Positions 1 through 64,000 of a stretch of DNA of 64,000 bases are shown here, in pieces. The number at the start of each line of letters is the position of its first letter. Positions within the stretch are counted from its first letter, which is position 1. The position numbers and the translations under genes are program-made. Source of the DNA: Streptomyces sp. NBC_01216 (lineage in GTDB: Bacteria; Actinomycetota; Actinomycetes; Streptomycetales; Streptomycetaceae); NCBI RefSeq assembly GCF_035994945.1, contig NZ_CP108677.1:3906001-3970000 (forward strand), written 5' to 3'. The notes below the pieces were generated by a model. That model saw nothing but the letters and a program-made list of their open reading frames with translations, was not told the origin of the DNA and made no database searches.

Positions 1-71
1 GCGGGGCGCCCCGCCGTGGCCCCGGCGGTCCGATTGGACACGCTCCGCACTCGTACGGATACGCTCCGGGC

Positions 72-1628
72 ATGGACTCCAGGCGCTTGCTCCGCACGTC
101 CGCCACCGCCCTCGCGGCGGCCGGGCTGATCCTCTCCGGCTGCACGGGCGGGAACGACGCCGCCGCCGGGCCGTCGTCCGAGCGGAAACCGGCCGCCTCC
201 TCCGCGTCCCCGGTGTCCGAAGCCGCCCTGCGGGGCTACTACACGCAGAAGCTCGCCTGGAGCGACTGCGGTGTCCCCGGATTCGAGTGCGCGACGCTCC
301 GCGCGCCGCTCGACTACGCGAAGCCGGACGAGGCGGAGATCGCACTGGCGGTGTCCCGGGTCCGGGCCACCGGCCCCGGCAAGCGGCTCGGCTCGCTCCT
401 GGTCAACCCCGGCGGCCCCGGCGGCTCCGCCGTCGGCTACCTCCAGGGCTACGCCGGCATCGGCTACCCGGCCCCGATCCGCGCCCGGTACGACATGGTC
501 GCCGTCGATCCGCGCGGAGTGGCGCGCAGCGAGCCCGTCGAGTGCCTGACCGGCCCCCAGATGGACGCGTTCACCCAGGTCGACCAGACCCCCGACGACG
601 ACGGCGAGACAGCGGCGCTGACCGCCTCCCTCAAAGGCTTCGCGACCGGCTGCGCCCAGCGTTCGGCGAAGATCCTGCCCCACGTCTCCACCGTCGAGGC
701 GGCACGGGACATGGACCTCCTGCGGGCCGTCCTCGGCGACCGGAAACTGACCTACGTCGGCGCGTCCTACGGCACCTTCCTCGGGGCCACCTACGCCGAA
801 CTCTTCCCCTCCCGCGTCGGACGGCTCGTCCTCGACGGGGCGATGGACCCCTCCCTGCCGGCGGAGGACCTCAACCGCGACCAGACGGCCGGCTTCGAGA
901 CCGCCTTCCGGTCCTTCGCCGCGGACTGCGTCGAGAAGGCCGGCTGCCCGCTCGGCACCAAGTCGGTCGCCGAGGCCACCGACAACCTCCGGGACTTCTT
1001 CCGCCGGGTCGACGCCCGGCCCCTGCCCACCGGCGAGAGCCGGGCACTCACGGAATCCCTGGCCACCACCGGCGTGATCGCCGCGATGTACGACGAGGGA
1101 GCCTGGCCGACGCTGCGCGAGGCCCTGACCCGGGCGATCGGCGGCCAGGGCGCGGGCCTGCTCGCCCTGGCCGACAGCTACTACGAGCGCGAAGCCGACG
1201 GCACGTACGCGAACCTGATGGCCGCCAACGCCGCCGTGAACTGCCTGGACCTTCCCTCCGCCTTCACCGGGCCCGCAGAGGTGGAGAAGGCCGTGTCCTC
1301 CTTCGAGAAGGCGTCCCCGGTCTTCGGCGAGAGTCTCGCCTGGGCATCCCTGAACTGCGCCTACTGGCCCAGCCCCGCGACCGGCCGCCCCCACCGCATC
1401 ACCGCCAAGGGCGCGGCCCCGATCGTCGTGGTCGGCACCACCCGCGACCCGGCCACCCCCTACAAGTGGGCCCGGTCCCTGGCCTCCCAGCTCTCCTCCG
1501 GCACCCTGCTGACCTACGAGGGCGACGGTCACACCGCGTACGGCCGCGGGAGCGACTGCATCGACACCGCGATCAACACCTACCTCCTCGAAGGGACCGC
1601 CCCGGAGGAGGGAAAGCGCTGCTCGTGA
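72..1628 (+). CDS. Secreted lipoprotein alpha/beta hydrolase, tripeptidyl aminopeptidase (Tap/Slp) family
   Basis: Extracellular, membrane-anchored peptidase that probably removes short N-terminal peptides from proteins or scavenged peptides. The 518-aa product starts with an Arg-rich n-region, a hydrophobic stretch and the lipobox LSGC, with Cys24 as the predicted lipidated residue. A Ser-rich linker follows. The alpha/beta hydrolase core shows NPGGPGGS (oxyanion region), the nucleophile elbow GASYG with Ser232, and a C-terminal Tap-type domain carrying the other likely triad residues, Asp459 (TRDPATPY) and His487 (GDGHTAYG). Length fits the Streptomyces SlpD/SlpE/Tap group. The start is the ATG that gives a proper signal peptide. 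It is monocistronic, upstream of tRNA-Thr. Substrate specificity cannot be read from sequence. Confidence 0.9.
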   Translation: MDSRRLLRTSATALAAAGLILSGCTGGNDAAAGPSSERKPAASSASPVSEAALRGYYTQKLAWSDCGVPGFECATLRAPLDYAKPDEAEIALAVSRVRATGPGKRLGSLLVNPGGPGGSAVGYLQGYAGIGYPAPIRARYDMVAVDPRGVARSEPVECLTGPQMDAFTQVDQTPDDDGETAALTASLKGFATGCAQRSAKILPHVSTVEAARDMDLLRAVLGDRKLTYVGASYGTFLGATYAELFPSRVGRLVLDGAMDPSLPAEDLNRDQTAGFETAFRSFAADCVEKAGCPLGTKSVAEATDNLRDFFRRVDARPLPTGESRALTESLATTGVIAAMYDEGAWPTLREALTRAIGGQGAGLLALADSYYEREADGTYANLMAANAAVNCLDLPSAFTGPAEVEKAVSSFEKASPVFGESLAWASLNCAYWPSPATGRPHRITAKGAAPIVVVGTTRDPATPYKWARSLASQLSSGTLLTYEGDGHTAYGRGSDCIDTAINTYLLEGTAPEEGKRCS

Positions 1629-1683
1629 AGGTGCCGGAGGCCACCCCGGGGGTGGTCGGAGCACCCCCGGAAACTGTGTAGAC

Positions 1684-1711
1684 TTGGCGACGCCGCTGCG
1701 CCCACTATGGA
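1684..1711 (+). promoter_or_regulatory. Probable promoter of tRNA-Thr
   Basis: TTGGCG at 1684-1689 and TATGGA at 1706-1711 are separated by 16 bp. They lie just upstream of the tRNA at 1723, as expected for a vegetative sigma-70-type promoter. Assigned by eye only. Confidence 0.4.
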
Positions 1712-1722
1712 TCGCACAGCAT

Positions 1723-1799
1723 GCCGCCTTAGCTCAGTTGGCCAGAGCAACGCACTCGTAATGCGTAGGTCTCGGGTTCGAATCCCGAAGGCGGCTCCA
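1723..1799 (+). tRNA. tRNA-Thr (anticodon CGT), with encoded CCA
   Basis: Cloverleaf: acceptor stem GCCGCCT (1723-1729) pairs with AGGCGGC (1789-1795), the anticodon stem ACGCA/TGCGT flanks loop CTCGTAA with anticodon CGT at 1757-1759, and the T-arm contains GGTTCGAATCC. The discriminator is T1796 and CCA follows at 1797-1799. The 3' half (1755-1797) is repeated at 12990-13032, so this tRNA gene is the attachment site of a genomic island. Its present 3' flank, including the last two bases of CCA and the terminator, appears to come from the island. Confidence 0.95.
1755..1797 (+). repeat. Left 43-bp attachment repeat (attL core), 3' half of tRNA-Thr
   Basis: Identical over 43 bp to 12990-13032. 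It spans from the anticodon loop to the end of the acceptor stem plus one base. This is the classic footprint of a tyrosine recombinase using the 3' end of a tRNA gene. Sequence diverges abruptly on both sides of the repeat. The two copies are 11,235 bp apart. Confidence 0.92.
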
Positions 1800-1804
1800 T
1801 TTTA

Positions 1805-1838
1805 GACCAGGCCAGATATGCTCTGACCTGGTCTTTTG
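1805..1838 (+). terminator. Rho-independent terminator after tRNA-Thr
   Basis: GACCAGG at 1805-1811 pairs with CCTGGTC at 1827-1833, followed by TTTT. It lies on the island side of attL, so the mobile DNA supplies the terminator for the reconstituted tRNA. The native terminator is now at 13038-13074. Confidence 0.8.
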
Positions 1839-1883
1839 TGTTCAGTTTCTGATGACTGGTCAGCTCTTGTGGTGGCTGGATGT

Positions 1884-1906
1884 TCAGGGGAGCGCGAGGG
1901 GAGCGC
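1884..1906 (+). repeat. 23-bp direct repeat inside left island end (possible integrase arm-type site)
   Basis: This 23-bp sequence contains two copies of GGGGAGCGC at an 11-bp period. It recurs exactly, in the same orientation, at 12848-12870 near the right end. Its place about 90 bp inside attL would fit an arm-type recombinase binding site, but that role is inference. Confidence 0.6.
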
Positions 1907-1921
1907 ATTCGAGCTCCGGAA

Positions 1922-2822
1922 TCAGGACCATGTCCGGGTGGCTGCGGCCCACGTCTGTGTGGCGGCTTCGCCCGTGATGCAGGGATCCGAGAAGGCGATG
2001 ACCTGCTGCACGACGTCGGTGAAGCGTTCGGGGTGGCCGGTTGCGGCAGTGCCTTGGCGGCGGCGCCACGCGGCATAGGAGCTCTGGCGCTGCTCGGCGA
2101 GGTCGGTGATCGCTGTGCTGAGTGGCTTGAGAGTGATGCCTCGGTGGGTGGCCGTGGCGGTCAGCGCGGCGGCGAGTTCCCGGCCGTCGAGGTCGTTGAG
2201 GGTGAGCAGGCGGTAGAGGTCGGCGTAGTCGCGGTCACGGGTGTTGAGGTCGCCGAGCGAGATGGCGGTGGTGAGCTTCTCGGCGATGACAGTGGCGAGG
2301 GGGTAGCCGAGGATCTGGAAGCTCTCCGAGGTGAGCTGCTGCGGGTAGTCGATGGTCTGCGGGCCGGGGGGTGACGGGGTCGCCGAAGCTGACGTCGAGC
2401 TGGAGCTTGAGACGGGCCCGTGCGATGGAGGCGGCCATCGACAGGCGCAGGCCGTGGTACTCGTCCTCTTCGCGGATCGGTACGGTCTTCAGTGTCGCCG
2501 GGTCGAAGGCGACGCCGTCGTCGGTCTCGGTTGCGGCGATGGCCGCGATCCTGCGAACGATCTCGGTTTCCTCGCCGGGGAAGGAACGGCCGAGGATGTC
2601 GATGTCGCGGGTCGTGCGGCGAGCCCCGAACTGGGCGAGCAGCAAGCCGCCCTTGAGTACGAAGTGTTCGCGGCCGAGGGGTGAGATGGCGAGGCGGTAG
2701 AGGAACCGTTCGAGTACGTACTCGACCATGATCTCGTCGGTGGAGCGGTTGGTGCGGCGGGCCAGGTTGCGCAGGTCGTTGTAGACGCGGCCGGCGGTGG
2801 TGCCGCGGGTGGGGTTCGGCAT
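1922..2822 (-). pseudogene. abiEii: AbiEii-type nucleotidyltransferase toxin, frameshifted
   Basis: Toxin of a type IV toxin-antitoxin/abortive infection pair, family of DNA polymerase beta-like nucleotidyltransferases. The uninterrupted 5' frame runs from ATG 2822 to a stop at 2235. It contains KGGLLL (residues 57-62) and the RRTTRDIDI metal-binding motif with Asp73 and Asp75. At a six-G run (2366-2371 on the plus strand) the homologous reading switches frame. Removing one base gives PGPQTIDYPQQL, LGYPLATVIAEKL and about 150 more family-like residues, ending at TGA 1922-1924, about 299 aa in all, the normal length. As read, the protein loses its C-terminal half. A base-calling error, true inactivation or slippage are all possible. 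The start overlaps the antitoxin stop (TGATG). Confidence 0.85.
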
Positions 2823-3436
2823 CAGGCGAGCACCGCCTCGACGGCGGGGCGGATGGTGGACAGCGCGTCCAGTTCCCGAGCGATGTCCTGGAGCTCGCGG
2901 GCGGCGCGGCGTCCGTCGCGCCGCAGGTAGCGGCCGAGTGCGGACAGGGCCAGGGTCTCGCCGATGCGGTGGCGGTGGCGCATGGCGTCGACGACGCTGC
3001 GGGCGGCGTTGTATACGGGGATGGTTTCTCCTGGGGCTGCTTCGAAGGGCTCGATGCCGAGGGCGAAGGTCTGTGCGGTGTACTGGGCGACAGTGGTGGG
3101 CGGGTAGGAGATCGTGGGGCGGCGGGTGCCGCGGGGTACGGCGATATGCACGGTGGTGGGGATGTCGTCGATCAGCTCATGCAGGGCGAGAGCCGACTCG
3201 CCGCAGATGACGGCATGGGGCGCCCGGATGCATACGGCCAGGAGGTCGGCGTGGGCGGTCTCCGGTGCGTCTGCTTTGCGGTAGACGCCACGGGAGAGGT
3301 CGTTGACGGCCCCCTCTCCGACCAGGGTGGCGAGATCGCGAGAGGAGAGCCGCGCCTGGTGTGCTTGCGCTGTGGTGAAAGTGGGGGGCAGGTGAGTCAG
3401 CCGCTGTGAGCGGCTGGGGTCTTTCGCGGCCGTCAT
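2822..3436 (-). CDS. abiEi: AbiEi-type antitoxin (type IV TA), transcriptional autorepressor
   Basis: Cognate antitoxin of AbiEii, 204 aa. The N-terminal part (about residues 15-55) reads like the winged-helix domain of this family (TTAQAHQARLSSRDLATLV, then a GVYRKA strand). The C-terminal part has the AbiEi motifs ESALALHELIDDIPTTVHIAVP and the ending helices that counter the toxin. The stop overlaps the toxin ATG by one base, so the pair is translationally coupled. AbiEi proteins bind inverted repeats in their own promoter, and a perfect 13-bp inverted repeat sits exactly on this start codon (3435-3485). The gene is intact although the toxin frame is broken. Confidence 0.87.
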   Translation of the reverse strand: MTAAKDPSRSQRLTHLPPTFTTAQAHQARLSSRDLATLVGEGAVNDLSRGVYRKADAPETAHADLLAVCIRAPHAVICGESALALHELIDDIPTTVHIAVPRGTRRPTISYPPTTVAQYTAQTFALGIEPFEAAPGETIPVYNAARSVVDAMRHRHRIGETLALSALGRYLRRDGRRAARELQDIARELDALSTIRPAVEAVLA

Positions 3437-3485
3437 GCATCAAATCGTACCCCTCTCGGGTGGTGATGGGTGCGATTTGATGCAT
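3435..3485 (-). promoter_or_regulatory. Operator-like inverted repeat at abiE promoter/start
   Basis: ATGCATCAAATCG (3435-3447) is perfectly repeated in inverted orientation at 3473-3485, with a 25-bp spacer. The proximal arm overlaps the abiEi start codon (3434-3436). The arms are AT-rich in a GC-rich background. AbiEi antitoxins of other bacteria repress by binding paired inverted repeats, so this is the natural operator candidate. Confidence 0.75.
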
Positions 3486-3537
3486 TCGGTGCGCTGGCCG
3501 TCTCGACGGTGGGGCGGCGCCCAGCAACAGGGCATCC

Positions 3538-3830
3538 TTACTCTTGACCCGCGAAACCACCCTTTGCCGGGAGGGCGCCGTCCGGCTTCGCGTGGCCCTT
3601 GCGGCGGGCTCGATCTTCAGGCCACGTTCGGGGAAGAGCCACAGGACGGGCGGTGCTGCGTGCAGTGCTCCATCAGCCACCGGATGCTCGCCGGAGTCCC
3701 CGTCCGGCACCGGTTTGATGCCCAGCCTTCCGTGGATGAGTTCCATCCGGAGGACTTCGCGCTCAGCGGCTGTGGCGATGCGCTCGAAGTCTTCGGCCGG
3801 CATCTTCCGCCGGTGCTCAGCGACGGTCAC
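3538..3830 (-). pseudogene. Uma2 family (DUF820) endonuclease remnant
   Basis: Read on the minus strand from 3830, the frame gives MPAEDFERIATAAEREV, MELIHGRLGIKPVPDGDSGE and, after a small deletion, LWLFPERGLKIE. One frame over it continues as RKGHAKPDGALPAKGGFAGQ and then a stop. These are the N-terminal and PD-motif parts of Uma2 restriction-endonuclease-like proteins, which are abundant in Streptomyces. At least two frame breaks and loss of the C-terminal half make it non-functional. It lies between the abiE operator and the Wadjet operon. Confidence 0.65.
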
Positions 3831-4108
3831 CAGACGCCTCCCACGCTCAGCCCAGGCGGGCCCGGGGCTGCGTGTGGCCTGTTGGCGTCCGGCAGGGCCG
3901 AGCCGCCCGAGCGGGGCCGGAGGAGGCAGCCCGGGGTCAGGGCCGCTGTCCGGCGCCGGGGCGGGATCTGTGAGGGCGCGGAGTCTACCCGCGTCGGCAG
4001 AGCTGGGAGGAGGGTTTCCCCTGCACGGTGTTCAGGCGGCAGACTGGGGGTCAGGCCCGGCAGTGTCCCACCGGTCCGTTCCGCCGTACGAGGAAGCCGC
4101 CGACGCTC
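3831..4108. other. Upstream region of the Wadjet operon
   Basis: About 280 bp with no convincing gene. It must contain the jet promoter, but I cannot pick a clear -35/-10 pair. A GAGGAAG purine stretch lies about 12-15 bp before the GTG at 4109. Confidence 0.4.
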
Positions 4109-5680
4109 GTGAGTCACGATTCCCTGGCCCCGTCGCAGGCCGCGCCGGCCGTCGCCGTTCCCGCAGATGCTGAGGAAGAAGGGGCCTTCGGGATCGACGC
4201 CTTCACCCTCGACGACCGACTTCGGCTCTTCCACTTCGCCGCCGCCGAGAAACGCCACGACTACTTGTGGCTGCTGCGCGCCTTCGAGCGGGGCCGGGCC
4301 AACTACCAGGTGTTGCTGAACGCGTCGGACGTGTCCGGGCTCCTGCGCCAGATGGCCGGGGAGTACGCCGGTGCGGCGGCCGTCGGCGACGTACAGCCGC
4401 TGCTCGACGCGCTCGCCGAGTGGCGTGTGCTCGACCGCAGTTACGACGGGACGCGGGCGGCGAACCTGGCGGAGTACCGCAACCGGCACTACGTGTATCA
4501 GTTCACCCAGGCCGGTTACCGGGCGTACCGGGCCGTGGAGGACGTGCTCGGCGCCGCCCTGGAGGACGCGCAGCTGTCGCGTCTGGTCTTCCCGGACATC
4601 CTCGCCGACCTGACCGCGCTGGCCGAGGCGAACGCCGCGGGCGACGCCGAGGAGGTCTACCGCAAGCTGGGCCGCCTGGACTCCGTGCTGAACGAGATGG
4701 CGCAGCGGGCGGCCCGCTTCTATCTGATGCTCGGCGACCTGGCGCGCACCAACGACACCCGGCCCGAGGTGTTCCTCGCGCACAAGGACGCGCTGCTCGC
4801 GCACATGCGGGAGTTCACCGCCGAGCTCGGGCGTTACGCGCCGCTGCTCGCCGAGGCGGTGGAGAAGGCCGCCGCGAGCGGTGTGGACCGGATGGTCGAG
4901 TACGCCGCGGAGGCCGACGAGCGACTCTTCCGGACCCCGGCCGCCCGTCTGGACGACTGGCGGCAGCGGTGGGGCGGCATCGTGCACTGGTTCGGGGAGC
5001 GTGAGCACAGCGAGGCCGAGCGGCTGCAGGACGCCACGGTCACCGCGATCCGTTCCGTGCTCGCGCTGCTGCGCCGGGTGACCGAAGCGCGGCGCGGCGG
5101 GGTCAGCCGGGAGAGCCAGCTGCGCCACCTCGCCCAGTGGTTCACCTCGTGCGTCAGCGACGACGACGCGCACGCTTTGTTCCAGGCGGTGTTCGGGCTC
5201 GGCGCGCCCCGGCACATCGCCGTCCCCTATCCGGATCCCGAGCTGATTCCGGGCCGTAGCTCTTGGTGGGAGGCCGAGCCGGTGGAGCTGGCCCGCACCC
5301 TGGTGCAGTCAGGCCGTACCCCTGCCCTCAAGGGCCCCGGCCGTATCGAGCGCAACGACGCGGAGCGGGCCCGGCTGCGGGCCGAGCAGATCAGGGAGCA
5401 GGCCGAGCGCCGGGGCGCGGCCGCCGCCCTGGCCCTCGACGGCGCCTACAGCAGGGTCCTCGACGAGGCCGAGACCCGCGCCCTGCTCTCCCTGATGGAC
5501 GTGGCGCTGGCCGCGCGGGTGCCGGTCACCCGGGGCGTGCCGGGCCCCACCGCCGCCGGCTCCGCGCACGGCGTACGTCTCACTCTCGTCCCGACGGGGC
5601 CCGGCGAGGCGTTCACCACGGTACGGACCGTGCGCGGGGATCTGCATCTTGACGGGCTGCGCCTGGAGGTCACCGGATGA
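4109..5680 (+). CDS. jetA: Wadjet type II protein JetA (DUF2397, TIGR02677)
   Basis: Kleisin-like subunit of a Wadjet SMC-type complex that recognises and removes circular plasmid DNA. The product is about 523 aa. The N-terminus has the DUF2397 pattern LRLFHFAAAEKRHDYLWLLRAF, followed by helical segments with LLRQMAGEYAG, RFYLMLGDLA, QRWGGIVHWF and LRHLAQWF, as expected for a winged-helix/helical MukF-like protein. GTG 4109 is preferred because homologous sequence begins just after it. An in-frame GTG at 4028 would add 27 residues without family character. The stop overlaps the jetB ATG (ATGA), so the genes are coupled. It lies inside the tRNA-Thr island. Confidence 0.87.
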   Translation: MSHDSLAPSQAAPAVAVPADAEEEGAFGIDAFTLDDRLRLFHFAAAEKRHDYLWLLRAFERGRANYQVLLNASDVSGLLRQMAGEYAGAAAVGDVQPLLDALAEWRVLDRSYDGTRAANLAEYRNRHYVYQFTQAGYRAYRAVEDVLGAALEDAQLSRLVFPDILADLTALAEANAAGDAEEVYRKLGRLDSVLNEMAQRAARFYLMLGDLARTNDTRPEVFLAHKDALLAHMREFTAELGRYAPLLAEAVEKAAASGVDRMVEYAAEADERLFRTPAARLDDWRQRWGGIVHWFGEREHSEAERLQDATVTAIRSVLALLRRVTEARRGGVSRESQLRHLAQWFTSCVSDDDAHALFQAVFGLGAPRHIAVPYPDPELIPGRSSWWEAEPVELARTLVQSGRTPALKGPGRIERNDAERARLRAEQIREQAERRGAAAALALDGAYSRVLDEAETRALLSLMDVALAARVPVTRGVPGPTAAGSAHGVRLTLVPTGPGEAFTTVRTVRGDLHLDGLRLEVTG

Positions 5681-7206
5681 GCACCCGCGTCGCCGAGAAC
5701 GTCTCGGCCCTGGAACTGGCCGACTACCAGAAGGCCGTGCGGCTGGTCCTGCGGCATCCGCTGATCACGCCGGTGTACCCGGACAGCGGCGCGCTGGCGA
5801 CCGTGCGGCGCTGGGCCGAGCAGCTGCGTACCGACCTGATGGACGTACTCGGATACCGGCTGGTCACCACCGCCGACACCGCCCGCCTCCAGCGCGCGCA
5901 GGACCGGCTCGATGCCACCCGGCCCGCGCTCAGCCGTGCGGGCCGCCCCTTCGACCGGCGCCGCTACGCCTATCTCGCCCTCACTCTGGCCGCCCTCGGC
6001 AGGCACGGAGCCCAGGTCGCGCTCGGTGAACTCGCCGACGCCGTCGCCGCCGACGCGGCCCGTATCGACGGTCTTGGCCTGGACACCGCCCGCAAGCACG
6101 ACCGGGACGCCTTCGTCGACGCGGTCAGCTGGCTCGCCGAACGCGGTGCCCTGAGGCTCGCCGACGGCTCGGCCGCCTCCTGGGCCTCGGATCCGGAGCG
6201 GGCCGAGGCGCTCTACGACGTCGACCGCGAGGTGCTCACCGCCGTTCACCAGCCCACCCGCGTCCTCCAGCACATCACCTCGGTGACCGGGCTCCTGGAC
6301 TCGGCGGGCGCCCGGAGCCTGTCCGAGGGGCGCCGGGCCCAGCGGCTCACCGCCGCCCGGCGGGCCAGGCGCCTGGTCCTGGAGAACCCGGTCGCCTACT
6401 ACGCCGACACCGACCCCGAGCTGACCGGCCAGCTGCGTGCCCCCGCGCTCGCCGAGGACCTCACCCGCCTCACCGGTCTGAGCGTCGAGCGCCGAGCAGA
6501 GGGCATCGCCCTGGTGGACACCTCGGGACGCCTGTCCGACCTGCGGTTCCCCGGCGGTGGCACCGTCGCCCAGGCCGCCCTGCTGCTCGGCTCGCGGATC
6601 AGTCAGGCAGCGGCGCGCACCGGGCGGCACGCGCCCGAGCCGCTGCCCGCGCCGACCGCCGCCGAACGCCTCGCGGACCGGGCCGGCCGTATCGACCTGG
6701 CCCTCCCGGCACACGGCGTGTTCGGGGAGATCGCGACGGGTGCGGCGGGTGCGGGTACGACCGGCGCGGACGCCGGGGCGGCGCACCGCGGGGCGGACGG
6801 GGACGAGGCGGATGGCGGACCGAACGCGGAGAGCGACTCCGTGTCCGCCCCGGAGGCCCGCTACCCGTTCGTCACCGCCTCCTGGCTGCGCGCCCGGATG
6901 AAGGACGTCATCGAGCGGTACGGGACCGGGTTCGCCGCCGACCTGCGCGGCGACCCCGACCGGCTGCTCGACCAGGCGCTGGACCTGCTGGCCGCCATGT
7001 CGCTCGTCGTACGGGTGGAGGGCGGCGTCCTCGCGCTGCCGCTCCTGGCCCGCTATCGCGGGGTGACGGCCGAGGTCAGGACCCGTACCCGGGTACGTAC
7101 CGCCGCGCCTGAGGCCGATGACGCGCCCGCCCCGGCCGCTTCCCAGGACGCCCTCGTCCCCGAGCCCCGCGCGCACACCGCCGACGATGTGAAGGACCCC
7201 GCCTAA
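5677..7206 (+). CDS. jetB: Wadjet type II protein JetB (DUF2398, TIGR02678)
   Basis: KITE-like partner of JetA and JetC, 509 aa. Recognisable DUF2398 features: the N-terminal ELADYQKAVRLVLRHPLITP, the GRPFDRRRYAYLALTLAALGRH segment, RLVLENPVAYYADTDPELT in the middle, and a C-terminal winged-helix-like region. A low-complexity Gly/Ala/Asp-rich linker (about residues 350-390) separates the last domain (YPFVTASWLRARMKDVIERYG). It starts 4 bp inside jetA and its stop abuts the jetC start, so the operon is translationally coupled. The C-terminal tail after about residue 465 is disordered-looking. Confidence 0.86.
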   Translation: MSTRVAENVSALELADYQKAVRLVLRHPLITPVYPDSGALATVRRWAEQLRTDLMDVLGYRLVTTADTARLQRAQDRLDATRPALSRAGRPFDRRRYAYLALTLAALGRHGAQVALGELADAVAADAARIDGLGLDTARKHDRDAFVDAVSWLAERGALRLADGSAASWASDPERAEALYDVDREVLTAVHQPTRVLQHITSVTGLLDSAGARSLSEGRRAQRLTAARRARRLVLENPVAYYADTDPELTGQLRAPALAEDLTRLTGLSVERRAEGIALVDTSGRLSDLRFPGGGTVAQAALLLGSRISQAAARTGRHAPEPLPAPTAAERLADRAGRIDLALPAHGVFGEIATGAAGAGTTGADAGAAHRGADGDEADGGPNAESDSVSAPEARYPFVTASWLRARMKDVIERYGTGFAADLRGDPDRLLDQALDLLAAMSLVVRVEGGVLALPLLARYRGVTAEVRTRTRVRTAAPEADDAPAPAASQDALVPEPRAHTADDVKDPA

Positions 7207-10200
7207 GTGAGCACCGCCGCCACCGACCTCAAGACCCGGTTCGTGCCCACCCGCGCCGGGATCGTCAACCTGTGGGACTACCGGGACGAGGAGTTCTCCT
7301 TCGCCGGAGGCTGGCTGGTGCTGCGCGGCCCCAACGGCTCGGGCAAGACCAAGGCCCTGGAGGTGCTGTTCCCGTTCGTCCTGGACGGCCGCATCGACCC
7401 CAAGCGGCTCAACCCGTTCGCCGCCGAGGACCGCACCATGAAGTCCAACCTGCTCTTCCGCGGGCAGGAGGGCGCGCTCGGATACGTATGGATCGAGTTC
7501 ACCCACCGCAGCACCGGGCAGGCGGTCACCTGCGGCATCGGCCTGCACGCCCAGAAACACCGGGACGCCCCCGCCCGCTGGCACTTCGTCGCCGACGGCC
7601 GGGTGGGAGAGGACTTCTCCCTGCTCACCGACGACGACCGGCCGCTGACGAAGAAGCAGCTGGCCGCCGAACTCGCCCCGCTCGGCGCCGAGCTGATCGC
7701 CTCGGCCACCGACTACCGGGCCGCCGTCGACCAGCGGCTCTTCGGCCTCGGCCGGGAGCGCTACGAACAGCTGCTCACCCTCATCCTCACGCTGCGCCGC
7801 CCTCAGCTGGCCAAGAACCTCGACCCGGCGAAGCTCTCCGACACCCTCACCGAGGGCCTGCGCCCGCTCGACGAGGACCTGATCGGTGAGGCCGCCCGCT
7901 CCTTCGACGACATGGAGTCCGTCCAGCGCACCCTGGACGGTCTGGTCGCCGCCGACGAGGCCACCCGGGCCTTCCTCGCCGCCTACTCGACCTACCTGCG
8001 GGTCAACGCCCGCGTCGCCGCCGACCGGCTCAGCGCGCGACGCGGGGAGAGCGAGCAGCGTGAGCGCGCCCACGCCGGGGCGGAGGCGGAGCTCGACCAG
8101 GCCCGCGACCGGCGGGAGGCGGCCGGCACCCGGGCCGACGAGACCGATGCGGCGCTCGCCGCGCTCCGCGCCCGCCTGGAGCAGCTGCGCTCCTCCGCCG
8201 CCTACCAGGCCGTCGAACAACTGGCCGATCTGGAACGTCTGGTGCGTACCTGCGAGCAGGCCGTCCGGCAGGCAGCCGACGAACACCGCCGCCGCGGCGC
8301 CGCCACCGGCCGGGCCCGCGCCGAGGCCGGGCACGCGGCCTCTCTCGCCGCCGAACTCGCCACCGCCGTCAGCGCCTCGGCCGCCGCCCTCGCCGACCAG
8401 GCTCACCGCGCCGGCATCCACTGGAGCGCCGCTGACGCGGACCCCGCGACCCTCGCCGAACGCGCCTCGGCCCGTGCCGCCGCCCGCCACGAAGGCGTAC
8501 GGGCGGTACGGGCCGCCGCGGCGCACCTGCGGGACGCCGAGCGGACCCGCGAGGCGGCCCGCGCCGGGCGGGAACGCGCCCAGGACGCGGTCCGCGGCGC
8601 CGAGCACGAGGAGCGGACGGCGCACGGCGCGCTCGTCGCGGCGCACCGGCAGGTGCGGGAGGAGCTTGAGGGGTGGACCGCCCAGTACGGCGAACTGCTG
8701 CCCCCGGACACCGCCGACCGTCTGACCGAGGCCCTCGACGCGGCCGCCGAGGCGGACGGCCCGGGGGCTTCGGCCCCCGGGCTCACCGACCTGTTCGCCG
8801 AGGCCGTCCCCCCCGCCGTCCAGGACCTGCGCGACCGCCTGGCCGCCCTGCGCACCGAGCGCGACGCGCTGCTCTCCCGCCGGGCCGAGATGGAGGCCGA
8901 GCGGACCCGGATCGCCGCCGAACACGACGACGCCCCGCCCGCCGCCCGCGGCCGAACCGCACCGCGCGGGGAGACCGGGGAGACCAGGGAGAGATCGGCC
9001 GTGCCCCTGTGGCGCCTGGTCGACTTCGCCGACCACCTCGACGACGCGGGGCGCGCGGGCGTCGAAGCGGCCCTGGAGGCGTCCGGCATCCTCGACGCGC
9101 TCGTCACCGCCGAGGACCGGCCCGTGACCGCCGCCGCCGGCGACGGATACCTGCGCGCCACCGCCCCCGTCGACGGACCCAGCCTCGCCGACCTGCTGCG
9201 TCCCGAGACCGGTACCGCGATCCCGTCCGCGAGGATCACCGCCGTACTCAGGTCGGTCGCCGTCGCCGACACGGTGAGCGACTCCAGCACCGCCACCGCC
9301 ACCGCCATCTGCCCGGACGGCCGCTACGCCGCCGGGATCCTCGTCGGCGCCCACACCAAACCGCACGCGGAGTACGTCGGCGCCACCGCCCGCGAGCGCC
9401 GCCGCGCCGCCCGCATCGCCGCCTGCGACGCTCTCCTGGCCGAACTCGGCGCCCAGCTCGACGAGCTGGCGCGGGCCGTGGCCGGCTGCGCGCGGGCCCT
9501 TGAGGAGTACGACACCGCCCGCGCCGCCCTTCCCCGTACCGCCGTCCTCACCCCGCACCTGCGCGCCCTGGACCGGGCGGTCGCCGCCCTGCGCGCCACC
9601 CGCGAGGCCCAGGATGCCGCCCAGTCGGTCCACGACGAGGCGCAGGCGGCCTGCGCGGTCGCCGAACGCGCCCTGCACCGGGCCGAGTCGGAGCACGGCG
9701 TCACCGCCGTCGGCGCGGACGACACCGAGTCCGCGACCCGTTCCTTCGAGCAGGCGGCGGCAGAACTGGCCACCCGCAGGCGCGAGCACGCCCGGCAGAA
9801 CGAGACCGCCGCCTCGGCCGCCGAGCGGCTCACCGTGACCGCCGAGGACGAGGAGAGGGCCGCCGAAGCCGAACAGGCGGCCCGCCGCCGCCACGCCGAG
9901 GAGGACGCCGGACTCCAGGCCCTGCGCGAGGCCGTCGGCGCCGAGGCTCGGCACGTCATGGCCCGTGTCGAGGAGACCGAGAACAGCCTGGAGGCAGCCA
10001 CGCGCGAGGCGGAGGCGGCCCGCAGGGCCAGGGACGAGGCGATCGGGCACCTGGCCGCCGCCGAGGCCCGGCGTACCGCCGCCGTCGACGCTCTGCGGGT
10101 CGCCGCCGCCGAGGAGCAGGACACCGCCCGCGGCCTCGCCCCGTACGCGGCCCGCGAACTCCTCGACCTCCTGCGCTGCCCGCCGGGTCTCGCCTGGCCC

Positions 10201-11337
10201 GCCCAGGAGGCCGACTGGACCGGCGCGGGACTGCCCGCCGCCGCCGTGGCCGTCCACGAGGCGATCCTGACCGCCACCCGCGACCTGACCCCCACCGAGT
10301 CCAGCGTCAAGCAGTCAGTCACCCGCCTCACCACGGCGCTGGAGGACCTGCACGCCCAGCTCGCCGCCGCCGGACAGGACTACCAGCCCGCCTGGGACAG
10401 CTCCAGCGGAGTGATCGTGGTGTCCGTCGCCGACGAACAGGGCCCGCTGCCGATCGCCTCGTTCGCCGAGAAGATTGCCGCACACCGCCGGGACCAGGCC
10501 GAACTCCTCTCGGATTCCGAACAGCGGATCCTTGAGGACGCCCTGCTCACCCGCCTCGCCCAGCAGATCCACGACCGCACCGTGGACGCCCGCGACCTCA
10601 TCCGCCGTATGAACACCGACATGCGTGAACGCCGCATGTCCTCGGGTACCACCGTCGGGGTGAGCTGGCTGCTCGCCGACACCCTCGACGACGAACAGCG
10701 GGCCGTCTGCGCCCTCCTGGACGCCGACGCCGCCCGCCTCGGCCCGGACAAGCTCGCCCGGATGCGCACCCACTTCGCCGCGCAGATCAAGAACTCCCGC
10801 GCCCGGCAGCGCGAGACCCCCTACCGGCAGCTGCTCGCCGAGGTCCTGGACTACCGGCGCTGGCGGCAGTTCGCCTTCCAGCTGGTCCGCCCCGGCAAGG
10901 ACGAGGAGCGCCTCACCCGCGCCCGGCACAGTCGGCTGTCCGGCGGCGAACAGTCCGTCTCCCTGCACCTGCCGCTGTTCGCCGCCGCCCATGCCATGCT
11001 CAACTCCGCCCACTCCGACGCCCCGCGCCTGCTCGCCCTCGACGAGGCGTTCGCGGGCGTCGACGACACAGGGCGCGGCGAACTGATGTCGCTGGCCGCC
11101 CAGTTCGACCTCGACCTGTTCATGACCGGGTACGACCTGTGGGCCGTGCACGCCGCGGTCGGCGCCGCTGCCCACTACGACCTCGCGCACTCCGCCGTGG
11201 ACCACACCGTCTCCGCGCTGCTGCTCCTGTGGGACGGCGAGCGTCTGCACGCCGACGACACCGGCACCCTGAGCGCCGCACTCGGCTCACCGGGCACCCG
11301 CTGCGTACACCGGGAGGCCCGGCTTGTCGGCGGCTGA
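7207..11337 (+). CDS. jetC: Wadjet type II SMC-like ATPase JetC (TIGR02680)
   Basis: Motor subunit, 1376 aa, related to MukB/SbcC. In Wadjet systems the JetABC complex extrudes DNA loops and detects closed circles small enough to be fully reeled in. Walker A is GPNGSGKT at residues 41-48. Long Ala/Glu/Arg-rich coiled coils occupy about residues 240-430 and 800-980, with a hinge-like globular part between (about 600-760). The ABC signature RLSGGEQS is near residue 1244 and Walker B LLALDEAF near 1274. All ATPase motifs look intact. The GTG start is directly adjacent to the jetB stop. A 1603-codon open frame on the opposite strand is a GC-bias shadow. Confidence 0.9.
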   Translation: MSTAATDLKTRFVPTRAGIVNLWDYRDEEFSFAGGWLVLRGPNGSGKTKALEVLFPFVLDGRIDPKRLNPFAAEDRTMKSNLLFRGQEGALGYVWIEFTHRSTGQAVTCGIGLHAQKHRDAPARWHFVADGRVGEDFSLLTDDDRPLTKKQLAAELAPLGAELIASATDYRAAVDQRLFGLGRERYEQLLTLILTLRRPQLAKNLDPAKLSDTLTEGLRPLDEDLIGEAARSFDDMESVQRTLDGLVAADEATRAFLAAYSTYLRVNARVAADRLSARRGESEQRERAHAGAEAELDQARDRREAAGTRADETDAALAALRARLEQLRSSAAYQAVEQLADLERLVRTCEQAVRQAADEHRRRGAATGRARAEAGHAASLAAELATAVSASAAALADQAHRAGIHWSAADADPATLAERASARAAARHEGVRAVRAAAAHLRDAERTREAARAGRERAQDAVRGAEHEERTAHGALVAAHRQVREELEGWTAQYGELLPPDTADRLTEALDAAAEADGPGASAPGLTDLFAEAVPPAVQDLRDRLAALRTERDALLSRRAEMEAERTRIAAEHDDAPPAARGRTAPRGETGETRERSAVPLWRLVDFADHLDDAGRAGVEAALEASGILDALVTAEDRPVTAAAGDGYLRATAPVDGPSLADLLRPETGTAIPSARITAVLRSVAVADTVSDSSTATATAICPDGRYAAGILVGAHTKPHAEYVGATARERRRAARIAACDALLAELGAQLDELARAVAGCARALEEYDTARAALPRTAVLTPHLRALDRAVAALRATREAQDAAQSVHDEAQAACAVAERALHRAESEHGVTAVGADDTESATRSFEQAAAELATRRREHARQNETAASAAERLTVTAEDEERAAEAEQAARRRHAEEDAGLQALREAVGAEARHVMARVEETENSLEAATREAEAARRARDEAIGHLAAAEARRTAAVDALRVAAAEEQDTARGLAPYAARELLDLLRCPPGLAWPAQEADWTGAGLPAAAVAVHEAILTATRDLTPTESSVKQSVTRLTTALEDLHAQLAAAGQDYQPAWDSSSGVIVVSVADEQGPLPIASFAEKIAAHRRDQAELLSDSEQRILEDALLTRLAQQIHDRTVDARDLIRRMNTDMRERRMSSGTTVGVSWLLADTLDDEQRAVCALLDADAARLGPDKLARMRTHFAAQIKNSRARQRETPYRQLLAEVLDYRRWRQFAFQLVRPGKDEERLTRARHSRLSGGEQSVSLHLPLFAAAHAMLNSAHSDAPRLLALDEAFAGVDDTGRGELMSLAAQFDLDLFMTGYDLWAVHAAVGAAAHYDLAHSAVDHTVSALLLLWDGERLHADDTGTLSAALGSPGTRCVHREARLVGG

Positions 11338-12697
11338 GAACGTGGCGGCAGACCCATCGGGTCCGGTCGCGGGTTCGCCTCCACGCTCCGAGCCGAGCGG
11401 TGCGACACCCCCGCCGTCGTACGCCGAACTGGCCGGCGAGGGCTGGCGGCGCCTGATCGCCGCCGCCCGGCGCCGGCTTGAGCGCACCGGAGGAGCCCTC
11501 GACGGCGACATCGGCCTCACCGCGCCCACCGAAGCCGAACGCCGTACGGTCATCGGCGTCACCGGCCGCTATCGCCCCGAGACCGTCAGACGTCTCACCA
11601 TTCCCCTCTCCGACCTCGACACCTACCTGTACGACCGGTACGGCACCGGCCTGCTCCAGACCCTGGGCGCTCTGCGCGGCCCGCTGCGCGACCGGCCGGC
11701 CGAGCGCGCCGACGAGGCGGCCGCCCGTGCCCGAGTTCTCGAAGCGGCCCACGCCTCACCCCTGGTCGGCCGGGACTGGTACCCGGCCTGGTTGGAGAGG
11801 GTCACCGCCGACGGCACCCTCACCCGCCTCGTGCGGCGTGGCGACGGCGCCCTGCTGGCGGCGGCCGTCCGTGTGCTGGAGGTACTGGAGTTGCCGGACC
11901 TACCGGATCTACCGGACCTGCCCGGAACACGCGGCGACGGCGGCCGGGGCCCGCTTCCCCTGCCCGTCCTCGCGGAGTGGACCACGGGGGACACCAAGGC
12001 CCTGGTCCCGGGCGGCCCGCTCGAACAACTCGTGCTGCGCGCCCTCGCCCAGCGCGCCGCGGCCGACGGCGGGCCGCCGGTCCGGGTTCCCCAGGACCGG
12101 GCGGGGCGCCGCGCCCTGTGGGAAGGCGCCGGAGCCGTCGCCGACGACCTCGCCAGCCAGGTCCTCGTCCTCAACGTCGGCGCCATGGGCGACGACACGG
12201 TCTGCGACTGGCTGCGCGACGCCACCGGCTTCGGCATCCCCTTCCGCCTCACGCTCCACCAGCTGACCAGCGCCGACGTCGTGCCCGCCGCCCGCGAGAT
12301 CCACGTCTGCGAGAACCCGGCCGTCCTGCGCGCCGCCGCCGCCGAACTCGCCGACCGCGCCGCGGCCCTGGTCTGCACCGAAGGCGTTCCCTCCGCCGCC
12401 TGCCATAGGCTCCTCGCCGCCGCGGCCCGCGCCGGCGCCCGCCTGCACTGGCGCGCGGACTTCGACTGGACCGGCCTGCGGATCACCGCCGCCGCCCTGG
12501 AGCGGCACGGTGCCCGTCCCTGGCGCATGACCGCGGCCGACTACCGGGGCGCCCTGGAACGGGGCGAGTCCACGGGGCTGGCCGGATCGCCCGCCGCCAG
12601 CCCCTGGGACCCCTCCCTCGCTTCCGCACTGAGCGAGTCGGGCCAGGCGGTCATGGAGGAACGACTGCTACCCGAACTCCTGTCCGACCTCGGCTGA
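11324..12697 (+). CDS. jetD: Wadjet type II nuclease JetD (DUF2399/DUF3323, Toprim-like)
   Basis: Effector nuclease that cuts the DNA captured by JetABC. The product is 457 aa. The N-terminal half is DUF3323-like (LAGEGWRRLIAAARRRLE, LSDLDTYLYDRYGTGLLQTL). The C-terminal DUF2399 part contains VLNVGAMGDD, VCTEGVPSAACHRLL and the acidic DFDWTGLRI motif near residue 380, expected to form the Toprim metal site. A TTG start at 11324 has GGGAGG at 11312-11317 with 6-bp spacing and overlaps jetC by 14 bp. GTG 11342 is an alternative. A PDLP repeat (about residues 190-198) forms a short linker. It is the last gene of the island operon. Confidence 0.87.
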   Translation: MSAAENVAADPSGPVAGSPPRSEPSGATPPPSYAELAGEGWRRLIAAARRRLERTGGALDGDIGLTAPTEAERRTVIGVTGRYRPETVRRLTIPLSDLDTYLYDRYGTGLLQTLGALRGPLRDRPAERADEAAARARVLEAAHASPLVGRDWYPAWLERVTADGTLTRLVRRGDGALLAAAVRVLEVLELPDLPDLPDLPGTRGDGGRGPLPLPVLAEWTTGDTKALVPGGPLEQLVLRALAQRAAADGGPPVRVPQDRAGRRALWEGAGAVADDLASQVLVLNVGAMGDDTVCDWLRDATGFGIPFRLTLHQLTSADVVPAAREIHVCENPAVLRAAAAELADRAAALVCTEGVPSAACHRLLAAAARAGARLHWRADFDWTGLRITAAALERHGARPWRMTAADYRGALERGESTGLAGSPAASPWDPSLASALSESGQAVMEERLLPELLSDLG

Positions 12698-12989
12698 CGC
12701 GCTTGCCGCGGGGCGAGGTGTGGACGTCGACGACGCGGATGCGGTCGCCGGGGCGGAACTGGATGCCCGGAGTTGTCGGAACCACACAGGCGGCTCCGCG
12801 GCGCGCATTCCGACAGCTGTCCGCTGTCAGACCGCCACCGAAGGCGGTCAGGGGAGCGCGAGGGGAGCGCGGACGCCTTTGGACGGTGCGGCACTGGGCA
12901 CGCACAGCGGGACCGCGACATGTGCTGTGATCTGGGGAAACGGGATCTGTCACGATCCCATGGCACAGCCCGGCACGATCGCTGTCGGC
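12698..12989. other. Right end of the island, no intact gene
   Basis: About 290 bp between jetD and attR. It holds the second 23-bp repeat, an adjacent GACCGCC/GGCGGTC inverted repeat (12830-12849), and on the minus strand a short run reading FRPGDRIRVVDVHTSP. That run looks like a protein fragment but I could not assign it. No integrase or excisionase is visible. Confidence 0.5.
12848..12870 (+). repeat. 23-bp direct repeat inside right island end
   Basis: Exact copy, same orientation, of 1884-1906, including the double GGGGAGCGC. It lies about 120 bp inside attR. Symmetric placement at both ends suggests recombinase arm-type sites of the original attP. Confidence 0.6.
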
Positions 12990-13032
12990 CTCGTAATGCG
13001 TAGGTCTCGGGTTCGAATCCCGAAGGCGGCTC
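12990..13032 (+). repeat. Right 43-bp attachment repeat (attR core)
   Basis: Duplicate of the tRNA-Thr 3' half (1755-1797) without the 5' half, so it is not a functional tRNA. Sequence to its right (CGGATC and a strong terminator) is presumably the original 3' flank of the tRNA gene. The original gene therefore lacked an encoded CCA. Confidence 0.92.
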
Positions 13033-13037
13033 GGATC

Positions 13038-13074
13038 AGCCCCAGGACTCACTCGCCGTGACCTGGGGCTTTTT
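13038..13074 (+). terminator. Original tRNA-Thr terminator, displaced by the island
   Basis: GCCCCAGG (13039-13046) pairs with CCTGGGGC (13062-13069), followed by a T run to 13074. It sits immediately after the attR copy, as a terminator does after an intact tRNA. Confidence 0.8.
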
Positions 13075-13082
13075 CATGCCCC

Positions 13083-13422
13083 TTACCTGAGCGGACATGC
13101 GGCAGCGGGGGTCCGATACCTCGTGCGTGAGCATGCGGGAGCGACGGGGCTGTCAACCCGTGGACACGGGTCTCGCCCGCCGGTGGTCGCCGGTGAGCGG
13201 CCCGTCGCGGCAGAGCGGAAGCAGCGGCGCAGGCCGAATGCACGGCGGTGCTCCGTGCTCGCGGTGGCGAGCCGGGCGGCCATCGGGTCGTGGGTTGCGG
13301 TGGCGTCGGTGAGCCGGGCCTGCTGGACGGCCGAAGCGCGCGCCGGCTGTTCTGGCGTCCGGTGTGCCGGGGGGGCTGGGACGGTGCGCTGAGTTCAGCG
13401 GGAGGAGGAGGCCGCGGGACCT
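13083..13422. other. Intergenic stretch without recognisable gene
   Basis: GC-rich, and open frames are present only by base bias. I recognise no protein motif, RNA or repeat. It may be decayed DNA next to the island. Confidence 0.4.
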
Positions 13423-13515
13423 GACTGGAACGCCGATACCGACTTCGACGTCTGTCTCCAGGACGTTCCGCTCACGAGTCGGTGCCCGGATGTCGTCGTG
13501 TACCAGCCCGCGACC
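13423..13515 (+). pseudogene. Second Uma2-like fragment
   Basis: Thirty-one codons read DWNADTDFDVCLQDVPL, then TSRCPDVVVYQP, which resembles the central PD-containing strand region of Uma2 endonucleases. No start, no further domain and no flanking homology in frame. It represents a different Uma2 subfamily from the fragment at 3538-3830 and lies outside the att repeats. Confidence 0.5.
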
Positions 13516-13595
13516 CGAGCCGCCGGATCGCGCGTTGCGGGTGGCCGGCCTGGACGCGGCCGTGCTGTCGCGTCTTCTGGCCGGGGCGCGGTCGG

Positions 13596-15689
13596 TCAGA
13601 ACACGGGCAGGGCACTGAGTGACGTGCCGTCAAGGACGAAGACCCGGTTCGCGTCGCCCGTGAGCCAGTAGCGGTCACGGTTCTCCAGCATCGGGAACGT
13701 CCACGTCGGGCGGGACGCGGCGGACAGGTCCAGGGCCTGGATCGCCGCCTGCTTCTCGTTGGCGGCCACCGACCAGAGCCCACTGCCCTGCAGCACGAGG
13801 GGGCTGCCCGCGTCGCATTCGAGGAGCCCGCTGTAGCGCCAGTCGGTGGCCTTTCCCGTCCGGATGTCGAGCTGGACGGGGAAGATGACCTCGGTCGCGT
13901 ACACGGCCGGGCCGTCGAACGTCGGGGAACTCCAGAAGGCCGGATCGCCGTTGGGCAGTGCCGGGCTGTCGGTCGACCAGAGTTCCTCGCCGCCGACGAG
14001 GCCGAAGGCGAACAGTTGCTTGCCCGCCACGCACAGAGTGCCGTCCGACTCGGCGGCCTGGGCCCGGCCCGATACGGTCAGCTTCCGCTGCTGCCAGATC
14101 TTTCGGCCGTCGGCGGTGTCCAGGGCGATCACGGAACCGTCCGCGGCCGTGATGACCAGCCGGCGCCGCGCGGCCAGGCCGCGTGACGCCGCCTTCTCGC
14201 CGAGGTCCGCGTCGACCCGCGCGGTCCAGCGGACCTTGGCGTCGGACCGGTTCACGGCGCTCACCCGGCCGTCCTCGGTGATCGCGTAGACCGCTTCGGC
14301 GTCCGCGGCGAGCAGCGAGGCGGCCCGTGCGGGGGACGTCCATTTGGGCTCGCCGGTCGAGGCGACGAACGTGACGAGCGTGCCGTCCCGGTCCACGGCC
14401 GCCACCAACCGGTCGGAGAGGGACAGATAGCGACCGGCGGCCACCACGTCAGGCGCCGACCAGCGGACCGAGCCGTCGACGACGCTGCGCGCGGCGATGC
14501 CGCCCTTCGGCGCCGCGACGATCAGGACGTCCCGCACGGGCAACGGCGCCGTCGCCTCCTCGGCGAGCGCGGACGGGACCTTCCAGAGCGGTTCGGGCGC
14601 CTCGCCGAGGACGTAGTCGCCGTTCTTCGCGTCCAGGACGCGCGCCTTCGGAGTCGGTACGGCCTCCGGTATGTCGAAGGGGCCGCCGCCCTTCCCGTAC
14701 CACCAGGCGGCGGCCCCGCCACCGGCCGCGAGTACGGTTCCGCCGGCCGCGAGGCCGGTGAGCAGCCGACGCCGGGTGAGCGGACGCGGTGCGACGGCGC
14801 CCGCCGTGGTGGTCAGCTGGTGGAGGTGGTGTTCGCGGGTGGTGATGTCCTGTGCGATCGGCCCCTTCCGCCAGACGCGTTCCGCGCCGTGGGGCGGGGC
14901 CGCCGCCTGGAGGACCGCGGCGGGCAGGGGCCGCGCCGCCGGGTCCTTGGCGAGGCACGGGCCGATCAGCGGCCGGAGCGCAGGCGGTACGCGGTCGAGG
15001 CGCGGTGCGCCGTGGACGACCTCGTACTGTACGGCGGCGACATGCGCGCCCTCGTACGCGTGCCGCCCGCTCGCCGCGAACACCAGGACGGCGCCGAGGG
15101 AGAAGACGTCGGCCGCCGCACCGACACGCTGTCCGAGCACCTGCTCGGGCGCGCCGTAACCGGGGGTGACCGGGACCTGGCCGGTGGTGGTGAGGGTGAG
15201 GCCGTGTTCGGGGCGGGCGATGCCGAAGTCGATGACCCGGGGGCCGGTCGCGGTGAGCACGATGTTGGCGGGCTTCAGGTCGCGGTGGACGAGTCCGGCG
15301 GCGTGTATGTCCCGCAGCGCGCGGGCGAGCGCCGCCGCCAGTGCCCGTACCGACGCCTCGTCGAGTGCCCCGTGGGCCTGGACGGCCTCCGCGAGGGTGG
15401 GGCCGGGCAGGAACTCGGTGGCGATCCAGGGACGGCCGCCCTCCGTCTGGGCGTCCAGGACCCGGGCCACCGTCCCGGCCGTGACCGCCCTGGCCATCTG
15501 TGCCTCGCGGACGAACCGACGGGTGAGGTCCGCGTCGTGCGTCAGGTGGGGGTGCAGCACCTTGACGGCGGCCGCGCGCCCTTCGCCGTCCTGGCCGACG
15601 TAGACCTTGCCCATGCCGCCTTCGCCGAGCACGGAGTGGACGCGGTACGGGCCCAGTCGGATCGGGTCTCCGGATTCCAGGGGCTTCAT
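13596..15689 (-). CDS. Transmembrane Ser/Thr protein kinase with extracytoplasmic PQQ-repeat domain
   Basis: Eukaryotic-type signalling kinase, 697 aa. Kinase domain residues about 13-265: glycine loop LGEGGMGKVY, Lys43, HRDLKPAN (His135-Asn142), DFG 154-156 and APE 180-182, all consistent with activity. A transmembrane helix lies at about 308-331, preceded by RRRLL. The rest (about 345-697) has beta-propeller/PQQ-like repeats such as DAKNGDYVLGEAPEPLW, VDGSVRW, STGEPKW, ADGRKIWQQ and GGEELWSTD, a likely external ligand-sensing propeller. ATG 15689 is chosen because the kinase homology begins 12 residues later. It is last in a three-gene unit, 23 bp after the paralogous kinase gene. Confidence 0.9.
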   Translation of the reverse strand: MKPLESGDPIRLGPYRVHSVLGEGGMGKVYVGQDGEGRAAAVKVLHPHLTHDADLTRRFVREAQMARAVTAGTVARVLDAQTEGGRPWIATEFLPGPTLAEAVQAHGALDEASVRALAAALARALRDIHAAGLVHRDLKPANIVLTATGPRVIDFGIARPEHGLTLTTTGQVPVTPGYGAPEQVLGQRVGAAADVFSLGAVLVFAASGRHAYEGAHVAAVQYEVVHGAPRLDRVPPALRPLIGPCLAKDPAARPLPAAVLQAAAPPHGAERVWRKGPIAQDITTREHHLHQLTTTAGAVAPRPLTRRRLLTGLAAGGTVLAAGGGAAAWWYGKGGGPFDIPEAVPTPKARVLDAKNGDYVLGEAPEPLWKVPSALAEEATAPLPVRDVLIVAAPKGGIAARSVVDGSVRWSAPDVVAAGRYLSLSDRLVAAVDRDGTLVTFVASTGEPKWTSPARAASLLAADAEAVYAITEDGRVSAVNRSDAKVRWTARVDADLGEKAASRGLAARRRLVITAADGSVIALDTADGRKIWQQRKLTVSGRAQAAESDGTLCVAGKQLFAFGLVGGEELWSTDSPALPNGDPAFWSSPTFDGPAVYATEVIFPVQLDIRTGKATDWRYSGLLECDAGSPLVLQGSGLWSVAANEKQAAIQALDLSAASRPTWTFPMLENRDRYWLTGDANRVFVLDGTSLSALPVF

Positions 15690-15712
15690 GGCGTGTGAGG
15701 CTTTCTGTGAGC

Positions 15713-17920
15713 TCAGGCGAGGGGGTACGCGGCGGTGTACTCGTCGCCGATGGCGATGAGCCGCTCGGCGGACCTGTGGGCGAAGTACCGTGCCCTGGCG
15801 GCCTTGAAGGGGCGGGACAGGGTGCCGGTGCGGATGTCCACGGCCACCATCCCGGAGGACGCCTTGCTGTACACGTACGCGATCCCGGCCACGGGGGGCG
15901 TGTCGAGGTCCTCGGCGGTGACCGCGCGACTCTTCTCCGCCCATCGCTGCCGGCCGTTCGCGGCGTCGAGCGCGACCGTTCCGCGGCCTTCCTCCACCGC
16001 GTACACCACACCGTCGTCGACGGTCGCGGGGCTGAACCGGGCTCCCGGAGTCCGCCCCTCGAAACGCCAGCCCTCCTCGCCGTCGGCGAGGCCGAGCGCG
16101 ACGAGTTCACCCGCCGCCGGATACACGTACCGGCCGTCCACGGCCAGATGCGCCCGGCTGAGAACCGGCTGCTCGCCGCCGAGCGGCCGGTTCCAGAGTG
16201 CCTTGCCCGTCCGTGCGTCGTGGACGACGAGGCGTGGTTCTCCGTCCGCGGACTGCTGGACGAGGACGAGGTACGCGCCCACGGCCCGGGCGGAGAGGAA
16301 GTGCAGGCGCTCGGAGGAGTGGGGGCGGGCGGGGAGCGGAACCTCCCAGAGCTTGCTGCCCGTGCGGGTGTCGACGGCCAGCAGGAACCATGTCTGGTCC
16401 CGGTGGAAGCCGGTCTTCGCCTGGGGACCCCGTCCCGCGGCCAGGAAGACGGCCTCGCTCGTCGCGCAGAGCAGTTGGGTACCGTAGAGAATCGCTCGCA
16501 GGTCCTCGAGTTCGCCGAACGGGGCGTCGATCTTTCCGGTGTCCCGGTCGACCGTGGCGACGGTGAGGGGATCGGTCTCTTCGAGGGTGTAGTCGACGGC
16601 GTAGAGCTTCTTGCCGTCCGTGGCCGTGCGGCGCATGAACCAGACCTCGGAATCGGGCCACTTGGCCTCGCCCGTCGCGGGGTCCAGGCCCTTGACGCCG
16701 TACTCCCCCACGAGGAGCAGTCCGTCGAGGACGAGCGGGGCGGGGAGGGTGAGAGGGTCCGTGTAGCGGGTCTGTACCTGCCAGAGGAGGTCCCAGGCGG
16801 GTTTCTCCGGTGACGGGGCCGGTGACGTGCTGCCGGAGCCGTCCGAACGGGTGCCGCCCGGACGGCCCAGCCAGGCCCAGGCTCCGGCTCCGGCCACCGC
16901 CGCGCCGAGTACCGAACTCCCCCCGAGCGCGAAGAGCTTGCGGCGGGAGAGCGCGGACGAGGGCGTCGGCTCGCCGCCGGGAGAGGTCTCGGCGTCGGCG
17001 GGGTCGGCGGGGTCGGCGGGCGCCGGAAGGCGGTGCGGCCGGGCGCGCCAGACGCCGCCGGAGCGGCGGGCGATCTCCAGGAGCAGGGGTTCGGGGAGAT
17101 GGGCGGAGAAGTCGCCCTGTCCGTGGTGCAGTCGGTCGGCGAGTTCGCCGGTGGTGGGGCGGTCGGCGGGGTTCTTGCCGAGGCAGCGGGTCAGGACCGG
17201 GACCAGGGCCGCGGGGACTCCGGTGAGGTCGGGTTCGGCGTAGCGGACGCGGTAGAGGAGGTCGGCGTGCTGTCCGGTACCGAAGGGCCCCCGGCCGGTG
17301 GCCGCGTAGGTGAGGACCCCGGCGACGGCGAACACGTCGCCGGCGGAGGTGTGTTCCTGGCCGGTCGCCTGTTCGGGGGACATGAAGGCGGGCGTGCCCG
17401 CGACGGTACCGGTGCGGGTGAGGCGGTCGTCGCCGATGGCGCGGGCGATGCCGAAGTCGATGACCTTGGGACCGTCCGCGGTGATCATGATGTTGGATGG
17501 TTTGAGGTCGCGGTGGACGACCTCCGAGGCATGGAGCTGGGCCAGTGCCGTGCACAGCAGGGCCCCCATCGCGCGGACCGCCGGCTCGGGGAGTGGCCCC
17601 GCGACGGAGACCGCGTGGTCGAGGGACGGGCCGAGCACGTACTCGGTGGCCAGCCAGGGAGTTTCGGCGAGCGGGTCGGCGTCGAAGACGCGGGCGCCGT
17701 GGACGGGGCCGATGACGCGGGCCGCGTCCACCTCCAGGCGGAAGCGGGTGCGGCCGGCGGGGTCGGCGGCGACGTGGGCGTGCATCGTCTTCAGCGCCGC
17801 CGTACGGCCTGTGGCCGAGCGGGCGAGGTAGACGGTGCCCATGCCGCCGCTGCCCAGGCGGGCGATGAGGCGGTACGGGCCGAGGCCGTGCGGGTCGTCA
17901 TGGGTGAGCGGGGAGAACAT
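15713..17920 (-). CDS. Transmembrane Ser/Thr protein kinase with PQQ-repeat domain (paralogue)
   Basis: Second kinase of the unit, 735 aa. Kinase domain: LGSGGMGTVY at 22-31, Lys44, HRDLKPSN (136-143), DFG 155-157, SPE 181-183. A Pro/Asp/Ala-rich juxtamembrane stretch is followed by SRRKLFALGG and a transmembrane helix at about 330-351. The extracytoplasmic part carries PQQ-like repeats (GLDPATGEAKW, DTRTGSKLWEVPL, DARTGKALWNRPL, DAANGRQRWAEK, DIRTGTLSRPF). It starts 6 bp after the stop of the upstream pseudokinase gene, so cotranscription is almost certain. The shared architecture with the downstream gene suggests tandem duplication and specialisation. Confidence 0.9.
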   Translation of the reverse strand: MFSPLTHDDPHGLGPYRLIARLGSGGMGTVYLARSATGRTAALKTMHAHVAADPAGRTRFRLEVDAARVIGPVHGARVFDADPLAETPWLATEYVLGPSLDHAVSVAGPLPEPAVRAMGALLCTALAQLHASEVVHRDLKPSNIMITADGPKVIDFGIARAIGDDRLTRTGTVAGTPAFMSPEQATGQEHTSAGDVFAVAGVLTYAATGRGPFGTGQHADLLYRVRYAEPDLTGVPAALVPVLTRCLGKNPADRPTTGELADRLHHGQGDFSAHLPEPLLLEIARRSGGVWRARPHRLPAPADPADPADAETSPGGEPTPSSALSRRKLFALGGSSVLGAAVAGAGAWAWLGRPGGTRSDGSGSTSPAPSPEKPAWDLLWQVQTRYTDPLTLPAPLVLDGLLLVGEYGVKGLDPATGEAKWPDSEVWFMRRTATDGKKLYAVDYTLEETDPLTVATVDRDTGKIDAPFGELEDLRAILYGTQLLCATSEAVFLAAGRGPQAKTGFHRDQTWFLLAVDTRTGSKLWEVPLPARPHSSERLHFLSARAVGAYLVLVQQSADGEPRLVVHDARTGKALWNRPLGGEQPVLSRAHLAVDGRYVYPAAGELVALGLADGEEGWRFEGRTPGARFSPATVDDGVVYAVEEGRGTVALDAANGRQRWAEKSRAVTAEDLDTPPVAGIAYVYSKASSGMVAVDIRTGTLSRPFKAARARYFAHRSAERLIAIGDEYTAAYPLA

Positions 17921-17926
17921 CGGCCA

Positions 17927-18829
17927 TCAGTCCAGAGCGGCGGGGGAGGGGAGTTCGGCGGCGAGGACCCGCGCCGACTGGCGTGCCAGCGCGGCGATCA
18001 CGGCTGCCGGCAGCGGAATCGGAGCGACCGTGTCCAGGGCGGTGGGCGGATGCGTCGGCGGAGGCGTCGCCGTACTCGCGCCGTGCGCCAGGTGGGTGAG
18101 GACCTCGTGCGCCTGGGGGCGTCTCGCGGGATCACGGGCGAGGCATGCCGAGATCACGGCGCGCAGCGAGGGGGGCAGTTCCCGGCTTTCGGGCACGGTG
18201 TGGCCGGTGCTCGCCTGGGCGAGTACCGCGCCCAGGGCGTACACGTCTCCCAGGGGGCGTGGCCGTCCGCCGGATGCCTGCTCCGGGGCGAGGCTGCCGG
18301 AGTCCAGTCCCGGCAGTCCGCTGCGGTGCTCACCGTCGGGGGCGGCGGCCCGCACGGCCCCGAAGCAACTGAGGCGGGGGCCTTCGGTGGTGAGCAGGAC
18401 GGCTGCCGGGGAGAGACCCGCGTGCGTCACGCCGTGGGCGTGGGCAGCGGCCAGCGTCCCGGCGAGGGCGGTGCCCAGTGCCCGCACGACGGGCTCGGGC
18501 AGCGGACCGCCGTGGGCCCGCAGGACGGCGGGCAGGGGGAGTGCCGGGACGTACGGTGTCGCGCACCAGCGCAGGTCACCCGGGCCGCCGACCTCCTCGA
18601 CCGTGAGGAACCCCGGGATCGAGAGGCGGCGGGCGTCCTCCGCCTCGACGGTCCAGCGGGCGGGGTCCGCTCCGGCGAGCGGAAGGCGGACGAGGGAGGT
18701 GCGGTCGCCGTCGGCGCCGCGGCTGATGAAGAGGCGTTCCGGTACGGCCTGTTCGGACTCCGGGGCGAGCCGGGCCAGCGTGCGGTGTGGTCCGGTCCAG
18801 GGAGGGTCGTCCTCGCGCAGACGTTCCAC
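17927..18829 (-). CDS. Pseudokinase (degenerate protein-kinase-like protein)
   Basis: 300 aa with the overall kinase fold signature but without catalytic residues. The VAIK lysine is not present (SLVRLPLAG), the HRD motif is HAG (136-138, HAGLSPAAVLL) and DFG is CFG (155-157). The APEQ motif (181-184), the DVYALGAVLAQA helix and the RPQAHEVL end of the kinase domain are retained. No transmembrane segment or PQQ repeats. It is first in the operon with two active-looking kinases, so it may act as an allosteric partner or scaffold (inference). The start is GTG 18829. In-frame integrity and the preserved C-lobe argue against a decaying pseudogene. Confidence 0.75.
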   Translation of the reverse strand: MERLREDDPPWTGPHRTLARLAPESEQAVPERLFISRGADGDRTSLVRLPLAGADPARWTVEAEDARRLSIPGFLTVEEVGGPGDLRWCATPYVPALPLPAVLRAHGGPLPEPVVRALGTALAGTLAAAHAHGVTHAGLSPAAVLLTTEGPRLSCFGAVRAAAPDGEHRSGLPGLDSGSLAPEQASGGRPRPLGDVYALGAVLAQASTGHTVPESRELPPSLRAVISACLARDPARRPQAHEVLTHLAHGASTATPPPTHPPTALDTVAPIPLPAAVIAALARQSARVLAAELPSPAALD

Positions 18830-18889
18830 GTGCGGTCTCCCCCCGGTCTGTGATGAGCGAGGACGAGCCTACTCAGACGTCTGTGCGAC

Positions 18890-18913
18890 CTGAGGGCCGG
18901 TACCGGCCCTCAG
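18890..18913. promoter_or_regulatory. Perfect 24-bp palindrome upstream of the kinase unit
   Basis: CTGAGGGCCGG-TA-CCGGCCCTCAG reads identically on both strands. It lies 61 bp before the pseudokinase start and downstream of the DUF6479 gene. It could be an operator or part of a terminator. Confidence 0.4.
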
Positions 18914-19018
18914 CGGGGTTCGGTGCCGGTGCCAGGACCGGACGGGCGGTCGGCGCGTGGCGTGGAGGCCGGGCGGACGGGCGACTCGCGTGGGCGACAC
19001 GTGAGCGGAGTGGGTGTC

Positions 19019-19046
19019 GGCCCCCGCCCATGGCCGGGCGGGGGCC
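19019..19046 (-). terminator. Hairpin after the DUF6479 gene
   Basis: GGCCCCCGCCC (19019-19029) pairs with GGGCGGGGGCC (19036-19046) with a 6-nt loop, 9 bp past the stop codon of the minus-strand gene. No T tract follows, as is common in Streptomyces. Confidence 0.6.
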
Positions 19047-19055
19047 GTACCGGCG

Positions 19056-19448
19056 TCAGTCGCCGTGGCCCGTGCCGCCGCTGCCGAAGCCGCCGCTGCT
19101 GATGCCGCCCCACTTCCGCTTCTCCTCGGTCGGTGGCTCGGGTGAGGTCTCCGAGCCCGATTCCTTGAGCTGGTACGGCATGAGCCGGTGTTCGCCGTCG
19201 GTCTGCGGCATCTCCGCGGGACGGCGGTACTCGGACATCTCACCGGGGAGCGCGTCGGTCTCCGGGCGGTGCGGTTGTTCCTCCGGCTTGGGTGTCGGTG
19301 ATTCCTTGTCCCTGACCCGGAAGCCCAGGTAGACCCCACCGATCAGTACGGCGACGATGATCAGACCGCCGAGGAGCTGGCCCAGGCCCGATTGCCAGAC
19401 ACCGGCCAGTGTCGCGCCCCCTGCGGAATCCGCGAGAAAAGCGTTCAT
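19056..19448 (-). CDS. DUF6479 family single-pass membrane protein
   Basis: 130-aa Streptomyces-specific small membrane protein of unknown role. The N-terminal region has one transmembrane helix (about 22-43, QLLGGLIIVAVLIGGVYLGF) followed by the basic RVRDKE. The cytoplasmic tail has the family pattern KPEEQPHRPE, EYRRPAEMPQTDGEHRLMP and a Gly/Ser-rich end, GGFGSGGTGH. The ATG at 19448 directly precedes the hydrophobic region. Monocistronic, with a strong hairpin downstream. No function is proposed. Confidence 0.75.
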   Translation of the reverse strand: MNAFLADSAGGATLAGVWQSGLGQLLGGLIIVAVLIGGVYLGFRVRDKESPTPKPEEQPHRPETDALPGEMSEYRRPAEMPQTDGEHRLMPYQLKESGSETSPEPPTEEKRKWGGISSGGFGSGGTGHGD

Positions 19449-19661
19449 ACTCCATGATTACCCCGTTTCGAGTGGTTTTGGATGCTCGCGACTCATGAAC
19501 TCGTCCGAAAGCGTCCGCCGACCCCTCGCGCCCGGACTCCGGCGCTGGAAGACCGATGAAGACCTTGCTTCGGCCGCCCGACTCACCCCGGATCGCCAGT
19601 AAATGTCAATCGGTATGAATTGCCGCAAGCCGGGCACGATTTCAAGATCTTCAGGACGCCT

Positions 19662-21374
19662 CTAGGCGGCGTCGGAGTAGCGCTCGACCGTCGACGTCGT
19701 GAAAGGGAAGCGCACGGGGGTCCGTCCGAAGGCGATCAGGGCCGCTTCGTCTCCGGCCGCGCCGATCGCCGCCGTGACCGCCTCCGCCTCCTCGGCCGGG
19801 CAGTGCACGATCACCTCGTCGTGCTGGAAGAAGACCAGCTCGGCCCGCATCGCCCAGAGGGACCGGCGGAGCGCGGCGAGCATCAGCAGGGCCCAGTCCG
19901 CGGCGCTGCCCTGCACCACGAAGTTCCGGGTGAAACGGCCGCGCGCACGGGCGTCGGAGGACGCGTATCCGGCGGTGTACCCGCTTCCCGCGGCCTCGGA
20001 GCCGTCTTCTCCCGGGCCGGACCCCTGAGGGATGCCCGCCTCGTCGTTCTCGTTGTCCTCGCCGCCGCCGACGGCACGCGGGCTGGTGCGCCCCAGCCAG
20101 GTCCGCACGAGCCGGCCCTCCTCGCCCGCCTTCGCCGCGTCGTCGACGTAGGCCACGGCCCGGGGGAAGCGGCGGCGCAGCGCGGCGAGGTTCTTCAGGC
20201 CGTCGCCGCTGGTCTGGCCGTAGATCGCGCCGAGCAGGGCGATCTTGGCGTGCTCCCGGTCGCCGGAGAAGGCCCGGTCGGACAGTCGGGTATAGAGGTC
20301 GTCGGGGTGTGCGGCGACCTCCATCAGGCCCGGGTCGTGGGAGATCGCGGCCAGGACCCGGGGCTCCATCTGGTCGGCGTCCGCGACGACGAGCCGCCAG
20401 CCCTCGTCGGCGACGACGGCCTGCCGGATCACCTTGGGGATCTGGAGGGCGCCGCCGCCGTTGGTGGTCCAGCGCCCCGTGACCGTGCCGCCGGGCAGGT
20501 ACTCGGGGCGGAAGCGGCCGTCGTGCACCCAGTCCTGGAGCCAGGACCAGCCGTGGGCGGTCCAGATCCGGTACAGCTTCTTGTACGAGACCAGGGGGGC
20601 GACGGCCGGGTGGTCGATGCCCTCCAGCTCCCAGCGGCGGGTGGACCGCACGCGGATCCCGGCGCGCGCGAAGGCCCGGACGACGTCGGCGGGCAGGTCG
20701 GGGCGGACGCGGTGGCCGAAGGCGGCGGACACCTCGTCGGCGAGTTCGGCCAGCCTGCGGGGCTCGCCGCCTCCGGCGTACCGCTCGCCGAGCAGGCCGT
20801 GCAGCACCTCCCGGTGCGCATCGGCCCGCCAGGGCAGGCCGGCGCGGTGCATCTCCGCGGCGACGAGCATCCCGGCGGACTCGGCCGCGGTCAGCAGCCG
20901 CATTCTGCCGGGGTGTTCGGCGCGGTCGTGCCGGCGCCGCTGTTCGGCGTAGACCTCCAGCAGGCCCTCGAAGGAGATCCCGGCGGACGGCGCGGGCTCG
21001 AACAGGGAGTCCTGTGAACCGGGCGCGGCGGCGCGCGGGGGCGGATCGGGCGGTACGGGCGTGTTCCGCAGGCGAGCCAGGGCTGCCGCCGCGGAACGGG
21101 GTTCGCCGAGCCGGCCCTCGTGCCCGAGGAGGAGCTGTTCGGCGATCTCGACGTCGTAGCACCGCTCGACACGCACCCCGGCGGCCAGGAGGCGGGGATA
21201 CACCTCGGCGGTCGACCGCCAGACCCAGCGCGTGACGTCGGGCCTCGAGCGGACGGCGGCGACGAGGTCGGGCTCGTGGACGACGGTCCCGACGGGCAGA
21301 CCGTCGGGACCGAGGGGGACGAGTCGTGCTCCGTCACCCTCCGTGTCACCGGCCAGCGCCCACCTCTCGCTCAT
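19662..21374 (-). CDS. Bifunctional 3'-5' exonuclease/DNA polymerase, family A
   Basis: 570-aa PolA-like polymerase of the actinobacterial paralogue type, without a 5' nuclease domain. Polymerase motif A VADADQMEPRVLAAI, motif B REHAKIALLGAIYGQTSGDG and motif C FFQHDEVIVH are intact. The N-terminal ~170 residues correspond to a poorly conserved exonuclease-like domain. An acidic Gly/Ser-rich insert (about 445-480) lies between motifs B and C. The start is taken at ATG 21374 (MSERWALAG). Upstream in-frame starts have no homology. A role in repair or lagging-strand processing is inferred from the family. Its neighbours do not add information. Confidence 0.88.
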   Translation of the reverse strand: MSERWALAGDTEGDGARLVPLGPDGLPVGTVVHEPDLVAAVRSRPDVTRWVWRSTAEVYPRLLAAGVRVERCYDVEIAEQLLLGHEGRLGEPRSAAAALARLRNTPVPPDPPPRAAAPGSQDSLFEPAPSAGISFEGLLEVYAEQRRRHDRAEHPGRMRLLTAAESAGMLVAAEMHRAGLPWRADAHREVLHGLLGERYAGGGEPRRLAELADEVSAAFGHRVRPDLPADVVRAFARAGIRVRSTRRWELEGIDHPAVAPLVSYKKLYRIWTAHGWSWLQDWVHDGRFRPEYLPGGTVTGRWTTNGGGALQIPKVIRQAVVADEGWRLVVADADQMEPRVLAAISHDPGLMEVAAHPDDLYTRLSDRAFSGDREHAKIALLGAIYGQTSGDGLKNLAALRRRFPRAVAYVDDAAKAGEEGRLVRTWLGRTSPRAVGGGEDNENDEAGIPQGSGPGEDGSEAAGSGYTAGYASSDARARGRFTRNFVVQGSAADWALLMLAALRRSLWAMRAELVFFQHDEVIVHCPAEEAEAVTAAIGAAGDEAALIAFGRTPVRFPFTTSTVERYSDAA

Positions 21375-21889
21375 GGACGCGAGTCTGTCAGCCGCCGCCG
21401 ACAACGCCACCGCTGACGGAGGCGGCGAGGGTCAGGCACCCGGCGACGGGCGGGGCCATGTGCGCCGCGGGCTGGTCCCGCGCCCGTGCCGGACCGGCGC
21501 GGAGCCACGGGCGGGGCGGCGGCCTGGCTCCGACCCCGGTCGCCGCCCCGCCCGTCCACGATCGCCGCTCGGCGTGCCGCGCGCACGCGGGGAGGAAGGC
21601 CACCGGGTCGGCTCGACCGTCGGCACACCCCGCTCGGCGGCGGGCACCCGCTCCTGTCGCGGGGCCGTCGCGGCCGGTGCCGGGGCGGTCGGTGGTCTTG
21701 GGCGGGGGACCGGCGCCGGGGGCCGGGGCCGGGCGGGCTCCCCGGGTGGGCGTCACCACTCGATATCCACAGGCTGTGGACGGCTGGATGTCCGGTCGAC
21801 GGTACCGGGGAGCGGAAGGCGCGCCTTCCCGGACGCCCACCCGCCCGCCACCGGGCGCTCCGGTGCGCCGCCGTCGCGCGACCGGTCCC
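21375..21889. other. Non-coding stretch, likely decayed oxidoreductase gene
   Basis: About 515 bp without a supported gene. Frames here are open only by GC bias. It follows the truncated SDR sequence on the minus strand and may be its degraded remainder. Confidence 0.45.
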
Positions 21890-22054
21890 GGCCACCGTGG
21901 TGAAGGCCGCCGCGAGCGTGCCGGGCTCGTCGAAGTCGACCCGGCGGGTTCCGGGCAGTCCGGCGCGGGTGCCGAGGACGACGTCGTCCCGGCCCGCGAG
22001 TCGCTCCGCGACGAGCCGTCCGAGTGCGCCGGAGACACCGGTCACGAGCAACAT
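21890..22054 (-). pseudogene. Truncated NAD(P)-binding SDR/NmrA-type oxidoreductase
   Basis: From ATG 22054 the frame reads MLLVTGVSGALGRLVAERL, with the Rossmann Gly-rich loop TGVSGALG, and then DDVVLGTRAG and DEPGTLAAAF, a normal SDR/NmrA N-terminus. After about 55 codons the family character is lost although the frame stays open. The gene therefore looks truncated. It is divergent from an HxlR regulator, the usual arrangement for such reductase/regulator pairs. Confidence 0.65.
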
Positions 22055-22134
22055 GGTTCCCCCTGATGGTGTGGGTGGGTGGTGACGCCTGCCAGCATGG
22101 TGGGAGGCCACGGAACCCGGAAGGAGGCACATTC

Positions 22135-22524
22135 GTGTCAGTGGGGCACACGGAGGTAACCACCGAGCCCGTCGTCAGCCGCGCGGACGAGTGCGGCGTA
22201 CGCGAGGTGCAGGACCGGCTCGGCGACAGGTGGACCGTGCACGTGGTCGTCGAGCCGGCCGCGGGTGCGAGACGGTTCAAGGAGCTCCAGCGGCTGGTCC
22301 GCGGCATCTCGCAGCGGATGCTGACGCTCACCCTGCGCCGCCTGGAACGGGACGGGCTCGTGACGCGGACGGTGTACCCGACGGTTCCGCCGCAGGTGGA
22401 GTACGCGCTGACGGAGACCCGGCACAGCCTGACGCACCTGATCAAGCAGCTGATCGACTGGTCGCTCGACCATCGCGAGGTGATCGGGCGGGCCCGTGCG
22501 GAATGGGACGCCCAGCAGACGTGA
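22135..22524 (+). CDS. HxlR family winged-helix transcriptional regulator
   Basis: 129-aa MarR-like DNA-binding protein. HxlR hallmarks: the N-terminal conserved Cys in ADECGVREVQDRLGDRW, the winged helix FKELQRLVRGISQRMLTLTLRRLERDGLVTR, and the wing YPTVPPQVEYALTETR. GTG 22135 is chosen because AAGGAGG lies at 22121-22127. In this copy the usual CPxxxxL Cys is followed by GVREV, so redox sensing is uncertain. It is divergent from the broken oxidoreductase gene that it probably once controlled, and its stop overlaps the next gene (GTGA). Confidence 0.88.
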   Translation: MSVGHTEVTTEPVVSRADECGVREVQDRLGDRWTVHVVVEPAAGARRFKELQRLVRGISQRMLTLTLRRLERDGLVTRTVYPTVPPQVEYALTETRHSLTHLIKQLIDWSLDHREVIGRARAEWDAQQT

Positions 22525-23651
22525 GCACGGTCGAGGAAGCCTTCGGGGCCGCCCTGTACACCGACGAGGTGGCCGCGCTCGACGCGGCGGCGTCCCTGCT
22601 CGCCGCCGACCCGGCGGCCGACGCCGAACTGTCCCGGCGCGGAGTGGAGTTCGTTCGGCGGGCCTGGGAGCGCGGCTGGCAGCCCGCGGATGTCGCGCGG
22701 CTGGCGAGGCGTGATCTCGAGGAACCGCACCTGCGGCTGCTCGGGGCGCTGATCGAGGCCGAGACGGCCGGTTACGAGCGGCTGCCCGACCGGTGGGCCG
22801 CGCAGATCGCCGCACTGGACACCCGTGCCTGGCGAGCGGACCGCTTCTCGTACGCCACGGCGGTCCTGGAGCTGTACCGCCTCCTGGTCAGGCTGCCGTC
22901 CCTGGACCCGGTGGGGCCCGTGCCGGGTGACGCGCCGCTGCCCCCCGCGGCGGTGGGCGAACCGCGGATGCTGACCCGGATCCGAGCCCTGCTCGCCAAG
23001 GCCGAGGCGACCGGTTACCCGGAGGAGGCGGAGGCGCTGGCGGCCAAGGCGCAGGAGCTGATGGCCCGGCACAGCCTGGACGGGGTGGCGACGCAGGGCG
23101 GCGCGCCGAGGACGGCGGGAGCGACGCCCGGGGCCGTACGGATCGGCGTGGAGCCGCCGTACGAGCAGGCGCAGGCGATCCTGCTGGACGCGGTGGCGAC
23201 CGCGAACCACTGCCGGGCGGTGTGGAACGAGACGTACGGCTTCTCGACGGTGGTCGGCTTCGAGGCGGACCTGGGACCGGTGGAGCTGCTCTACGCCTCG
23301 CTCCTGGTCCAGGGGATGGCGGCGATGACCCGAGCGGAGGCGGAACAACGGAAGGGCGGCCGGAAGCGCACGAAGTCCTTCCGGCAGTCCTTCCTCCTGG
23401 CCTACGCGAACCGGCTCGGTGCCCGGCTGGCCAGTACCTCGCGGCGCGTGGCGGCCGAGGCGCCGACACTGCTGCCCGTCCTCGCCTCGCGCGATGTCGC
23501 GGTCACCGCGCGCGCGGACGAGATGTTCCCGGAGACCCGGACGACCCGGGTCCGGGCGGCCTGGGACGAGGCGGGCTGGACGCACGGCACGACGGCGGCG
23601 AACCGGGCGGGCCTGGACCGGGGCCGCCCGCGGGTGTCCCGGGGGGAGTGA
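22521..23651 (+). CDS. DUF2786 domain protein
   Basis: 376 aa, start GTG 22521 overlapping the HxlR stop by 4 bp. The N-terminal ~140 residues are helical (YTDEVAALDAAASLLAADP, RAWERGWQPADVARLARRDL). The central DUF2786 signature is MLTRIRALLAKAEATGYPEEAEALAAKAQELMARH, with conserved spacing between the two helices. The C-terminal part contains the family regions ILLDAVATANHCRAVW and SFLLAYANRLGARL. Function is unknown. Related proteins occur in actinobacteria, phages and mobile elements. Translational coupling to the HxlR regulator does not imply a shared function. Confidence 0.82.
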   Translation: MSTVEEAFGAALYTDEVAALDAAASLLAADPAADAELSRRGVEFVRRAWERGWQPADVARLARRDLEEPHLRLLGALIEAETAGYERLPDRWAAQIAALDTRAWRADRFSYATAVLELYRLLVRLPSLDPVGPVPGDAPLPPAAVGEPRMLTRIRALLAKAEATGYPEEAEALAAKAQELMARHSLDGVATQGGAPRTAGATPGAVRIGVEPPYEQAQAILLDAVATANHCRAVWNETYGFSTVVGFEADLGPVELLYASLLVQGMAAMTRAEAEQRKGGRKRTKSFRQSFLLAYANRLGARLASTSRRVAAEAPTLLPVLASRDVAVTARADEMFPETRTTRVRAAWDEAGWTHGTTAANRAGLDRGRPRVSRGE

Positions 23652-24080
23652 GCGGACCGGGGCCGTTCGGTGCGGTGAGCGAAACCGCCGCCGGCGGCGC
23701 CGTGGGTGAACCGGCGTGACGGCTGCCGCGTCCTTACAGGGGGATGCCGGTATCGACGGTCGGCCGGCGACACCGGGTGCCGGCTCGGGAGCCGGTGTCC
23801 GGGGCGTCCGCCGGCCGGGCGTCCCCCGCGCCGGAGCAAGATCGAAAGTCGTAGGGTGGCCGGGACGGCGGACCGGCGGCAGGCGAGCGGTTCGCCAAGC
23901 CGGCCGACGAGGCCCGGTCAGTGGCGCGCTCGCCGTACCCGCCGGTAGGCCGTACGCACGCTGTGTCGCGTAGTCGACACAGCACCCCGCGTGCACGTGC
24001 ATCTGCTCATGCATCGACATATGAACACAGCTATGATCCGAGGAAGTTGACACCTGCAACAAGCAACTCGGGAGCTCCCA
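23652..24080. other. Intergenic region ahead of the DUF397 gene
   Basis: 430 bp without a gene. The last 100 bp are unusually AT-rich (CATATGAACACAGCTATGAT) and include the 27-bp element at 23988-24014, so the promoter of the DUF397 gene lies here. Confidence 0.55.
23988..24014 (+). promoter_or_regulatory. Shared 27-bp element, copy 1 (upstream of DUF397 gene)
   Basis: CGCGTGCACGTGCATCTGC, three variable bases, then TGCAT. It matches 24 of 27 bases of the reverse complement of 25292-25318. It contains the palindrome TGCACGTGCA and lies 67 bp upstream of the start codon. Probably an operator for the HTH protein of this cluster. Confidence 0.6.
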
Positions 24081-24323
24081 ATGCATCACGCGCATCGTGC
24101 GTACAACGGCATGGCGGCCACCGAGCTGGAAGGTGTCGTCTGGCAGAAGAGCAGGCACAGCAACTCCCAGGGATCCTGCGTGGAGTTCGCCAAACTGCCC
24201 GGTGGGAACGTGGCGGTCCGCAACTCCCGGCACCCGGACGGGCCGGCGCTCGTCTACACGCCCGCCGAGATAGAGGCACTGCTCCTCGGCGTCAAGGACG
24301 GGGAGTTCGACCACCTGGTGTGA
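24081..24323 (+). CDS. DUF397 domain protein
   Basis: 80-aa small protein, almost entirely one DUF397 domain: VVWQKSRHSNSQGSCVEFAKLPGGNVAVRNSRHPDGPALVYTP in overlapping pieces, ending with EIEALLLGVKDGEFDHLV. In streptomycetes DUF397 proteins are encoded beside WhiJ/AbaA-like HTH regulators and are thought to modulate them, in some cases behaving like toxin-antitoxin partners. A GGGAG Shine-Dalgarno precedes the ATG. The cognate HTH gene is 1.2 kb away (25489), with an anti-sigma-like ATPase between. Confidence 0.9.
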   Translation: MHHAHRAYNGMAATELEGVVWQKSRHSNSQGSCVEFAKLPGGNVAVRNSRHPDGPALVYTPAEIEALLLGVKDGEFDHLV

Positions 24324-24650
24324 GGCGGCGCGGCGGTTCGCGCACGGGAGGACGCACGGGCGCCCGCACGGGCCGCACCGGAGCCGAGAGGCGCGGGCCG
24401 TGCCGGGGGTGGTGGAAGGTCCTCGGCGGGCGGGCGCGACCGGATGCCTCGGCATCAGGGGCTTCGGCGTCGGGCGGCAGGCGGCCGGAGGACCACCGGC
24501 CCCCGGGTCACCGAAGAGCGGTGCGGGTGTTCCCCAGCCCCCGGGGCCGCGCCGGAACCGTCGATCCGCGCACCCTCGGCCGGTGGCCCCGGCGACTGCC
24601 GGGGCCGTTGCGCGAAGTCCGTGCGCGGGCGCCGTGGCGCTGCCGCGCCG
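24324..24650. other. Intergenic stretch between convergent genes
   Basis: 327 bp, very GC-rich, rich in short CGGG/CCCG repeats. I see no gene, RNA or clear terminator. Confidence 0.4.
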
Positions 24651-25148
24651 CTATTCCGGCCCCAGTCGGAAGAGCGCCCAGACGACCTTGCCGTGGAGCG
24701 CCCCCGCCAGCGGGTGCCAGCCCCAGCTGTCGCTGAAGGAGTCGACCAGGAACAGCCCTCGTCCCGACTCCGACGCGCAGTCGCCCTCGGCCTCACGCGC
24801 CTCGGGACCCTGATGGCTCGGGTCACGCACCGCGCACACCAGACGGCCGGTCCAGCGCATCAGGTGGAGCCGCACGGGTGTGCCCCGGCCCTCGTCCTGG
24901 GGCGGGTCCGAGGGCATCGCGTGGCGCAGCGCGTTGGTGACGAGCTCGGAGACGACCAGGGCGACATCGTCGAAGCGGTCGGCGAGATCCCATGTGGTGA
25001 GCGTCGACTGGGTGAACTTCCGCGCGCCGCGTACCGCTTCGTAGCGAGGCGGGAGGGCGCAGGAGGCCGAGTTGGAGACGGTCTTGGGATCGATCGGAGG
25101 AAGCCCCTGCCGTAGCGGCTCGAGCATGGTCGATCCATTCGTCCCCAT
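24651..25148 (-). CDS. RsbW-like ATP-binding protein (anti-sigma factor type HATPase)
   Basis: 165 aa. GHKL ATPase motifs: N-box LVVSELVTNALRHA, G1-like VRDPSHQGPEA, G2 GRGLFLVDSFSDSWG, ending GKVVWALFRL. These single-domain proteins act as anti-sigma factors or serine kinases in the RsbW/SpoIIAB class. The start is ATG 25148, with GGGAG 8 bp upstream. It lies between a DUF397 gene and a DUF5753 HTH gene, the standard trio of AbaA/WhiJ-like loci that influence differentiation and antibiotic production. Its upstream region carries the second copy of the 27-bp element. Confidence 0.88.
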   Translation of the reverse strand: MGTNGSTMLEPLRQGLPPIDPKTVSNSASCALPPRYEAVRGARKFTQSTLTTWDLADRFDDVALVVSELVTNALRHAMPSDPPQDEGRGTPVRLHLMRWTGRLVCAVRDPSHQGPEAREAEGDCASESGRGLFLVDSFSDSWGWHPLAGALHGKVVWALFRLGPE

Positions 25149-25291
25149 GCGAGGCACTCCCGGGAATCGCGGCGAATCGCGGCTGTGGTGCGACGGCGTG
25201 GTGCTAGAGGTGCTGCCAAGGGTGCTGCGCCGCCGCGCCACGATCGAGTACGAGGCTGCGCGGGGTCCATGGTTCCGAATGCGCCCACGGT

Positions 25292-25318
25292 ATGCAAGGG
25301 CAGATGCACGTGCACGCG
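25292..25318 (-). promoter_or_regulatory. Shared 27-bp element, copy 2 (between ATPase and HTH genes)
   Basis: Reverse-complement match (24/27) to 23988-24014. It lies 144 bp upstream of the ATPase start and 171 bp upstream of the HTH start, in the divergent intergenic region. Confidence 0.6.
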
Positions 25319-25488
25319 CCGGACCTGTCCTTCCACGCGCCGATTCGGCGGATATCTTCCACCCCTTCCTTTCGTCTTCCCGGTGAAGTCGCCCTGAAGT
25401 TGCCCTCTTTCCGTAATCGCATGTGTACGGGCTGAAGCGTTTAGTGGCAGAATCCGGGACCCGGGAACGCGAAGGAGAGGCTGGAGCC

Positions 25489-26361
25489 GTGACCGCAGTC
25501 GAATCGAGCGGAACGAGTGGGAGCGTCGTACGACGCATCCTGCTGGGCTCGCAGCTGAGGCGGTTGCGCGAGTCGCGTGGCATCACCCGCGAGGCGGCCG
25601 GTTACTCGATCCGCGCCTCCGAGTCAAAGATCAGCCGCATGGAGTTGGGCAGGGTGAGCTTCAAGGCCAGAGACGTCGAGGACCTGCTCACGCTCTACGG
25701 TGTCAGCGACGAGGCGGAGCGCGGCTCGCTCCTCGGGCTCGCCCGTGAGGCCAATGTGGCCGGGTGGTGGCACAGCTTCGGCGACGTTCTGCCGGGATGG
25801 TTCCAGACCTACATCGGTCTCGAAGGCGCCGCCTCGCTCATCCGGGTCTACGAAGTCCAGTTCGTACACGGCCTGTTGCAGACCGAGGCGTACGCGCAGG
25901 CCGTCGTCACCCGGGGCATGCCGGACGCCCCGCGCGCCGAGATCGACCGGCGCGTCGCGCTGCGCCTCGAACGCCAGAAGATCCTCGTCTCCGAACACGC
26001 CCCCCGGGTCCACGCCGTCCTCGACGAGGCGGCCCTGCGCCGCCCCTACGGGGACCGGTCCGTCATGCGGGGGCAGTTGAGGCATCTGATCGAGGTGTCC
26101 GAGCACCCCTCCGTCACGCTTCAGGTGATGCCCTTCAGTTTCGGCGGGCACGCCGGCGAGAGCGGTTCGTTCACCATGCTCAGCTTCCCGGAGTCGGACC
26201 TGTCCGACGTCGTCTACCTGGAGCAGCTCACCAGCGCCCTCTACCTCGACAAGCGCGAGGAAGTCGGTCAGTACGCCCGGGTGATGGAGCGGCTCCAGGA
26301 GGACAGTCCCGACCCCGAGGAAAGCCGGGATCTTCTCCGGGGCCTCCTTCAACTCTCGTGA
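25489..26361 (+). CDS. WhiJ/AbaA-like HTH regulator (Xre HTH + DUF5753)
   Basis: 290 aa. N-terminal helix-turn-helix (about 15-70): LGSQLRRLRESRGITREAA, then SIRASESKISRMELGRVSF. C-terminal DUF5753 sensor-like domain beginning at about 95: WWHSFGDVLPGWFQTYIGLE, VHGLLQTEAYAQAV, RRVALRLERQKIL, VMPFSFGGHAGESGSF and DVVYLEQL. GTG 25489 follows AAGGAGAGG. The upstream extension lacks family features. In Streptomyces such regulators repress development-related genes until relieved. The adjacent DUF397 and RsbW-like genes complete the module. The shared 27-bp element is its likely binding site. Confidence 0.9.
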   Translation: MTAVESSGTSGSVVRRILLGSQLRRLRESRGITREAAGYSIRASESKISRMELGRVSFKARDVEDLLTLYGVSDEAERGSLLGLAREANVAGWWHSFGDVLPGWFQTYIGLEGAASLIRVYEVQFVHGLLQTEAYAQAVVTRGMPDAPRAEIDRRVALRLERQKILVSEHAPRVHAVLDEAALRRPYGDRSVMRGQLRHLIEVSEHPSVTLQVMPFSFGGHAGESGSFTMLSFPESDLSDVVYLEQLTSALYLDKREEVGQYARVMERLQEDSPDPEESRDLLRGLLQLS

Positions 26362-26437
26362 TACGTCAGTACGATGACGTGACATCAGTTCACGGCAGTG
26401 CCGACGTCCGCCACCGCGGGTTAAGGGGTCTCGTCCT

Positions 26438-27895
26438 ATGTCCTACTTCACCGACCTGGCCCACCAGTACATAGACGGCGAGTGGAAGCCCGGCAGCGGG
26501 TCGTGGGACATCATCGACTTCAACCCCTACACCGGGGAGAAGCTCGCCTCGATCACCATCGCCACCACCGACGAGGTCGACCACGCCTACCGGGCCGCCG
26601 AACGAGCCCAGACGGCATGGGCCGAGACCAACCCGTACACCCGCCGCCTCGTCTTCGAGCGCGCGCTGCGGATCGTCGAGGACCGCGAGCAGGAGATCGC
26701 CGAGACGATCGTCGCCGAACTCGGCGGGACCCGCCTGAAGGCGGGGTTCGAGCTGCACCTCGCCAAGGAGTTCCTCCGCGAGGCGATCCAGCTGGCGCTC
26801 CGGCCCGAGGGCCGCATCCTGCCCTCGCCGGTCGACGGCAAGGAGAACCGCGTCTACCGTCTCCCGGTCGGTGTCGTCGGCGTCATCTCGCCCTTCAACT
26901 TCCCCTTCCTCCTCTCGCTCAAGTCGGTCGCTCCCGCGCTGGCCCTCGGCAACGCCGTCGTCCTCAAGCCGCACCAGAACACCCCGGTCTGCGGCGGCAC
27001 GCTCGTCGCGAAGGTCCTGGAGGAAGCCGGGCTGCCCGCCGGGCTGCTGAACGTCGTCGTGACGGACATCGCCGAGATCGGCGACGCGCTGCTGACCCAC
27101 CCGATCCCGAAGGTCATCTCCTTCACCGGCTCCGACCGGGTCGGCCGCCACGTCGCCACCGTCTGCGCGCAGAACTTCAAGCACGCGATCCTCGAACTCG
27201 GCGGCAACAGCGCCTTGATCGTCCTCGACGACGCGGACGTCGACTACGCGGTGGACGCGGCCGTCTTCAGCCGTTTCGTACACCAGGGCCAGGTCTGCAT
27301 GGCCGCCAACCGGATTCTCGTGGACCGCGGCCTGGAGCAGGAGTTCACCGAGAAGTTCGTGGCGAAGGTCGCGACCCTGCGCGTGGGCGACCCGGCCGAC
27401 CCCGGCACGCACATCGGGCCGCTCATCAACCCCCAGCAGGCCGAAGCGGTGTCCTCCCTCGTGGACCAGACGGTCGAGGAAGGCGCGACGGCACTGCTCC
27501 ACGGCACGGTGGACGGCAACGTCGTCTCGCCCTCCGTGCTCACCGGCATCGCGCCCGGCGCACCCGTGCTGAGCCAGGAGATCTTCGGCCCGGTGGCGCT
27601 GATCGTCCCCTTCGACGGCGAGGACGAGGCCGTACGGATCGCCAACGACACGCCCTACGGCCTGAGCGGCGCCGTCCACACCGGTGACGTCGAGCGGGGC
27701 GTGCGGATCGCCAAGCGCATCCACACCGGCATGATCCACATCAACGACGGCACCGTGCACGACGAGCCGATCGTGCCCTTCGGCGGGGAGAAGCACTCGG
27801 GCATAGGGCGCCTGAACGGCGACTCGATGATCGACGCCTTCACGACCCAGAAGTGGATCTCGGTCCAGCACGGCCGCAGCCGCTTCCCGTTCTGA
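26438..27895 (+). CDS. Aldehyde dehydrogenase family protein (benzaldehyde dehydrogenase-like)
   Basis: NAD(P)-dependent oxidation of an aldehyde to an acid, 485 aa, full length for the family. Catalytic Cys287 in HQGQVCMAANR and general base Glu253 in ILELGGNS are present. The nucleotide-binding segment is ISPFNFPFLLSLKS, KPHQNTP and FTGSDRVG. The C-terminal EIFGPVALIVPF and PFGGEKHSGIGR motifs are typical. The first residues, YIDGEWKPGSGSWDIIDFNP, agree with the ATG start, and AAGGGG precedes it. Monocistronic. The substrate is not deducible. The overall pattern is closest to vanillin/benzaldehyde dehydrogenases. Confidence 0.88.
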   Translation: MSYFTDLAHQYIDGEWKPGSGSWDIIDFNPYTGEKLASITIATTDEVDHAYRAAERAQTAWAETNPYTRRLVFERALRIVEDREQEIAETIVAELGGTRLKAGFELHLAKEFLREAIQLALRPEGRILPSPVDGKENRVYRLPVGVVGVISPFNFPFLLSLKSVAPALALGNAVVLKPHQNTPVCGGTLVAKVLEEAGLPAGLLNVVVTDIAEIGDALLTHPIPKVISFTGSDRVGRHVATVCAQNFKHAILELGGNSALIVLDDADVDYAVDAAVFSRFVHQGQVCMAANRILVDRGLEQEFTEKFVAKVATLRVGDPADPGTHIGPLINPQQAEAVSSLVDQTVEEGATALLHGTVDGNVVSPSVLTGIAPGAPVLSQEIFGPVALIVPFDGEDEAVRIANDTPYGLSGAVHTGDVERGVRIAKRIHTGMIHINDGTVHDEPIVPFGGEKHSGIGRLNGDSMIDAFTTQKWISVQHGRSRFPF

Positions 27896-27952
27896 CGCCG
27901 TTCCCCGGGCGGTACGGGGTCGAGGCCGACCCCGTACCCGCCCGGCGGGTTC

Positions 27953-29365
27953 TCAGTGGTGGAAGGCGGTCGCCGCCGCCTTGTCGCGGCTGAGCGGGTG
28001 CGGCTGTCTGCGCAGTTCGGGCAGCAGCCGGTTCAGGTCGTCCACGAACAGCGCCGCGAGGTCGGCCGAGAAGCCGTTGCGGCAGACCACGCGCAGGACG
28101 GACAGGTCCTCCCGGTCGGGCGGGAAGGTGTACGCCGGGACGAGCCAGCCGTGTTCGCGCAGGCGCCGCGAGACGTCGAAGACGTCGTAGGCCGTGATCT
28201 CGGGGGCGGTGGTGAAAGCGAACACGGGCAGCTGGTCACCGCGTGTCAGGAGCCGGAAGTCGCCCATGGCCTCGATCCGTTCGGCCAGACCGCGGGCGAT
28301 GTCCCGGCTGGTCTGCTGGACCACCCGGTAGCCCTCCCGGCCGAGCCGCAGGAAGGTGTAGTACTGCGCCACCACCTGGGCGCCCGGACGGGAGAAGTTC
28401 AGGGCGAAGGTGGGCATGTCGCCGCCGAGGTAGTTGACCCGGAACACCAGCTCCTCGGGGAGTTCGGCCGAGGAGCGCCACAGAGCCCAGCCGACACCCG
28501 GATAGACGAGGCCGTACTTGTGGCCGGAGGTGTTGATCGAGGAGACTCGGGGCAGCCGGAAGTCCCACACCAGATCCTCGTCGAGGAACGGTGCGACCAT
28601 CCCGCCGGAAGCCCCGTCCACGTGCACGGGGACGTCCAGGCCGGTGCGCTCCCGGAGGGCGTCCAGGGCGGCGCAGAGATCGGCGACCGGCTCGTAGGAG
28701 CCGTCGAAGGTGGAACCCAGGACGGCCACCACGCCGATGGTGTTCTCGTCGCAGAGCTCCGCCGCCGCCTGCGGGTCCAGATGGAAACGGTCCCCCTCCA
28801 TGGGCACGAGCCGGGCCTCGACCTCCCAGAAGGTGCAGAACTTCTCCCAGCAGACCTGGACGTTGACCCCCATCACCAGATTGGGCCGGGCGGTGCCCGG
28901 ATAGCGGTCGCCGTTGCGCTTGGCCCAGCGTCGCTTCAGGGCCATCCCGGCCAGCATGCAGGCTTCGCTGGAACCTGTGGTGGAACAGCCGACGGCGGCG
29001 CCCGGGTCCGGCGCGTGCCACAGGTCGGCGAGCATCGCCACGCAGCGCCGCTCGAGTTCCGCGGTCCGCGGGTACTCGTCCTTGTCGATCATGTTCTTGT
29101 CGCGGCACTCCGCCATGAGCACTCCGGCCTGCGGCTCCATCCAGGTGGTGACGAAGGTGGCGAGGTTCAGGCGGGAGTTCCCGTCCAGCATCAGCTCGTC
29201 GTGGACCAGCTGGTAGGCGCTGGTGGGCGGCAGCGGCCCGTCGGGCAGGCGATGGTGCGGGGGCGCGTCGGTCATACCGCCGGCGGGGTTGGCCTCGCCG
29301 TAGAAGGGGTTGAGGGCGAGGCGCGGGTTCGCCGTCTGGGCGGCGGGTCCCTTGTGCAAGGCCAT
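27953..29365 (-). CDS. gadB: Glutamate decarboxylase
   Basis: PLP enzyme converting glutamate to GABA and CO2, 470 aa, cytosolic. Group II decarboxylase signature with the PLP-binding lysine in SGHKYGLVYPGVGW (Lys283), plus STTGSSEACMLAGMALKRRW, HVDGASGG and the N-terminal ETTY-like NLATFVTTWMEPQA typical of GAD. Start ATG 29365 with AAGGAG 7 bp upstream. No glutamate/GABA antiporter gene is adjacent, so an acid-resistance role is uncertain. GABA metabolism or redox balance is equally possible. Confidence 0.93.
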   Translation of the reverse strand: MALHKGPAAQTANPRLALNPFYGEANPAGGMTDAPPHHRLPDGPLPPTSAYQLVHDELMLDGNSRLNLATFVTTWMEPQAGVLMAECRDKNMIDKDEYPRTAELERRCVAMLADLWHAPDPGAAVGCSTTGSSEACMLAGMALKRRWAKRNGDRYPGTARPNLVMGVNVQVCWEKFCTFWEVEARLVPMEGDRFHLDPQAAAELCDENTIGVVAVLGSTFDGSYEPVADLCAALDALRERTGLDVPVHVDGASGGMVAPFLDEDLVWDFRLPRVSSINTSGHKYGLVYPGVGWALWRSSAELPEELVFRVNYLGGDMPTFALNFSRPGAQVVAQYYTFLRLGREGYRVVQQTSRDIARGLAERIEAMGDFRLLTRGDQLPVFAFTTAPEITAYDVFDVSRRLREHGWLVPAYTFPPDREDLSVLRVVCRNGFSADLAALFVDDLNRLLPELRRQPHPLSRDKAAATAFHH

Positions 29366-29465
29366 GGGGCACTCCTTCGGAAGAGGATCGCGGGCGGGGA
29401 GGGCACCGGACCCTCGGGCGCGAGCCCGGGCGGCCCGACGAGGGCGCGTCAGCCCCTCCCGGGGG

Positions 29466-29834
29466 TCAGGAACGGGGCGCGATCACGGCCGCCGTGCCGT
29501 AGGCGCAGACCTCCGTTCCCACGTCCGCCGCCTCCGTCACGTCGAAACGGAACATCAGCACCGCGTTCGCGCCCCGGGCCCGCGCCTGCTCGATCAGCCG
29601 GTTCATCGCCTGGTTCCGGGTCTCCACCAGGGTCTTCGTCAGCCCCCTGAGCTCACCGCCGATCATCGACTTCAGGCTGGCGCCGATCTGGCTGCCCAGG
29701 TGCCGGGACCGCACGGTGAGTCCGAAGACCTCGCCGATCACCTGCCGGACCTCGTAGCCGGGGACGTCGTTGGTCGTCACGACCAGCACGTCGGACTGCG
29801 CTACCTGACCGCCGCCGTACTCATCGATGCCCAT
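29466..29834 (-). CDS. YbjQ/UPF0145 family protein
   Basis: 122 aa of a conserved family of unknown function that forms pentamers. Conserved segments: VVTTNDVPGYEVRQVIGEVFGLTVRS, IGGELRGLTKTLVETRNQAMNRL, and ARGANAVLMFRFDV, with the final strand YGTAAVIAP. Two in-frame ATGs (29840 and 29834) follow AGGAGGTGG. The second is preferred because the Shine-Dalgarno is 8 bp away rather than 2. Confidence 0.88.
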   Translation of the reverse strand: MGIDEYGGGQVAQSDVLVVTTNDVPGYEVRQVIGEVFGLTVRSRHLGSQIGASLKSMIGGELRGLTKTLVETRNQAMNRLIEQARARGANAVLMFRFDVTEAADVGTEVCAYGTAAVIAPRS

Positions 29835-29984
29835 GCGCATCCACCTCCTGGCCTCCAGCCTCGGGCGCTTCGCGTCCTCCCGCATCCTGGAGGGGGCCGG
29901 TGGAACCCGGACCCGGGAGAATGCGTTGATACCTTGAGGCGGCCGTCCCCCCGCCCCCGTCGACCGAGCAGGAGCCCGGAACCC

Positions 29985-30671
29985 GTGAACACGCTTGCCC
30001 TCGGACCGAGCTGGCTGGACCCGGACTACCTGATCCAGACCTTCGGTCTGATCGGCGTCCTGGTCATCGTCTTCGCCGAGTCCGGCCTCCTCATCGGGTT
30101 CTTCCTGCCCGGCGACTCGCTGCTCTTCACCACCGGGCTGCTGGTCACCACCGGCATGCTGGACACACCGCTGTGGCTGGTCTGCACCCTCATCGCGCTC
30201 GCCGCGATCATCGGCGACCAGGTCGGCTACCTCTTCGGCCGCAAGGTCGGCCCGGCCCTCTTCCGGCGCCCCGACTCCAAGCTCTTCAAGCAGGAGAACG
30301 TGGAGAAGGCGCACGAGTTCTTCGAGAAGCACGGCCCGAAGTCGCTGATCCTGGCCCGCTTCGTCCCCATCGTCCGCACCTTCACGCCGATCATCGCCGG
30401 TGTGAGCCGGATGAACTACCGCTCGTTCATCGTCTTCAACATCGTCGGCGGCGTGCTGTGGGGCGTGGGTGTCACCGTCCTCGGCGCCTCCCTCGGAAAG
30501 ATCGACTTCGTGCACAAGCACATCGAGGCGATCCTCATCCTGATCGTCCTCGTCTCGGTGGTCCCGATCGTGATCGAGTTCCTCCGGGCCCGCTCCCAGA
30601 GCAAGAAGACCGTCCGAGCCCAGGACGACGCCCCGGCCCCCACCAAGCGCGGCCGGCACGCCAGGCACTGA
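29985..30671 (+). CDS. DedA family membrane protein
   Basis: 228-aa integral membrane protein. DedA/SNARE-associated family proteins act in membrane homeostasis, some as undecaprenyl-phosphate or lipid flippases. Conserved elements: FAESGLLIGFFLPGDSLLF (re-entrant region), GDQVGYLFGRKVGP, FFEKHGPKSLILARFVPIVRTFTPIIAG and the NIVGGVLWG helix. A basic cytoplasmic tail, KRGRHARH, ends it. GTG 29985 with AGGAG upstream. Monocistronic with a strong terminator downstream. Confidence 0.92.
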   Translation: MNTLALGPSWLDPDYLIQTFGLIGVLVIVFAESGLLIGFFLPGDSLLFTTGLLVTTGMLDTPLWLVCTLIALAAIIGDQVGYLFGRKVGPALFRRPDSKLFKQENVEKAHEFFEKHGPKSLILARFVPIVRTFTPIIAGVSRMNYRSFIVFNIVGGVLWGVGVTVLGASLGKIDFVHKHIEAILILIVLVSVVPIVIEFLRARSQSKKTVRAQDDAPAPTKRGRHARH

Positions 30672-30697
30672 CCCTCCCGTCCCCGCGGCACGCGCCC

Positions 30698-30732
30698 GCC
30701 CGCGGCACCTCTGCCGCGGGCGGTCCCCTTTC
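30698..30732 (+). terminator. Terminator after the DedA gene
   Basis: GCCCGCGGCA (30698-30707) pairs perfectly with TGCCGCGGGC (30712-30721) with loop CCTC, followed by CCCCTTT. Confidence 0.7.
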
Positions 30733-30755
30733 CGGCGGCGATGCCCGTCGTGGCA

Positions 30756-30821
30756 CTACGTGTTGCGAGAGTCCCTCCTGGCCCTCCGGGCGGACGGAGC
30801 TACTTCCGCAACACGCCCTAG
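30756..30821. repeat. Palindromic interspersed repeat (full copy) supplying a stop codon
   Basis: Inverted repeat CGTGTTGCG (30759-30767) / CGCAACACG (30807-30815) flanking a second inner inverted repeat (CCCTCCGGGCGG). Read on the minus strand it begins TAGGGCGTGTTGCGGAA, whose TAG is the stop codon of the ThrE-like gene. A half copy with the same 17 bases and the inner 15 bases occurs at 56218-56257. MITE-like or a specialised terminator. Confidence 0.6.
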
Positions 30822-32464
30822 AAACCCCTCGTGCGCTTCGCCGCGCGGCGCGCCGCCGCCGTGCGCGGAGCCTGAATGAACAGCCGGGCCAGCTCGCTTC
30901 CCAGGTTCACCCCGATGGCGATCGCCAGCGCCAGCGCCGCCGCCTTCGCGAGATAGGCGAAGCCCTGGTCGAGATTGTTCTGGGCGATCGCCAGCACCCC
31001 GAAGTACGTCGCGGAACCCGGCAGCAGCGGCCCGATCGCCGCCGTCACGTACGGCAGGGACGAGGTGTGGTGGTACCGGGCGATCAACTGCCCGAAGAGC
31101 CCCACCAGGCCCGCCGCCACCGCCGTGGCCATCACCGCGGAACCGTCCGCGGTCACCGCGATCGAGGCGTACACCACCCACGCCACCCCGCCGTTCAGCG
31201 TCGCGAAGAGCACCGTCGCCCTGGACTGCTGCAACAGGACCGCGAACGTCATGGACAGCACCATCGCCGCCACGATCTGCACCGTGGGCCGCTCGACCGC
31301 GCTGAGCGCCCCCTCCGGATTGAGCTGGGCGCCGAACTGCACCGCCACGTACAGCACCGACAGCACGCCCACCACGATCGCCACGAAGAAGTAGCCGACC
31401 TCCAGCAGGCGCGCCGACGCCGTGATGTAGAACCCGGTCAGACCGTCCTGCACGGCCGCCACCAGCGCCCGTCCCGGGATCAGCGCGAACAGCCCACCGG
31501 TGATGACCGCCGACGGTCTCAGATCCGCGTGCAGCAGCGTCAGCAGCACGCCCAACGCGGCCGGCGGCATCGCGGCCACCAGGAACTGGTAGAACTCCGG
31601 CAGCCCGCGCCCCGCGAACAGCCAGGCCAGCCGGTCACCGAGCACCGCTCCCATCGCGGCCACGAAGAACACCGTCGCGCCGCCGCCCAGGAGCATGGAG
31701 GCCGCACCCGCCAGCACACCGGCCGACGTCGTCAGCACCCACCCCGGATACGGGTGGCGGTTGCGCCGCATCTCCGCCAGCCGCCGGTACGCCTCCTCCG
31801 GCGTGACCTCGTGGGCCTCGGCGTTGATGTCCGCCAGCAGCTGGTACACGGCCTCCAGACGCGTGTAGTCCGTGCCCCGGCGCCGTACCGTCCGGTTCGC
31901 CGTGACCGGATGGTCCACCAGCGACGGCTGGTGCGTGATCGACAACAGCGTGAACGTCACCGTCGGTTCGCACCGGTCCAGCCCGTACGAACGGCAGATC
32001 GCGAACATCGCCGCCTCGACGTCCTCCGCGGCCTCGCCCCCCGCGAGCAGCAGCTCCCCGATCCGCAGCGTCAGGTCGAGCACACGCCCCACCGCGGGAC
32101 CCGACTCGTCCTCGCGGTGCGCCGGAGCGTCCGGCACCGGCCGGTCGCCCACCGGCAGCTTCAGCAGCGTCCGCATCCGGTCCTGCCACGGCGCGTCCAC
32201 CGACAGCTTCGCCAGCGGGACGCCGTGCACCGGAGTGAACACCGACGGCGGATGCCTCACCGAGTAGGTGGACGGCGGGGCGAACGCCGAACCCTCGGGC
32301 TCGACGGCCGGCTCGGCCGCGAACCCCTCGGGTACCGCGAACTCGGAGGTCGGATGCTCCTCCTCCGGGACCCAGGTCTGCTGCACCCCGGCGGGCGGGG
32401 TGAACGCGCTGCGCGCCTCGTCCGACTGCGGCTTCCGGTCCTCCGGTCCTTCCGGCTCCGCCAC
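30818..32464 (-). CDS. ThrE-family threonine/serine exporter
   Basis: 548-aa polytopic membrane protein combining ThrP1 and ThrP2 regions. The first ~105 residues are a disordered Pro/Glu-rich extension. Then come the soluble ThrE motif (LDLTLRIGELLLAGGEAAEDVEAA, YGLDRCEPTVTFTLLSITH) and about ten hydrophobic helices (GWVLTTSAGVLAGAAS, FVAAMGAVLGDRLAW, LIPGRALVAAVQDGLTG, GPLLPGSATYFGVLAI). Export of Thr/Ser by proton antiport is known for the Corynebacterium protein. GTG start at 32464. Its TAG stop lies inside a palindromic repeat. Confidence 0.85.
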   Translation of the reverse strand: MAEPEGPEDRKPQSDEARSAFTPPAGVQQTWVPEEEHPTSEFAVPEGFAAEPAVEPEGSAFAPPSTYSVRHPPSVFTPVHGVPLAKLSVDAPWQDRMRTLLKLPVGDRPVPDAPAHREDESGPAVGRVLDLTLRIGELLLAGGEAAEDVEAAMFAICRSYGLDRCEPTVTFTLLSITHQPSLVDHPVTANRTVRRRGTDYTRLEAVYQLLADINAEAHEVTPEEAYRRLAEMRRNRHPYPGWVLTTSAGVLAGAASMLLGGGATVFFVAAMGAVLGDRLAWLFAGRGLPEFYQFLVAAMPPAALGVLLTLLHADLRPSAVITGGLFALIPGRALVAAVQDGLTGFYITASARLLEVGYFFVAIVVGVLSVLYVAVQFGAQLNPEGALSAVERPTVQIVAAMVLSMTFAVLLQQSRATVLFATLNGGVAWVVYASIAVTADGSAVMATAVAAGLVGLFGQLIARYHHTSSLPYVTAAIGPLLPGSATYFGVLAIAQNNLDQGFAYLAKAAALALAIAIGVNLGSELARLFIQAPRTAAARRAAKRTRGF

Positions 32465-32585
32465 TGGATATCGCCCTCACTCCGCGGTGTACACGGCCTC
32501 GCCCAGTATGAACGCGTGACGGGCGGCGCACCTCATGGAGATGCACCGCCCGTCACGTGTACAGCTGCCTATCGGCGCGCCCCGA

Positions 32586-33080
32586 TCAGTGGGAGCCGCC
32601 CTGCGCCTGCAGGCGCTTGTAGGATGCCTCGATCTCGGCCTCGGCCTCGGCGCGGCCGACCCAGTCGGCGCCCTCGACCGACTTGCCCGGCTCCAGGTCC
32701 TTGTAGACCTCGAAGAAGTGCTGGATCTCCAGGCGGTCGAACTCGGAGACGTGGTGGATGTCCCGCAGGTGCTCCACGCGGGGGTCCGAGGCCGGGACGC
32801 ACAGCAGCTTGTCGTCGCCGCCCGCCTCGTCCGTCATCCGGAACATGCCGATCGCGCGGCACTTGATCAGGCAGCCGGGGAACGTCGGCTCGTCCAGAAT
32901 GACCAGCGCGTCCAGCGGGTCGCCGTCCTCGCCGAGCGTGTTCTCGACGAAGCCGTAGTCGGCCGGGTAGCTGGTCGAGGTGAACAGACGGCGGTCCAGA
33001 CGGATGCGACCCGTCTCGTGGTCGACCTCGTACTTGTTCCGCGACCCCTTCGGGATCTCGATGGTGACGTCGAACTCCAC
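32586..33080 (-). CDS. ppa: Inorganic pyrophosphatase (family I)
   Basis: Hydrolyses pyrophosphate to phosphate, pulling biosynthetic reactions forward. 164 aa, normal for the prokaryotic hexameric form. The active-site signature DGDPLDALV supplies the Mg-binding aspartates, and [26 protein letters not shown] and [13 protein letters not shown] are conserved. GTG 33080 ([10 protein letters not shown]) is preceded by AGGAGG. A further upstream start lacks homology. It is divergent from dacB with about 100 bp between, an arrangement common in Streptomyces. Confidence 0.96.
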
Positions 33081-33182
33081 GGGTGGCTCCTCCTGAATCA
33101 ACACATGTGAATGCCTGCGGCAACGCGCAGTGATTAAGTGTCCCTCACGCCTGTGTGTGATCGCGAAAGGGGCTGGTCAGCA

Positions 33183-34661
33183 ATGCCGGAACCGAGGCTG
33201 TGGCAGCTCACGGCGTGCTCTGCCGTACTCGGTCTGACACTCGCCGCCGGAATGGTGGCAGCCGCCGGCCCGTGGGACTCGGGCCAGCGTAAGGCCGAGC
33301 GGGCGCGCGCCGCCGCCACCGACGGGACAGGTGGCGCACATCACGCGGGCGTCGCCGCCCCCGCGCCCTCCGCGCGCCCCGCCCCGGCCCCCAGCGCGGC
33401 CGGGGTCCTCCGGGCCCTCGCCCCCTCGCGCCCGGCCCACCCCACCGACCTCGCCGCCGGCCTCGCCCCGCTTCTGGCCGATCCCGGCCTCGGCCCGCTG
33501 CGCACCGCCTGCGTCGTCGACGTCGCCACCGGCCACCGGCTCTACGGCGAGGGCGCCACCACCCCCATGACCCCCGCCTCCACCATCAAGATCGCCACCA
33601 CCGTCGCCGCCCTGTCCGCCCTGGGGCCCGACCACCGCATCCCCACCACCGTCGTCGCCACCCCCGACCACCGCACCGTCACCCTCGTCGGCGGCGGCGA
33701 CCCCACCCTGACCCCGGCCCGCCTCACCACGCTCGCCCAGGACACCGCCCGCGCCCTCAAGGCCCGGCGGGTCACCGCCGTACGCCTCGCCTACGACACC
33801 AGCCTCTACCCGGGCCCCCAACGCCACCCCATCGGCCCCAACGACAACATCGCCCCCGTCGTCGCCCTGATGACCCGCGAAGGCCGCCTCGACGACTCCA
33901 CGAGCGGCCCCGCCCCCCGGAGCGCCGACCCCGCCGGCGCCACCGCCACCGACTTCGCGGGACGGCTGGAACGCGCCGGCGTCCACGTCACCGGCGTCCC
34001 CTCCCCGGGCCGCGCCCCCGACCACCCGGCGCCCGGAGCGACCACGCGGCCCACCGGGACCCCGCGGACCGGCCCGGACGACCCGCCCGCCGTCTCCGGC
34101 AGCGTTCTCGCCCGCACCTACTCCGCACCCCTCGCCGCGCTCGTCGAACGCACCCTCACCCACAGCGACAACGACCTGGCCGAGGCCCTCGCCCGCCAGA
34201 CCGCCCTCGCCCGCCACCGGCCCGCCGGTTTCGAGGGCGCCGCGAAGGCCGTGCACGAGGAGCTGACCCGCCTCGGCCTGCCCACGGCCGGCGCGCGCTT
34301 CGCCGACGGCAGCGGTCTCTCCCGCGCCGACCGGGTCACCGCCGCGCTCCTCACCGCCCTCCTGGCCCACGCCGCCGACCCCGCCCGGCCCGCCCTGCGC
34401 CCCGTCCTCACCGGCCTGCCCGTCGGCGGCTTCAGCGGCACCCTCAAAGGCCGCTACCAGGCCGGACCCACCCAGCCAGGCGCCGGCCTGGTCCGCGCCA
34501 AGACCGGCACCCTGACCGGCGTCAACACCCTCGCCGGAACCGTCGTCACCCCCGACGGGCGCCTCCTCGCCTTCGCCTTCCTCGCCGGCCGCACCCCTTC
34601 CCCTTTCACCGCCCAGCCCGCGCTCGACCGGCTCTCCGCCGCCCTCGCCGCGCCCCGCTGA
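33183..34661 (+). CDS. dacB: D-alanyl-D-alanine carboxypeptidase/endopeptidase (PBP4, DacB, family S13)
   Basis: Cell-wall enzyme trimming peptidoglycan stem peptides or cross-links outside the membrane. 492 aa. The N-terminal hydrophobic segment (about 8-30) acts as signal anchor, followed by an Ala/Pro-rich linker. Active-site motifs: SxxK at Ser133-Lys136 (PASTIKIATT), SDN at 328-330 (THSDNDLAEALARQ) and KTG at 440-442 (RAKTGTLTGVN). ATG 33183 follows AAAGGGG. Monocistronic and divergent from ppa. Family and catalytic residues are clear. Endo- versus carboxypeptidase preference is not. Confidence 0.93.
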   Translation: MPEPRLWQLTACSAVLGLTLAAGMVAAAGPWDSGQRKAERARAAATDGTGGAHHAGVAAPAPSARPAPAPSAAGVLRALAPSRPAHPTDLAAGLAPLLADPGLGPLRTACVVDVATGHRLYGEGATTPMTPASTIKIATTVAALSALGPDHRIPTTVVATPDHRTVTLVGGGDPTLTPARLTTLAQDTARALKARRVTAVRLAYDTSLYPGPQRHPIGPNDNIAPVVALMTREGRLDDSTSGPAPRSADPAGATATDFAGRLERAGVHVTGVPSPGRAPDHPAPGATTRPTGTPRTGPDDPPAVSGSVLARTYSAPLAALVERTLTHSDNDLAEALARQTALARHRPAGFEGAAKAVHEELTRLGLPTAGARFADGSGLSRADRVTAALLTALLAHAADPARPALRPVLTGLPVGGFSGTLKGRYQAGPTQPGAGLVRAKTGTLTGVNTLAGTVVTPDGRLLAFAFLAGRTPSPFTAQPALDRLSAALAAPR

Positions 34662-34776
34662 CCCGCACCCCGCCGCGCCGTCCCGTACCGCGGCCCACCG
34701 GAGCGCCCCGGCCCGCGGCCACACCGACCCGCTCCAACCCCCTACCGATCCGACGCCGAGAACGTACGGTTGACGC

Positions 34777-35907
34777 ATGACGAGCATCGGTGGTGCCGAG
34801 ATGGTCGACTGGAACCTCGCGGTCGCGACCGCGACCCGCCTGCTGCGGCCGGGCCCCGAGGTGAGCCGCGACGAGGCCCGCGAGGTCGTCGCGGAACTCC
34901 GCCGGCACGCCAAGGCGTCCGAGGAACACGTCAGGGCCTTCACCCGGATGATCCCCGACGGGCACGAACCGCGGGACACCCCCGTCCTCGTCGTCGACCG
35001 CGCCGGCTGGGTCCGCGCCAACGTCGCCGGCTTCCGCGAACTGCTCTCCCCCCTCCTCGACAAGATGCGCGACCGCCGTTCCGCCACCCCCGGCGGCGCC
35101 GTGCTCGGCGCCGTCGGCGGCAAGGTCACCGGTGTCGAGCTCGGCATGCTCCTGTCCTTCCTCGCCTCCCGCATCCTGGGCCAGTACGAGACCTTCGCCC
35201 CCGCCACCCGAGACCTTCCCGCCGGAGCCGACGGCGGCGGGCGTCTCCTCCTCGTCGCGCCCAACATCGTCCACGTCGAGCGCGAACTCGACGTCTCGCC
35301 GCACGACTTCAGGCTCTGGGTCTGCCTCCACGAAGAGACCCACCGGACCCAGTTCACCGCCGTTCCCTGGCTCCGCGACCACCTGCAGGGCGAGATCCAG
35401 TCATTCCTCGGCGCCACGGAGGTCGACCCGTCCACCGTCGTCGAGCGGCTGCGCGAAGCGGCCCAGGCCCTCGCCGGGGGCCGTCCCGAGGGAGAGGAGG
35501 GGGAACCCTCGCCCTCCCTTGTCGAACTCGTCCAGACCCCCGAACAGCGCGAGATCCTCGGCCGCCTCACCGCTGTCATGTCCCTCCTCGAGGGCCACGC
35601 CGACCACGTCATGGACGGCGTGGGGCCCGAGGTCGTCCCGTCCGTCGCCGAGATCCGCGAGAAGTTCCAGCAGCGCCGCGCCCGCGGCGCCTCCCGGCTG
35701 GACCTCGCCCTGCGCCGGCTCCTCGGCCTCGACGCCAAGCTGCGCCAGTACCGCGACGGCGAACGCTTCGTCCGGGCCGTCGTCGACCAGGTGGGCATGG
35801 ACGGCTTCAACCGCGTATGGACCTCTCCGAACACTCTTCCGACCAAGGCGGAGATCGCCGCACCCGCCGACTGGGTCGCGAGGGTGCACCGTAGGGCAGA
35901 CTCGTGA
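34777..35907 (+). CDS. Zinc-dependent metalloprotease-like protein (DUF2342, TIGR03883 type)
   Basis: 376-aa actinobacterial protein described as coenzyme F420 biosynthesis-associated by phylogenetic profile; its actual substrate is unknown. The zincin motif is HEETHRTQF (residues about 187-195) with an additional EGHADHVMDGVG segment holding a possible third ligand. N-terminal VDWNLAVATATRLLRPGP and the FRELLSPLLDKM helix match the family, as does the C-terminal LLGLDAKLRQYRDGERF. It precedes tilS and hpt, as in other actinobacteria. No signal peptide, so cytosolic. Confidence 0.83.
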   Translation: MTSIGGAEMVDWNLAVATATRLLRPGPEVSRDEAREVVAELRRHAKASEEHVRAFTRMIPDGHEPRDTPVLVVDRAGWVRANVAGFRELLSPLLDKMRDRRSATPGGAVLGAVGGKVTGVELGMLLSFLASRILGQYETFAPATRDLPAGADGGGRLLLVAPNIVHVERELDVSPHDFRLWVCLHEETHRTQFTAVPWLRDHLQGEIQSFLGATEVDPSTVVERLREAAQALAGGRPEGEEGEPSPSLVELVQTPEQREILGRLTAVMSLLEGHADHVMDGVGPEVVPSVAEIREKFQQRRARGASRLDLALRRLLGLDAKLRQYRDGERFVRAVVDQVGMDGFNRVWTSPNTLPTKAEIAAPADWVARVHRRADS

Positions 35908-36103
35908 GACGCGAGCGACGAACGGCAGAAGAATCCGCCATCCATCACCCGTCCGAGGGACCGTAGGCGAAGGACAGGCGTGCAATGCTCGGGTAACGGC
36001 CGAGTTCTGTCACCATCGACGCACTCTGAGTGACCGAACCCCCCCTTTCGACCGTTAACACACCGACCGAGGCACCCCACATCCTTCACGAAGGGCACCG
36101 GAC

Positions 36104-37117
36104 ATGGGTCCCCATCCTGCGGTCGCGGCGATACGCCTGGCGGTCCGCCGCGTACTCCACGACATCCTCACCGAACACGACGCCGACACCGGCGCGCCCG
36201 AGACCGAGCCCCTGGTGCTCGTCGCCTGCTCCGGCGGCGCCGACTCCATGGCGCTCGCCTCCGCGCTCGCCTTCGAGGCCCGCAAGCTGCCTCTCCGTGC
36301 CGGCGGCATCACCGTCGACCACGGCCTCCAGGACGGCTCCGGCCAGCGCGCCGCCGAGGTCGCCGGCCGCATGGCCACGCTCGGACTCACCCCCGTCGAG
36401 TCCCTCACCGTCACCGTCGGCCGTGCGGGAGGCCCCGAGGCCGCCGCCCGGGACGCCCGCTACGCGGCCCTCGACGACGCCGCCGAACGCCACGGCGCCA
36501 CCGCCGTCCTGCTCGGCCACACCCGCGACGACCAGGCCGAGACCGTCCTCCTCGGGCTCGCCCGAGGCAGCGGCATCCGTTCCCTCTCCGGCATGGCCGC
36601 GGTCTCCGGCACCTCCCGCCGCTACCGCCGCCCCTTCCTCGAACTGGACCGGCAGACCGTCCGCAGGGCCTGCGTCGCCCAGGAGCTCGCCGTCTGGGAC
36701 GACCCCCACAACACGGACCCCGCCTACACCCGCTCCCGGCTGCGCCACGAAGGGCTCCCCGCCCTCGAGAAGGCTCTCGGCAAGGGCGTCGTCGAAGCCC
36801 TCGCCCGCACGGCCCGGCTCTCCCGCGACGACGCCGACGCCCTCGACTCCTGGGCCGCCGACGCCGAAGCCTCCGTGCGCGACGAGACCGGCCGCCTCGC
36901 GTGCGACAAGCTCCACGGGCTGCCCGCCGCCGTCCGCCGCCGCGTGCTGCGCCGCGCCGTCATCGCCGTGGGCGCCCCCGCGGGCTCCCTCTTCGCCCGC
37001 CACATCGAAGAAGTCGACCGGCTCGTCACCGGATGGCGCGGCCAGGGCGCCATCAATCTGCCCGGCCGCGTCGAGGCACGCCGGCAGGGTGGCAGACTGG
37101 TCATCCGGCAAGGCTGA
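36104..37117 (+). CDS. tilS: tRNA(Ile)-lysidine synthetase
   Basis: Converts C34 of the CAT-anticodon tRNA-Ile to lysidine so that it reads AUA, an essential step. 337 aa. PP-loop ATPase signature [11 protein letters not shown] (43-48 SGGADS), the [11 protein letters not shown] segment, [20 protein letters not shown] and [17 protein letters not shown] are all conserved. The C-terminal part is short, as in actinobacterial TilS. ATG 36104 is the first start consistent with homology, and its Shine-Dalgarno is weak. It is followed by hpt, 26 bp away. Confidence 0.95.
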
Positions 37118-37143
37118 CGCACGCTGCAACGAAAGTGACCCGG

Positions 37144-37698
37144 GTGAACGAGAAGGACATGGGCACCGACCTCAAGTCGGTGCTCATCACCAAGGAAGAG
37201 ATCGACGCGAAGCTGGCCGAGCTGGCCGCGAAGATCGACGCGGAGTACGCGGGCAAGGACCTGCTCATCGTCGGAGTCCTCAAGGGCGCCGTGATGGTGA
37301 TGGCGGACCTGGCACGCGCCCTGTCCACCCCCGTCACCATGGACTGGATGGCCGTCTCCTCCTACGGCGCCGGCACCCAGTCCTCCGGTGTCGTCCGGAT
37401 CCTCAAGGACCTGGACACCGACATCAAGGGCAAGCACGTCCTGATCGTCGAGGACATCATCGACTCCGGCCTGACGCTGTCCTGGCTGCTGTCGAACCTC
37501 GGCTCGCGCGAACCGGCCTCCCTGGAGGTCTGCACCCTCCTGCGCAAGCCCGACGCCGCCAAGGTCGCCATCGACGTCAAATGGATCGGCTTCGACATCC
37601 CCAACGAGTTCGTCGTCGGATACGGCCTGGACTACGCCGAGAAGTACCGCAATCTCCCCTTCGTCGGCACCCTGGCCCCCCACGTCTACGGCGGCTGA
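37144..37698 (+). CDS. hpt: Hypoxanthine phosphoribosyltransferase
   Basis: Purine salvage: hypoxanthine or guanine plus PRPP to IMP or GMP. 184 aa from GTG 37144. ATG 37159 has a better Shine-Dalgarno (GAGAAGG) and GTG 37135 is also possible, so the exact start is open. The PRPP-binding loop is [48 protein letters not shown] and the C-terminal [20 protein letters not shown] are conserved. It sits in the usual tilS-hpt-ftsH gene string. Confidence 0.95.
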
Positions 37699-37826
37699 CA
37701 CCCTCGGCATCCGGGGAACCAGCACCGCCTTCCCGCCGTTGGAGCAAGGGAAGGCGGCCGCCGGTCACGATGCTGGGGTACCGTCCGAAGAACAGCTTTT
37801 TCTCACAGCGGCATTTACCTACGGGC

Positions 37827-37857
37827 AGGAGGGACGGAGCGAACTCGCTCCGTATGG

Positions 37858-37860
<3 letters not shown>
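37827..37860 (+). promoter_or_regulatory. ftsH leader: Shine-Dalgarno, hairpin and start codon
   Basis: AGGAGGG (37827-37833) is followed immediately by a perfect hairpin, ACGGAGCG-AACT-CGCTCCGT (37834-37853), and 4 nt later by the ATG at 37858. Linear spacing is too long (24 nt). Only with the hairpin folded is the Shine-Dalgarno brought to within about 4 nt of the start. Confidence 0.6.
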
Positions 37861-39888
<2,028 letters not shown>

Positions 39889-39900
39889 CCCGGAATGGAA

Positions 39901-39937
39901 GCCGCGCCCCCCAGGTTTTAGCCTGTGGGGGCGCGGC
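39901..39937 (+). terminator. Terminator between ftsH and folE
   Basis: GCCGCGCCCC (39901-39910) pairs with GGGGCGCGGC (39928-39937) across an AT-rich loop, followed by ATTTC. folE may therefore have its own promoter. Confidence 0.65.
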
Positions 39938-39973
39938 ATTTCGCGTACTCAGGGCATACGGAACGAGGCACAG

Positions 39974-40579
39974 ATGACCGACCCGGTGACGCTGGACGGC
40001 GAGAGCACGATCGGCGAGTTCGACGAGAAGCGTGCTGAGAACGCCGTGCGGGAGCTCCTCATCGCGGTCGGCGAGGACCCGGACCGTGAGGGCCTCAAGG
40101 AGACGCCGGCGCGTGTCGCGCGCGCGTACCGGGAACTCCTGGCGGGGATGAGGCAGGACCCCGAGGACGTCCTCACGACGACGTTCGACCTGGGACACGA
40201 CGAAATGGTGCTGGTGAAGGACATCGAACTGGTGTCGTTCTGCGAGCACCACCTGCTCCCGTTCCACGGAGTCGCCCACGTGGGCTACATCCCGGCGGAC
40301 ACGGGCAAGATCACCGGCCTTTCCAAGCTCGCCCGCCTCGTCGACGTCTTCGCGCGCCGTCCGCAGGTCCAGGAGCGGCTCACCACGCAGATCGCCGATT
40401 CGCTGATGCGTATCCTCGAAGCGCGGGGGGCGATCGTCGTGATCGAGGCCGAGCACATGTGCATGTCCGTGCGCGGCATCCGCAAGCCGGGGGCCAAGAC
40501 GACGACCTCGGCGGTCCGCGGTCAGCTGCGTGACGCCACGACGCGCGCCGAGGCCATGGCCCTGATACTGACGCGTTAG
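39974..40579 (+). CDS. folE: GTP cyclohydrolase I
   Basis: First step of folate/pterin synthesis: GTP to 7,8-dihydroneopterin triphosphate. 201 aa, family length. Zinc/active-site motifs [12 protein letters not shown] and [12 protein letters not shown] (ligands Cys, His, Cys). [27 protein letters not shown] is the signature helix region. The N-terminus [28 protein letters not shown] fits the ATG start. It lies next to the folP-folB-folK operon on the opposite strand, so the pathway genes are clustered but not cotranscribed. Confidence 0.97.
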
Positions 40580-40627
40580 GGCTGTCGGCGGCCTTCGGCC
40601 GGCAGCGCGCGCGCCAAGGGCCCGGGG

Positions 40628-40649
40628 TGTTGACCGGGCCCGGTCAACA
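40628..40649. terminator. Perfect 22-bp palindrome between convergent folE and fol operon
   Basis: TGTTGACCGGG/CCCGGTCAACA reads the same on both strands and lies between the folE end and the stop of the minus-strand operon. A second hairpin (40581-40606) precedes it. Likely a bidirectional terminator. Confidence 0.6.
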
Positions 40650-40666
40650 GGCCATCCGACAGGCTC

Positions 40667-41149
40667 TCAGGCGGCCGGGGTGGGGCCCTTGGTGCCGTCG
40701 TCCTCGGGGAGTCTGCAGACCCGCTCCAGGAAGAGGGCCGCGGCGATGACGGCGGCCCCCGCCAGGACCGAGAAACCAGCGTAGATCGCCTGGTCCCGGC
40801 GCGCCGGGACGTCCAACGAGCCGAGCAGGAAGACGCCCACGCCGCCGTACATCCCGGCGACGAGGGCGGCGACGAGCGCGCTGGCCTGGCCGAAGACCAC
40901 GGCGCGGGCCGCCATGAGCGGTTCCACGCCCTTGGCGCCCGGCCGGCGCTCGCGCTGGGCCCTCAGGCGGGACCGGAGGGACAGTGCCGTGGCCGACAGC
41001 ACGGCGGCGATGGCCGCGAGCACGATGGGCGCGGCCAGAGGCACGCTCGGCAGGGTGCCCACGGAGTCCCAGAGCCTGGCACCGCCCCAGGAGAGGACTC
41101 CGGCCACGACGAAGAGTCCGGCGAGCACCTTGAGCCGCAGTTGTTTCAC
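40667..41149 (-). CDS. DUF3180 family membrane protein
   Basis: 160 aa with four predicted transmembrane helices (about 8-25, 38-58, 82-105, 120-142), including LKVLAGLFVVAGVLSWGGARLWD and AAPIVLAAIAAVLSATALSL, then a charged linker. DUF3180 genes follow folK in many actinobacterial folate clusters, and function is unknown. It is the last gene of the minus-strand fol operon, 72 bp after folK. Confidence 0.85.
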   Translation of the reverse strand: MKQLRLKVLAGLFVVAGVLSWGGARLWDSVGTLPSVPLAAPIVLAAIAAVLSATALSLRSRLRAQRERRPGAKGVEPLMAARAVVFGQASALVAALVAGMYGGVGVFLLGSLDVPARRDQAIYAGFSVLAGAAVIAAALFLERVCRLPEDDGTKGPTPAA

Positions 41150-41221
41150 CGGGTGTCCTTCGCGTGGTCGGAGCCGTCGGGGCCGTCGTCTGTCTCTGAT
41201 GATCTCCGATGAGACTAACGA

Positions 41222-41821
41222 CTACTCGGGCAGACGGAGTTCCAGATCGGCGCGTGGCACGACACCCTCGCGGCCGAGGGAGGCGAGCAGTTCGGTGACG
41301 GAGCCGTGTCCGGGGATGCGTGCCTCGGGGTCCACGTCGTGCCAGGGGGCCAGGACGAAGGCACGCTGGTGGGCTCGTGGGTGGGGGAGGGTGAGCACGG
41401 GGTCGTCGGAGACGATGTCGGCGTAGGCCACGATGTCGACGTCGATGGTGCGGGCGCCCCAGCGCTCCTCGCGGACGCGGTGGAATGCCTCTTCGACGGC
41501 GTGGGCCCGCTCCAGCAGGGAGGAGGGCGGCAGGGTGGTCTTCACGAGGGCGACCGCGTTGAAGTACGAGGGCTGGGAACCGGGCTCGACGCCCCAGGGC
41601 TCCGTCTCGTAGACCGGGGAGACGGCTTTGACCCGGACCCCGGGGGTGTCCTCGAGGGCGTCCACGGCGCCCTGGAGGGTCTCCAGCCGGTTGCCGAGGT
41701 TCGCGCCGAGGGCGATGACGGCCCATTTGGGGTTGGAGAGGGTGATGTCGGCCGCGTCGACGGCCTCGACGACGGACGCCGGTACGGGCTGCACGGTGGG
41801 ATCGCTGTGCGTGGCTTTCAT
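41222..41821 (-). CDS. folK: 2-amino-4-hydroxy-6-hydroxymethyldihydropteridine diphosphokinase (HPPK)
   Basis: Transfers pyrophosphate from ATP to the pterin before condensation with pABA. 199 aa. The N-terminal ~33 residues are an extension before VIALGANLGNRLETLQGAVDAL. Signature RWGARTIDVDIVAY supplies the Mg-binding aspartates. SPVYETEPWG and LPHPRAHQRAFVLAPW are conserved. The start ATG overlaps the folB stop (ATGA), so folB and folK are translationally coupled. Confidence 0.96.
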   Translation of the reverse strand: MKATHSDPTVQPVPASVVEAVDAADITLSNPKWAVIALGANLGNRLETLQGAVDALEDTPGVRVKAVSPVYETEPWGVEPGSQPSYFNAVALVKTTLPPSSLLERAHAVEEAFHRVREERWGARTIDVDIVAYADIVSDDPVLTLPHPRAHQRAFVLAPWHDVDPEARIPGHGSVTELLASLGREGVVPRADLELRLPE

Positions 41822-42177
41822 ACTCGGCTCCGGGTGATGGTGATGGTGACGTCGTCGAAGGGGACCGTGATGGGCGCGTCGGGCTTGTGGACGACGACTT
41901 CGACCTCCTGGACGCCGTGGTGCTTGAGGCACTGCTGGGCGATGCGCTCGGCGAGCGTCTCGATGAGGTCCACCGGCTCGCCCTGCACCACGTCGACGAC
42001 CTCTTCGGCGACGACGCCGTAGTGGACGGTCTTGGTCAGGTCGTCCTCGGCGGCCGCGGGACGGGTGTCCAGGCCGAGGGTGAGGTCCACGATGAAGGTC
42101 TGGCCTTCCTCGCGTTCCTTGGGGAAGACGCCGTGGTGTCCTCGGGCCTTGAGGCCGCGCAGCGCGACACGGTCCAC
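41818..42177 (-). CDS. folB: Dihydroneopterin aldolase
   Basis: Cleaves 7,8-dihydroneopterin to 6-hydroxymethyl-dihydropterin. 119 aa. Family motifs: VALRGLKARGHHGVFPKEREEGQTFIVDL, with the catalytic Glu region at GVFPKERE, and VHYGVVAEEVVDVVQGEPVDLIETLAERIA. The start is GTG 42177, which has AGGAGG just upstream. The longer open frame adds 12 unrelated residues. It lies in the operon folP-NTF2-folB-folK. Confidence 0.95.
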   Translation of the reverse strand: MDRVALRGLKARGHHGVFPKEREEGQTFIVDLTLGLDTRPAAAEDDLTKTVHYGVVAEEVVDVVQGEPVDLIETLAERIAQQCLKHHGVQEVEVVVHKPDAPITVPFDDVTITITRSRV

Positions 42178-42381
42178 GGGGGTTCCTCCTGCTGTCGTAG
42201 TTCCGGGGGCCACGCAGCCGGGATGCGGACGGCCGGGTGTCCTCGTTCGAATCTACCTGCGGGCACCGACAGCTCTTGCCCGTGGGGGGCGCGAGACAGG
42301 GGCCACACCGGTCGGGTGCGGCCCCTACCCAGGCCAGGGGGTTCCAATCCCCCCGGCCACCCGAAAGGAGCAGGGCTTCGG

Positions 42382-42840
42382 TCAGGCGTGGGGTTCCTCG
42401 TCGTCGTCCTCGCCGGATTCGGCGAGGACGGGGGAGCCGTGGTGGGACCAGAGCTTCCATCCGTCGGATGTGCGACGGAACACGTTGGTGGCGACGACCA
42501 GCTGGCCGACGAGGGGGCCGAGCTCGGCGCCGTCCTCGGCCGGGCCGCCGCTGAGGATGTTCTCGGTGCAGGTGGCGACGGCGATGTCGGCGCTGAGGGC
42601 GACCTTCACATCGGTGAGGAAGAACTGGATGTACTCGGTGTTCGCCATGATCAGGGCGTAGGAGCGGAGCACGTCGCCGCGGCCCGTGAGGACGGGCCAG
42701 CCGGGATGGACACAACTGACGGAGGTGCTCCCGTCGTCGAGCCAGAGGTCGGAGATCTCCTCGAAGTCGCCGCGCTCCAGCGCTTCGTAGAAGGCGGTGT
42801 TGGCGGCTTGGACGGCCTCGGTGTCGGTCCGGTGGGTCAC
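42382..42840 (-). CDS. Nuclear transport factor 2 (SnoaL-like) family protein
   Basis: 152 aa with the cone-shaped NTF2 fold pattern: AANTAFYEALERGDFEEISDLWLDD, SCVHPGWPVLTGRGDVLRSY, TENILSGG and VFRRTSDGWKLWSHHGSPV. It is inserted between folP and folB, as in other streptomycetes. Its GTG start overlaps the folP stop (GTGA). An acidic tail, GEDDDEEPHA, ends it. Whether it acts in pterin metabolism is unknown. Conservation of position suggests a link. Confidence 0.85.
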   Translation of the reverse strand: MTHRTDTEAVQAANTAFYEALERGDFEEISDLWLDDGSTSVSCVHPGWPVLTGRGDVLRSYALIMANTEYIQFFLTDVKVALSADIAVATCTENILSGGPAEDGAELGPLVGQLVVATNVFRRTSDGWKLWSHHGSPVLAESGEDDDEEPHA

Positions 42841-43697
42841 GCGGCTCCTTCGACGGCTCGGGCGACCCGGACGGCGTCGGCGGTGGCTCTGACCTCGTGG
42901 ACGCGGACCGCCCAGGCGCCTTCGTGGGCGGCGATGGCGGAGACGGCGGCCGTGGCGGCGTCCCGTTCGCGGGCGGGCGGGGGGGTGGTGCCCTCGCGGG
43001 CGAGGACGTGTCCGAGGAAGCGCTTGCGGGACGCGGCGACGAGGAGCGGGCGGCCGAGGGCGCGGAGCCGGGGGAGGTGGGCCACGAGGGCGAGATCGTG
43101 GGGGGCGAGCTTGGCGAAGCCGAGGCCGGGGTCGAGGACGATCCGCTCGGGGGCGACACCGCCCTCGACGACGGCTTCCAGACGGTGGCGCAGTTCGGTG
43201 AGGACCTCGGTGACGACGTCGTCGTAGACGGCGAGGCTGTTCATGTCCCGGCTGAAGCCGCGCCAGTGCATGACGACGAAGGGGACTTCGGCGGCGGCGA
43301 CGGCGGGGACCATGCCGGGGTCGGCGAGTCCGCCGCTGACGTCGTTGACGAGGGTGGCGCCGGCGGCGACGGCCGCGTGGGCGACCGAGGCGCGCATGGT
43401 GTCGACGGAGACGGTGACGCCTTCGGCGGCGAGGCCACGCACGACGGGCACGACACGGCGGAGTTCTTCCTCCTCGTCGACCCGGGTGGCGCCGGGGCGG
43501 GTGGACTCGCCGCCGACGTCGACGAGGTCGGCGCCTTCGTCGACGAGGTGGAGGCCGTGTTTGACGGCGGCGGTGGTGTCGAACCAGCGTCCGCCGTCGG
43601 AGAAGGAGTCCGGTGTCACGTTCACGACTCCCATGACCGCGCAGCGGTCCCACTCCGGCAGGCCCCGGGCCGTGCCCCGTCCGCTCAGCGTACTCAT
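42837..43697 (-). CDS. folP: Dihydropteroate synthase
   Basis: Condenses hydroxymethyldihydropterin pyrophosphate with pABA, and is the sulfonamide target. 286 aa. Motifs in order: VMGVVNVTPDSFSDGG (loop 1), DLVDVGGESTRPGA (loop 2), VSVDTMRA, VNDVSGG, VVMHWRG, DPGLGFAK, LVAASRKRFLG and the C-terminal VRVHEVRATADAVRV. No disrupted motif. ATG 43697. It leads the minus-strand operon. Confidence 0.97.
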   Translation of the reverse strand: MSTLSGRGTARGLPEWDRCAVMGVVNVTPDSFSDGGRWFDTTAAVKHGLHLVDEGADLVDVGGESTRPGATRVDEEEELRRVVPVVRGLAAEGVTVSVDTMRASVAHAAVAAGATLVNDVSGGLADPGMVPAVAAAEVPFVVMHWRGFSRDMNSLAVYDDVVTEVLTELRHRLEAVVEGGVAPERIVLDPGLGFAKLAPHDLALVAHLPRLRALGRPLLVAASRKRFLGHVLAREGTTPPPARERDAATAAVSAIAAHEGAWAVRVHEVRATADAVRVARAVEGAA

Positions 43698-43881
43698 GGG
43701 TCCAGCCTAAGGGCTGTCCCGTGCTCCCCGGCGGGCGTCGGCCGGGCTCTTACGTCCGGGCTCTTCGTCCGGGACCCCTCGGTGGTGGCTCGCGGGGGTG
43801 GCGCCGACGCGGCGCCGGAGGGCACGGCCCGGTGCGGTCGTGCCGGGACGCGCGGTGGCGTCCCGGCCGGAGGAGGCGAGA

Positions 43882-45738
43882 TCAGGCGGCGTGGGCCGTG
43901 TGGCGGTCGCCGGTGACGGCGCCGGTGTCGATGACGTGGGGGCAGGGGCGCGTGGCGGCGGTACGCCGGGAGAGGGGGAGGGGCGTGCGGAGGTTCACGA
44001 AGCCCTCGGCCTGCAGGGCGGCGAGACCGATGCGGGGGAGGTCGCGGCTCTTGCGGTAGACGACGAACCGGGGTTCCCAGTGGGGCCGGAACTTGGCGTT
44101 GAACTTGTAGAGGGACTCGATCTGGAACCAGCGGGAGAGGAAGACGAGGAGTCCGCGCCACAGACGCAGGACGGGTCCGGCGCCGATCTTCTCGCCACGG
44201 GCCAGCGCCGAGCGGAACATGGCGAAGTTGAGGGAGACGCGGGTGATGCCGAGGCGGGGGGATTCCTGGAGGGCGGCGACGATGAGGAGTTCGTTCATGC
44301 CGGGGTCGGCGGACCGGTCGCGCCGCATGAGTTCGAGGGACATGCCGTCGGGGCCCCAGGGGACGAAGTGGATGACGGCCTTGAGGTCGCCGTGGGAGTC
44401 GTCCGCCTCGTCCGGCCGGTCGGGGTCGTGCCGGTGGGCGGTGGCGATGACGGCGTCGCCGTCGGCGGCGTCGCCGATGCGGCCGAGGGCCATCGAGAAG
44501 CCGCGCTCGGTGTCGGTGCCGCGCCAGTCGGCGGCGGCCTGGCGGATCTGTTCGAGTTCGGTGTCGGAGAGGTCGCGGACGCGGCGGACCCGGGTGGTGT
44601 AGCCGTTGCGCTGGATCCGTTTCACCATCTGGCGGACGTTGCGCATGGCGCGGCCGGTGAGGGAGAAGCCGGCGACGTCCACGATGGCCTCGTCGCCGAG
44701 TTCGAGCGCGTCGAGACCGGTCTCGCGGGTCCAGACCTCGCCGCCGGTCTCCGAGCAGCCCATGACGGCGGGGGTCCAGGAGTGGGCCTTGGCTTCGTCC
44801 ATGAAACGTTCGATGGCGCCGGGCCATGCCTCGACGTCGCCGATGGGGTCGCCGCCGGCGAGCATGACTCCGGAGACGACGCGGTAGCAGACGGCGGCCT
44901 TCCCGCTGGGGGAGAAGACGACGCTCTTGTCGCGGCGAAGGGCGAAGTGGCCGAGTGAGTCGCGGCCGCCGTGCGTGTCGAGCAGGGCGCGCAGGCGGGT
45001 CTCGTCGTGCGGGGTGAGGCGGGCCGCGGGGTGTTCGGGCCGGAGGGCGAGGTAGATGGTGGTGAGCGCGGTGAGCATGCCGAGGGCGCCGAGTGAGTAG
45101 CCGACGGTCCAGTCGACGTCACCGGTGTATCCGACGGGACCTTCGATGCCGAGGAGTCCGCAGAGGACGTGCTCGAGGCGCTCGGTGAGGCCGGGGTCGC
45201 CGAGGGTGCGGCGGGGGTGGGCGCTCACGATGACGAGGCCGAGGCCGAGGGAGCCGGCGCCCATGAGGACGAAGTTGGCGACGGCGCGCCAGCGGCTGCG
45301 CGGGTCGGGGAGGGCGGCGAACTCGCCCCGGTGGCGCAGCAGAAGCGCGAGGAGGGCGAGGGAGAGGAGGACGCCGAGGACGGAGTGCCGCCAGGCGAAC
45401 TGGGCGACGGCGCCGAGGGGCAGGAGGACGACGGCGGCTCGCCAGGCGCGGCGCTTGTTGCGTTTGAGGCCGTGGGCGAGGAGGAGGAGCAGGACGCCGG
45501 CGCTGAGGGAGAGGGCCGCGGAGAGCGGCCCGAGGGTGCCGGGGAGGATCTCGGCGAAGGCGTGCATCCGGCTGGTGCGGAACCGGGGGAAGACGCCGGC
45601 CGCGATGTCGATCAGGCCGATGAACGAGCAGGCGGTCCCGACGAGGGAGGGGACTTTCTCGGGGCGGGGTCCTCGGAGGATTCGGCGTATCCGAACCGGA
45701 ACCGATCGTGATTTGTCCCCATCTACCGTGACAGACAT
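43882..45738 (-). CDS. Phosphatidylglycerol lysyltransferase-like membrane protein (MprF/DUF2156)
   Basis: 618 aa. The N-terminal half has about six to seven transmembrane helices (GTACSFIGLIDIAAGVF, LSLSAGVLLLLLAHGL, FVLMGAGSLGLGLVIVSA, GYSLGALGMLTALTTIYLAL). The cytosolic C-terminal DUF2156 GNAT-like domain includes FALRRDKSVVFSPSGKAAVCYRVV, GGDPIGD, LGDEAIVD, GMSLELMRRD and LNFAMFR. Proteins of this type add lysine to phosphatidylglycerol, lowering membrane charge and cationic peptide sensitivity. No fused lysyl-tRNA synthetase domain, unlike mycobacterial LysX. ATG 45738. Exact aminoacyl donor unproven. Confidence 0.86.
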   Translation of the reverse strand: MSVTVDGDKSRSVPVRIRRILRGPRPEKVPSLVGTACSFIGLIDIAAGVFPRFRTSRMHAFAEILPGTLGPLSAALSLSAGVLLLLLAHGLKRNKRRAWRAAVVLLPLGAVAQFAWRHSVLGVLLSLALLALLLRHRGEFAALPDPRSRWRAVANFVLMGAGSLGLGLVIVSAHPRRTLGDPGLTERLEHVLCGLLGIEGPVGYTGDVDWTVGYSLGALGMLTALTTIYLALRPEHPAARLTPHDETRLRALLDTHGGRDSLGHFALRRDKSVVFSPSGKAAVCYRVVSGVMLAGGDPIGDVEAWPGAIERFMDEAKAHSWTPAVMGCSETGGEVWTRETGLDALELGDEAIVDVAGFSLTGRAMRNVRQMVKRIQRNGYTTRVRRVRDLSDTELEQIRQAAADWRGTDTERGFSMALGRIGDAADGDAVIATAHRHDPDRPDEADDSHGDLKAVIHFVPWGPDGMSLELMRRDRSADPGMNELLIVAALQESPRLGITRVSLNFAMFRSALARGEKIGAGPVLRLWRGLLVFLSRWFQIESLYKFNAKFRPHWEPRFVVYRKSRDLPRIGLAALQAEGFVNLRTPLPLSRRTAATRPCPHVIDTGAVTGDRHTAHAA

Positions 45739-45907
45739 CGCTTCCCGTGCTTCCCGTGGCTTCGCGAGGGTTTCCTGAACGCGGCGGGCCGGGCGGGTGG
45801 GTCGTGCGGCGGGCCTGCCGGAGGTCGTGCGCCTTCTAGGACGGCGCCGCGGGACGGCGGGTTCATCCGCGTACGGGAAATTCTCACGGAAGAAGCTCAA
45901 AGGACTC

Positions 45908-47020
45908 ATGGGTCTCACCAGCAACGTTGTTCTGGGTTCGGCGGCCGTGCTGGCCGTGGTGCTGTTCGCCCTGACGGTCCGGTGGTGGCCGCGGCTGGCA
46001 CGCGGAGGCCCGCGAGCGGTTCTGGGGCGGGTGGGGATGCTGCTCGCGACGCAGCTGGCGCTGTTCGTCGCGGTCGGTCTGGCCGCGAACAAGTCCTTTC
46101 TCTTCTACGGCTCCTGGGCGGACCTGCTCGGCTGGGAGCGGCAGCCGGGTGTGGTGGTGGACCACTCGGCGGGTTCGCGGCGGGTCAGTGTCGTGGGGAC
46201 GCGGGGGGTGGACGTGCCGGGGGGCGGCCGTCCCGCGGTGGGCGGGCAGATACAGGAGGTGGTGGTGGCGGGGGAGAAGTCGGGGATCGCCTCTCCGGCG
46301 TTCGTGTACCTGCCGCCGGAGTACTTCCAGGAGGGGTACGCGCGGAGCCGCTTCCCCGTGGTGGTGGTCCTGACGGGGTACCCCGGGACGGCGGAGAACC
46401 TGCTGAAGGGCCTGCGGTATCCGCAGACGGCGTCCGGGCTGGCGAAGGACGGCAAGACGCAGCCGATGGTGCTGGTGATGCTGCGTCCGACGGTGGCACC
46501 GCCGCGGGACACGGAGTGCGTGGACGTGCCTGGGGGCCCGCGGACGGAGACCTTCTTCGCCGAGGACCTGCCGGCGGCGGTGTCGGAGACGTACCGGGTG
46601 GGGACGGGAGCACGGAACTGGGGAGTGATGGGGAACTCGACCGGCGGGTACTGCGCGCTGAAGCTCGCGCTGCACCATCCGGACCGGTTCGCGGCGGGTG
46701 CGGGGCTCTCGGCCTACTACCGGGCGGCGGAGGACCTCACGACGGGCGACCTGTTCCACGGCGACGAGGCGGCGCGTAGGCGATCGGACCTGTTGTGGAG
46801 CCTCGGGCACCTGCGGCAGGGGAGGTCGTCGTTCCTGGTGACGACGTCGAAGCGGGGTGAGGGGAATCTGAAGGGGACGCTGGACTTCGTCGCGAAGGTG
46901 AGGACACCGGCACGGGTCTCCTCGATCACGCTGAACAGCGGCGGCCACAACTTCAACACCTGGCGTCGGGAGATCCCGCCGGCGCTGGAGTGGATGAGCG
47001 GTCGGCTCAGCGCCGGCTGA
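45908..47020 (+). CDS. Membrane-anchored esterase/alpha-beta hydrolase (esterase D-like)
   Basis: 370 aa. One or two N-terminal transmembrane helices (about 5-25 and 43-62) anchor an extracytoplasmic hydrolase domain. FVYLPPEYFQEGYARSRFPVVVVLTGYPG begins the fold, the nucleophile elbow is GNSTGGYCALKLAL, and the terminal His lies in NSGGHNFNTW. The antigen-85/esterase D type fold suggests acyl transfer or ester hydrolysis at the cell surface. ATG 45908 with AAAGGA upstream. It is divergent from the lysyltransferase gene. Confidence 0.82.
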   Translation: MGLTSNVVLGSAAVLAVVLFALTVRWWPRLARGGPRAVLGRVGMLLATQLALFVAVGLAANKSFLFYGSWADLLGWERQPGVVVDHSAGSRRVSVVGTRGVDVPGGGRPAVGGQIQEVVVAGEKSGIASPAFVYLPPEYFQEGYARSRFPVVVVLTGYPGTAENLLKGLRYPQTASGLAKDGKTQPMVLVMLRPTVAPPRDTECVDVPGGPRTETFFAEDLPAAVSETYRVGTGARNWGVMGNSTGGYCALKLALHHPDRFAAGAGLSAYYRAAEDLTTGDLFHGDEAARRRSDLLWSLGHLRQGRSSFLVTTSKRGEGNLKGTLDFVAKVRTPARVSSITLNSGGHNFNTWRREIPPALEWMSGRLSAG

Positions 47021-48125
47021 GAGGGTCCTCGGCGGGCCGGCCGGGTGCGGCGGCGGGGCCGTCGGGCGAGGTCGGGCCGGCGGGGCGCGGCTGGGCGCGT
47101 CGGAGTGCGCGGTGCACGCCGGCCGGGGTGAGGACGCCCGCGTACCGTCCGCCGTCGGCGGGGTCGGTGACGGGGAGCCGGCCGGTGTCGCCGCGGAGCA
47201 GGACGGCCAGCGCGTCCTTGAGGGTGGTGCCGAGGGGGACGGCCGCGGGGCCGGTGCCGTCGCGGCCGGTGGGCCGGTCGTCGGCGTCGAGGACGACCGC
47301 GCCGGGGGCGGCGGGCGCCGTGGTGTTCCCGTCGGCGCGCAGGACGGGGGCCTCTTCGAGGTCGGCGCGGTCGACGGTGGTGACGGACAGTCGTTTGAGA
47401 CTGCGGTCGGAGCCGACGAAATCGGCGACGTAGGGCGTGGCGGGGGCGCCGAGGACGGTGGCCGGCGTGTCGAACTGCTCGATGGTGCCGTGCCCGTAGA
47501 CGGCGATGCGGTCGCCGAGACGGACGGCCTCGTCGAGGTCGTGGGTGACGAGGAGGACGGTCTTGCGGACCTGGGACTGGAGGCGCAGGAACTCGTTCTG
47601 GAGGTGCTCGCGGACGACGGGGTCGACGGCACCGAACGGTTCGTCCATGAGGAGGACGGGCGGGTCGGCGGCCAGAGCGCGGGCCACGCCGACGCGTTGG
47701 CGTTGTCCGCCGGAGAGCTGCTCCGGGTAGCGGTCGCCGTACTTCCTGGGGTCGAGCCCGACGAGGTCGAGGAGCTCGGCGGCTCGGGCGCGGGCCTCGG
47801 CCCGGGGGGTGCCGAGCAGGTGGGGGACGGTGGCGGTGTTGTCGAGGACCGTCTTGTGGGGAAAGAGGCCGACCTGCTGGATGACGTAGCCGATGCGGCG
47901 TCGCAGCCGGACGGGGTCGGTGGTGGCTATGTCCTCGCCGTCGAGGAACACGCGGCCCTCGGTGGGTTCGATGAGGCGGTTGACCATCTTCATGGTGGTG
48001 GTCTTGCCGCAGCCGGACGGGCCGACGAGCGTGATGAGTTCACCCTCGGCCACCTCGAAGGAGAGGTCGTCGACGGCGGTGGTGCCGTCCGCGTACCGCT
48101 TGGTGACGTGTTCGAACCGGATCAT
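47007..48125 (-). CDS. Glycine betaine/choline-type ABC transporter ATPase with CBS domains
   Basis: 372 aa. ABC domain: Walker A GPSGCGKTT (36-44), Q-loop YVIQQVGLFPHKTV, signature LSGGQRQRVGVARAL, Walker B LLMDEPFGAVDP. The C-terminal ~120 residues contain a CBS pair (AVVLDADDRPTG... and TLKDALAVLLRGDTGRLPV), which in OpuA-type transporters senses ionic strength. It energises the two permeases and binding protein encoded divergently from 48267. Its 3' end overlaps the convergent esterase gene by 14 bp. A Pro/Ala-rich tail is unlike other OpuA proteins. Confidence 0.9.
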   Translation of the reverse strand: MIRFEHVTKRYADGTTAVDDLSFEVAEGELITLVGPSGCGKTTTMKMVNRLIEPTEGRVFLDGEDIATTDPVRLRRRIGYVIQQVGLFPHKTVLDNTATVPHLLGTPRAEARARAAELLDLVGLDPRKYGDRYPEQLSGGQRQRVGVARALAADPPVLLMDEPFGAVDPVVREHLQNEFLRLQSQVRKTVLLVTHDLDEAVRLGDRIAVYGHGTIEQFDTPATVLGAPATPYVADFVGSDRSLKRLSVTTVDRADLEEAPVLRADGNTTAPAAPGAVVLDADDRPTGRDGTGPAAVPLGTTLKDALAVLLRGDTGRLPVTDPADGGRYAGVLTPAGVHRALRRAQPRPAGPTSPDGPAAAPGRPAEDPLSRR

Positions 48126-48266
48126 GGTTCACCATTGTGGCCTCTTCCGTCCGGTCGTGGCGAAGGGCGTGCCGCCGTGGGGGCGGGACGCTTCGGGGAT
48201 TGTCGGTGTCGGAGGCTAGGGTCGGGGTCATACGTTCGTTCGGGACCAGCGTGACGGGGGAGGCTC

Positions 48267-48953
48267 ATGGCTGCGGCGAACTGTCTGGTGTCGAACGACT
48301 GGATCTGCGGGGAGTACCTGCGGACCCGTGGCACGGAGCTGACGGAGGCGACGCTTCAGCACGTGGGCATCACCGTCGTGTCGGTGGTGCTCGGGCTGTG
48401 CGCGGCCTTTCCGCTGGCGCTGCTCGCGCGGGCCCGGCCGCGGCTCGCGGGACCGGTGCTGGGGCTGACGACGCTTCTCTACACCGTTCCGTCGCTGGCG
48501 ATGTTCTCGCTGTTGCTGCCGTTCTTCGGGTTGTCGACGGCCCTGGTGGTGACGGGGCTGGTGCTGTATTCGCTGACGATCCTCGTGCGGAGTGTCCTGG
48601 CCGGACTCGACGCCGTGCCCGCGGAGGCGCGGGAGGCCGCGCGGGGGATGGGATACGGCGCGGGGCGGATGCTGTGGGAGGTCGAACTGCCGCTGGCGTT
48701 GCCCGCGTTGATGGCCGGAGTGCGGATGGCGACGGTCTCCACGATCGCGTTGACGACGGTCGGGTCGATCGTGGGGCGCGGCGGTCTCGGCAATCTCATC
48801 GAGGACGCGCTGCCCACGTTCTTCAAGGCGCAGGTACTGGCGGCCTCGGTGCTGTGCGTGCTGCTCGCCGTCGTCGCGGACCTGCTGCTGCTGGGGGTGC
48901 AGCGGCTGCTGACGCCGTGGACCCGGATACGCGCCGGCGCGGGAGGCGGGTGA
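48267..48953 (+). CDS. Glycine betaine-type ABC transporter permease (first)
   Basis: 228-aa inner-membrane protein with about five to six helices. The BPD_transp_1 cytoplasmic loop EAREAARGMGYGAGRMLWEVELPLALPALMAG contacts the ATPase. The N-terminal MAAANCLVSNDWICGEYLRTRG is a short periplasmic lead typical of OpuCB/OpuCD. GGGGAGG precedes the ATG. It starts 142 bp from the divergent ATPase gene, so a shared regulatory region is likely. One base separates it from the next permease. Confidence 0.9.
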   Translation: MAAANCLVSNDWICGEYLRTRGTELTEATLQHVGITVVSVVLGLCAAFPLALLARARPRLAGPVLGLTTLLYTVPSLAMFSLLLPFFGLSTALVVTGLVLYSLTILVRSVLAGLDAVPAEAREAARGMGYGAGRMLWEVELPLALPALMAGVRMATVSTIALTTVGSIVGRGGLGNLIEDALPTFFKAQVLAASVLCVLLAVVADLLLLGVQRLLTPWTRIRAGAGGG

Positions 48954-48954
48954 C

Positions 48955-49617
48955 GTGGGGGTGCTGACGGATGCCTGGGGCTGGCTGAACACCGGGGCCA
49001 ACTGGTCCGGTGAGGGCGGAGTGTGGCACCGGCTGGGCGAGCACGTGTACGTGAGCGGGGTGGCGCTGGCGCTGGCCTGTGCGCTGGCCTTGCCGCTCGG
49101 GCTGTTCCTCGGGCACCTGGGCCGGGGTGGCGCGGTCGCCATCAACGTCTCCAACGCGGGGCGGGCGGTGCCCGTCTTCGCCGTGCTGGCCCTGTTCATG
49201 GTGTCGCCGCTGCGCAACGCCGGGTACGTGCCGACCGTGATCGCGCTGGTGCTCTTCGCGGTGCCGCCGTTGCTGACCCACGCCTATGTGGGCGTGCGGG
49301 AGGTGGACCGTGCGGTGGTCGAGGCCGCGCGGGGGATGGGGATGTCGGGCGGTCAGCTCTTCCGGGGGGTGGAGCTGCCGCTGGCCCGTCCGATGCTGAT
49401 GGCCGGGCTGCGCTCGGCGGCGGTGCAGGTGGTGGCGACGGCGACCATCGCCGCGATGGTCGGTCAGGGCGGCCTCGGCCGGATCATCACCGCCGGGTTC
49501 AACACGTACGACACGCCTCAGGTGGTCGCGGGCGCGCTGCTCGTGGCGGTGTTGGCCCTCCTGGTGGAGGCGCTGCTGGTGGGGGCGGACAGACTGCTGG
49601 GGCGCAAGGCCCCGTGA
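48955..49617 (+). CDS. Glycine betaine-type ABC transporter permease (second)
   Basis: 220 aa, paralogue of the upstream permease, GTG start one base after its stop. EAA loop: AVVEAARGMGMSGGQLFRGVELPLARPMLMAG. Predicted helices at about 35-58, 62-82, 90-112, 150-170 and 185-210. Two different permeases per system is the OpuC/OsmU arrangement, suggesting a heterodimeric channel. Confidence 0.9.
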   Translation: MGVLTDAWGWLNTGANWSGEGGVWHRLGEHVYVSGVALALACALALPLGLFLGHLGRGGAVAINVSNAGRAVPVFAVLALFMVSPLRNAGYVPTVIALVLFAVPPLLTHAYVGVREVDRAVVEAARGMGMSGGQLFRGVELPLARPMLMAGLRSAAVQVVATATIAAMVGQGGLGRIITAGFNTYDTPQVVAGALLVAVLALLVEALLVGADRLLGRKAP

Positions 49618-49648
49618 CGACCGGAACGACGAAGGAAAGGGTGATCTC

Positions 49649-50611
49649 GTGAGCAGGACCTCGCGCATCGCGGGTGCGGTGCTGGGCGTGACGGCGCTGA
49701 CCGTCTCGCTCGCCGCGTGCGGCGGCGACAGTCTGGAGGAGGGCGGCACCGGAGGGTCGGGCGAGAAGGGCTCGCTCGTCGTCGGCGCCGCCGCGTTCAC
49801 CGAGTCGAAGGTGCTGGCGGAGCTGTACGCGCAGGTGCTGGAGGACGCCGGATACTCGGCGAGCATCACCACGGTGAAGAACCGTGAGCTGTACGAGCCG
49901 TCGCTGGAGAAGGGCGAGATCGACATCGTCCCGGAATACGCGGCGACGATCGCGGAATTCCTCAATGCCAAGGTGAACGGGCCGAAGGCACCGGAGGAGA
50001 AGCCGGTCGCCTCCGGTGACGCCGCCGCCACCGTGGCGGAGCTGAGGAAGCTGGCCGAGCCGCGCGGGCTGAAGGTGCTCGCGTTCGGCGAGGCGGTCGA
50101 TCAGAACGCCTTCGCGGTGTCGAAGGAATTCGCCGAGAAGAACAAGCTGACGAGTCTTTCGGATCTCGGCCTGGCGAAGCTGAAGGTGAGGATCGCGGCC
50201 GGTGACGAATGCGAGGTCCGGCCTTTCTGCGCGCCCGGCCTGAGGAAGACGTACGGGATCGACGTCGCCGGGATCGACCCCAAGGGCGTCGGGACGCCGC
50301 AGTCCAAGCAGGCGGTGAAGGACGGCGTGGACCAGCTGGTGCTGACCACTACGACGGACGCGACGGTGGAGAGTTTCGGACTGGTCTTCCTGACCGACGA
50401 CAAGAAGCTCCAGAACGCCGACAACGTGCTGCCGGTGGTGCACGCGAAGGATGCCGGATCTCCTGAGATAGCCACCGCTCTGGACAAGGTCACCAAGGCG
50501 CTGACGACGGCGGATCTCGCCGAACTGAACCGCAAGGTGGACGCGGAGCGGGCGAAGCCCGAGGACGTCGCGAAGGCGTATCTGGAGGCGAAGGGGCTGA
50601 TCGGGAAGTAG
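49649..50611 (+). CDS. Glycine betaine/choline-type substrate-binding lipoprotein
   Basis: 320 aa. Signal peptide with lipobox LAAC (Cys at about 24), Gly/Ser linker, then the OpuAC/OpuCC fold: LVVGAAAFTESKVLAELYAQVLEDAG, ELYEPSLEKGEIDIVPEYAATIAEFLN, ADNVLPVVHAKDAG and LNRKVDAERAKPEDVAKAYLEAKG. GTG start with GAAGGAAAGG upstream, 31 bp after the second permease. The E-Y-A-A segment corresponds to the ligand pocket of the quaternary amine-binding family. The exact ligand (glycine betaine, choline, carnitine, proline betaine) cannot be fixed. Confidence 0.9.
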   Translation: MSRTSRIAGAVLGVTALTVSLAACGGDSLEEGGTGGSGEKGSLVVGAAAFTESKVLAELYAQVLEDAGYSASITTVKNRELYEPSLEKGEIDIVPEYAATIAEFLNAKVNGPKAPEEKPVASGDAAATVAELRKLAEPRGLKVLAFGEAVDQNAFAVSKEFAEKNKLTSLSDLGLAKLKVRIAAGDECEVRPFCAPGLRKTYGIDVAGIDPKGVGTPQSKQAVKDGVDQLVLTTTTDATVESFGLVFLTDDKKLQNADNVLPVVHAKDAGSPEIATALDKVTKALTTADLAELNRKVDAERAKPEDVAKAYLEAKGLIGK

Positions 50612-50730
50612 CGGTCCGGTGAGGGGAGTAGGTCCGGCCCCGGGCGCGTTCGGGACCGGGGGCGAGAAGTGGCCAAGAGATTGCCGGGCCTGCCCCCCAC
50701 ACGGCGCCTACGCACGGTAAATTTCAGGCC

Positions 50731-51714
50731 ATGCCACGTGGACGCCACCGCCATTCACCTCCTCTGCACAAGCTTCTGCCGCCTTCCGCGGTCGCCGGAG
50801 CGTCGGTCGTCTGTGCCGCGGGCGCCTGGTTGCTCGCCGATCCCGTGGCGCTGCGGGTGCTCGTCGCCGCCGCGGCGGGCGCCGCGGTCGTCGGCGCCGT
50901 CATGATGCGCAGCTGGGACCGCGGTGCCGGCCGCCAGGTCGCCGAGCTGGCCCGGGCGCGGACCGCGGACCAGTGGAAGACCGAGGAACGGATAGCCGAG
51001 CTCGAGTCCGACATCGAGGAGTCCCGCGAGCTGCGCGCCAAGCTCGACGCGAAGCTGCGCGCGAAGCGGGTCGAGCTCGCCGGGCTGCGCAACGAGCACG
51101 CCGAACTGCTGCGCCGTTACGCCACCGCCGAGACCGAGCGGGCCAGTGCCCTGGAGGGCCGCCGCCGGCTCGCCCTGGAGACGTCGTCCCCCGCGAAGGA
51201 GCTGCCGGCCGCCGGAGCCACGCCGACGCCGGCCGCGTACCGTCAGGCAGCCGAGGCGCTGCGCGGCCTGACCCGCAACGCCGCCGCCCAGCAGGCCCGA
51301 CGGACCGCCGAGGCGGCCCGCAGCCGCGATCTGGCCGAGCGTGCCCGGGAGACGGAGGAGCCGCAGGGGAAGCACGCGGCGGTCGCCGGGACCGAGCCCC
51401 AGGCTCGTCCGTCGATCGCCGCCGTACCTCCCGTGCGGGCGATTCCGGCCGCGGCCGCGATCGTCCCCTATGCCCGCCGTCCGGCCCCGCGCCCCGAGGG
51501 AGGCTTCGACTTCTTCGGCATGCAGAAGGCGACGGCCGCGATCGAGGCCGTCCAGGACGCGGACCTGGCCGACGTGGTCGGCGAGGAGGCGCTGGCCGAC
51601 GCCGCGCGCCCCGGGCCCGAGCGGCGGGCCATCGGTCAGGTCATCGACCTGACCGCGCACGACGAGACCGAGCAGATCGACGTGGCCCGGCTGCGCGGAG
51701 CCGTCAGCTCCTGA
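50731..51714 (+). CDS. Hypothetical coiled-coil membrane protein
   Basis: 327 aa, not recognised beyond Streptomyces-type hypothetical. Two adjacent hydrophobic segments (about 18-36, AVAGASVVCAAGAWLLADP, and 40-58, VLVAAAAGAAVVGAVMM) are followed by a long charged coiled coil (about 65-145, EERIAELESDIEESRELRAK and similar), then an Ala/Pro-rich linker. A conserved-looking C-terminal block includes GGFDFFGMQKATAAIEAVQDADLADVVGEEA and VIDLTAHDETEQIDVARLR. It might be a membrane-tethered scaffold. No function is proposed. No good Shine-Dalgarno is visible at 50731. Confidence 0.65.
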   Translation: MPRGRHRHSPPLHKLLPPSAVAGASVVCAAGAWLLADPVALRVLVAAAAGAAVVGAVMMRSWDRGAGRQVAELARARTADQWKTEERIAELESDIEESRELRAKLDAKLRAKRVELAGLRNEHAELLRRYATAETERASALEGRRRLALETSSPAKELPAAGATPTPAAYRQAAEALRGLTRNAAAQQARRTAEAARSRDLAERARETEEPQGKHAAVAGTEPQARPSIAAVPPVRAIPAAAAIVPYARRPAPRPEGGFDFFGMQKATAAIEAVQDADLADVVGEEALADAARPGPERRAIGQVIDLTAHDETEQIDVARLRGAVSS

Positions 51715-51795
51715 GCTTCCGGGCCGGGACCGACGCGGCCCGCTCCGGACCCCGGCGCCGGACCGGGCGCCCGGCGGGCCGGCACGCCCGCCGCG

Positions 51796-52938
51796 TTACT
51801 TGTCGATGTCGCCGACGACGAAGAAGAGCGATCCCAGGATCGCCACCATGTCGGAGACCAGCGTGCCGGGCAGCAGTTCGGTCAGCGCCTGGATGTTGTT
51901 GAACGAAGCCGAGCGCAGCTTGAGGCGGTACGGGGTCTTCTCGCCCTTGGAGACCAGGTAGTAGCCGTTGACGCCCAGGGGGTTCTCGGTCCAGGCGTAC
52001 GTGTGGCCCTCGGGCGCCTTGAGCACCTTCGGCAGCCGCTGGTTGATCGGCCCCTGGGGGAGACCGCCGAGCCGGTCGAGACAGGCGTCCGCGAGATCGA
52101 GCGAGTTGTGGGTCTGGTCCAGCAGGCACTCGAAGCGGGCGAGGCAGTCGCCCTCCTCACGGGTGACGACCCGCAGCGTGTCCCGGAGCTCCCCGTACGC
52201 CAGGTACGGCTCGTCCCGCCGCAGGTCGAAGTCGACTCCCGAAGCACGGGCGATGGGCCCCGAGACGCCGTAGGCGTGAACGGCCTCCCGGCTCAGCACT
52301 CCGACGCCCCGGGTCCGGCCGCGGAAGATCTCGTTGCCGAGGACGAGCCGGTCGTACACGTCCATCCGCGAGCGGACGTCGGCGACGGCCTCCCGGGCCC
52401 GGCCGAGCCATCCGGCCGGCAGGTCCTCCTTGAGACCGCCGACCCGGTTGAACATGTAGTGCATCCGGCCGCCGGACACCTCCTCCATCACCGCCTGGAG
52501 TTCCTCACGCTCCCGGAAGGCGTGGAAGACCGGGGTGATGCCGCCCAGCTCCAGCGGGTACGAGCCCAGGAACATCAGGTGGTTCAGCACCCGGTTCAGT
52601 TCGGCGAGCAGCGTGCGGGTCCACACGGCGCGCTCGGGAACCTCCATGCCGAGCATCCGCTCGACGGCCATCACGACCCCGAGCTCGTTGGAGAAGGCCG
52701 ACAGCCAGTCGTGGCGGTTGGCGAGCATGATGATCTGCCGGTAGTCGCGGGCCTCGAAGAGCTTCTCGGCGCCGCGGTGCATGTAGCCGATCACGGGCTC
52801 GGCCTGCCGGATGACCTCGCCGTCCAGCACCAGCCGGAGGCGGAGCACGCCATGGGTCGAGGGATGCTGCGGCCCGATGTTCAGCACCATGTCGGTGCTC
52901 TCCGCCGCCCCGCCGATTCCGACCGTCGTCTCCGTCAT
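51796..52938 (-). CDS. nuoD: NuoD paralogue (49-kDa subunit of complex I), stand-alone
   Basis: 380 aa, complete NuoD/49-kDa fold. [14 protein letters not shown] (quinone-site His29), [12 protein letters not shown] (Arg55), [36 protein letters not shown] and [20 protein letters not shown] are all recognisable. The residue aligned with the quinone-contacting Tyr of other NuoD proteins (Tyr108 bovine) is Trp78 in RHDWLSAF. No other nuo gene is nearby, so it is a paralogue outside the main operon. Start ATG 52938 ([10 protein letters not shown]). The next upstream gene on this strand encodes a MidA/NDUFAF7-type methyltransferase. Confidence 0.9.
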
Positions 52939-53066
52939 GGGGACAGTATCCCTGCACCGCCCCCGGGCCGTCGGCGGCGTCCGCACTCCGTCACCCGCCC
53001 ACCGCCCCCGGGCCCCGCCCGCCCGCCGGGGGCACCCCCCGGCGGGCGGTCCCTGCCGAGCGGCAC

Positions 53067-53103
53067 GGCACGGCGCCCCACCTCCGGGCCGGAGCGCCGT
53101 GCC
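53067..53103 (-). terminator. Strong hairpin between the methyltransferase and nuoD paralogue
   Basis: GGCACGGCGC (53067-53076) pairs perfectly with GCGCCGTGCC (53094-53103), right after the methyltransferase stop at 53111. A second hairpin lies at about 53023-53047. The two genes may therefore not be fully cotranscribed. Confidence 0.6.
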
Positions 53104-53110
53104 GCGCCGG

Positions 53111-54223
53111 TCAGGGCAACCGGACCGCTGTCTCCGTGATCCTCCGGGTCAGCCACAGGAAGTCCCCGAGGCCGCCCCGGGCGGTCAGTTCGGCGGCCTC
53201 GCCCGCCGTGGCGAGCGCCCGCACATAGGCCGCCGGATCGCTCGACGCCAGGGCGAGCGGGGGCCGCCCGCCGTACACCCCCAGCCGTCCGAGCGCCTCG
53301 CGCTGCGTGAGCAGTTCCCCGGCGGGGAGCGACGGCCGCCCGCCGCCGGCCACTTCGCCAGGCGCGGCCGGACCGTGCGTACCGGAGAGCCCCCCGTCCT
53401 CCGCCCCCGAGCGGGGGAGTTCGGCCCCCGGGCCACCGCCCGCCGCCGCGCAGGCGTCCATCGCCACGTGGGACGTCAGGTCGCACGACCCGTCCGGCAC
53501 CGGCGCGACCTCCCGCCCGGCCCGGAAGCCCGTCAGCGTGCCGAAGGGCGGCCGGGCGGCCCGTACGTGCCCGTAATCCACCGCCACCGCCGTCCCCGCC
53601 GCCATCGACCCCACCGCGCGCGCCCACGCCTCGTCCCGCGGGCGCCCGATCTCCGCGCGCCCGCCCGGCTCACGCAGCGGCCACCACCGCTCCAGCCAGC
53701 GCGCGTCCGGACCCGTCACGGGCCCGCCCAGCCGCTCGGTGCCGTCGGCGCTGACCTCCACATAGCGCGCGGTCCCCGTCTCGTCGGCCTGCGCCACGTC
53801 CACCGGTACGTTGTCCAGCCACTCGTTGGCGAAGAGCAGCCCCCGCAGCCCCCGCGGCATCCGGTCCGTCCACCGCACGCGCGGGTCGAGCCCGGCGGGC
53901 CGGGTCGCGCGCTCGACCGCGTAGGGGCGCACCGTGAGTCCCGCGGGCACGGCGGCCAGCACCCCCGCGACCAGCTCCCCGCGCCCCGCGCCCACGTCGA
54001 CCAGCGCGACCTCCTCCGTCCCCAGTTCCCCGGCGACCTCCGTCAGCAGCCTCGCCACCGCCGCGGCGAAGAGCGCGGAGGCGTGCACCGAGGTACGGAA
54101 GTGCCCGACCGGGCCCTCGGGGCGCAGGAAGAAGCCGCCCGGCCCGTACAGCGCCCGCTCGGTGGCCTCCCGCCACCGCGGCCACCCCTCGCGCTCCCGC
54201 CACTGACACGTCTCATCCGTCAC
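53111..54223 (-). CDS. SAM-dependent methyltransferase, MidA/NDUFAF7 (DUF185) family
   Basis: 370 aa. N-terminal [21 protein letters not shown] matches the family's G-x-F-x-R-...-HF-TS element. The SAM site is [13 protein letters not shown] (about 72-84). [21 protein letters not shown] and [12 protein letters not shown] are the other hallmark motifs. The mitochondrial member NDUFAF7 symmetrically dimethylates an Arg of the NuoD homologue NDUFS2 during complex I assembly. Here the next gene downstream is a NuoD paralogue. A Gly/Pro-rich insert of about 40 residues lies after the DLTSH motif. Confidence 0.87.
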
Positions 54224-54320
54224 GGACCCCAGTCTCCACCTTGCGGAGTACGGCCTTCAGGTCAAGGATCGGCCCCACGGTTGACCCCTGCACCTATCCG
54301 CCTTCCCTACGCTGGGGCAC

Positions 54321-55526
54321 GTGCAGCGCCTCTACGACTTCATCCGCAGACACCCGACGGGCGTCGACGGCTTCTGGGCCGTCGTCCTCTTCGGGTTCTC
54401 CATGCTGTGGGTGGGCTCGACCTACCCGGCGGTCCACCAGCCCGTCGCCTACGGTCTGGTCGCCGCGCTGCTGTGCCTGGTCGTGGCGCTCCGCCGGCGC
54501 GCGCCGGAGAGGATGCTGGTCCTCACGGTCCTGCTGGGCGTCGCCCAGCTCGTCTTCGGGCTGGTGCCCTTCCTCGCCGACTTCGCGATGCTGGTGATCA
54601 TCTACACGGTCGCGGCGCACGACGGGCCGCGCTGGGCCTCGCGCCTGGCGCTCGCCGGCGGGCTCGGCGCCGCGACGCTCTTCCAGCTGCGCTGGCCCGG
54701 CCCGGAGGACATCGAATCGGTCACGTCCCGGGTCTTCTTCACCGTCATCATGACGGTGCCGTTCGCCCTGGCCTGGGTCCTCGGCGACTCACTGCGCACC
54801 CGCCGCGCCTATTTCGCGCAGCTGGAGGAACGCGCCTCCCGCCTGGAACAGGAGCGCGAGGCACAGGCCAAGGTCGCCGTGGCCGCCGAGCGCGCCCGGA
54901 TCGCCCGTGAACTGCACGACGTCGTCGCCCACAACGTCTCGGTGATGGTCGTGCAGGCCGACGGCGCCGCCTACGTCCTCGACGCCTCGCCCGACCAGGC
55001 CAAGCAGGCGCTGGAGACCATCTCCTCCACCGGCCGTCAGGCACTGGCGGAGATGCGCCGGCTGCTCGGCATCCTGCGCACGGGCGAGCACCAGGAGGCG
55101 GGGGAGTACGTGCCGCAGCCCGACGTCGGGCAGATCGAGGACCTGGTCGAGACGGTCCGCGGGGCCGGGCTCACCGTCGACTTCCGGGTCGAGGGGACAC
55201 CGCGCCCGCTGCCCAGCGGCGTCGAGCTGACCGCCTACCGGATCGTCCAGGAAGCCCTCACCAACACCCGCAAGCACGGCGGCCCGGACGCCGGGGCGAG
55301 CGTCCGCCTGGTGTACTTCGACGACGGTCTCGGACTGCTCGTCGAGGACGACGGGCGGGGCGCGGCCCACGAGATGTACGAGGACGGGGGCGCCGACGGC
55401 CGGGGTCACGGCCTCATCGGCATGCGGGAGCGGGTCGGCATGGTCGGCGGCACCCTGGACGCGGGTCCGCGTCCCGGCGGAGGCTTCCGCATCAGCGCCC
55501 TGCTCCCCCTCAAGACCGCCCACTAG
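54321..55526 (+). CDS. Two-component sensor histidine kinase (NarL/DesK type, HisKA_3)
   Basis: 401 aa. The N-terminal membrane sensor region has about five helices (FWAVVLFGFSMLWVGS, VAYGLVAALLCLVVAL, VLTVLLGVAQLVFGLVPFLADFAMLVIIYTVAA, VFFTVIMTVPFALAWVLGD). A dimerisation helix carries phospho-accepting His199 in RIARELHDVVAHNVSVM. The HATPase has LTAYRIVQEALTNTRKHGG (N-box), DDGRGA and GHGLIGMRERVGMVGG. Start GTG 54321. It is followed 19 bp later by its response regulator, so they form a cognate pair. The stimulus is unknown; no extracellular domain is evident. Confidence 0.93.
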   Translation: MQRLYDFIRRHPTGVDGFWAVVLFGFSMLWVGSTYPAVHQPVAYGLVAALLCLVVALRRRAPERMLVLTVLLGVAQLVFGLVPFLADFAMLVIIYTVAAHDGPRWASRLALAGGLGAATLFQLRWPGPEDIESVTSRVFFTVIMTVPFALAWVLGDSLRTRRAYFAQLEERASRLEQEREAQAKVAVAAERARIARELHDVVAHNVSVMVVQADGAAYVLDASPDQAKQALETISSTGRQALAEMRRLLGILRTGEHQEAGEYVPQPDVGQIEDLVETVRGAGLTVDFRVEGTPRPLPSGVELTAYRIVQEALTNTRKHGGPDAGASVRLVYFDDGLGLLVEDDGRGAAHEMYEDGGADGRGHGLIGMRERVGMVGGTLDAGPRPGGGFRISALLPLKTAH

Positions 55527-55545
55527 AACGCCGCGAAGGAACCCC

Positions 55546-56220
55546 ATGTCCATCCGTGTGATGCTCGTCGACGACCAGGTGCTGTTGCGCACCGGATTCC
55601 GCATGGTGCTCGCCGCCCAGCCGGACATGGAGGTCGTCGCCGAGGCGGGCGACGGCGTGGAGGCGCTGGAGGCTCTGCGCGCCACGGCCGTGGACGTCGT
55701 GCTGATGGACGTCCGGATGCCCCGGCTGGACGGGGTGGAGGCGACCCGCCGGATCTGCTCCCAGCCCGACCCGCCCAAGGTGCTGATCCTGACCACCTTC
55801 GACCTCGACGAGTACGCGTTCTCCGGCCTCAAGGCCGGCGCGAGCGGCTTCATGCTGAAGGACGTGCCGCCGGGCGAGCTGCTCGCCGCGATCCGTGCCG
55901 TGCGCAGCGGGGACGCCGTCGTGGCTCCCTCGACCACACGCCGACTGCTCGACCGCTTCTCGCCGATGCTGCCGAGCGCCGGCCACGACCCCGGGCACCG
56001 GGAGCTCGACCGGCTCACCGGCCGGGAGCGCGAGGTGATGCTGCTGGTCGCGCAGGGACTGTCGAACGGCGAGATCGCGGCGCGGCTGGTGCTGTCGGAG
56101 GCCACGGTGAAGACCCACGTCGGCCGCATCCTGACCAAGCTGGGCCTGCGTGACCGGGTGCAGGTCGTGGTCCTGGCGTACGAGACGGGCCTGGTGCGGG
56201 CGGGCGGTGGCGGGCGGTAG
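55546..56220 (+). CDS. Response regulator, NarL/LuxR family
   Basis: 224 aa. Receiver domain with acidic pair DD (about 8-9), phosphorylation site Asp55 in VVLMDVRMPRLDG, switch Thr in ILTTFDLDEY and Lys in MLKDVPPGELL. The C-terminal LuxR HTH is LTGREREVMLLVAQGLSNGEIAARLVLSEATVKTHVGRILTKLGLRDR. Translationally close to the sensor kinase. The TAG stop is the first three bases of a copy of the interspersed repeat also found at the ThrE-like gene. Confidence 0.94.
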   Translation: MSIRVMLVDDQVLLRTGFRMVLAAQPDMEVVAEAGDGVEALEALRATAVDVVLMDVRMPRLDGVEATRRICSQPDPPKVLILTTFDLDEYAFSGLKAGASGFMLKDVPPGELLAAIRAVRSGDAVVAPSTTRRLLDRFSPMLPSAGHDPGHRELDRLTGREREVMLLVAQGLSNGEIAARLVLSEATVKTHVGRILTKLGLRDRVQVVVLAYETGLVRAGGGGR

Positions 56221-56257
56221 GGCGTGTTGCGGAATTGGTTCAGTCCGCCCGGAGGGC
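56218..56257 (+). repeat. Half copy of the palindromic interspersed repeat
   Basis: TAGGGCGTGTTGCGGAA followed, after a variable spacer, by GTCCGCCCGGAGGGC, matching the minus-strand reading of 30756-30821. Here too the TAG is the stop codon of the gene ahead. The distal arm is missing. Confidence 0.6.
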
Positions 56258-56285
56258 GGGGGCCGGGGGCCGGGGAGGGGCCCGC

Positions 56286-57368
56286 TCAACGCAGGACGCC
56301 GTCGAGGAAGTCGGTGCCCAGGCGGGCGACGACGGGGACGTCCAGCTGGTGCAGGACGTACCGGCCGCGACGCTGGGTGGTGAGCAGCCCGGCCTTCCTG
56401 AGGACGGCGAGGTGGCGGGAGACCTCGGGCGCAGTGATGCCGTACGCGTCGGCCAGCTCGCCCGTCGTGTAGGAGCCGCGGGCCAGGCTGCGGCAGATGC
56501 GCATCCGCATCGGGTGGGCGACGGCCTCCAGGCGGAGTTTGACCGTCTCGACGGGGGTGGCGCCGCCGAGGTCGCGGGTGGGGACGGGGTACTGGACGAC
56601 GGGCTGCCAGCCCGGCGCGTGCAGCACGACCAGGTGCGGCCAGCCGAAGGCGGTCGGCAGGAACGTCACGCCCGAGCCCTGGGCGGTGGTGTGGCCCTGG
56701 AGCAGCTTGTCGACGACGATCCGTGACCCGTGCTCGTCCTCCTCCAGGCTCATCGCGGGGGAGGCGGCGGTGACCGCCTCGGCCAGGCTCCTGCGGCGCA
56801 GGAGCTCGGTCTTGTGGCGGGCGTCGGCGGCGAGCTGGACGCGCACCCTGCGCCAGGTGTCGGCGAAGAACGCCTGGTCGCAGTCCTCCAGCAGACGGCG
56901 GACCCAGGCGCGCGTGCCGGCCGGGTCGGCGAGCATCCGCTCCACGAAGGCGGCCTGGCGGGGGCCGCGGGCGGCGGCCAGGTCCAGGGCGCGCCGCCGC
57001 ATCCGGGCGTCCACGAGCGGAGAGGGAGCGCCGTTGGCGTAGCGGCTGGCGCAGGAGATCTCCAGCGCCGAGGACACGTAGGTCTCGTCTTCCATCCGGT
57101 CGAGGTCGTCCAGTTCCTCCGCGAGCGTCTCGCGGGGCCGGGGCGGCAGCAGGATGTCGGACCGGGTGGCGCGCCACATGAAGTCCGCCTCGTGGAGCCG
57201 GTCGGCGAGCTCGGGCTTCAGCGCGGCGGTGGTGGCGGTGGTCCACGCGTGCAGCCGGGAGTGGTGGGCGGGCTCCGCGAGCGCGTGCAGCGCCGCGCCG
57301 AGTTCGGCCAGTGGCGAGGGGCAGAAGGAGATCCGCTCGTGCGGCAGTCCGGTGATGTCGATGGTCAC
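56286..57368 (-). CDS. ArsR-type winged-helix regulator with N-terminal DUF5937-like domain
   Basis: 360 aa. The C-terminal ArsR HTH (about 265-345) reads VKLRLEAVAHPMRMRICRSLARGSYTTGELADAYG, ITAPEVSRHLAVLRKAGLLTTQRRGRYVLHQL. The large N-terminal region (FCPSPLAELGAALHALAEPAHHSRLHAW and so on) is characteristic of Streptomyces ArsR proteins with DUF5937 and probably binds a ligand. No metal-binding Cys pair is seen. GTG 57368 is preferred over GTG 57374 because the Shine-Dalgarno GGGGAGG would otherwise overlap the start codon. Target genes unknown. Confidence 0.85.
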   Translation of the reverse strand: MTIDITGLPHERISFCPSPLAELGAALHALAEPAHHSRLHAWTTATTAALKPELADRLHEADFMWRATRSDILLPPRPRETLAEELDDLDRMEDETYVSSALEISCASRYANGAPSPLVDARMRRRALDLAAARGPRQAAFVERMLADPAGTRAWVRRLLEDCDQAFFADTWRRVRVQLAADARHKTELLRRRSLAEAVTAASPAMSLEEDEHGSRIVVDKLLQGHTTAQGSGVTFLPTAFGWPHLVVLHAPGWQPVVQYPVPTRDLGGATPVETVKLRLEAVAHPMRMRICRSLARGSYTTGELADAYGITAPEVSRHLAVLRKAGLLTTQRRGRYVLHQLDVPVVARLGTDFLDGVLR

Positions 57369-57489
57369 GCTCACCTCCCCATGGTGCGGGAGGACGCGGG
57401 GCGGCCCGCGCCCGTTTGACGCGCGCCGTCAATCCACCGGCCGCCCGGCGGGCAGTCGGCCTCGCCGCGCCCGGCTGCCCACCGGGCGG

Positions 57490-58644
57490 TCAGGGCAGGT
57501 GGGACAGGAAGGCGGCGACCGCCTCGCGGACGTCGGCCTCCGTCCAGGCCAGGCCCGGCGCGGCGACCGTCACCTCCGTCGCCGCGACCCCCGGCGGCCC
57601 GCCCGCCCCCGGGGAGAACCAGCGGCGGAACAGGACCGTGTCCGAGGTCTCCGCCAGGGAGACCGAGGCGGCGGTCAGGGTCTCCGGGTCGTACGGCAAC
57701 CAGACCCGGAACTGATGGGTGTGCGGTGTCTCGGGATGCACCCGGAACCAGGGCACCCCGGCCTCCTCGAAGCCCGCCCGCAGTCCCTCCGCCACCACGC
57801 GCGCGTGGGCCACGTACGAGGGCAGCCGCGGCAGCTCCAGGGCCAGGCCGCGCAGTGCGCTCAGCGCCGTCGGGAACTGCTGGAAGAGCAGGCCGCCATA
57901 GCGGTGGAGCCATACCCGGGCCTCCTCCACCAGGTCCTCGGGACCCGCGAGCGCGGCCCCGGACAGTCCGCCCAGCGATTTGTAGAAGGACACGTACACG
58001 CTGTCGGCGAGCCCCGCGATCTCCGGCAGGCCCCGGCCGAAGTGCGGGGCGCACTCCCAGAGCCGCGCGCCGTCGAAGTGCACCACCGCGTCGCGCTCCC
58101 GCGCGGCGTCCACCACGTCCACCAGCTCGGCCCAGGTGGGCAGCGTGAACCCGGCGTCCCGCAGCGGCAGCTCCAGCATCAGCGTCCCGAACGGCTCCGG
58201 GTGGTCGCGCACCTCCCGCGCGGTCGGCGTCCGTGGCTCGTCCGTGGGGTGCGTGGTGCGCAGTCCCGTGACCGCGCCCAGCGCGCCGTTCTCGTGTACC
58301 TCCGGATGGGCGAGCGGGTGCAGGGCGACCACCGGACTGCCGGTACGCCCCGCCCAGCAGCGCAGGGCCACCTGCTGGGCCATCGTGCCGGTGGGGAGGA
58401 AGACGGCCGCGGGGAAGCCCAGCAGCTCGGCCACCCGCCGTTCCAGCTCGGCGACCGGTCCGCCACCGTAGCTGTCGACCAGCTCGTGCGGGTCGGTGAA
58501 CGCGGTTCCGCGCCCGGCCAGTTCCGCCAGCCGGCCGAGGCTTTCGCCGACCGTCGACTCCACCGGGGTGGTCCACAGCTTGCGGCGTGCCGCGGACCAC
58601 GCCGCCGCCCTGCGCCGTCGTACGTCCGGCTCCGGCTCGTTCAT
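57490..58644 (-). CDS. Threonine aldolase-like beta-eliminating lyase (PLP-dependent)
   Basis: 384 aa, fold type I PLP enzyme. Characteristic elements: ELLGFPAAVFLPTGTMAQQVALRCW (cofactor phosphate region), HPLAHPEVHENGALGAVTG, VHFDGARLWECAPHFGR (Asp binding the PLP ring nitrogen) and the Schiff-base Lys in SVYVSFYKSLGGLSGAAL. It cleaves L-threonine or related beta-hydroxy amino acids to an aldehyde plus glycine. ATG 58644 has GAGAGGGA upstream. ATG 58671 is possible. Monocistronic. Divergent from the panC-nadB operon. Confidence 0.86.
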   Translation of the reverse strand: MNEPEPDVRRRRAAAWSAARRKLWTTPVESTVGESLGRLAELAGRGTAFTDPHELVDSYGGGPVAELERRVAELLGFPAAVFLPTGTMAQQVALRCWAGRTGSPVVALHPLAHPEVHENGALGAVTGLRTTHPTDEPRTPTAREVRDHPEPFGTLMLELPLRDAGFTLPTWAELVDVVDAARERDAVVHFDGARLWECAPHFGRGLPEIAGLADSVYVSFYKSLGGLSGAALAGPEDLVEEARVWLHRYGGLLFQQFPTALSALRGLALELPRLPSYVAHARVVAEGLRAGFEEAGVPWFRVHPETPHTHQFRVWLPYDPETLTAASVSLAETSDTVLFRRWFSPGAGGPPGVAATEVTVAAPGLAWTEADVREAVAAFLSHLP

Positions 58645-58795
58645 CTCGTCCCTCTCGCCCGCCTCGTCCATGACCTGATCATCACAGCGTCGCCCACACC
58701 CTGTGGACAGGCCACGAGCGGCGCGAAACGCTGGCGTAGCATGACCAGAAATCGTCCGGTACCCCCCGCGGACTGGAACGGAAGGCCGTAGCCGC

Positions 58796-59707
58796 GTGAA
58801 CCCAGCAGCAGAACCCCGAGCGGAGGACCGACCCGCCCGGCTCGGTGTCGGAGTCGTCGGAGCGGGCCGGGTGGGCCCTGCCCTCGCCGCCGCGCTCCAG
58901 CTCGCCGGGCACCGTCCCGTCGCCGTCTCCGCGGTCTCCGACGTCTCGCTGCGCCGGGCCGCGGAGCTGCTGCCGGACGTGCCGGTCGTGCCGCCCGCGC
59001 AGGTGCTCGAGCGAGCCGACCTCGTCCTGCTGACCGTCCCCGACGACGCCCTGCCGGGCCTCGTCGAGGGCCTCGCCGACACCGGAGCCGTACGCCCCGG
59101 CCAGCTCCTGGTACACACCTCCGGGCGGTACGGGACGCGGGTCCTGGACCCCGCCCGCCGGGCCGGGGCACTGCCCTTGGCGCTCCACCCCGCCATGACC
59201 TTCACCGGGACCTCGGTCGACATCCAGCGTCTGGCCGGATGCTCGTTCGGTGTCACCGCCCCCGTGGAACTGCGGCTGGCCGCCGAGGCACTGGTCATCG
59301 AGATGGGCGGCGAGCCCGAGTGGATCGAGGAGGAGGCCCGTCCGCTCTACCACGCGGCGCTCGCCCTCGGCGCGAACCACCTGGTCACCCTGGTCGCCCA
59401 GTCGATGGACCTGCTCCGTACGGCCGGGGTCGCCGCTCCCGACCGGATGCTGGGCCCCCTGCTGGGCGCCGCCCTGGACAACGCCCTGCGCTCCGGCGAC
59501 GCGGCCCTGACCGGTCCGGTCGCCCGCGGTGACGCCGGCACGGTCGCCGCGCACGTCGCCGAACTGCGCAAACACGCCCCGGGCACCGTCTCCGGCTATC
59601 TCGCGATGGCCCGCGGCACCGCCGACCGGGCGCTCGCGCACGGCCTGCTCAAGCCCGAGCTGGCCGAGGATCTGCTGGACGTGCTCGCCGAGGGGGAAGA
59701 CCGATGA
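58796..59707 (+). CDS. Rossmann-fold and DUF2520 domain protein
   Basis: 303 aa. The N-terminal NAD(P)-binding fold is [22 protein letters not shown], then [21 protein letters not shown] and [25 protein letters not shown] lead into the helical DUF2520 domain ([23 protein letters not shown]). It resembles ketopantoate/F420-dependent reductases and is encoded immediately before panC in actinobacteria. Its stop overlaps the panC ATG (ATGA). A reductase role in pantothenate synthesis is plausible by context but unproven. Start GTG 58796. Confidence 0.87.
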
Positions 59708-60747
59708 CGACCACCCCGTCCGACCCGGCTCCGGCCGGCCTCGCCCCGGCCCCGGGGCTCACGCCGGTGCGCACCGCCGCCGCGCTGCACGCGCTGCCCG
59801 ACGGCGGCCGACGTGCCGTCGTCATGACGATGGGCGCCCTCCACGACGGGCACGCCGCCCTCGTCCGCAGCGCCCGCGCGCACGTCGGGCCCGACGGGTT
59901 CGTCGTCGTGACCGTCTTCGTCAACCCGCTCCAGTTCGGGGCGGGCGAGGACCTCGACCGCTACCCGCGCACCCTCGACGCCGACCTCGGGATCGCCCGC
60001 GCGGCCGGTGCCGACGCCGTCTTCGCGCCCTCGGCCGACGAGGTCTACCCCGGTGGCGAGCCGCAGGTCCGGATCAGCGCCGGGCCCATGGGCGAGCGAC
60101 TCGAAGGCGCCTCCCGGCCCGGTCACTTCGACGGCATGCTGACCGTCGTGGCCAAGCTGCTCCACCTGACCCGCCCCGACGTGGCCTTCTTCGGCCGGAA
60201 GGACGCCCAGCAGCTGGCCCTCGTCCGCCGGATGGCCCGCGACCTGGACTTCCCGGTCGAGATCGTCGGCGTACCCACCGTCCGCGAGGACGACGGTCTG
60301 GCCCTGTCCAGCCGCAACCGCTACCTCTCGGCCGCCGAGCGCCGCACCGCCCTGGCCCTGTCCCGCGCGCTGTTCGCCGCCGGCGACCGACTCGCCGCCC
60401 AGCAGGCGCTGCGCGCGCGTGCGGCCTCGCTGCCCGCCTCGGAGACCCGCGCCGAGGCGCTGTCCCGGCTCGGCGAGGCCCGCGCCGCCGCGGACACCCA
60501 CGCCGTGGCCCAGGCGACCGAGTGCGGCGGTGCCGACGCCGTACGGGCGGCGGCCCGCTCCGTCCTCGACGACGCGGCCAAGGCGGAACCGCCGCTGGCC
60601 CTCGACTACCTGGCCCTGGTCGACCCGGCCGACTTCACCGAGGTCGCCGACGACCACGCCGGCGAGGCGATCCTCGCCGTCGCCGCGCGCGTCGGGAGTA
60701 CACGGCTGATCGACAACATCCCGCTGACCTTCGGAGCCACCAAGTGA
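59704..60747 (+). CDS. panC: Pantothenate synthetase
   Basis: ATP-dependent condensation of pantoate and beta-alanine. 347 aa. [20 protein letters not shown] contains the HIGH-like ATP motif, [56 protein letters not shown], and KMSKS-like [16 protein letters not shown]. The C-terminal dimer domain ends with [14 protein letters not shown]. About 60 residues longer than the E. coli enzyme, mainly an N-terminal Pro/Ala extension and a C-terminal insert. Overlaps the DUF2520 gene and nadB, each by 4 bp. Confidence 0.96.
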
Positions 60748-62450
60748 CCGGAATACGGCTGCACGCGCCCGCCCCGGGCTGGTCCATCGACGCCGACGTC
60801 GTCGTGGTCGGCTCCGGCGTCGCGGGACTGACCGCCGCCCTGCGCTGCGCCGCCGCCGGGCTGCGCACGGTCGTCGTCACCAAGGCCCGTCTGGACGACG
60901 GTTCCACTCGCTGGGCCCAGGGCGGCATCGCCGCCGCCCTCGGCGAGGGCGACACGCCGGATCAGCACCTGGACGACACCCTCGTCGCCGGCGCCGGCCT
61001 GTGCGACGAGGACGCGGTCCGGCTCCTGGTCACCGACGGCCCCGACGCCGTGCGCCGGCTGATCGACACCGGCGCCGACTTCGACAAGGCCGCCGACGGC
61101 ACGATCGCGCTGACCCGCGAGGGCGGGCACCACCGGCGCCGGATCGCGCACGCCGGCGGCGACGCCACCGGCGCTGAGATCTCCCGGGCGCTCGTCGAGG
61201 CGGTGCGCGCCGACTCCGTGCGCATCATCGAGAACGCCCTGGTCCTGGACCTGCTGACGGACGCCGAGGGGCGTACGGCGGGGGTCACCCTCCACGTCAT
61301 GGGGGAGGGGCAGCACGACGGCGTCGGCGCGGTCCACGCCCCTGCCGTGGTCCTGGCCACCGGCGGCATGGGGCAGGTCTTCTCCGCCACCACCAATCCG
61401 GCCGTCTCCACCGGCGACGGTGTGGCGCTCGCCCTGCGCGCCGGGGCGGAGATCTCCGACCTGGAGTTCGTCCAGTTCCACCCCACGGTGCTCTTCCTGG
61501 GCGCCGACTCCGAGGGACAGCAGCCGCTGGTGTCCGAGGCGGTACGCGGCGAGGGCGCCCATCTGGTCGACGCGGACAGCGTCCGCTTCATGCTCGGACA
61601 GCACGAGCTGGCCGAGCTCGCGCCCCGCGACATCGTCGCCAAGGCGATCATGCGCAGGATGCGGGAGCGGGGCACCGAGCACATGTACCTCGACGCCCGC
61701 CACTTCGGCGCCGAGATGTGGGAGCACCGTTTCCCCACGATCCTGGCCGCCTGCCGCGCCCACGGCATCGACCCGGTCACCGAGCCGGTCCCGGTCGCCC
61801 CGGCGGCGCACTACGCCTCCGGCGGCGTGCGCACCGACCTGTCGGGCCGGACCACCGTCCCCGGCCTGTACGCGTGCGGCGAGGTGGCCTGTACGGGCGT
61901 CCACGGCGCCAACCGGCTCGCCTCGAACTCGCTCCTGGAGGGCCTGGTCTTCGCCGAGCGCATCGCGCGCGACGTCACCGCGCTCGCCGCGCGGACCGCG
62001 GGCACTCCGGTGCCGCATCCCGCTCCGGTGACCCTTCCGCTGCCCGACCCGGGCGCCCGGACCCGTATCCAGCGGATCATGACCGAGGGCGCAGGGGTGC
62101 TGCGCTCCGCGCGGAGCCTGGCGGGCGCCGCCGGCGGGCTGGACGCCCTGCACGCCGAGGCGATGGCCGCGGCGGCGGGGGAACACGACGAACGCAAGGC
62201 GTCCGAGCCGGGCGTCGAGGCATGGGAGACCACCAACCTGCTCTGCGTGGCCCGGGTGCTGGTCGCGGCGGCGCGCCGCCGCGAGGAAACCCGTGGCTGT
62301 CACTGGCGCGAGGACCACCCGGAGCGCGACGACACGGTCTGGCGCCGGCACCTCGTGGTCCGCCTCGAACCGGACCGGACGCTCGACATCCGCTCCACCG
62401 AGACCCATGACTTTCCCCCCACCGCCGACGACGCACCCAGGGAGCCGTAA
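60744..62450 (+). CDS. nadB: L-aspartate oxidase
   Basis: FAD enzyme oxidising aspartate to iminoaspartate, first step of de novo NAD synthesis. 568 aa. FAD site [71 protein letters not shown], and the C-terminal [29 protein letters not shown]. Start GTG 60744 overlaps the panC stop (GTGA). nadA is not in this window; it is expected elsewhere. nadC follows 3 bp later. Confidence 0.96.
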
Positions 62451-62453
62451 ACC

Positions 62454-63494
62454 GTGAGCACGCCGAGCACGCCCGAAGAAGCACGTCCGCAGCCCGTGGA
62501 CGTCCCCCTCATCCAGATCGGCGGGTCCGGCACGGCCGAGGCGGCTGCCGACGGCTGTGGTGACGGCTGCGGTTGCGCCGACGAGGTGTACGAGTGCGGC
62601 CTCGACCCGGCCCTCGCCCAGCTGCTCGCGGACGCCGGGCTCGACCCGGTCCAGGTCGAGGACATCGCCCACCTGGCCATCGAGGAGGACCTCGACGGCG
62701 GGGTGGACGTGACGACCGTGGCGACCGTCCCCGAGGACGCGGTGGCCACCGCCGACTTCACCGCGCGCGAGGCGGGCGTGGTGGCCGGTCTGCGGGTCGC
62801 CGAGGCGATCCTTTCCATCGTCTGCACGGACACCTTCGAGGTCGAGCGGCACGTCGAGGACGGCGAGCGGGTCGAGGCCGGCCGGACGCTGCTGTCGGTC
62901 ACCACGCGCACCCGCGACCTGCTCACCGGAGAGCGCAGCGCCCTCAACCTGCTGTGCCGCCTGTCCGGCATCGCCACCGCGACGCGCGCCTGGGCGGACG
63001 CCCTGGAGGGCACCGGGGCCCGGGTCCGCGACACCCGTAAGACCACGCCGGGCCTGCGTGCCCTGGAGAAGTACGCGGTGCGCTGCGGCGGCGGCGTCAA
63101 CCACCGCATGTCGCTCTCCGACGCGGCCCTGGTCAAGGACAACCACGTGGTCGCCGCCGGTGGCGTGGCCGAGGCGTTCAAGGCCGTGCGCGAGCTGTTC
63201 CCCGGGCTGCCCATCGAGGTCGAGGTCGACACCCTGCACCAGGTCCGCGAGGTCCTGGACGCCGGCGCCGACCTGATCCTGCTGGACAACTTCACGCCGC
63301 TGGAGACCGAGGAGGCCGTGGCGCTGGTCGCGGGCCGCGCCGTGCTGGAGTCCTCCGGGCGCCTGACGCTGGACAACGCCGCGGCGTACGCGGCGACCGG
63401 AGTGGACTTCCTCGCGGTGGGCGGGCTCACCCACTCGTCCCCGATCCTCGACATCGGCCTCGACCTGCGCGACGCCTCCGAGGCGGCCGCCTGA
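62454..63494 (+). CDS. nadC: Nicotinate-nucleotide pyrophosphorylase (carboxylating), with Cys-rich N-terminus
   Basis: Converts quinolinate plus PRPP to nicotinate mononucleotide. 346 aa, about 50 residues longer than usual. The catalytic part begins near residue 52 (ALAQLLADAGLDPVQVEDIAHLAIEEDLDGG). RTRDLLTGERSALNLLCRLSGIAT, DTRKTTPGLRALEKYAVRCGGGVNHR, LVKDNHV, VEVDTL, LLDNFTP and FLAVGGLTHS are conserved. The extension carries Cys35, Cys39, Cys41 and Cys48 (DGCGDGCGCADEVYECGL), a possible metal or redox cluster. GTG start. The stop overlaps the coaX ATG (TGATG). Confidence 0.95.
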   Translation: MSTPSTPEEARPQPVDVPLIQIGGSGTAEAAADGCGDGCGCADEVYECGLDPALAQLLADAGLDPVQVEDIAHLAIEEDLDGGVDVTTVATVPEDAVATADFTAREAGVVAGLRVAEAILSIVCTDTFEVERHVEDGERVEAGRTLLSVTTRTRDLLTGERSALNLLCRLSGIATATRAWADALEGTGARVRDTRKTTPGLRALEKYAVRCGGGVNHRMSLSDAALVKDNHVVAAGGVAEAFKAVRELFPGLPIEVEVDTLHQVREVLDAGADLILLDNFTPLETEEAVALVAGRAVLESSGRLTLDNAAAYAATGVDFLAVGGLTHSSPILDIGLDLRDASEAAA

Positions 63495-64000
63495 TGCTCC
63501 TCACCATCGACGTCGGCAACACGCACACCGTCCTCGGCCTGTTCGACGGCGAGGACATCGTCGAGCACTGGCGGATCTCGACGGACCCGAGCCGGACGGC
63601 CGACGAGATGGCGGTCCTGCTCCAGGGCCTGATGGGGATGCACCCCCTGCTGGGCATGGAGCTCGGCGACGGCATCGAGGGCATCTCGATCTGCGCCACC
63701 GTCCCCTCGGTCCTGCACGAGCTGCGCGAGGTGACGCGCCGCTACTACGGCGACGTGCCGGCCGTCCTGGTGGAGCCGGGCGTCAAGACCGGGGTGCCGA
63801 TCCTCACCGACAACCCCAAGGAGGTCGGCGCGGACCGCATCATCAACGCGGTCGGTGCCGTCGAGCTCTACGGCGGTCCGGCGATCGTGGTCGACTTCGG
63901 CACGGCGACGACGTACGACGCGATCACCGCTCGCGGGGAGTACGCCGGCGGTGCCATCGCCCCGGGCATCGAGATCTCGGTCGAGGCGCTGGGGGTCCGG
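63494..64000 (+). CDS. coaX: Type III pantothenate kinase (partial, runs off window)
   Basis: First CoA-specific step, phosphorylation of pantothenate. 169 codons are present and the 3' end is cut at the window edge. MLLTIDVGNTHTVLGLFDGE is the N-terminal phosphate-binding DxGNT motif. HWRISTDPSRTADEM, TVPSVL, NPKEVGADRIINAVGA and VVDFGTATTYD with GGAIAPGI follow as in CoaX. It is coupled to nadC by a one-base overlap. With panC upstream, the operon covers both making and phosphorylating pantothenate. Confidence 0.96.
   Translation, partial: MLLTIDVGNTHTVLGLFDGEDIVEHWRISTDPSRTADEMAVLLQGLMGMHPLLGMELGDGIEGISICATVPSVLHELREVTRRYYGDVPAVLVEPGVKTGVPILTDNPKEVGADRIINAVGAVELYGGPAIVVDFGTATTYDAITARGEYAGGAIAPGIEISVEALGVR

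Follow-up and report, generated by a model that had tools for sequence, protein, structure and literature searches.

The window, the whole 64,000-nucleotide stretch of Streptomyces DNA that was analysed, contains an intact tRNA-Thr(CGT) gene whose 3' half is repeated downstream, and the two copies of this 43-bp core bracket an 11-kb island (Table 1). The copies agree at 43 of 43 positions and are the only 100% core copies in the 7.7-Mb genome, where six other matches are partial (75-84%). Between them lies a single jetABCD operon in which all four genes, in order, match the type-II Jet models of PADLOC (E ≤9e-123). Thus the bracketing tRNA-Thr repeat and the complete Wadjet type II system, both proposed by a sequence-only reading of this DNA, are confirmed. 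The genes and their order are those of Wadjet type II and show nothing unusual in themselves; the novelty is the vehicle carrying Wadjet, not the jet genes. The AbiE pair named in the same reading is present only in part, as abiEi is intact but abiEii is out of frame as assembled. An AbiE system comprises an intact abiEi antitoxin and an abiEii nucleotidyltransferase, and the surviving abiEii frame spans only positions 9-160 of the 294-position profile. The gene differs by one indel from an intact 299-aa relative (L079), and the frame loss is possibly an assembly error. A short frame earlier called a Uma2 remnant does resemble one annotated Uma2 protein but has no Pfam match, and its identity as Uma2-like is weakly suggested.

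Table 1. Features of the island and its flanks, in window coordinates.
Feature	Position	Strand	Basis or remark
tRNA-Thr(CGT), intact, integration target	1723-1799	+	ARAGORN
43-bp core, tRNA copy (attL side)	1755-1797	+	exact repeat
Hairpin directly 3' of core	1804-1834	+	inverted repeat 13 nt, 92%
Left arm pair, a 9-bp direct repeat in two copies with 11-bp period	1886-1906	+	88 bp from core
abiEii, N-terminal part	2235-2822	-	frame lost near 2.37 kb, rest in other frame
abiEi	2822-3436	-	PADLOC E 2e-94; 93% to G329 island protein
Possible Uma2-like remnant	3607-3830	-	48% over 48 aa to one annotated Uma2 protein
jetA (DUF2397)	4028-5680	+	PADLOC 3.5e-167; Pfam
jetB (DUF2398)	5677-7206	+	PADLOC 1e-176; Pfam
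jetC (MukB-like)	7207-11337	+	PADLOC E 0
jetD (DUF2399/DUF3323)	11324-12697	+	PADLOC 9e-123; Pfam
Right arm pair	12850-12870	+	119 bp before distal core
Right-end signature GGACGCCTTTGGACGG	12871-12886	+	recurs in displaced cores
43-bp core, displaced copy (attR side)	12990-13032	+	exact repeat
Left end of second element, ISL-43/ISL-66 Wadjet type (remnant)	13033-13147	+	90-92% to L121/L122
Uma2 gene fragment of second element	13411-13502	+	85-87% to L121/L122/L149 Uma2 region

Two features had been missed in the earlier gene list: identical arm-like repeats inside both ends of the island, and a second, decayed element on its right (13033 to about 13502). The left and right arm pairs agree at 21 of 21 positions, and the exact 20-mer of the pair has no further copy in the 7.7-Mb genome, the host's own integrase loci included. 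Across the genus, 39 of 49 displaced cores carry a tandem 9-mer (8/9 or better, 11-bp period) at the equivalent offset, compared with 1 of 19 tRNA cores and 31 of 9000 random positions; these counts omit the L275 copy of ISL-66, which is the same as L122. Thirteen of the 49 displaced cores came from loci chosen by the arm motif, and with these omitted the arms are present in 28 of 36 (18/18 chosen by JetC and 10/18 chosen by core copies). The 11-bp-period arm is absent from 10 of the 49, eight of which belong to the 18 selected by core copies alone, and some of the 10 have a 12-bp period or none. On the left side, 10 of 23 islands have a clear arm copy (16/21 or better). A chance origin of the arm repeats is rejected both by the 21/21 pairs and by the counts at displaced cores and random positions.

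The flanks of the island, its putative attL and attR, thus each combine a core with an arm pair. By manual count, the right-end signature GGACGCCTTTGGACGG recurs with ≤2 mismatches at -118 to -120 in 28 of the displaced cores listed, and was not found in the GCGTGAGCG arm class. The hairpin directly 3' of the core is probably a tRNA terminator imported by the element, and a hairpin-like stretch was seen by eye at this position in other left ends too. When the joined flanks were searched against 100 relatives, no clean empty site was found: the many matches are continuous for only ~40-50 nt beyond the core, which is the terminator, and in G040 and G041 an integrase comes next, hence there is no clean empty-site comparison. 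The right end of the island gave only partial matches in plasmid records (13 records, none covering 80%).

The apparent lack of a recombinase or replication gene in the island was borne out by every search made for them. Tyrosine recombinase (PF00589) and serine recombinase (PF00239) have no match in the window, as against 22 and 12 matches elsewhere in the genome; tblastn of 32 integrase sequences, two duplicate pairs among them, gave nothing in the island at E 1e-4; and neither function was matched in the small island ORFs scanned with Pfam and PHROG, where the only matches, both weak, were to a PHROG for a transcriptional repressor (E 0.006) and to a seed-protein family of Pfam (E 0.02). 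A serine integrase as the island's own recombinase is rejected by the lack of a PF00239 match in the window. A search for integrase traces in the window and its right flank gave weak tblastn matches only (best E 0.016). No stand-alone Xis was found in window positions 1-20000. Relaxase and TraB/FtsK transfer genes had no Pfam or PHROG match in the scanned ORFs, the main ORFs being those of abiE and jet, and the only clusters of conjugation-type 8-mers in the island are GC-rich repeats within jetC.

We use IntThr as a label for the tyrosine integrase of the matching subclass. The IntThr-bearing elements G014, G332 and G224 have AGGGGAGCGC-type arms at a spacing of 118-119 bp. A core within 12 mismatches was found at 21 of 30 integrase loci, and all 21 have tandem arms at +90 to +102, an arrangement seen at 45 of 9000 random points of the same loci; the other nine have no such core within the ~1.5 kb of sequence examined. 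On the integrase tree, in which some rows are partial proteins, three changes suffice to account for four arm classes, one of which makes up 16 of the 22 labelled rows. The arm sequence tracks the integrase subclass on this tree. Judged from its repeats, the island seems to have retained an attP with two arms that match a single integrase subclass and would be bound by that integrase. The host genome has no match to the candidate IntThr at E 1e-100, therefore a cassette at this site would need an incoming helper.

The integrase-less state is not peculiar to this island, since 22 of 26 core-to-core segments examined have no integrase, in a sample that was not random (8 chosen by JetC, 5 by arm motif with the window included, and 13 by core copies). 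Among the 13 chosen by core copies, which were picked short (about 20 kb or less), nine lack an integrase, three have one and one has a remnant, and in several longer core-copy segments an IntThr gene lies at the tRNA end. For 79 cargo ORFs, the Pfam tally covers the top 25 of 121 families, and a lone recombinase match among the others is possible. In arrays with an IntThr gene close to the tRNA, sister cassettes sit farther outward. In G329, for example, an IntThr gene lies 12 kb beyond the tRNA-Thr, and an integrase-less AbiE cassette with the same arms lies farther out on the same contig; further cores may lie between the two, in the stretch at 100-138 kb. The AbiE end of this cassette is 88.5% identical to that of the window, with topA at 82.2%. 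The ends of the window island are common to integrase-bearing elements, and no integrase remnant was found inside it. In the decayed element on the right, the first ~49 nt of the left end also equal the native-type terminator, G015 is 100% identical to this end over 92 nt from the core start, and the gene of the matching Uma2 region in L121 is Uma2 by Pfam.

The movement of such islands was assessed among relatives. The islands of ISL-12 and ISL-96 (L132/L134) share 97.4% identity along a 12.6-kb stretch and 94.2% along one of 1.2 kb, compared with 87.0% for topA of their hosts. Their homology starts at the first base of the core and stops ~40 nt beyond the second core, and no in-register homology was found outside the island. 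Within clusters, jet operon similarity exceeds that of topA in 31 of 31 pairs; overall this holds in only 33 of 91 pairs because two deep jet lineages exist. One of 17 genomes, ISL-66, gave no topA and drops out of the topA comparison. AU tests, with groups named only after the identities had been seen, reject vertical inheritance of the Wadjet islands (p 0.00018, 2e-17 and 5e-52). Presence at this place in distant species had been put forward beforehand as a sign of vertical inheritance; Wadjet does occur here in eight other named Streptomyces (with the tRNA gene in view in two of the eight, from 50 JetC loci examined for cores of 80 returned), but the phylogenies reject vertical descent. The comparisons indicate that integrase-less Wadjet sister islands, relatives of the window copy, moved horizontally as core-exact units. 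For the window copy itself, jet identity to cluster A is 87-88% and topA identity 86-88%, with jet above topA in only two of five pairs; thus its arrival may be old.

We conclude, with a probability of about 0.7, that the island is a CIME-like, non-autonomous defence cassette at tRNA-Thr(CGT), moved by the integrases of other tRNA-Thr elements. The sequence-only reading had left the choice between a remnant and a satellite-like cassette mobilised in trans, and the evidence favours the latter for the class of islands as a whole: 22 of 26 are integrase-less, each side retains its arms, arm class goes with integrase subclass, and transfer of integrase-less Wadjet islands is core-exact. Under the proposed mechanism, a cassette with no recombinase would keep an apparent two-armed site, namely the 43-bp core with arms at 119 bp and 88 bp. 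A matching IntThr, coming from another tRNA-Thr element (for instance a prophage or larger island), would bind both the core and the arms. Excision or insertion would then involve either the cassette by itself (in trans) or the cassette together with an adjacent helper (in tandem, as a CIME). The cargo would earn its keep by defence, through Wadjet II and through AbiE, probably a toxin-antitoxin module that is now broken. Binding of integrase by the arms, action of IntThr on the window cassette and the route between cells are presumed steps.

It is unlikely, though it is the best of the alternatives, that the island is a frozen remnant, i.e., an ordinary island that lost its integrase and is now immobile, with ends surviving by chance or recent age. 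The missing IntThr match in the host, the out-of-frame abiEii, the adjoining decayed element and a jet divergence from cluster A roughly matching that of topA all agree with such a history. However, cores and arms identical at both ends are unexpected for an old relic, integrase-less sister islands have spread between species as core-to-core units, and integrase-less islands are common among the segments examined.

Cassettes of this kind might instead be satellites of tRNA-Thr prophages, carried in phage particles, which we regard as improbable. In ISL-66, the Wadjet cassette is preceded by a tRNA-proximal element with a related integrase that is, as far as read, a prophage (endolysin, tail, head, terminase and replication genes). 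Four of nine viral contigs that have the exact core encode IntThr relatives, one viral contig bears a core-to-core segment of 7.7 kb with no integrase match, and in the G329 and G332 elements single ORFs out of 42 match tail, virion and endolysin PHROGs. A phage satellite is recognised by its own integrase or by phage-interference or packaging genes. The window island has no integrase, and its small ORFs (abiE and jet were outside the PHROG scan) match no such PHROG and no phage structural one. Moreover, the G224 element resembles a defence island, JetC was not found in viral contigs, nor was the arm motif joined to the right-hand signature, the right end of the island has no match in phage records, and the nearest phage-record integrase is 42% identical.

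The least probable account is that homologous recombination, or else bulk chromosome exchange, at the tRNA spreads the cassettes, with the repeats serving only as homology and no integrase involved. It would suit the tandem arrays with common ends and shuffled cargo (the window shares its AbiE end with G329 and its Wadjet with ISL-43-type elements), but ISL-12/ISL-96 similarity begins at core base 1 with no in-register flank homology, and arm class tracks integrase subclass. Shuffling within arrays by homologous recombination is likely in addition to integrase movement.

Extending the preferred reading of a cassette moved by integrases of other elements, we tentatively propose a genus-wide Streptomyces tRNA-Thr system, somewhat short of an even chance, in which each integrase-less defence cassette would bear a two-armed attP with an arm "address" for one integrase subclass, prophage and island integrases would act in trans, some cassettes would add an excisionase that stands alone, and cargo would switch address by recombination in arrays. 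If true, one defence system such as Wadjet would travel with several helper families, and the arm-class code would predict which helper moves which cassette. Keeping the DNA address of an integrase while borrowing the enzyme is a possible answer to how defence genes spread without mobility genes. There is a paradox in this, as Wadjet II acts against plasmids and destroys circular ones, yet its carrier DNA would pass through a circle.

Several known systems are comparable. The attC sites of integron cassettes are hairpins, whereas the sites here are a tRNA core with arms. In CALINs, as described in the available portion of the source, cassette arrays have no integrase and are mobilised by one located elsewhere (PMC11389934); the recombinase differs, and the likeness is one of analogy. 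Accretion of Streptomyces AICEs, defective ones included, lines up several elements at a single tRNA with identical repeats around them, an ICE and an AICE are known to target tRNA-Thr, and an ancient trace without traB is described, all in the accessible part of one study (PMC9513070). Defective AICEs keep traB, as far as that text goes, whereas searches of the window island found no gene for transfer, replication or integration, so the integrase, transfer and replication genes that define an AICE or ICE are lacking. Dehalococcoides ssrA islands, from the available text, are tandem elements between RNA-gene direct repeats, 15 of which have no integration module and were proposed as possible CIMEs (PMC3146451); they involve a serine recombinase and a tmRNA target, in contrast to the tyrosine integrase class, tRNA-Thr, arm-type sites and defence cargo here. 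The closest likeness is to CIMEs, which, in the part of the source at hand, have no integration or transfer genes, keep attL and attR, occur in tandem with integrase-bearing elements and are defined as decayed ICEs or IMEs (PMC5704250). The window island likewise has a putative attL and attR with no recombinase and no transfer genes; what sets it apart is an integrase-less form that is common at a single tRNA, retains the two pairs of arms and moves horizontally although it has no integrase gene.

The sequence-only reading had placed a complete Wadjet II system and an AbiE pair, with no recombinase gene, between two 43-bp copies of the tRNA-Thr 3′ part (here, cores), and most of this was borne out. 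The two cores are exact repeats, and a genome search returned only partial further matches to the 43-bp core (75-84%) in the 7.7-Mb genome. Between the cores run abiEii and abiEi (minus strand) and jetABCD (plus strand), and each of the four Jet proteins is matched for most of its length by PADLOC type-II models. Both AbiE genes are present as claimed, but in the assembly abiEii has lost its frame: the ORF spans roughly half the profile, and the rest lies in another frame. A single indel sets the gene apart from its 299-aa counterpart, which is intact in a relative (locus L079). Searches of the island for tyrosine recombinases (PF00589), serine recombinases (PF00239) and integrase traces (tblastn with 32 integrase sequences, two pairs of them duplicates) found none. 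A feature that reading had missed is a direct repeat, AGGGGAGCGC-G-AGGGGAGCGC (here, the arms), which stands just inside each core in two identical copies of the same orientation.

Features of the window island, its right flank and a recurrent cargo
Feature	Position	Remark
tRNA-Thr(CGT)	1723-1799	sole tRNA of the window; ARAGORN
43-bp core, tRNA copy (tRNA 3′ part)	1755-1797	exact repeat
Left arm pair, AGGGGAGCGC-G-AGGGGAGCGC	1886-1906	88 bp from core
Right arm pair, AGGGGAGCGC-G-AGGGGAGCGC	12850-12870	119 bp from core
43-bp core, displaced copy	12990-13032	exact repeat
Left-end match to ISL-43/66-type Wadjet cassettes	13033-13147	directly right of island
Uma2-region match to ISL-43/66-type Wadjet cassettes	13411-13502	
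Two-gene cargo	L079:7321-8502(-), 8662-10932(+); L121:1653-5260	carried on one integrase-less cassette and adjacent to a further one

Exact copies of a 20-mer of the arm pair were found in the genome only at these two arm positions. With at most one mismatch it occurs in 25 of 392 genomes of the genus, its own included, compared with 7 (manual count) for a reversed-pattern control in the same listing of 392. A tRNA gene lies within ~1.5 kb in seven of the 29 arm-motif loci (L039-L067): tRNA-Thr in six and tRNA-Lys in one. Cores and arms were then compared in regions around arm motifs and around further core copies. Tandem 9-bp repeats with an 11-bp period (at least 8/9 matching) stand at a fixed offset from 39 of 49 distinct displaced cores; among tRNA cores the figure is 1 of 19, and among random positions 31 of 9000. 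Loci picked by arm motif supply 13 of the 49, and when these are removed 28 of 36 have arms. The 36 divide into 18 from JetC loci, all with arms, and 18 from loci picked only by core copies, 10 with arms. At the right end of the AGGGGAGCGC class, the arm-to-core gap is 118-120 bp. Of 23 islands, 10 repeat the right arm within their left end (16-21 of 21 letters), at offsets of +88 to +99 or +201 to +214; the left ends of the remaining 13 match it at 11-15 of 21 letters. Immediately next to the arms, GGACGCCTTTGGACGG is common to the AGGGGAGCGC and GGTGG classes, following the arms in both, and is absent from the GCGTGAGCG class. The attP of lambda-type tyrosine integrases consists of a core with a P arm and a P′ arm, and, judged by sequence, the arrangement of core and arms is an attachment-site architecture of this layout.

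Three AGGGGAGCGC-arm elements with both ends seen (in genomes G014, G332 and G224) carry a related candidate tyrosine integrase, IntThr, with PF00589 and a SAM-like N-terminal domain. At E 1e-100, relatives of IntThr were found in 95 of 392 genomes and none in the island's own genome, where the best homologue is 36% identical. Among 30 retrieved integrase loci, a core with no more than 12 mismatches to the 43-mer is present in 21, each of which shows tandem arms at +90 to +102 (45 of 9000 random points in the same loci). Integrase identity to the query is 80-84% with GGGGAGCGC arms (2 loci, plus the query's own element), 70% with GGTGGACA/GGTGGCC arms (2 loci), 60-63% with GCGTGAGCG arms (16 loci) and 61% at the one locus with GTGAGCCCG arms. 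The four classes require three changes on the integrase tree, the minimum, one class making up 16 of 22 labelled rows. In these sequences, the arm class follows the integrase.

A small Xis-like gene, with a weak HTH_17 match below the Pfam cut-off, adjoins the integrase in 30/30 loci. Xis-like genes also adjoin right-end arms at L268:2081-2449(-), L080:2621-3040, L081:8444-8755 and L125:2258-2452, and might steer a borrowed integrase towards excision. The 5.4-kb L268 cassette has no integrase; the other three elements are seen in part, and an unrelated integrase ORF lies ~6 kb from the Xis-like gene of L081. The window's own genome also holds a candidate second island (L088, C1:3137749-3151838), where a tRNA-Thr-like gene (84% match) is adjoined by a 579-aa PF00589 integrase (L025) and a partial 44-bp copy (82%) lies 14 kb away. 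L025 shares 75-82% identity with the integrases of tRNA-Thr(CGT) islands L281 and L283, whose arm repeats have at best a 12-bp period.

JetC relatives were found at 316 places in named genomes; the best 80 were kept and 50 were examined for cores. Eight of the 50 lie between two cores (ISL-43, ISL-66, A3M-1-3, ISL-12, ISL-96, AC1-42W, S. ipomoeae and S. guryensis). In ISL-12 and A3M-1-3 the tRNA-Thr gene itself is in view, and in the other six the left-hand core is a displaced one. No integrase match was found inside these eight islands. They use the GCGTGAGCG and GGTGGCC/GGTGGACA arm classes, other than that of the window, and thus Wadjet stands behind three different "addresses," the window counted.

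Between ISL-12 and ISL-96, the islands share 97.4% identity across 12.6 kb and 94.2% across the final 1.2 kb, and the likeness begins at the first core base and ends ~40 nt past the second core, whereas topA of their hosts is 87.0% identical. ISL-98, with one core in view, is the topA sister of ISL-96 (94.3%), yet their jet operons are only 80% identical. jet is more similar than topA in 31 of 31 pairs within two jet clusters, and in 33 of 91 over all pairs. With groups chosen after the identities had been seen, AU tests on topA rejected a clade of ISL-12 and ISL-96 (P = 0.00018) and one of the five hosts of jet cluster A (P = 2e-17), and on jet a clade of ISL-98 and ISL-96 (P = 5e-52). These comparisons show, at the level of sequence, that the sister islands moved horizontally as core-to-core units. 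The window's own copy offers weaker evidence: at its AbiE end it shares 88.5% identity with G329 (topA, 82.2%), but its jet operon is 87-88% identical to cluster A (topA, 86-88%), with jet higher in 2 of 5 pairs.

The window island is a mosaic of a G329-type AbiE end with arms (1755-3508, 88%) and an ISL-43-lineage jet operon (BLAST, 85% over ~8.7 kb). The matches directly to its right point to a second, decayed cassette. Just past these, two consecutive protein kinase-like ORFs (13596-17920, minus strand) were recognized, the first by Pfam, with a BamB/PQQ-like part, and the second by eye; they have no blastn match in L147 or L083, where window 19.67-19.98 kb does match. The L079 cargo also adjoins the ISL-43 Wadjet island (87.6% over 3.6 kb); cargo has evidently been swapped between cassettes. 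This conserved cargo, a 389-393-aa protein without Pfam match and a 2OG-Fe(II) oxygenase protein, is a candidate uncharacterised defence pair. Close to their right-end arms, several cassettes have a Uma2 gene (L121, L149, L277, L132), found with two arm classes, or a PIN/VapB-like pair (L150, L277), with Pfam assignments for L121, L132 and L150; these may be modules for stabilisation that are linked to the att end.

Anatomy, recurrence, arm-integrase correspondence and the horizontal core-to-core movement of sister islands are demonstrated here. In the proposed mechanism, the arms would bind IntThr, and a helper integrase would move the cassette alone or in tandem; the route of transfer between cells is likewise inferred. 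No integrase in its present genome matches at E 1e-100, and the window cassette would wait for a helper. Speculatively, the role of Wadjet may be to keep out rival plasmid-like elements.

A full-text literature search (Wadjet islands, CIME/accretion, Streptomyces tRNA-Thr islands, tRNA satellites, arm-type sites, movement in trans) returned no title or abstract opening describing the system. The kind of element is already known, because cis-mobilizable elements without their own integrase (CIMEs) and tandem accretion are established (PMC5704250, PMC3146451, PMC9513070) and hitchhiking elements are reviewed (PMC11389934). Streptomyces elements formerly believed to be integrase-less, and one sited near a tRNA-Thr gene, appear in PMC10711302. 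What is new compared with these is the use of arms as an address code, Wadjet as the cargo, and the fact that cassettes without an integrase have spread as core-exact units.
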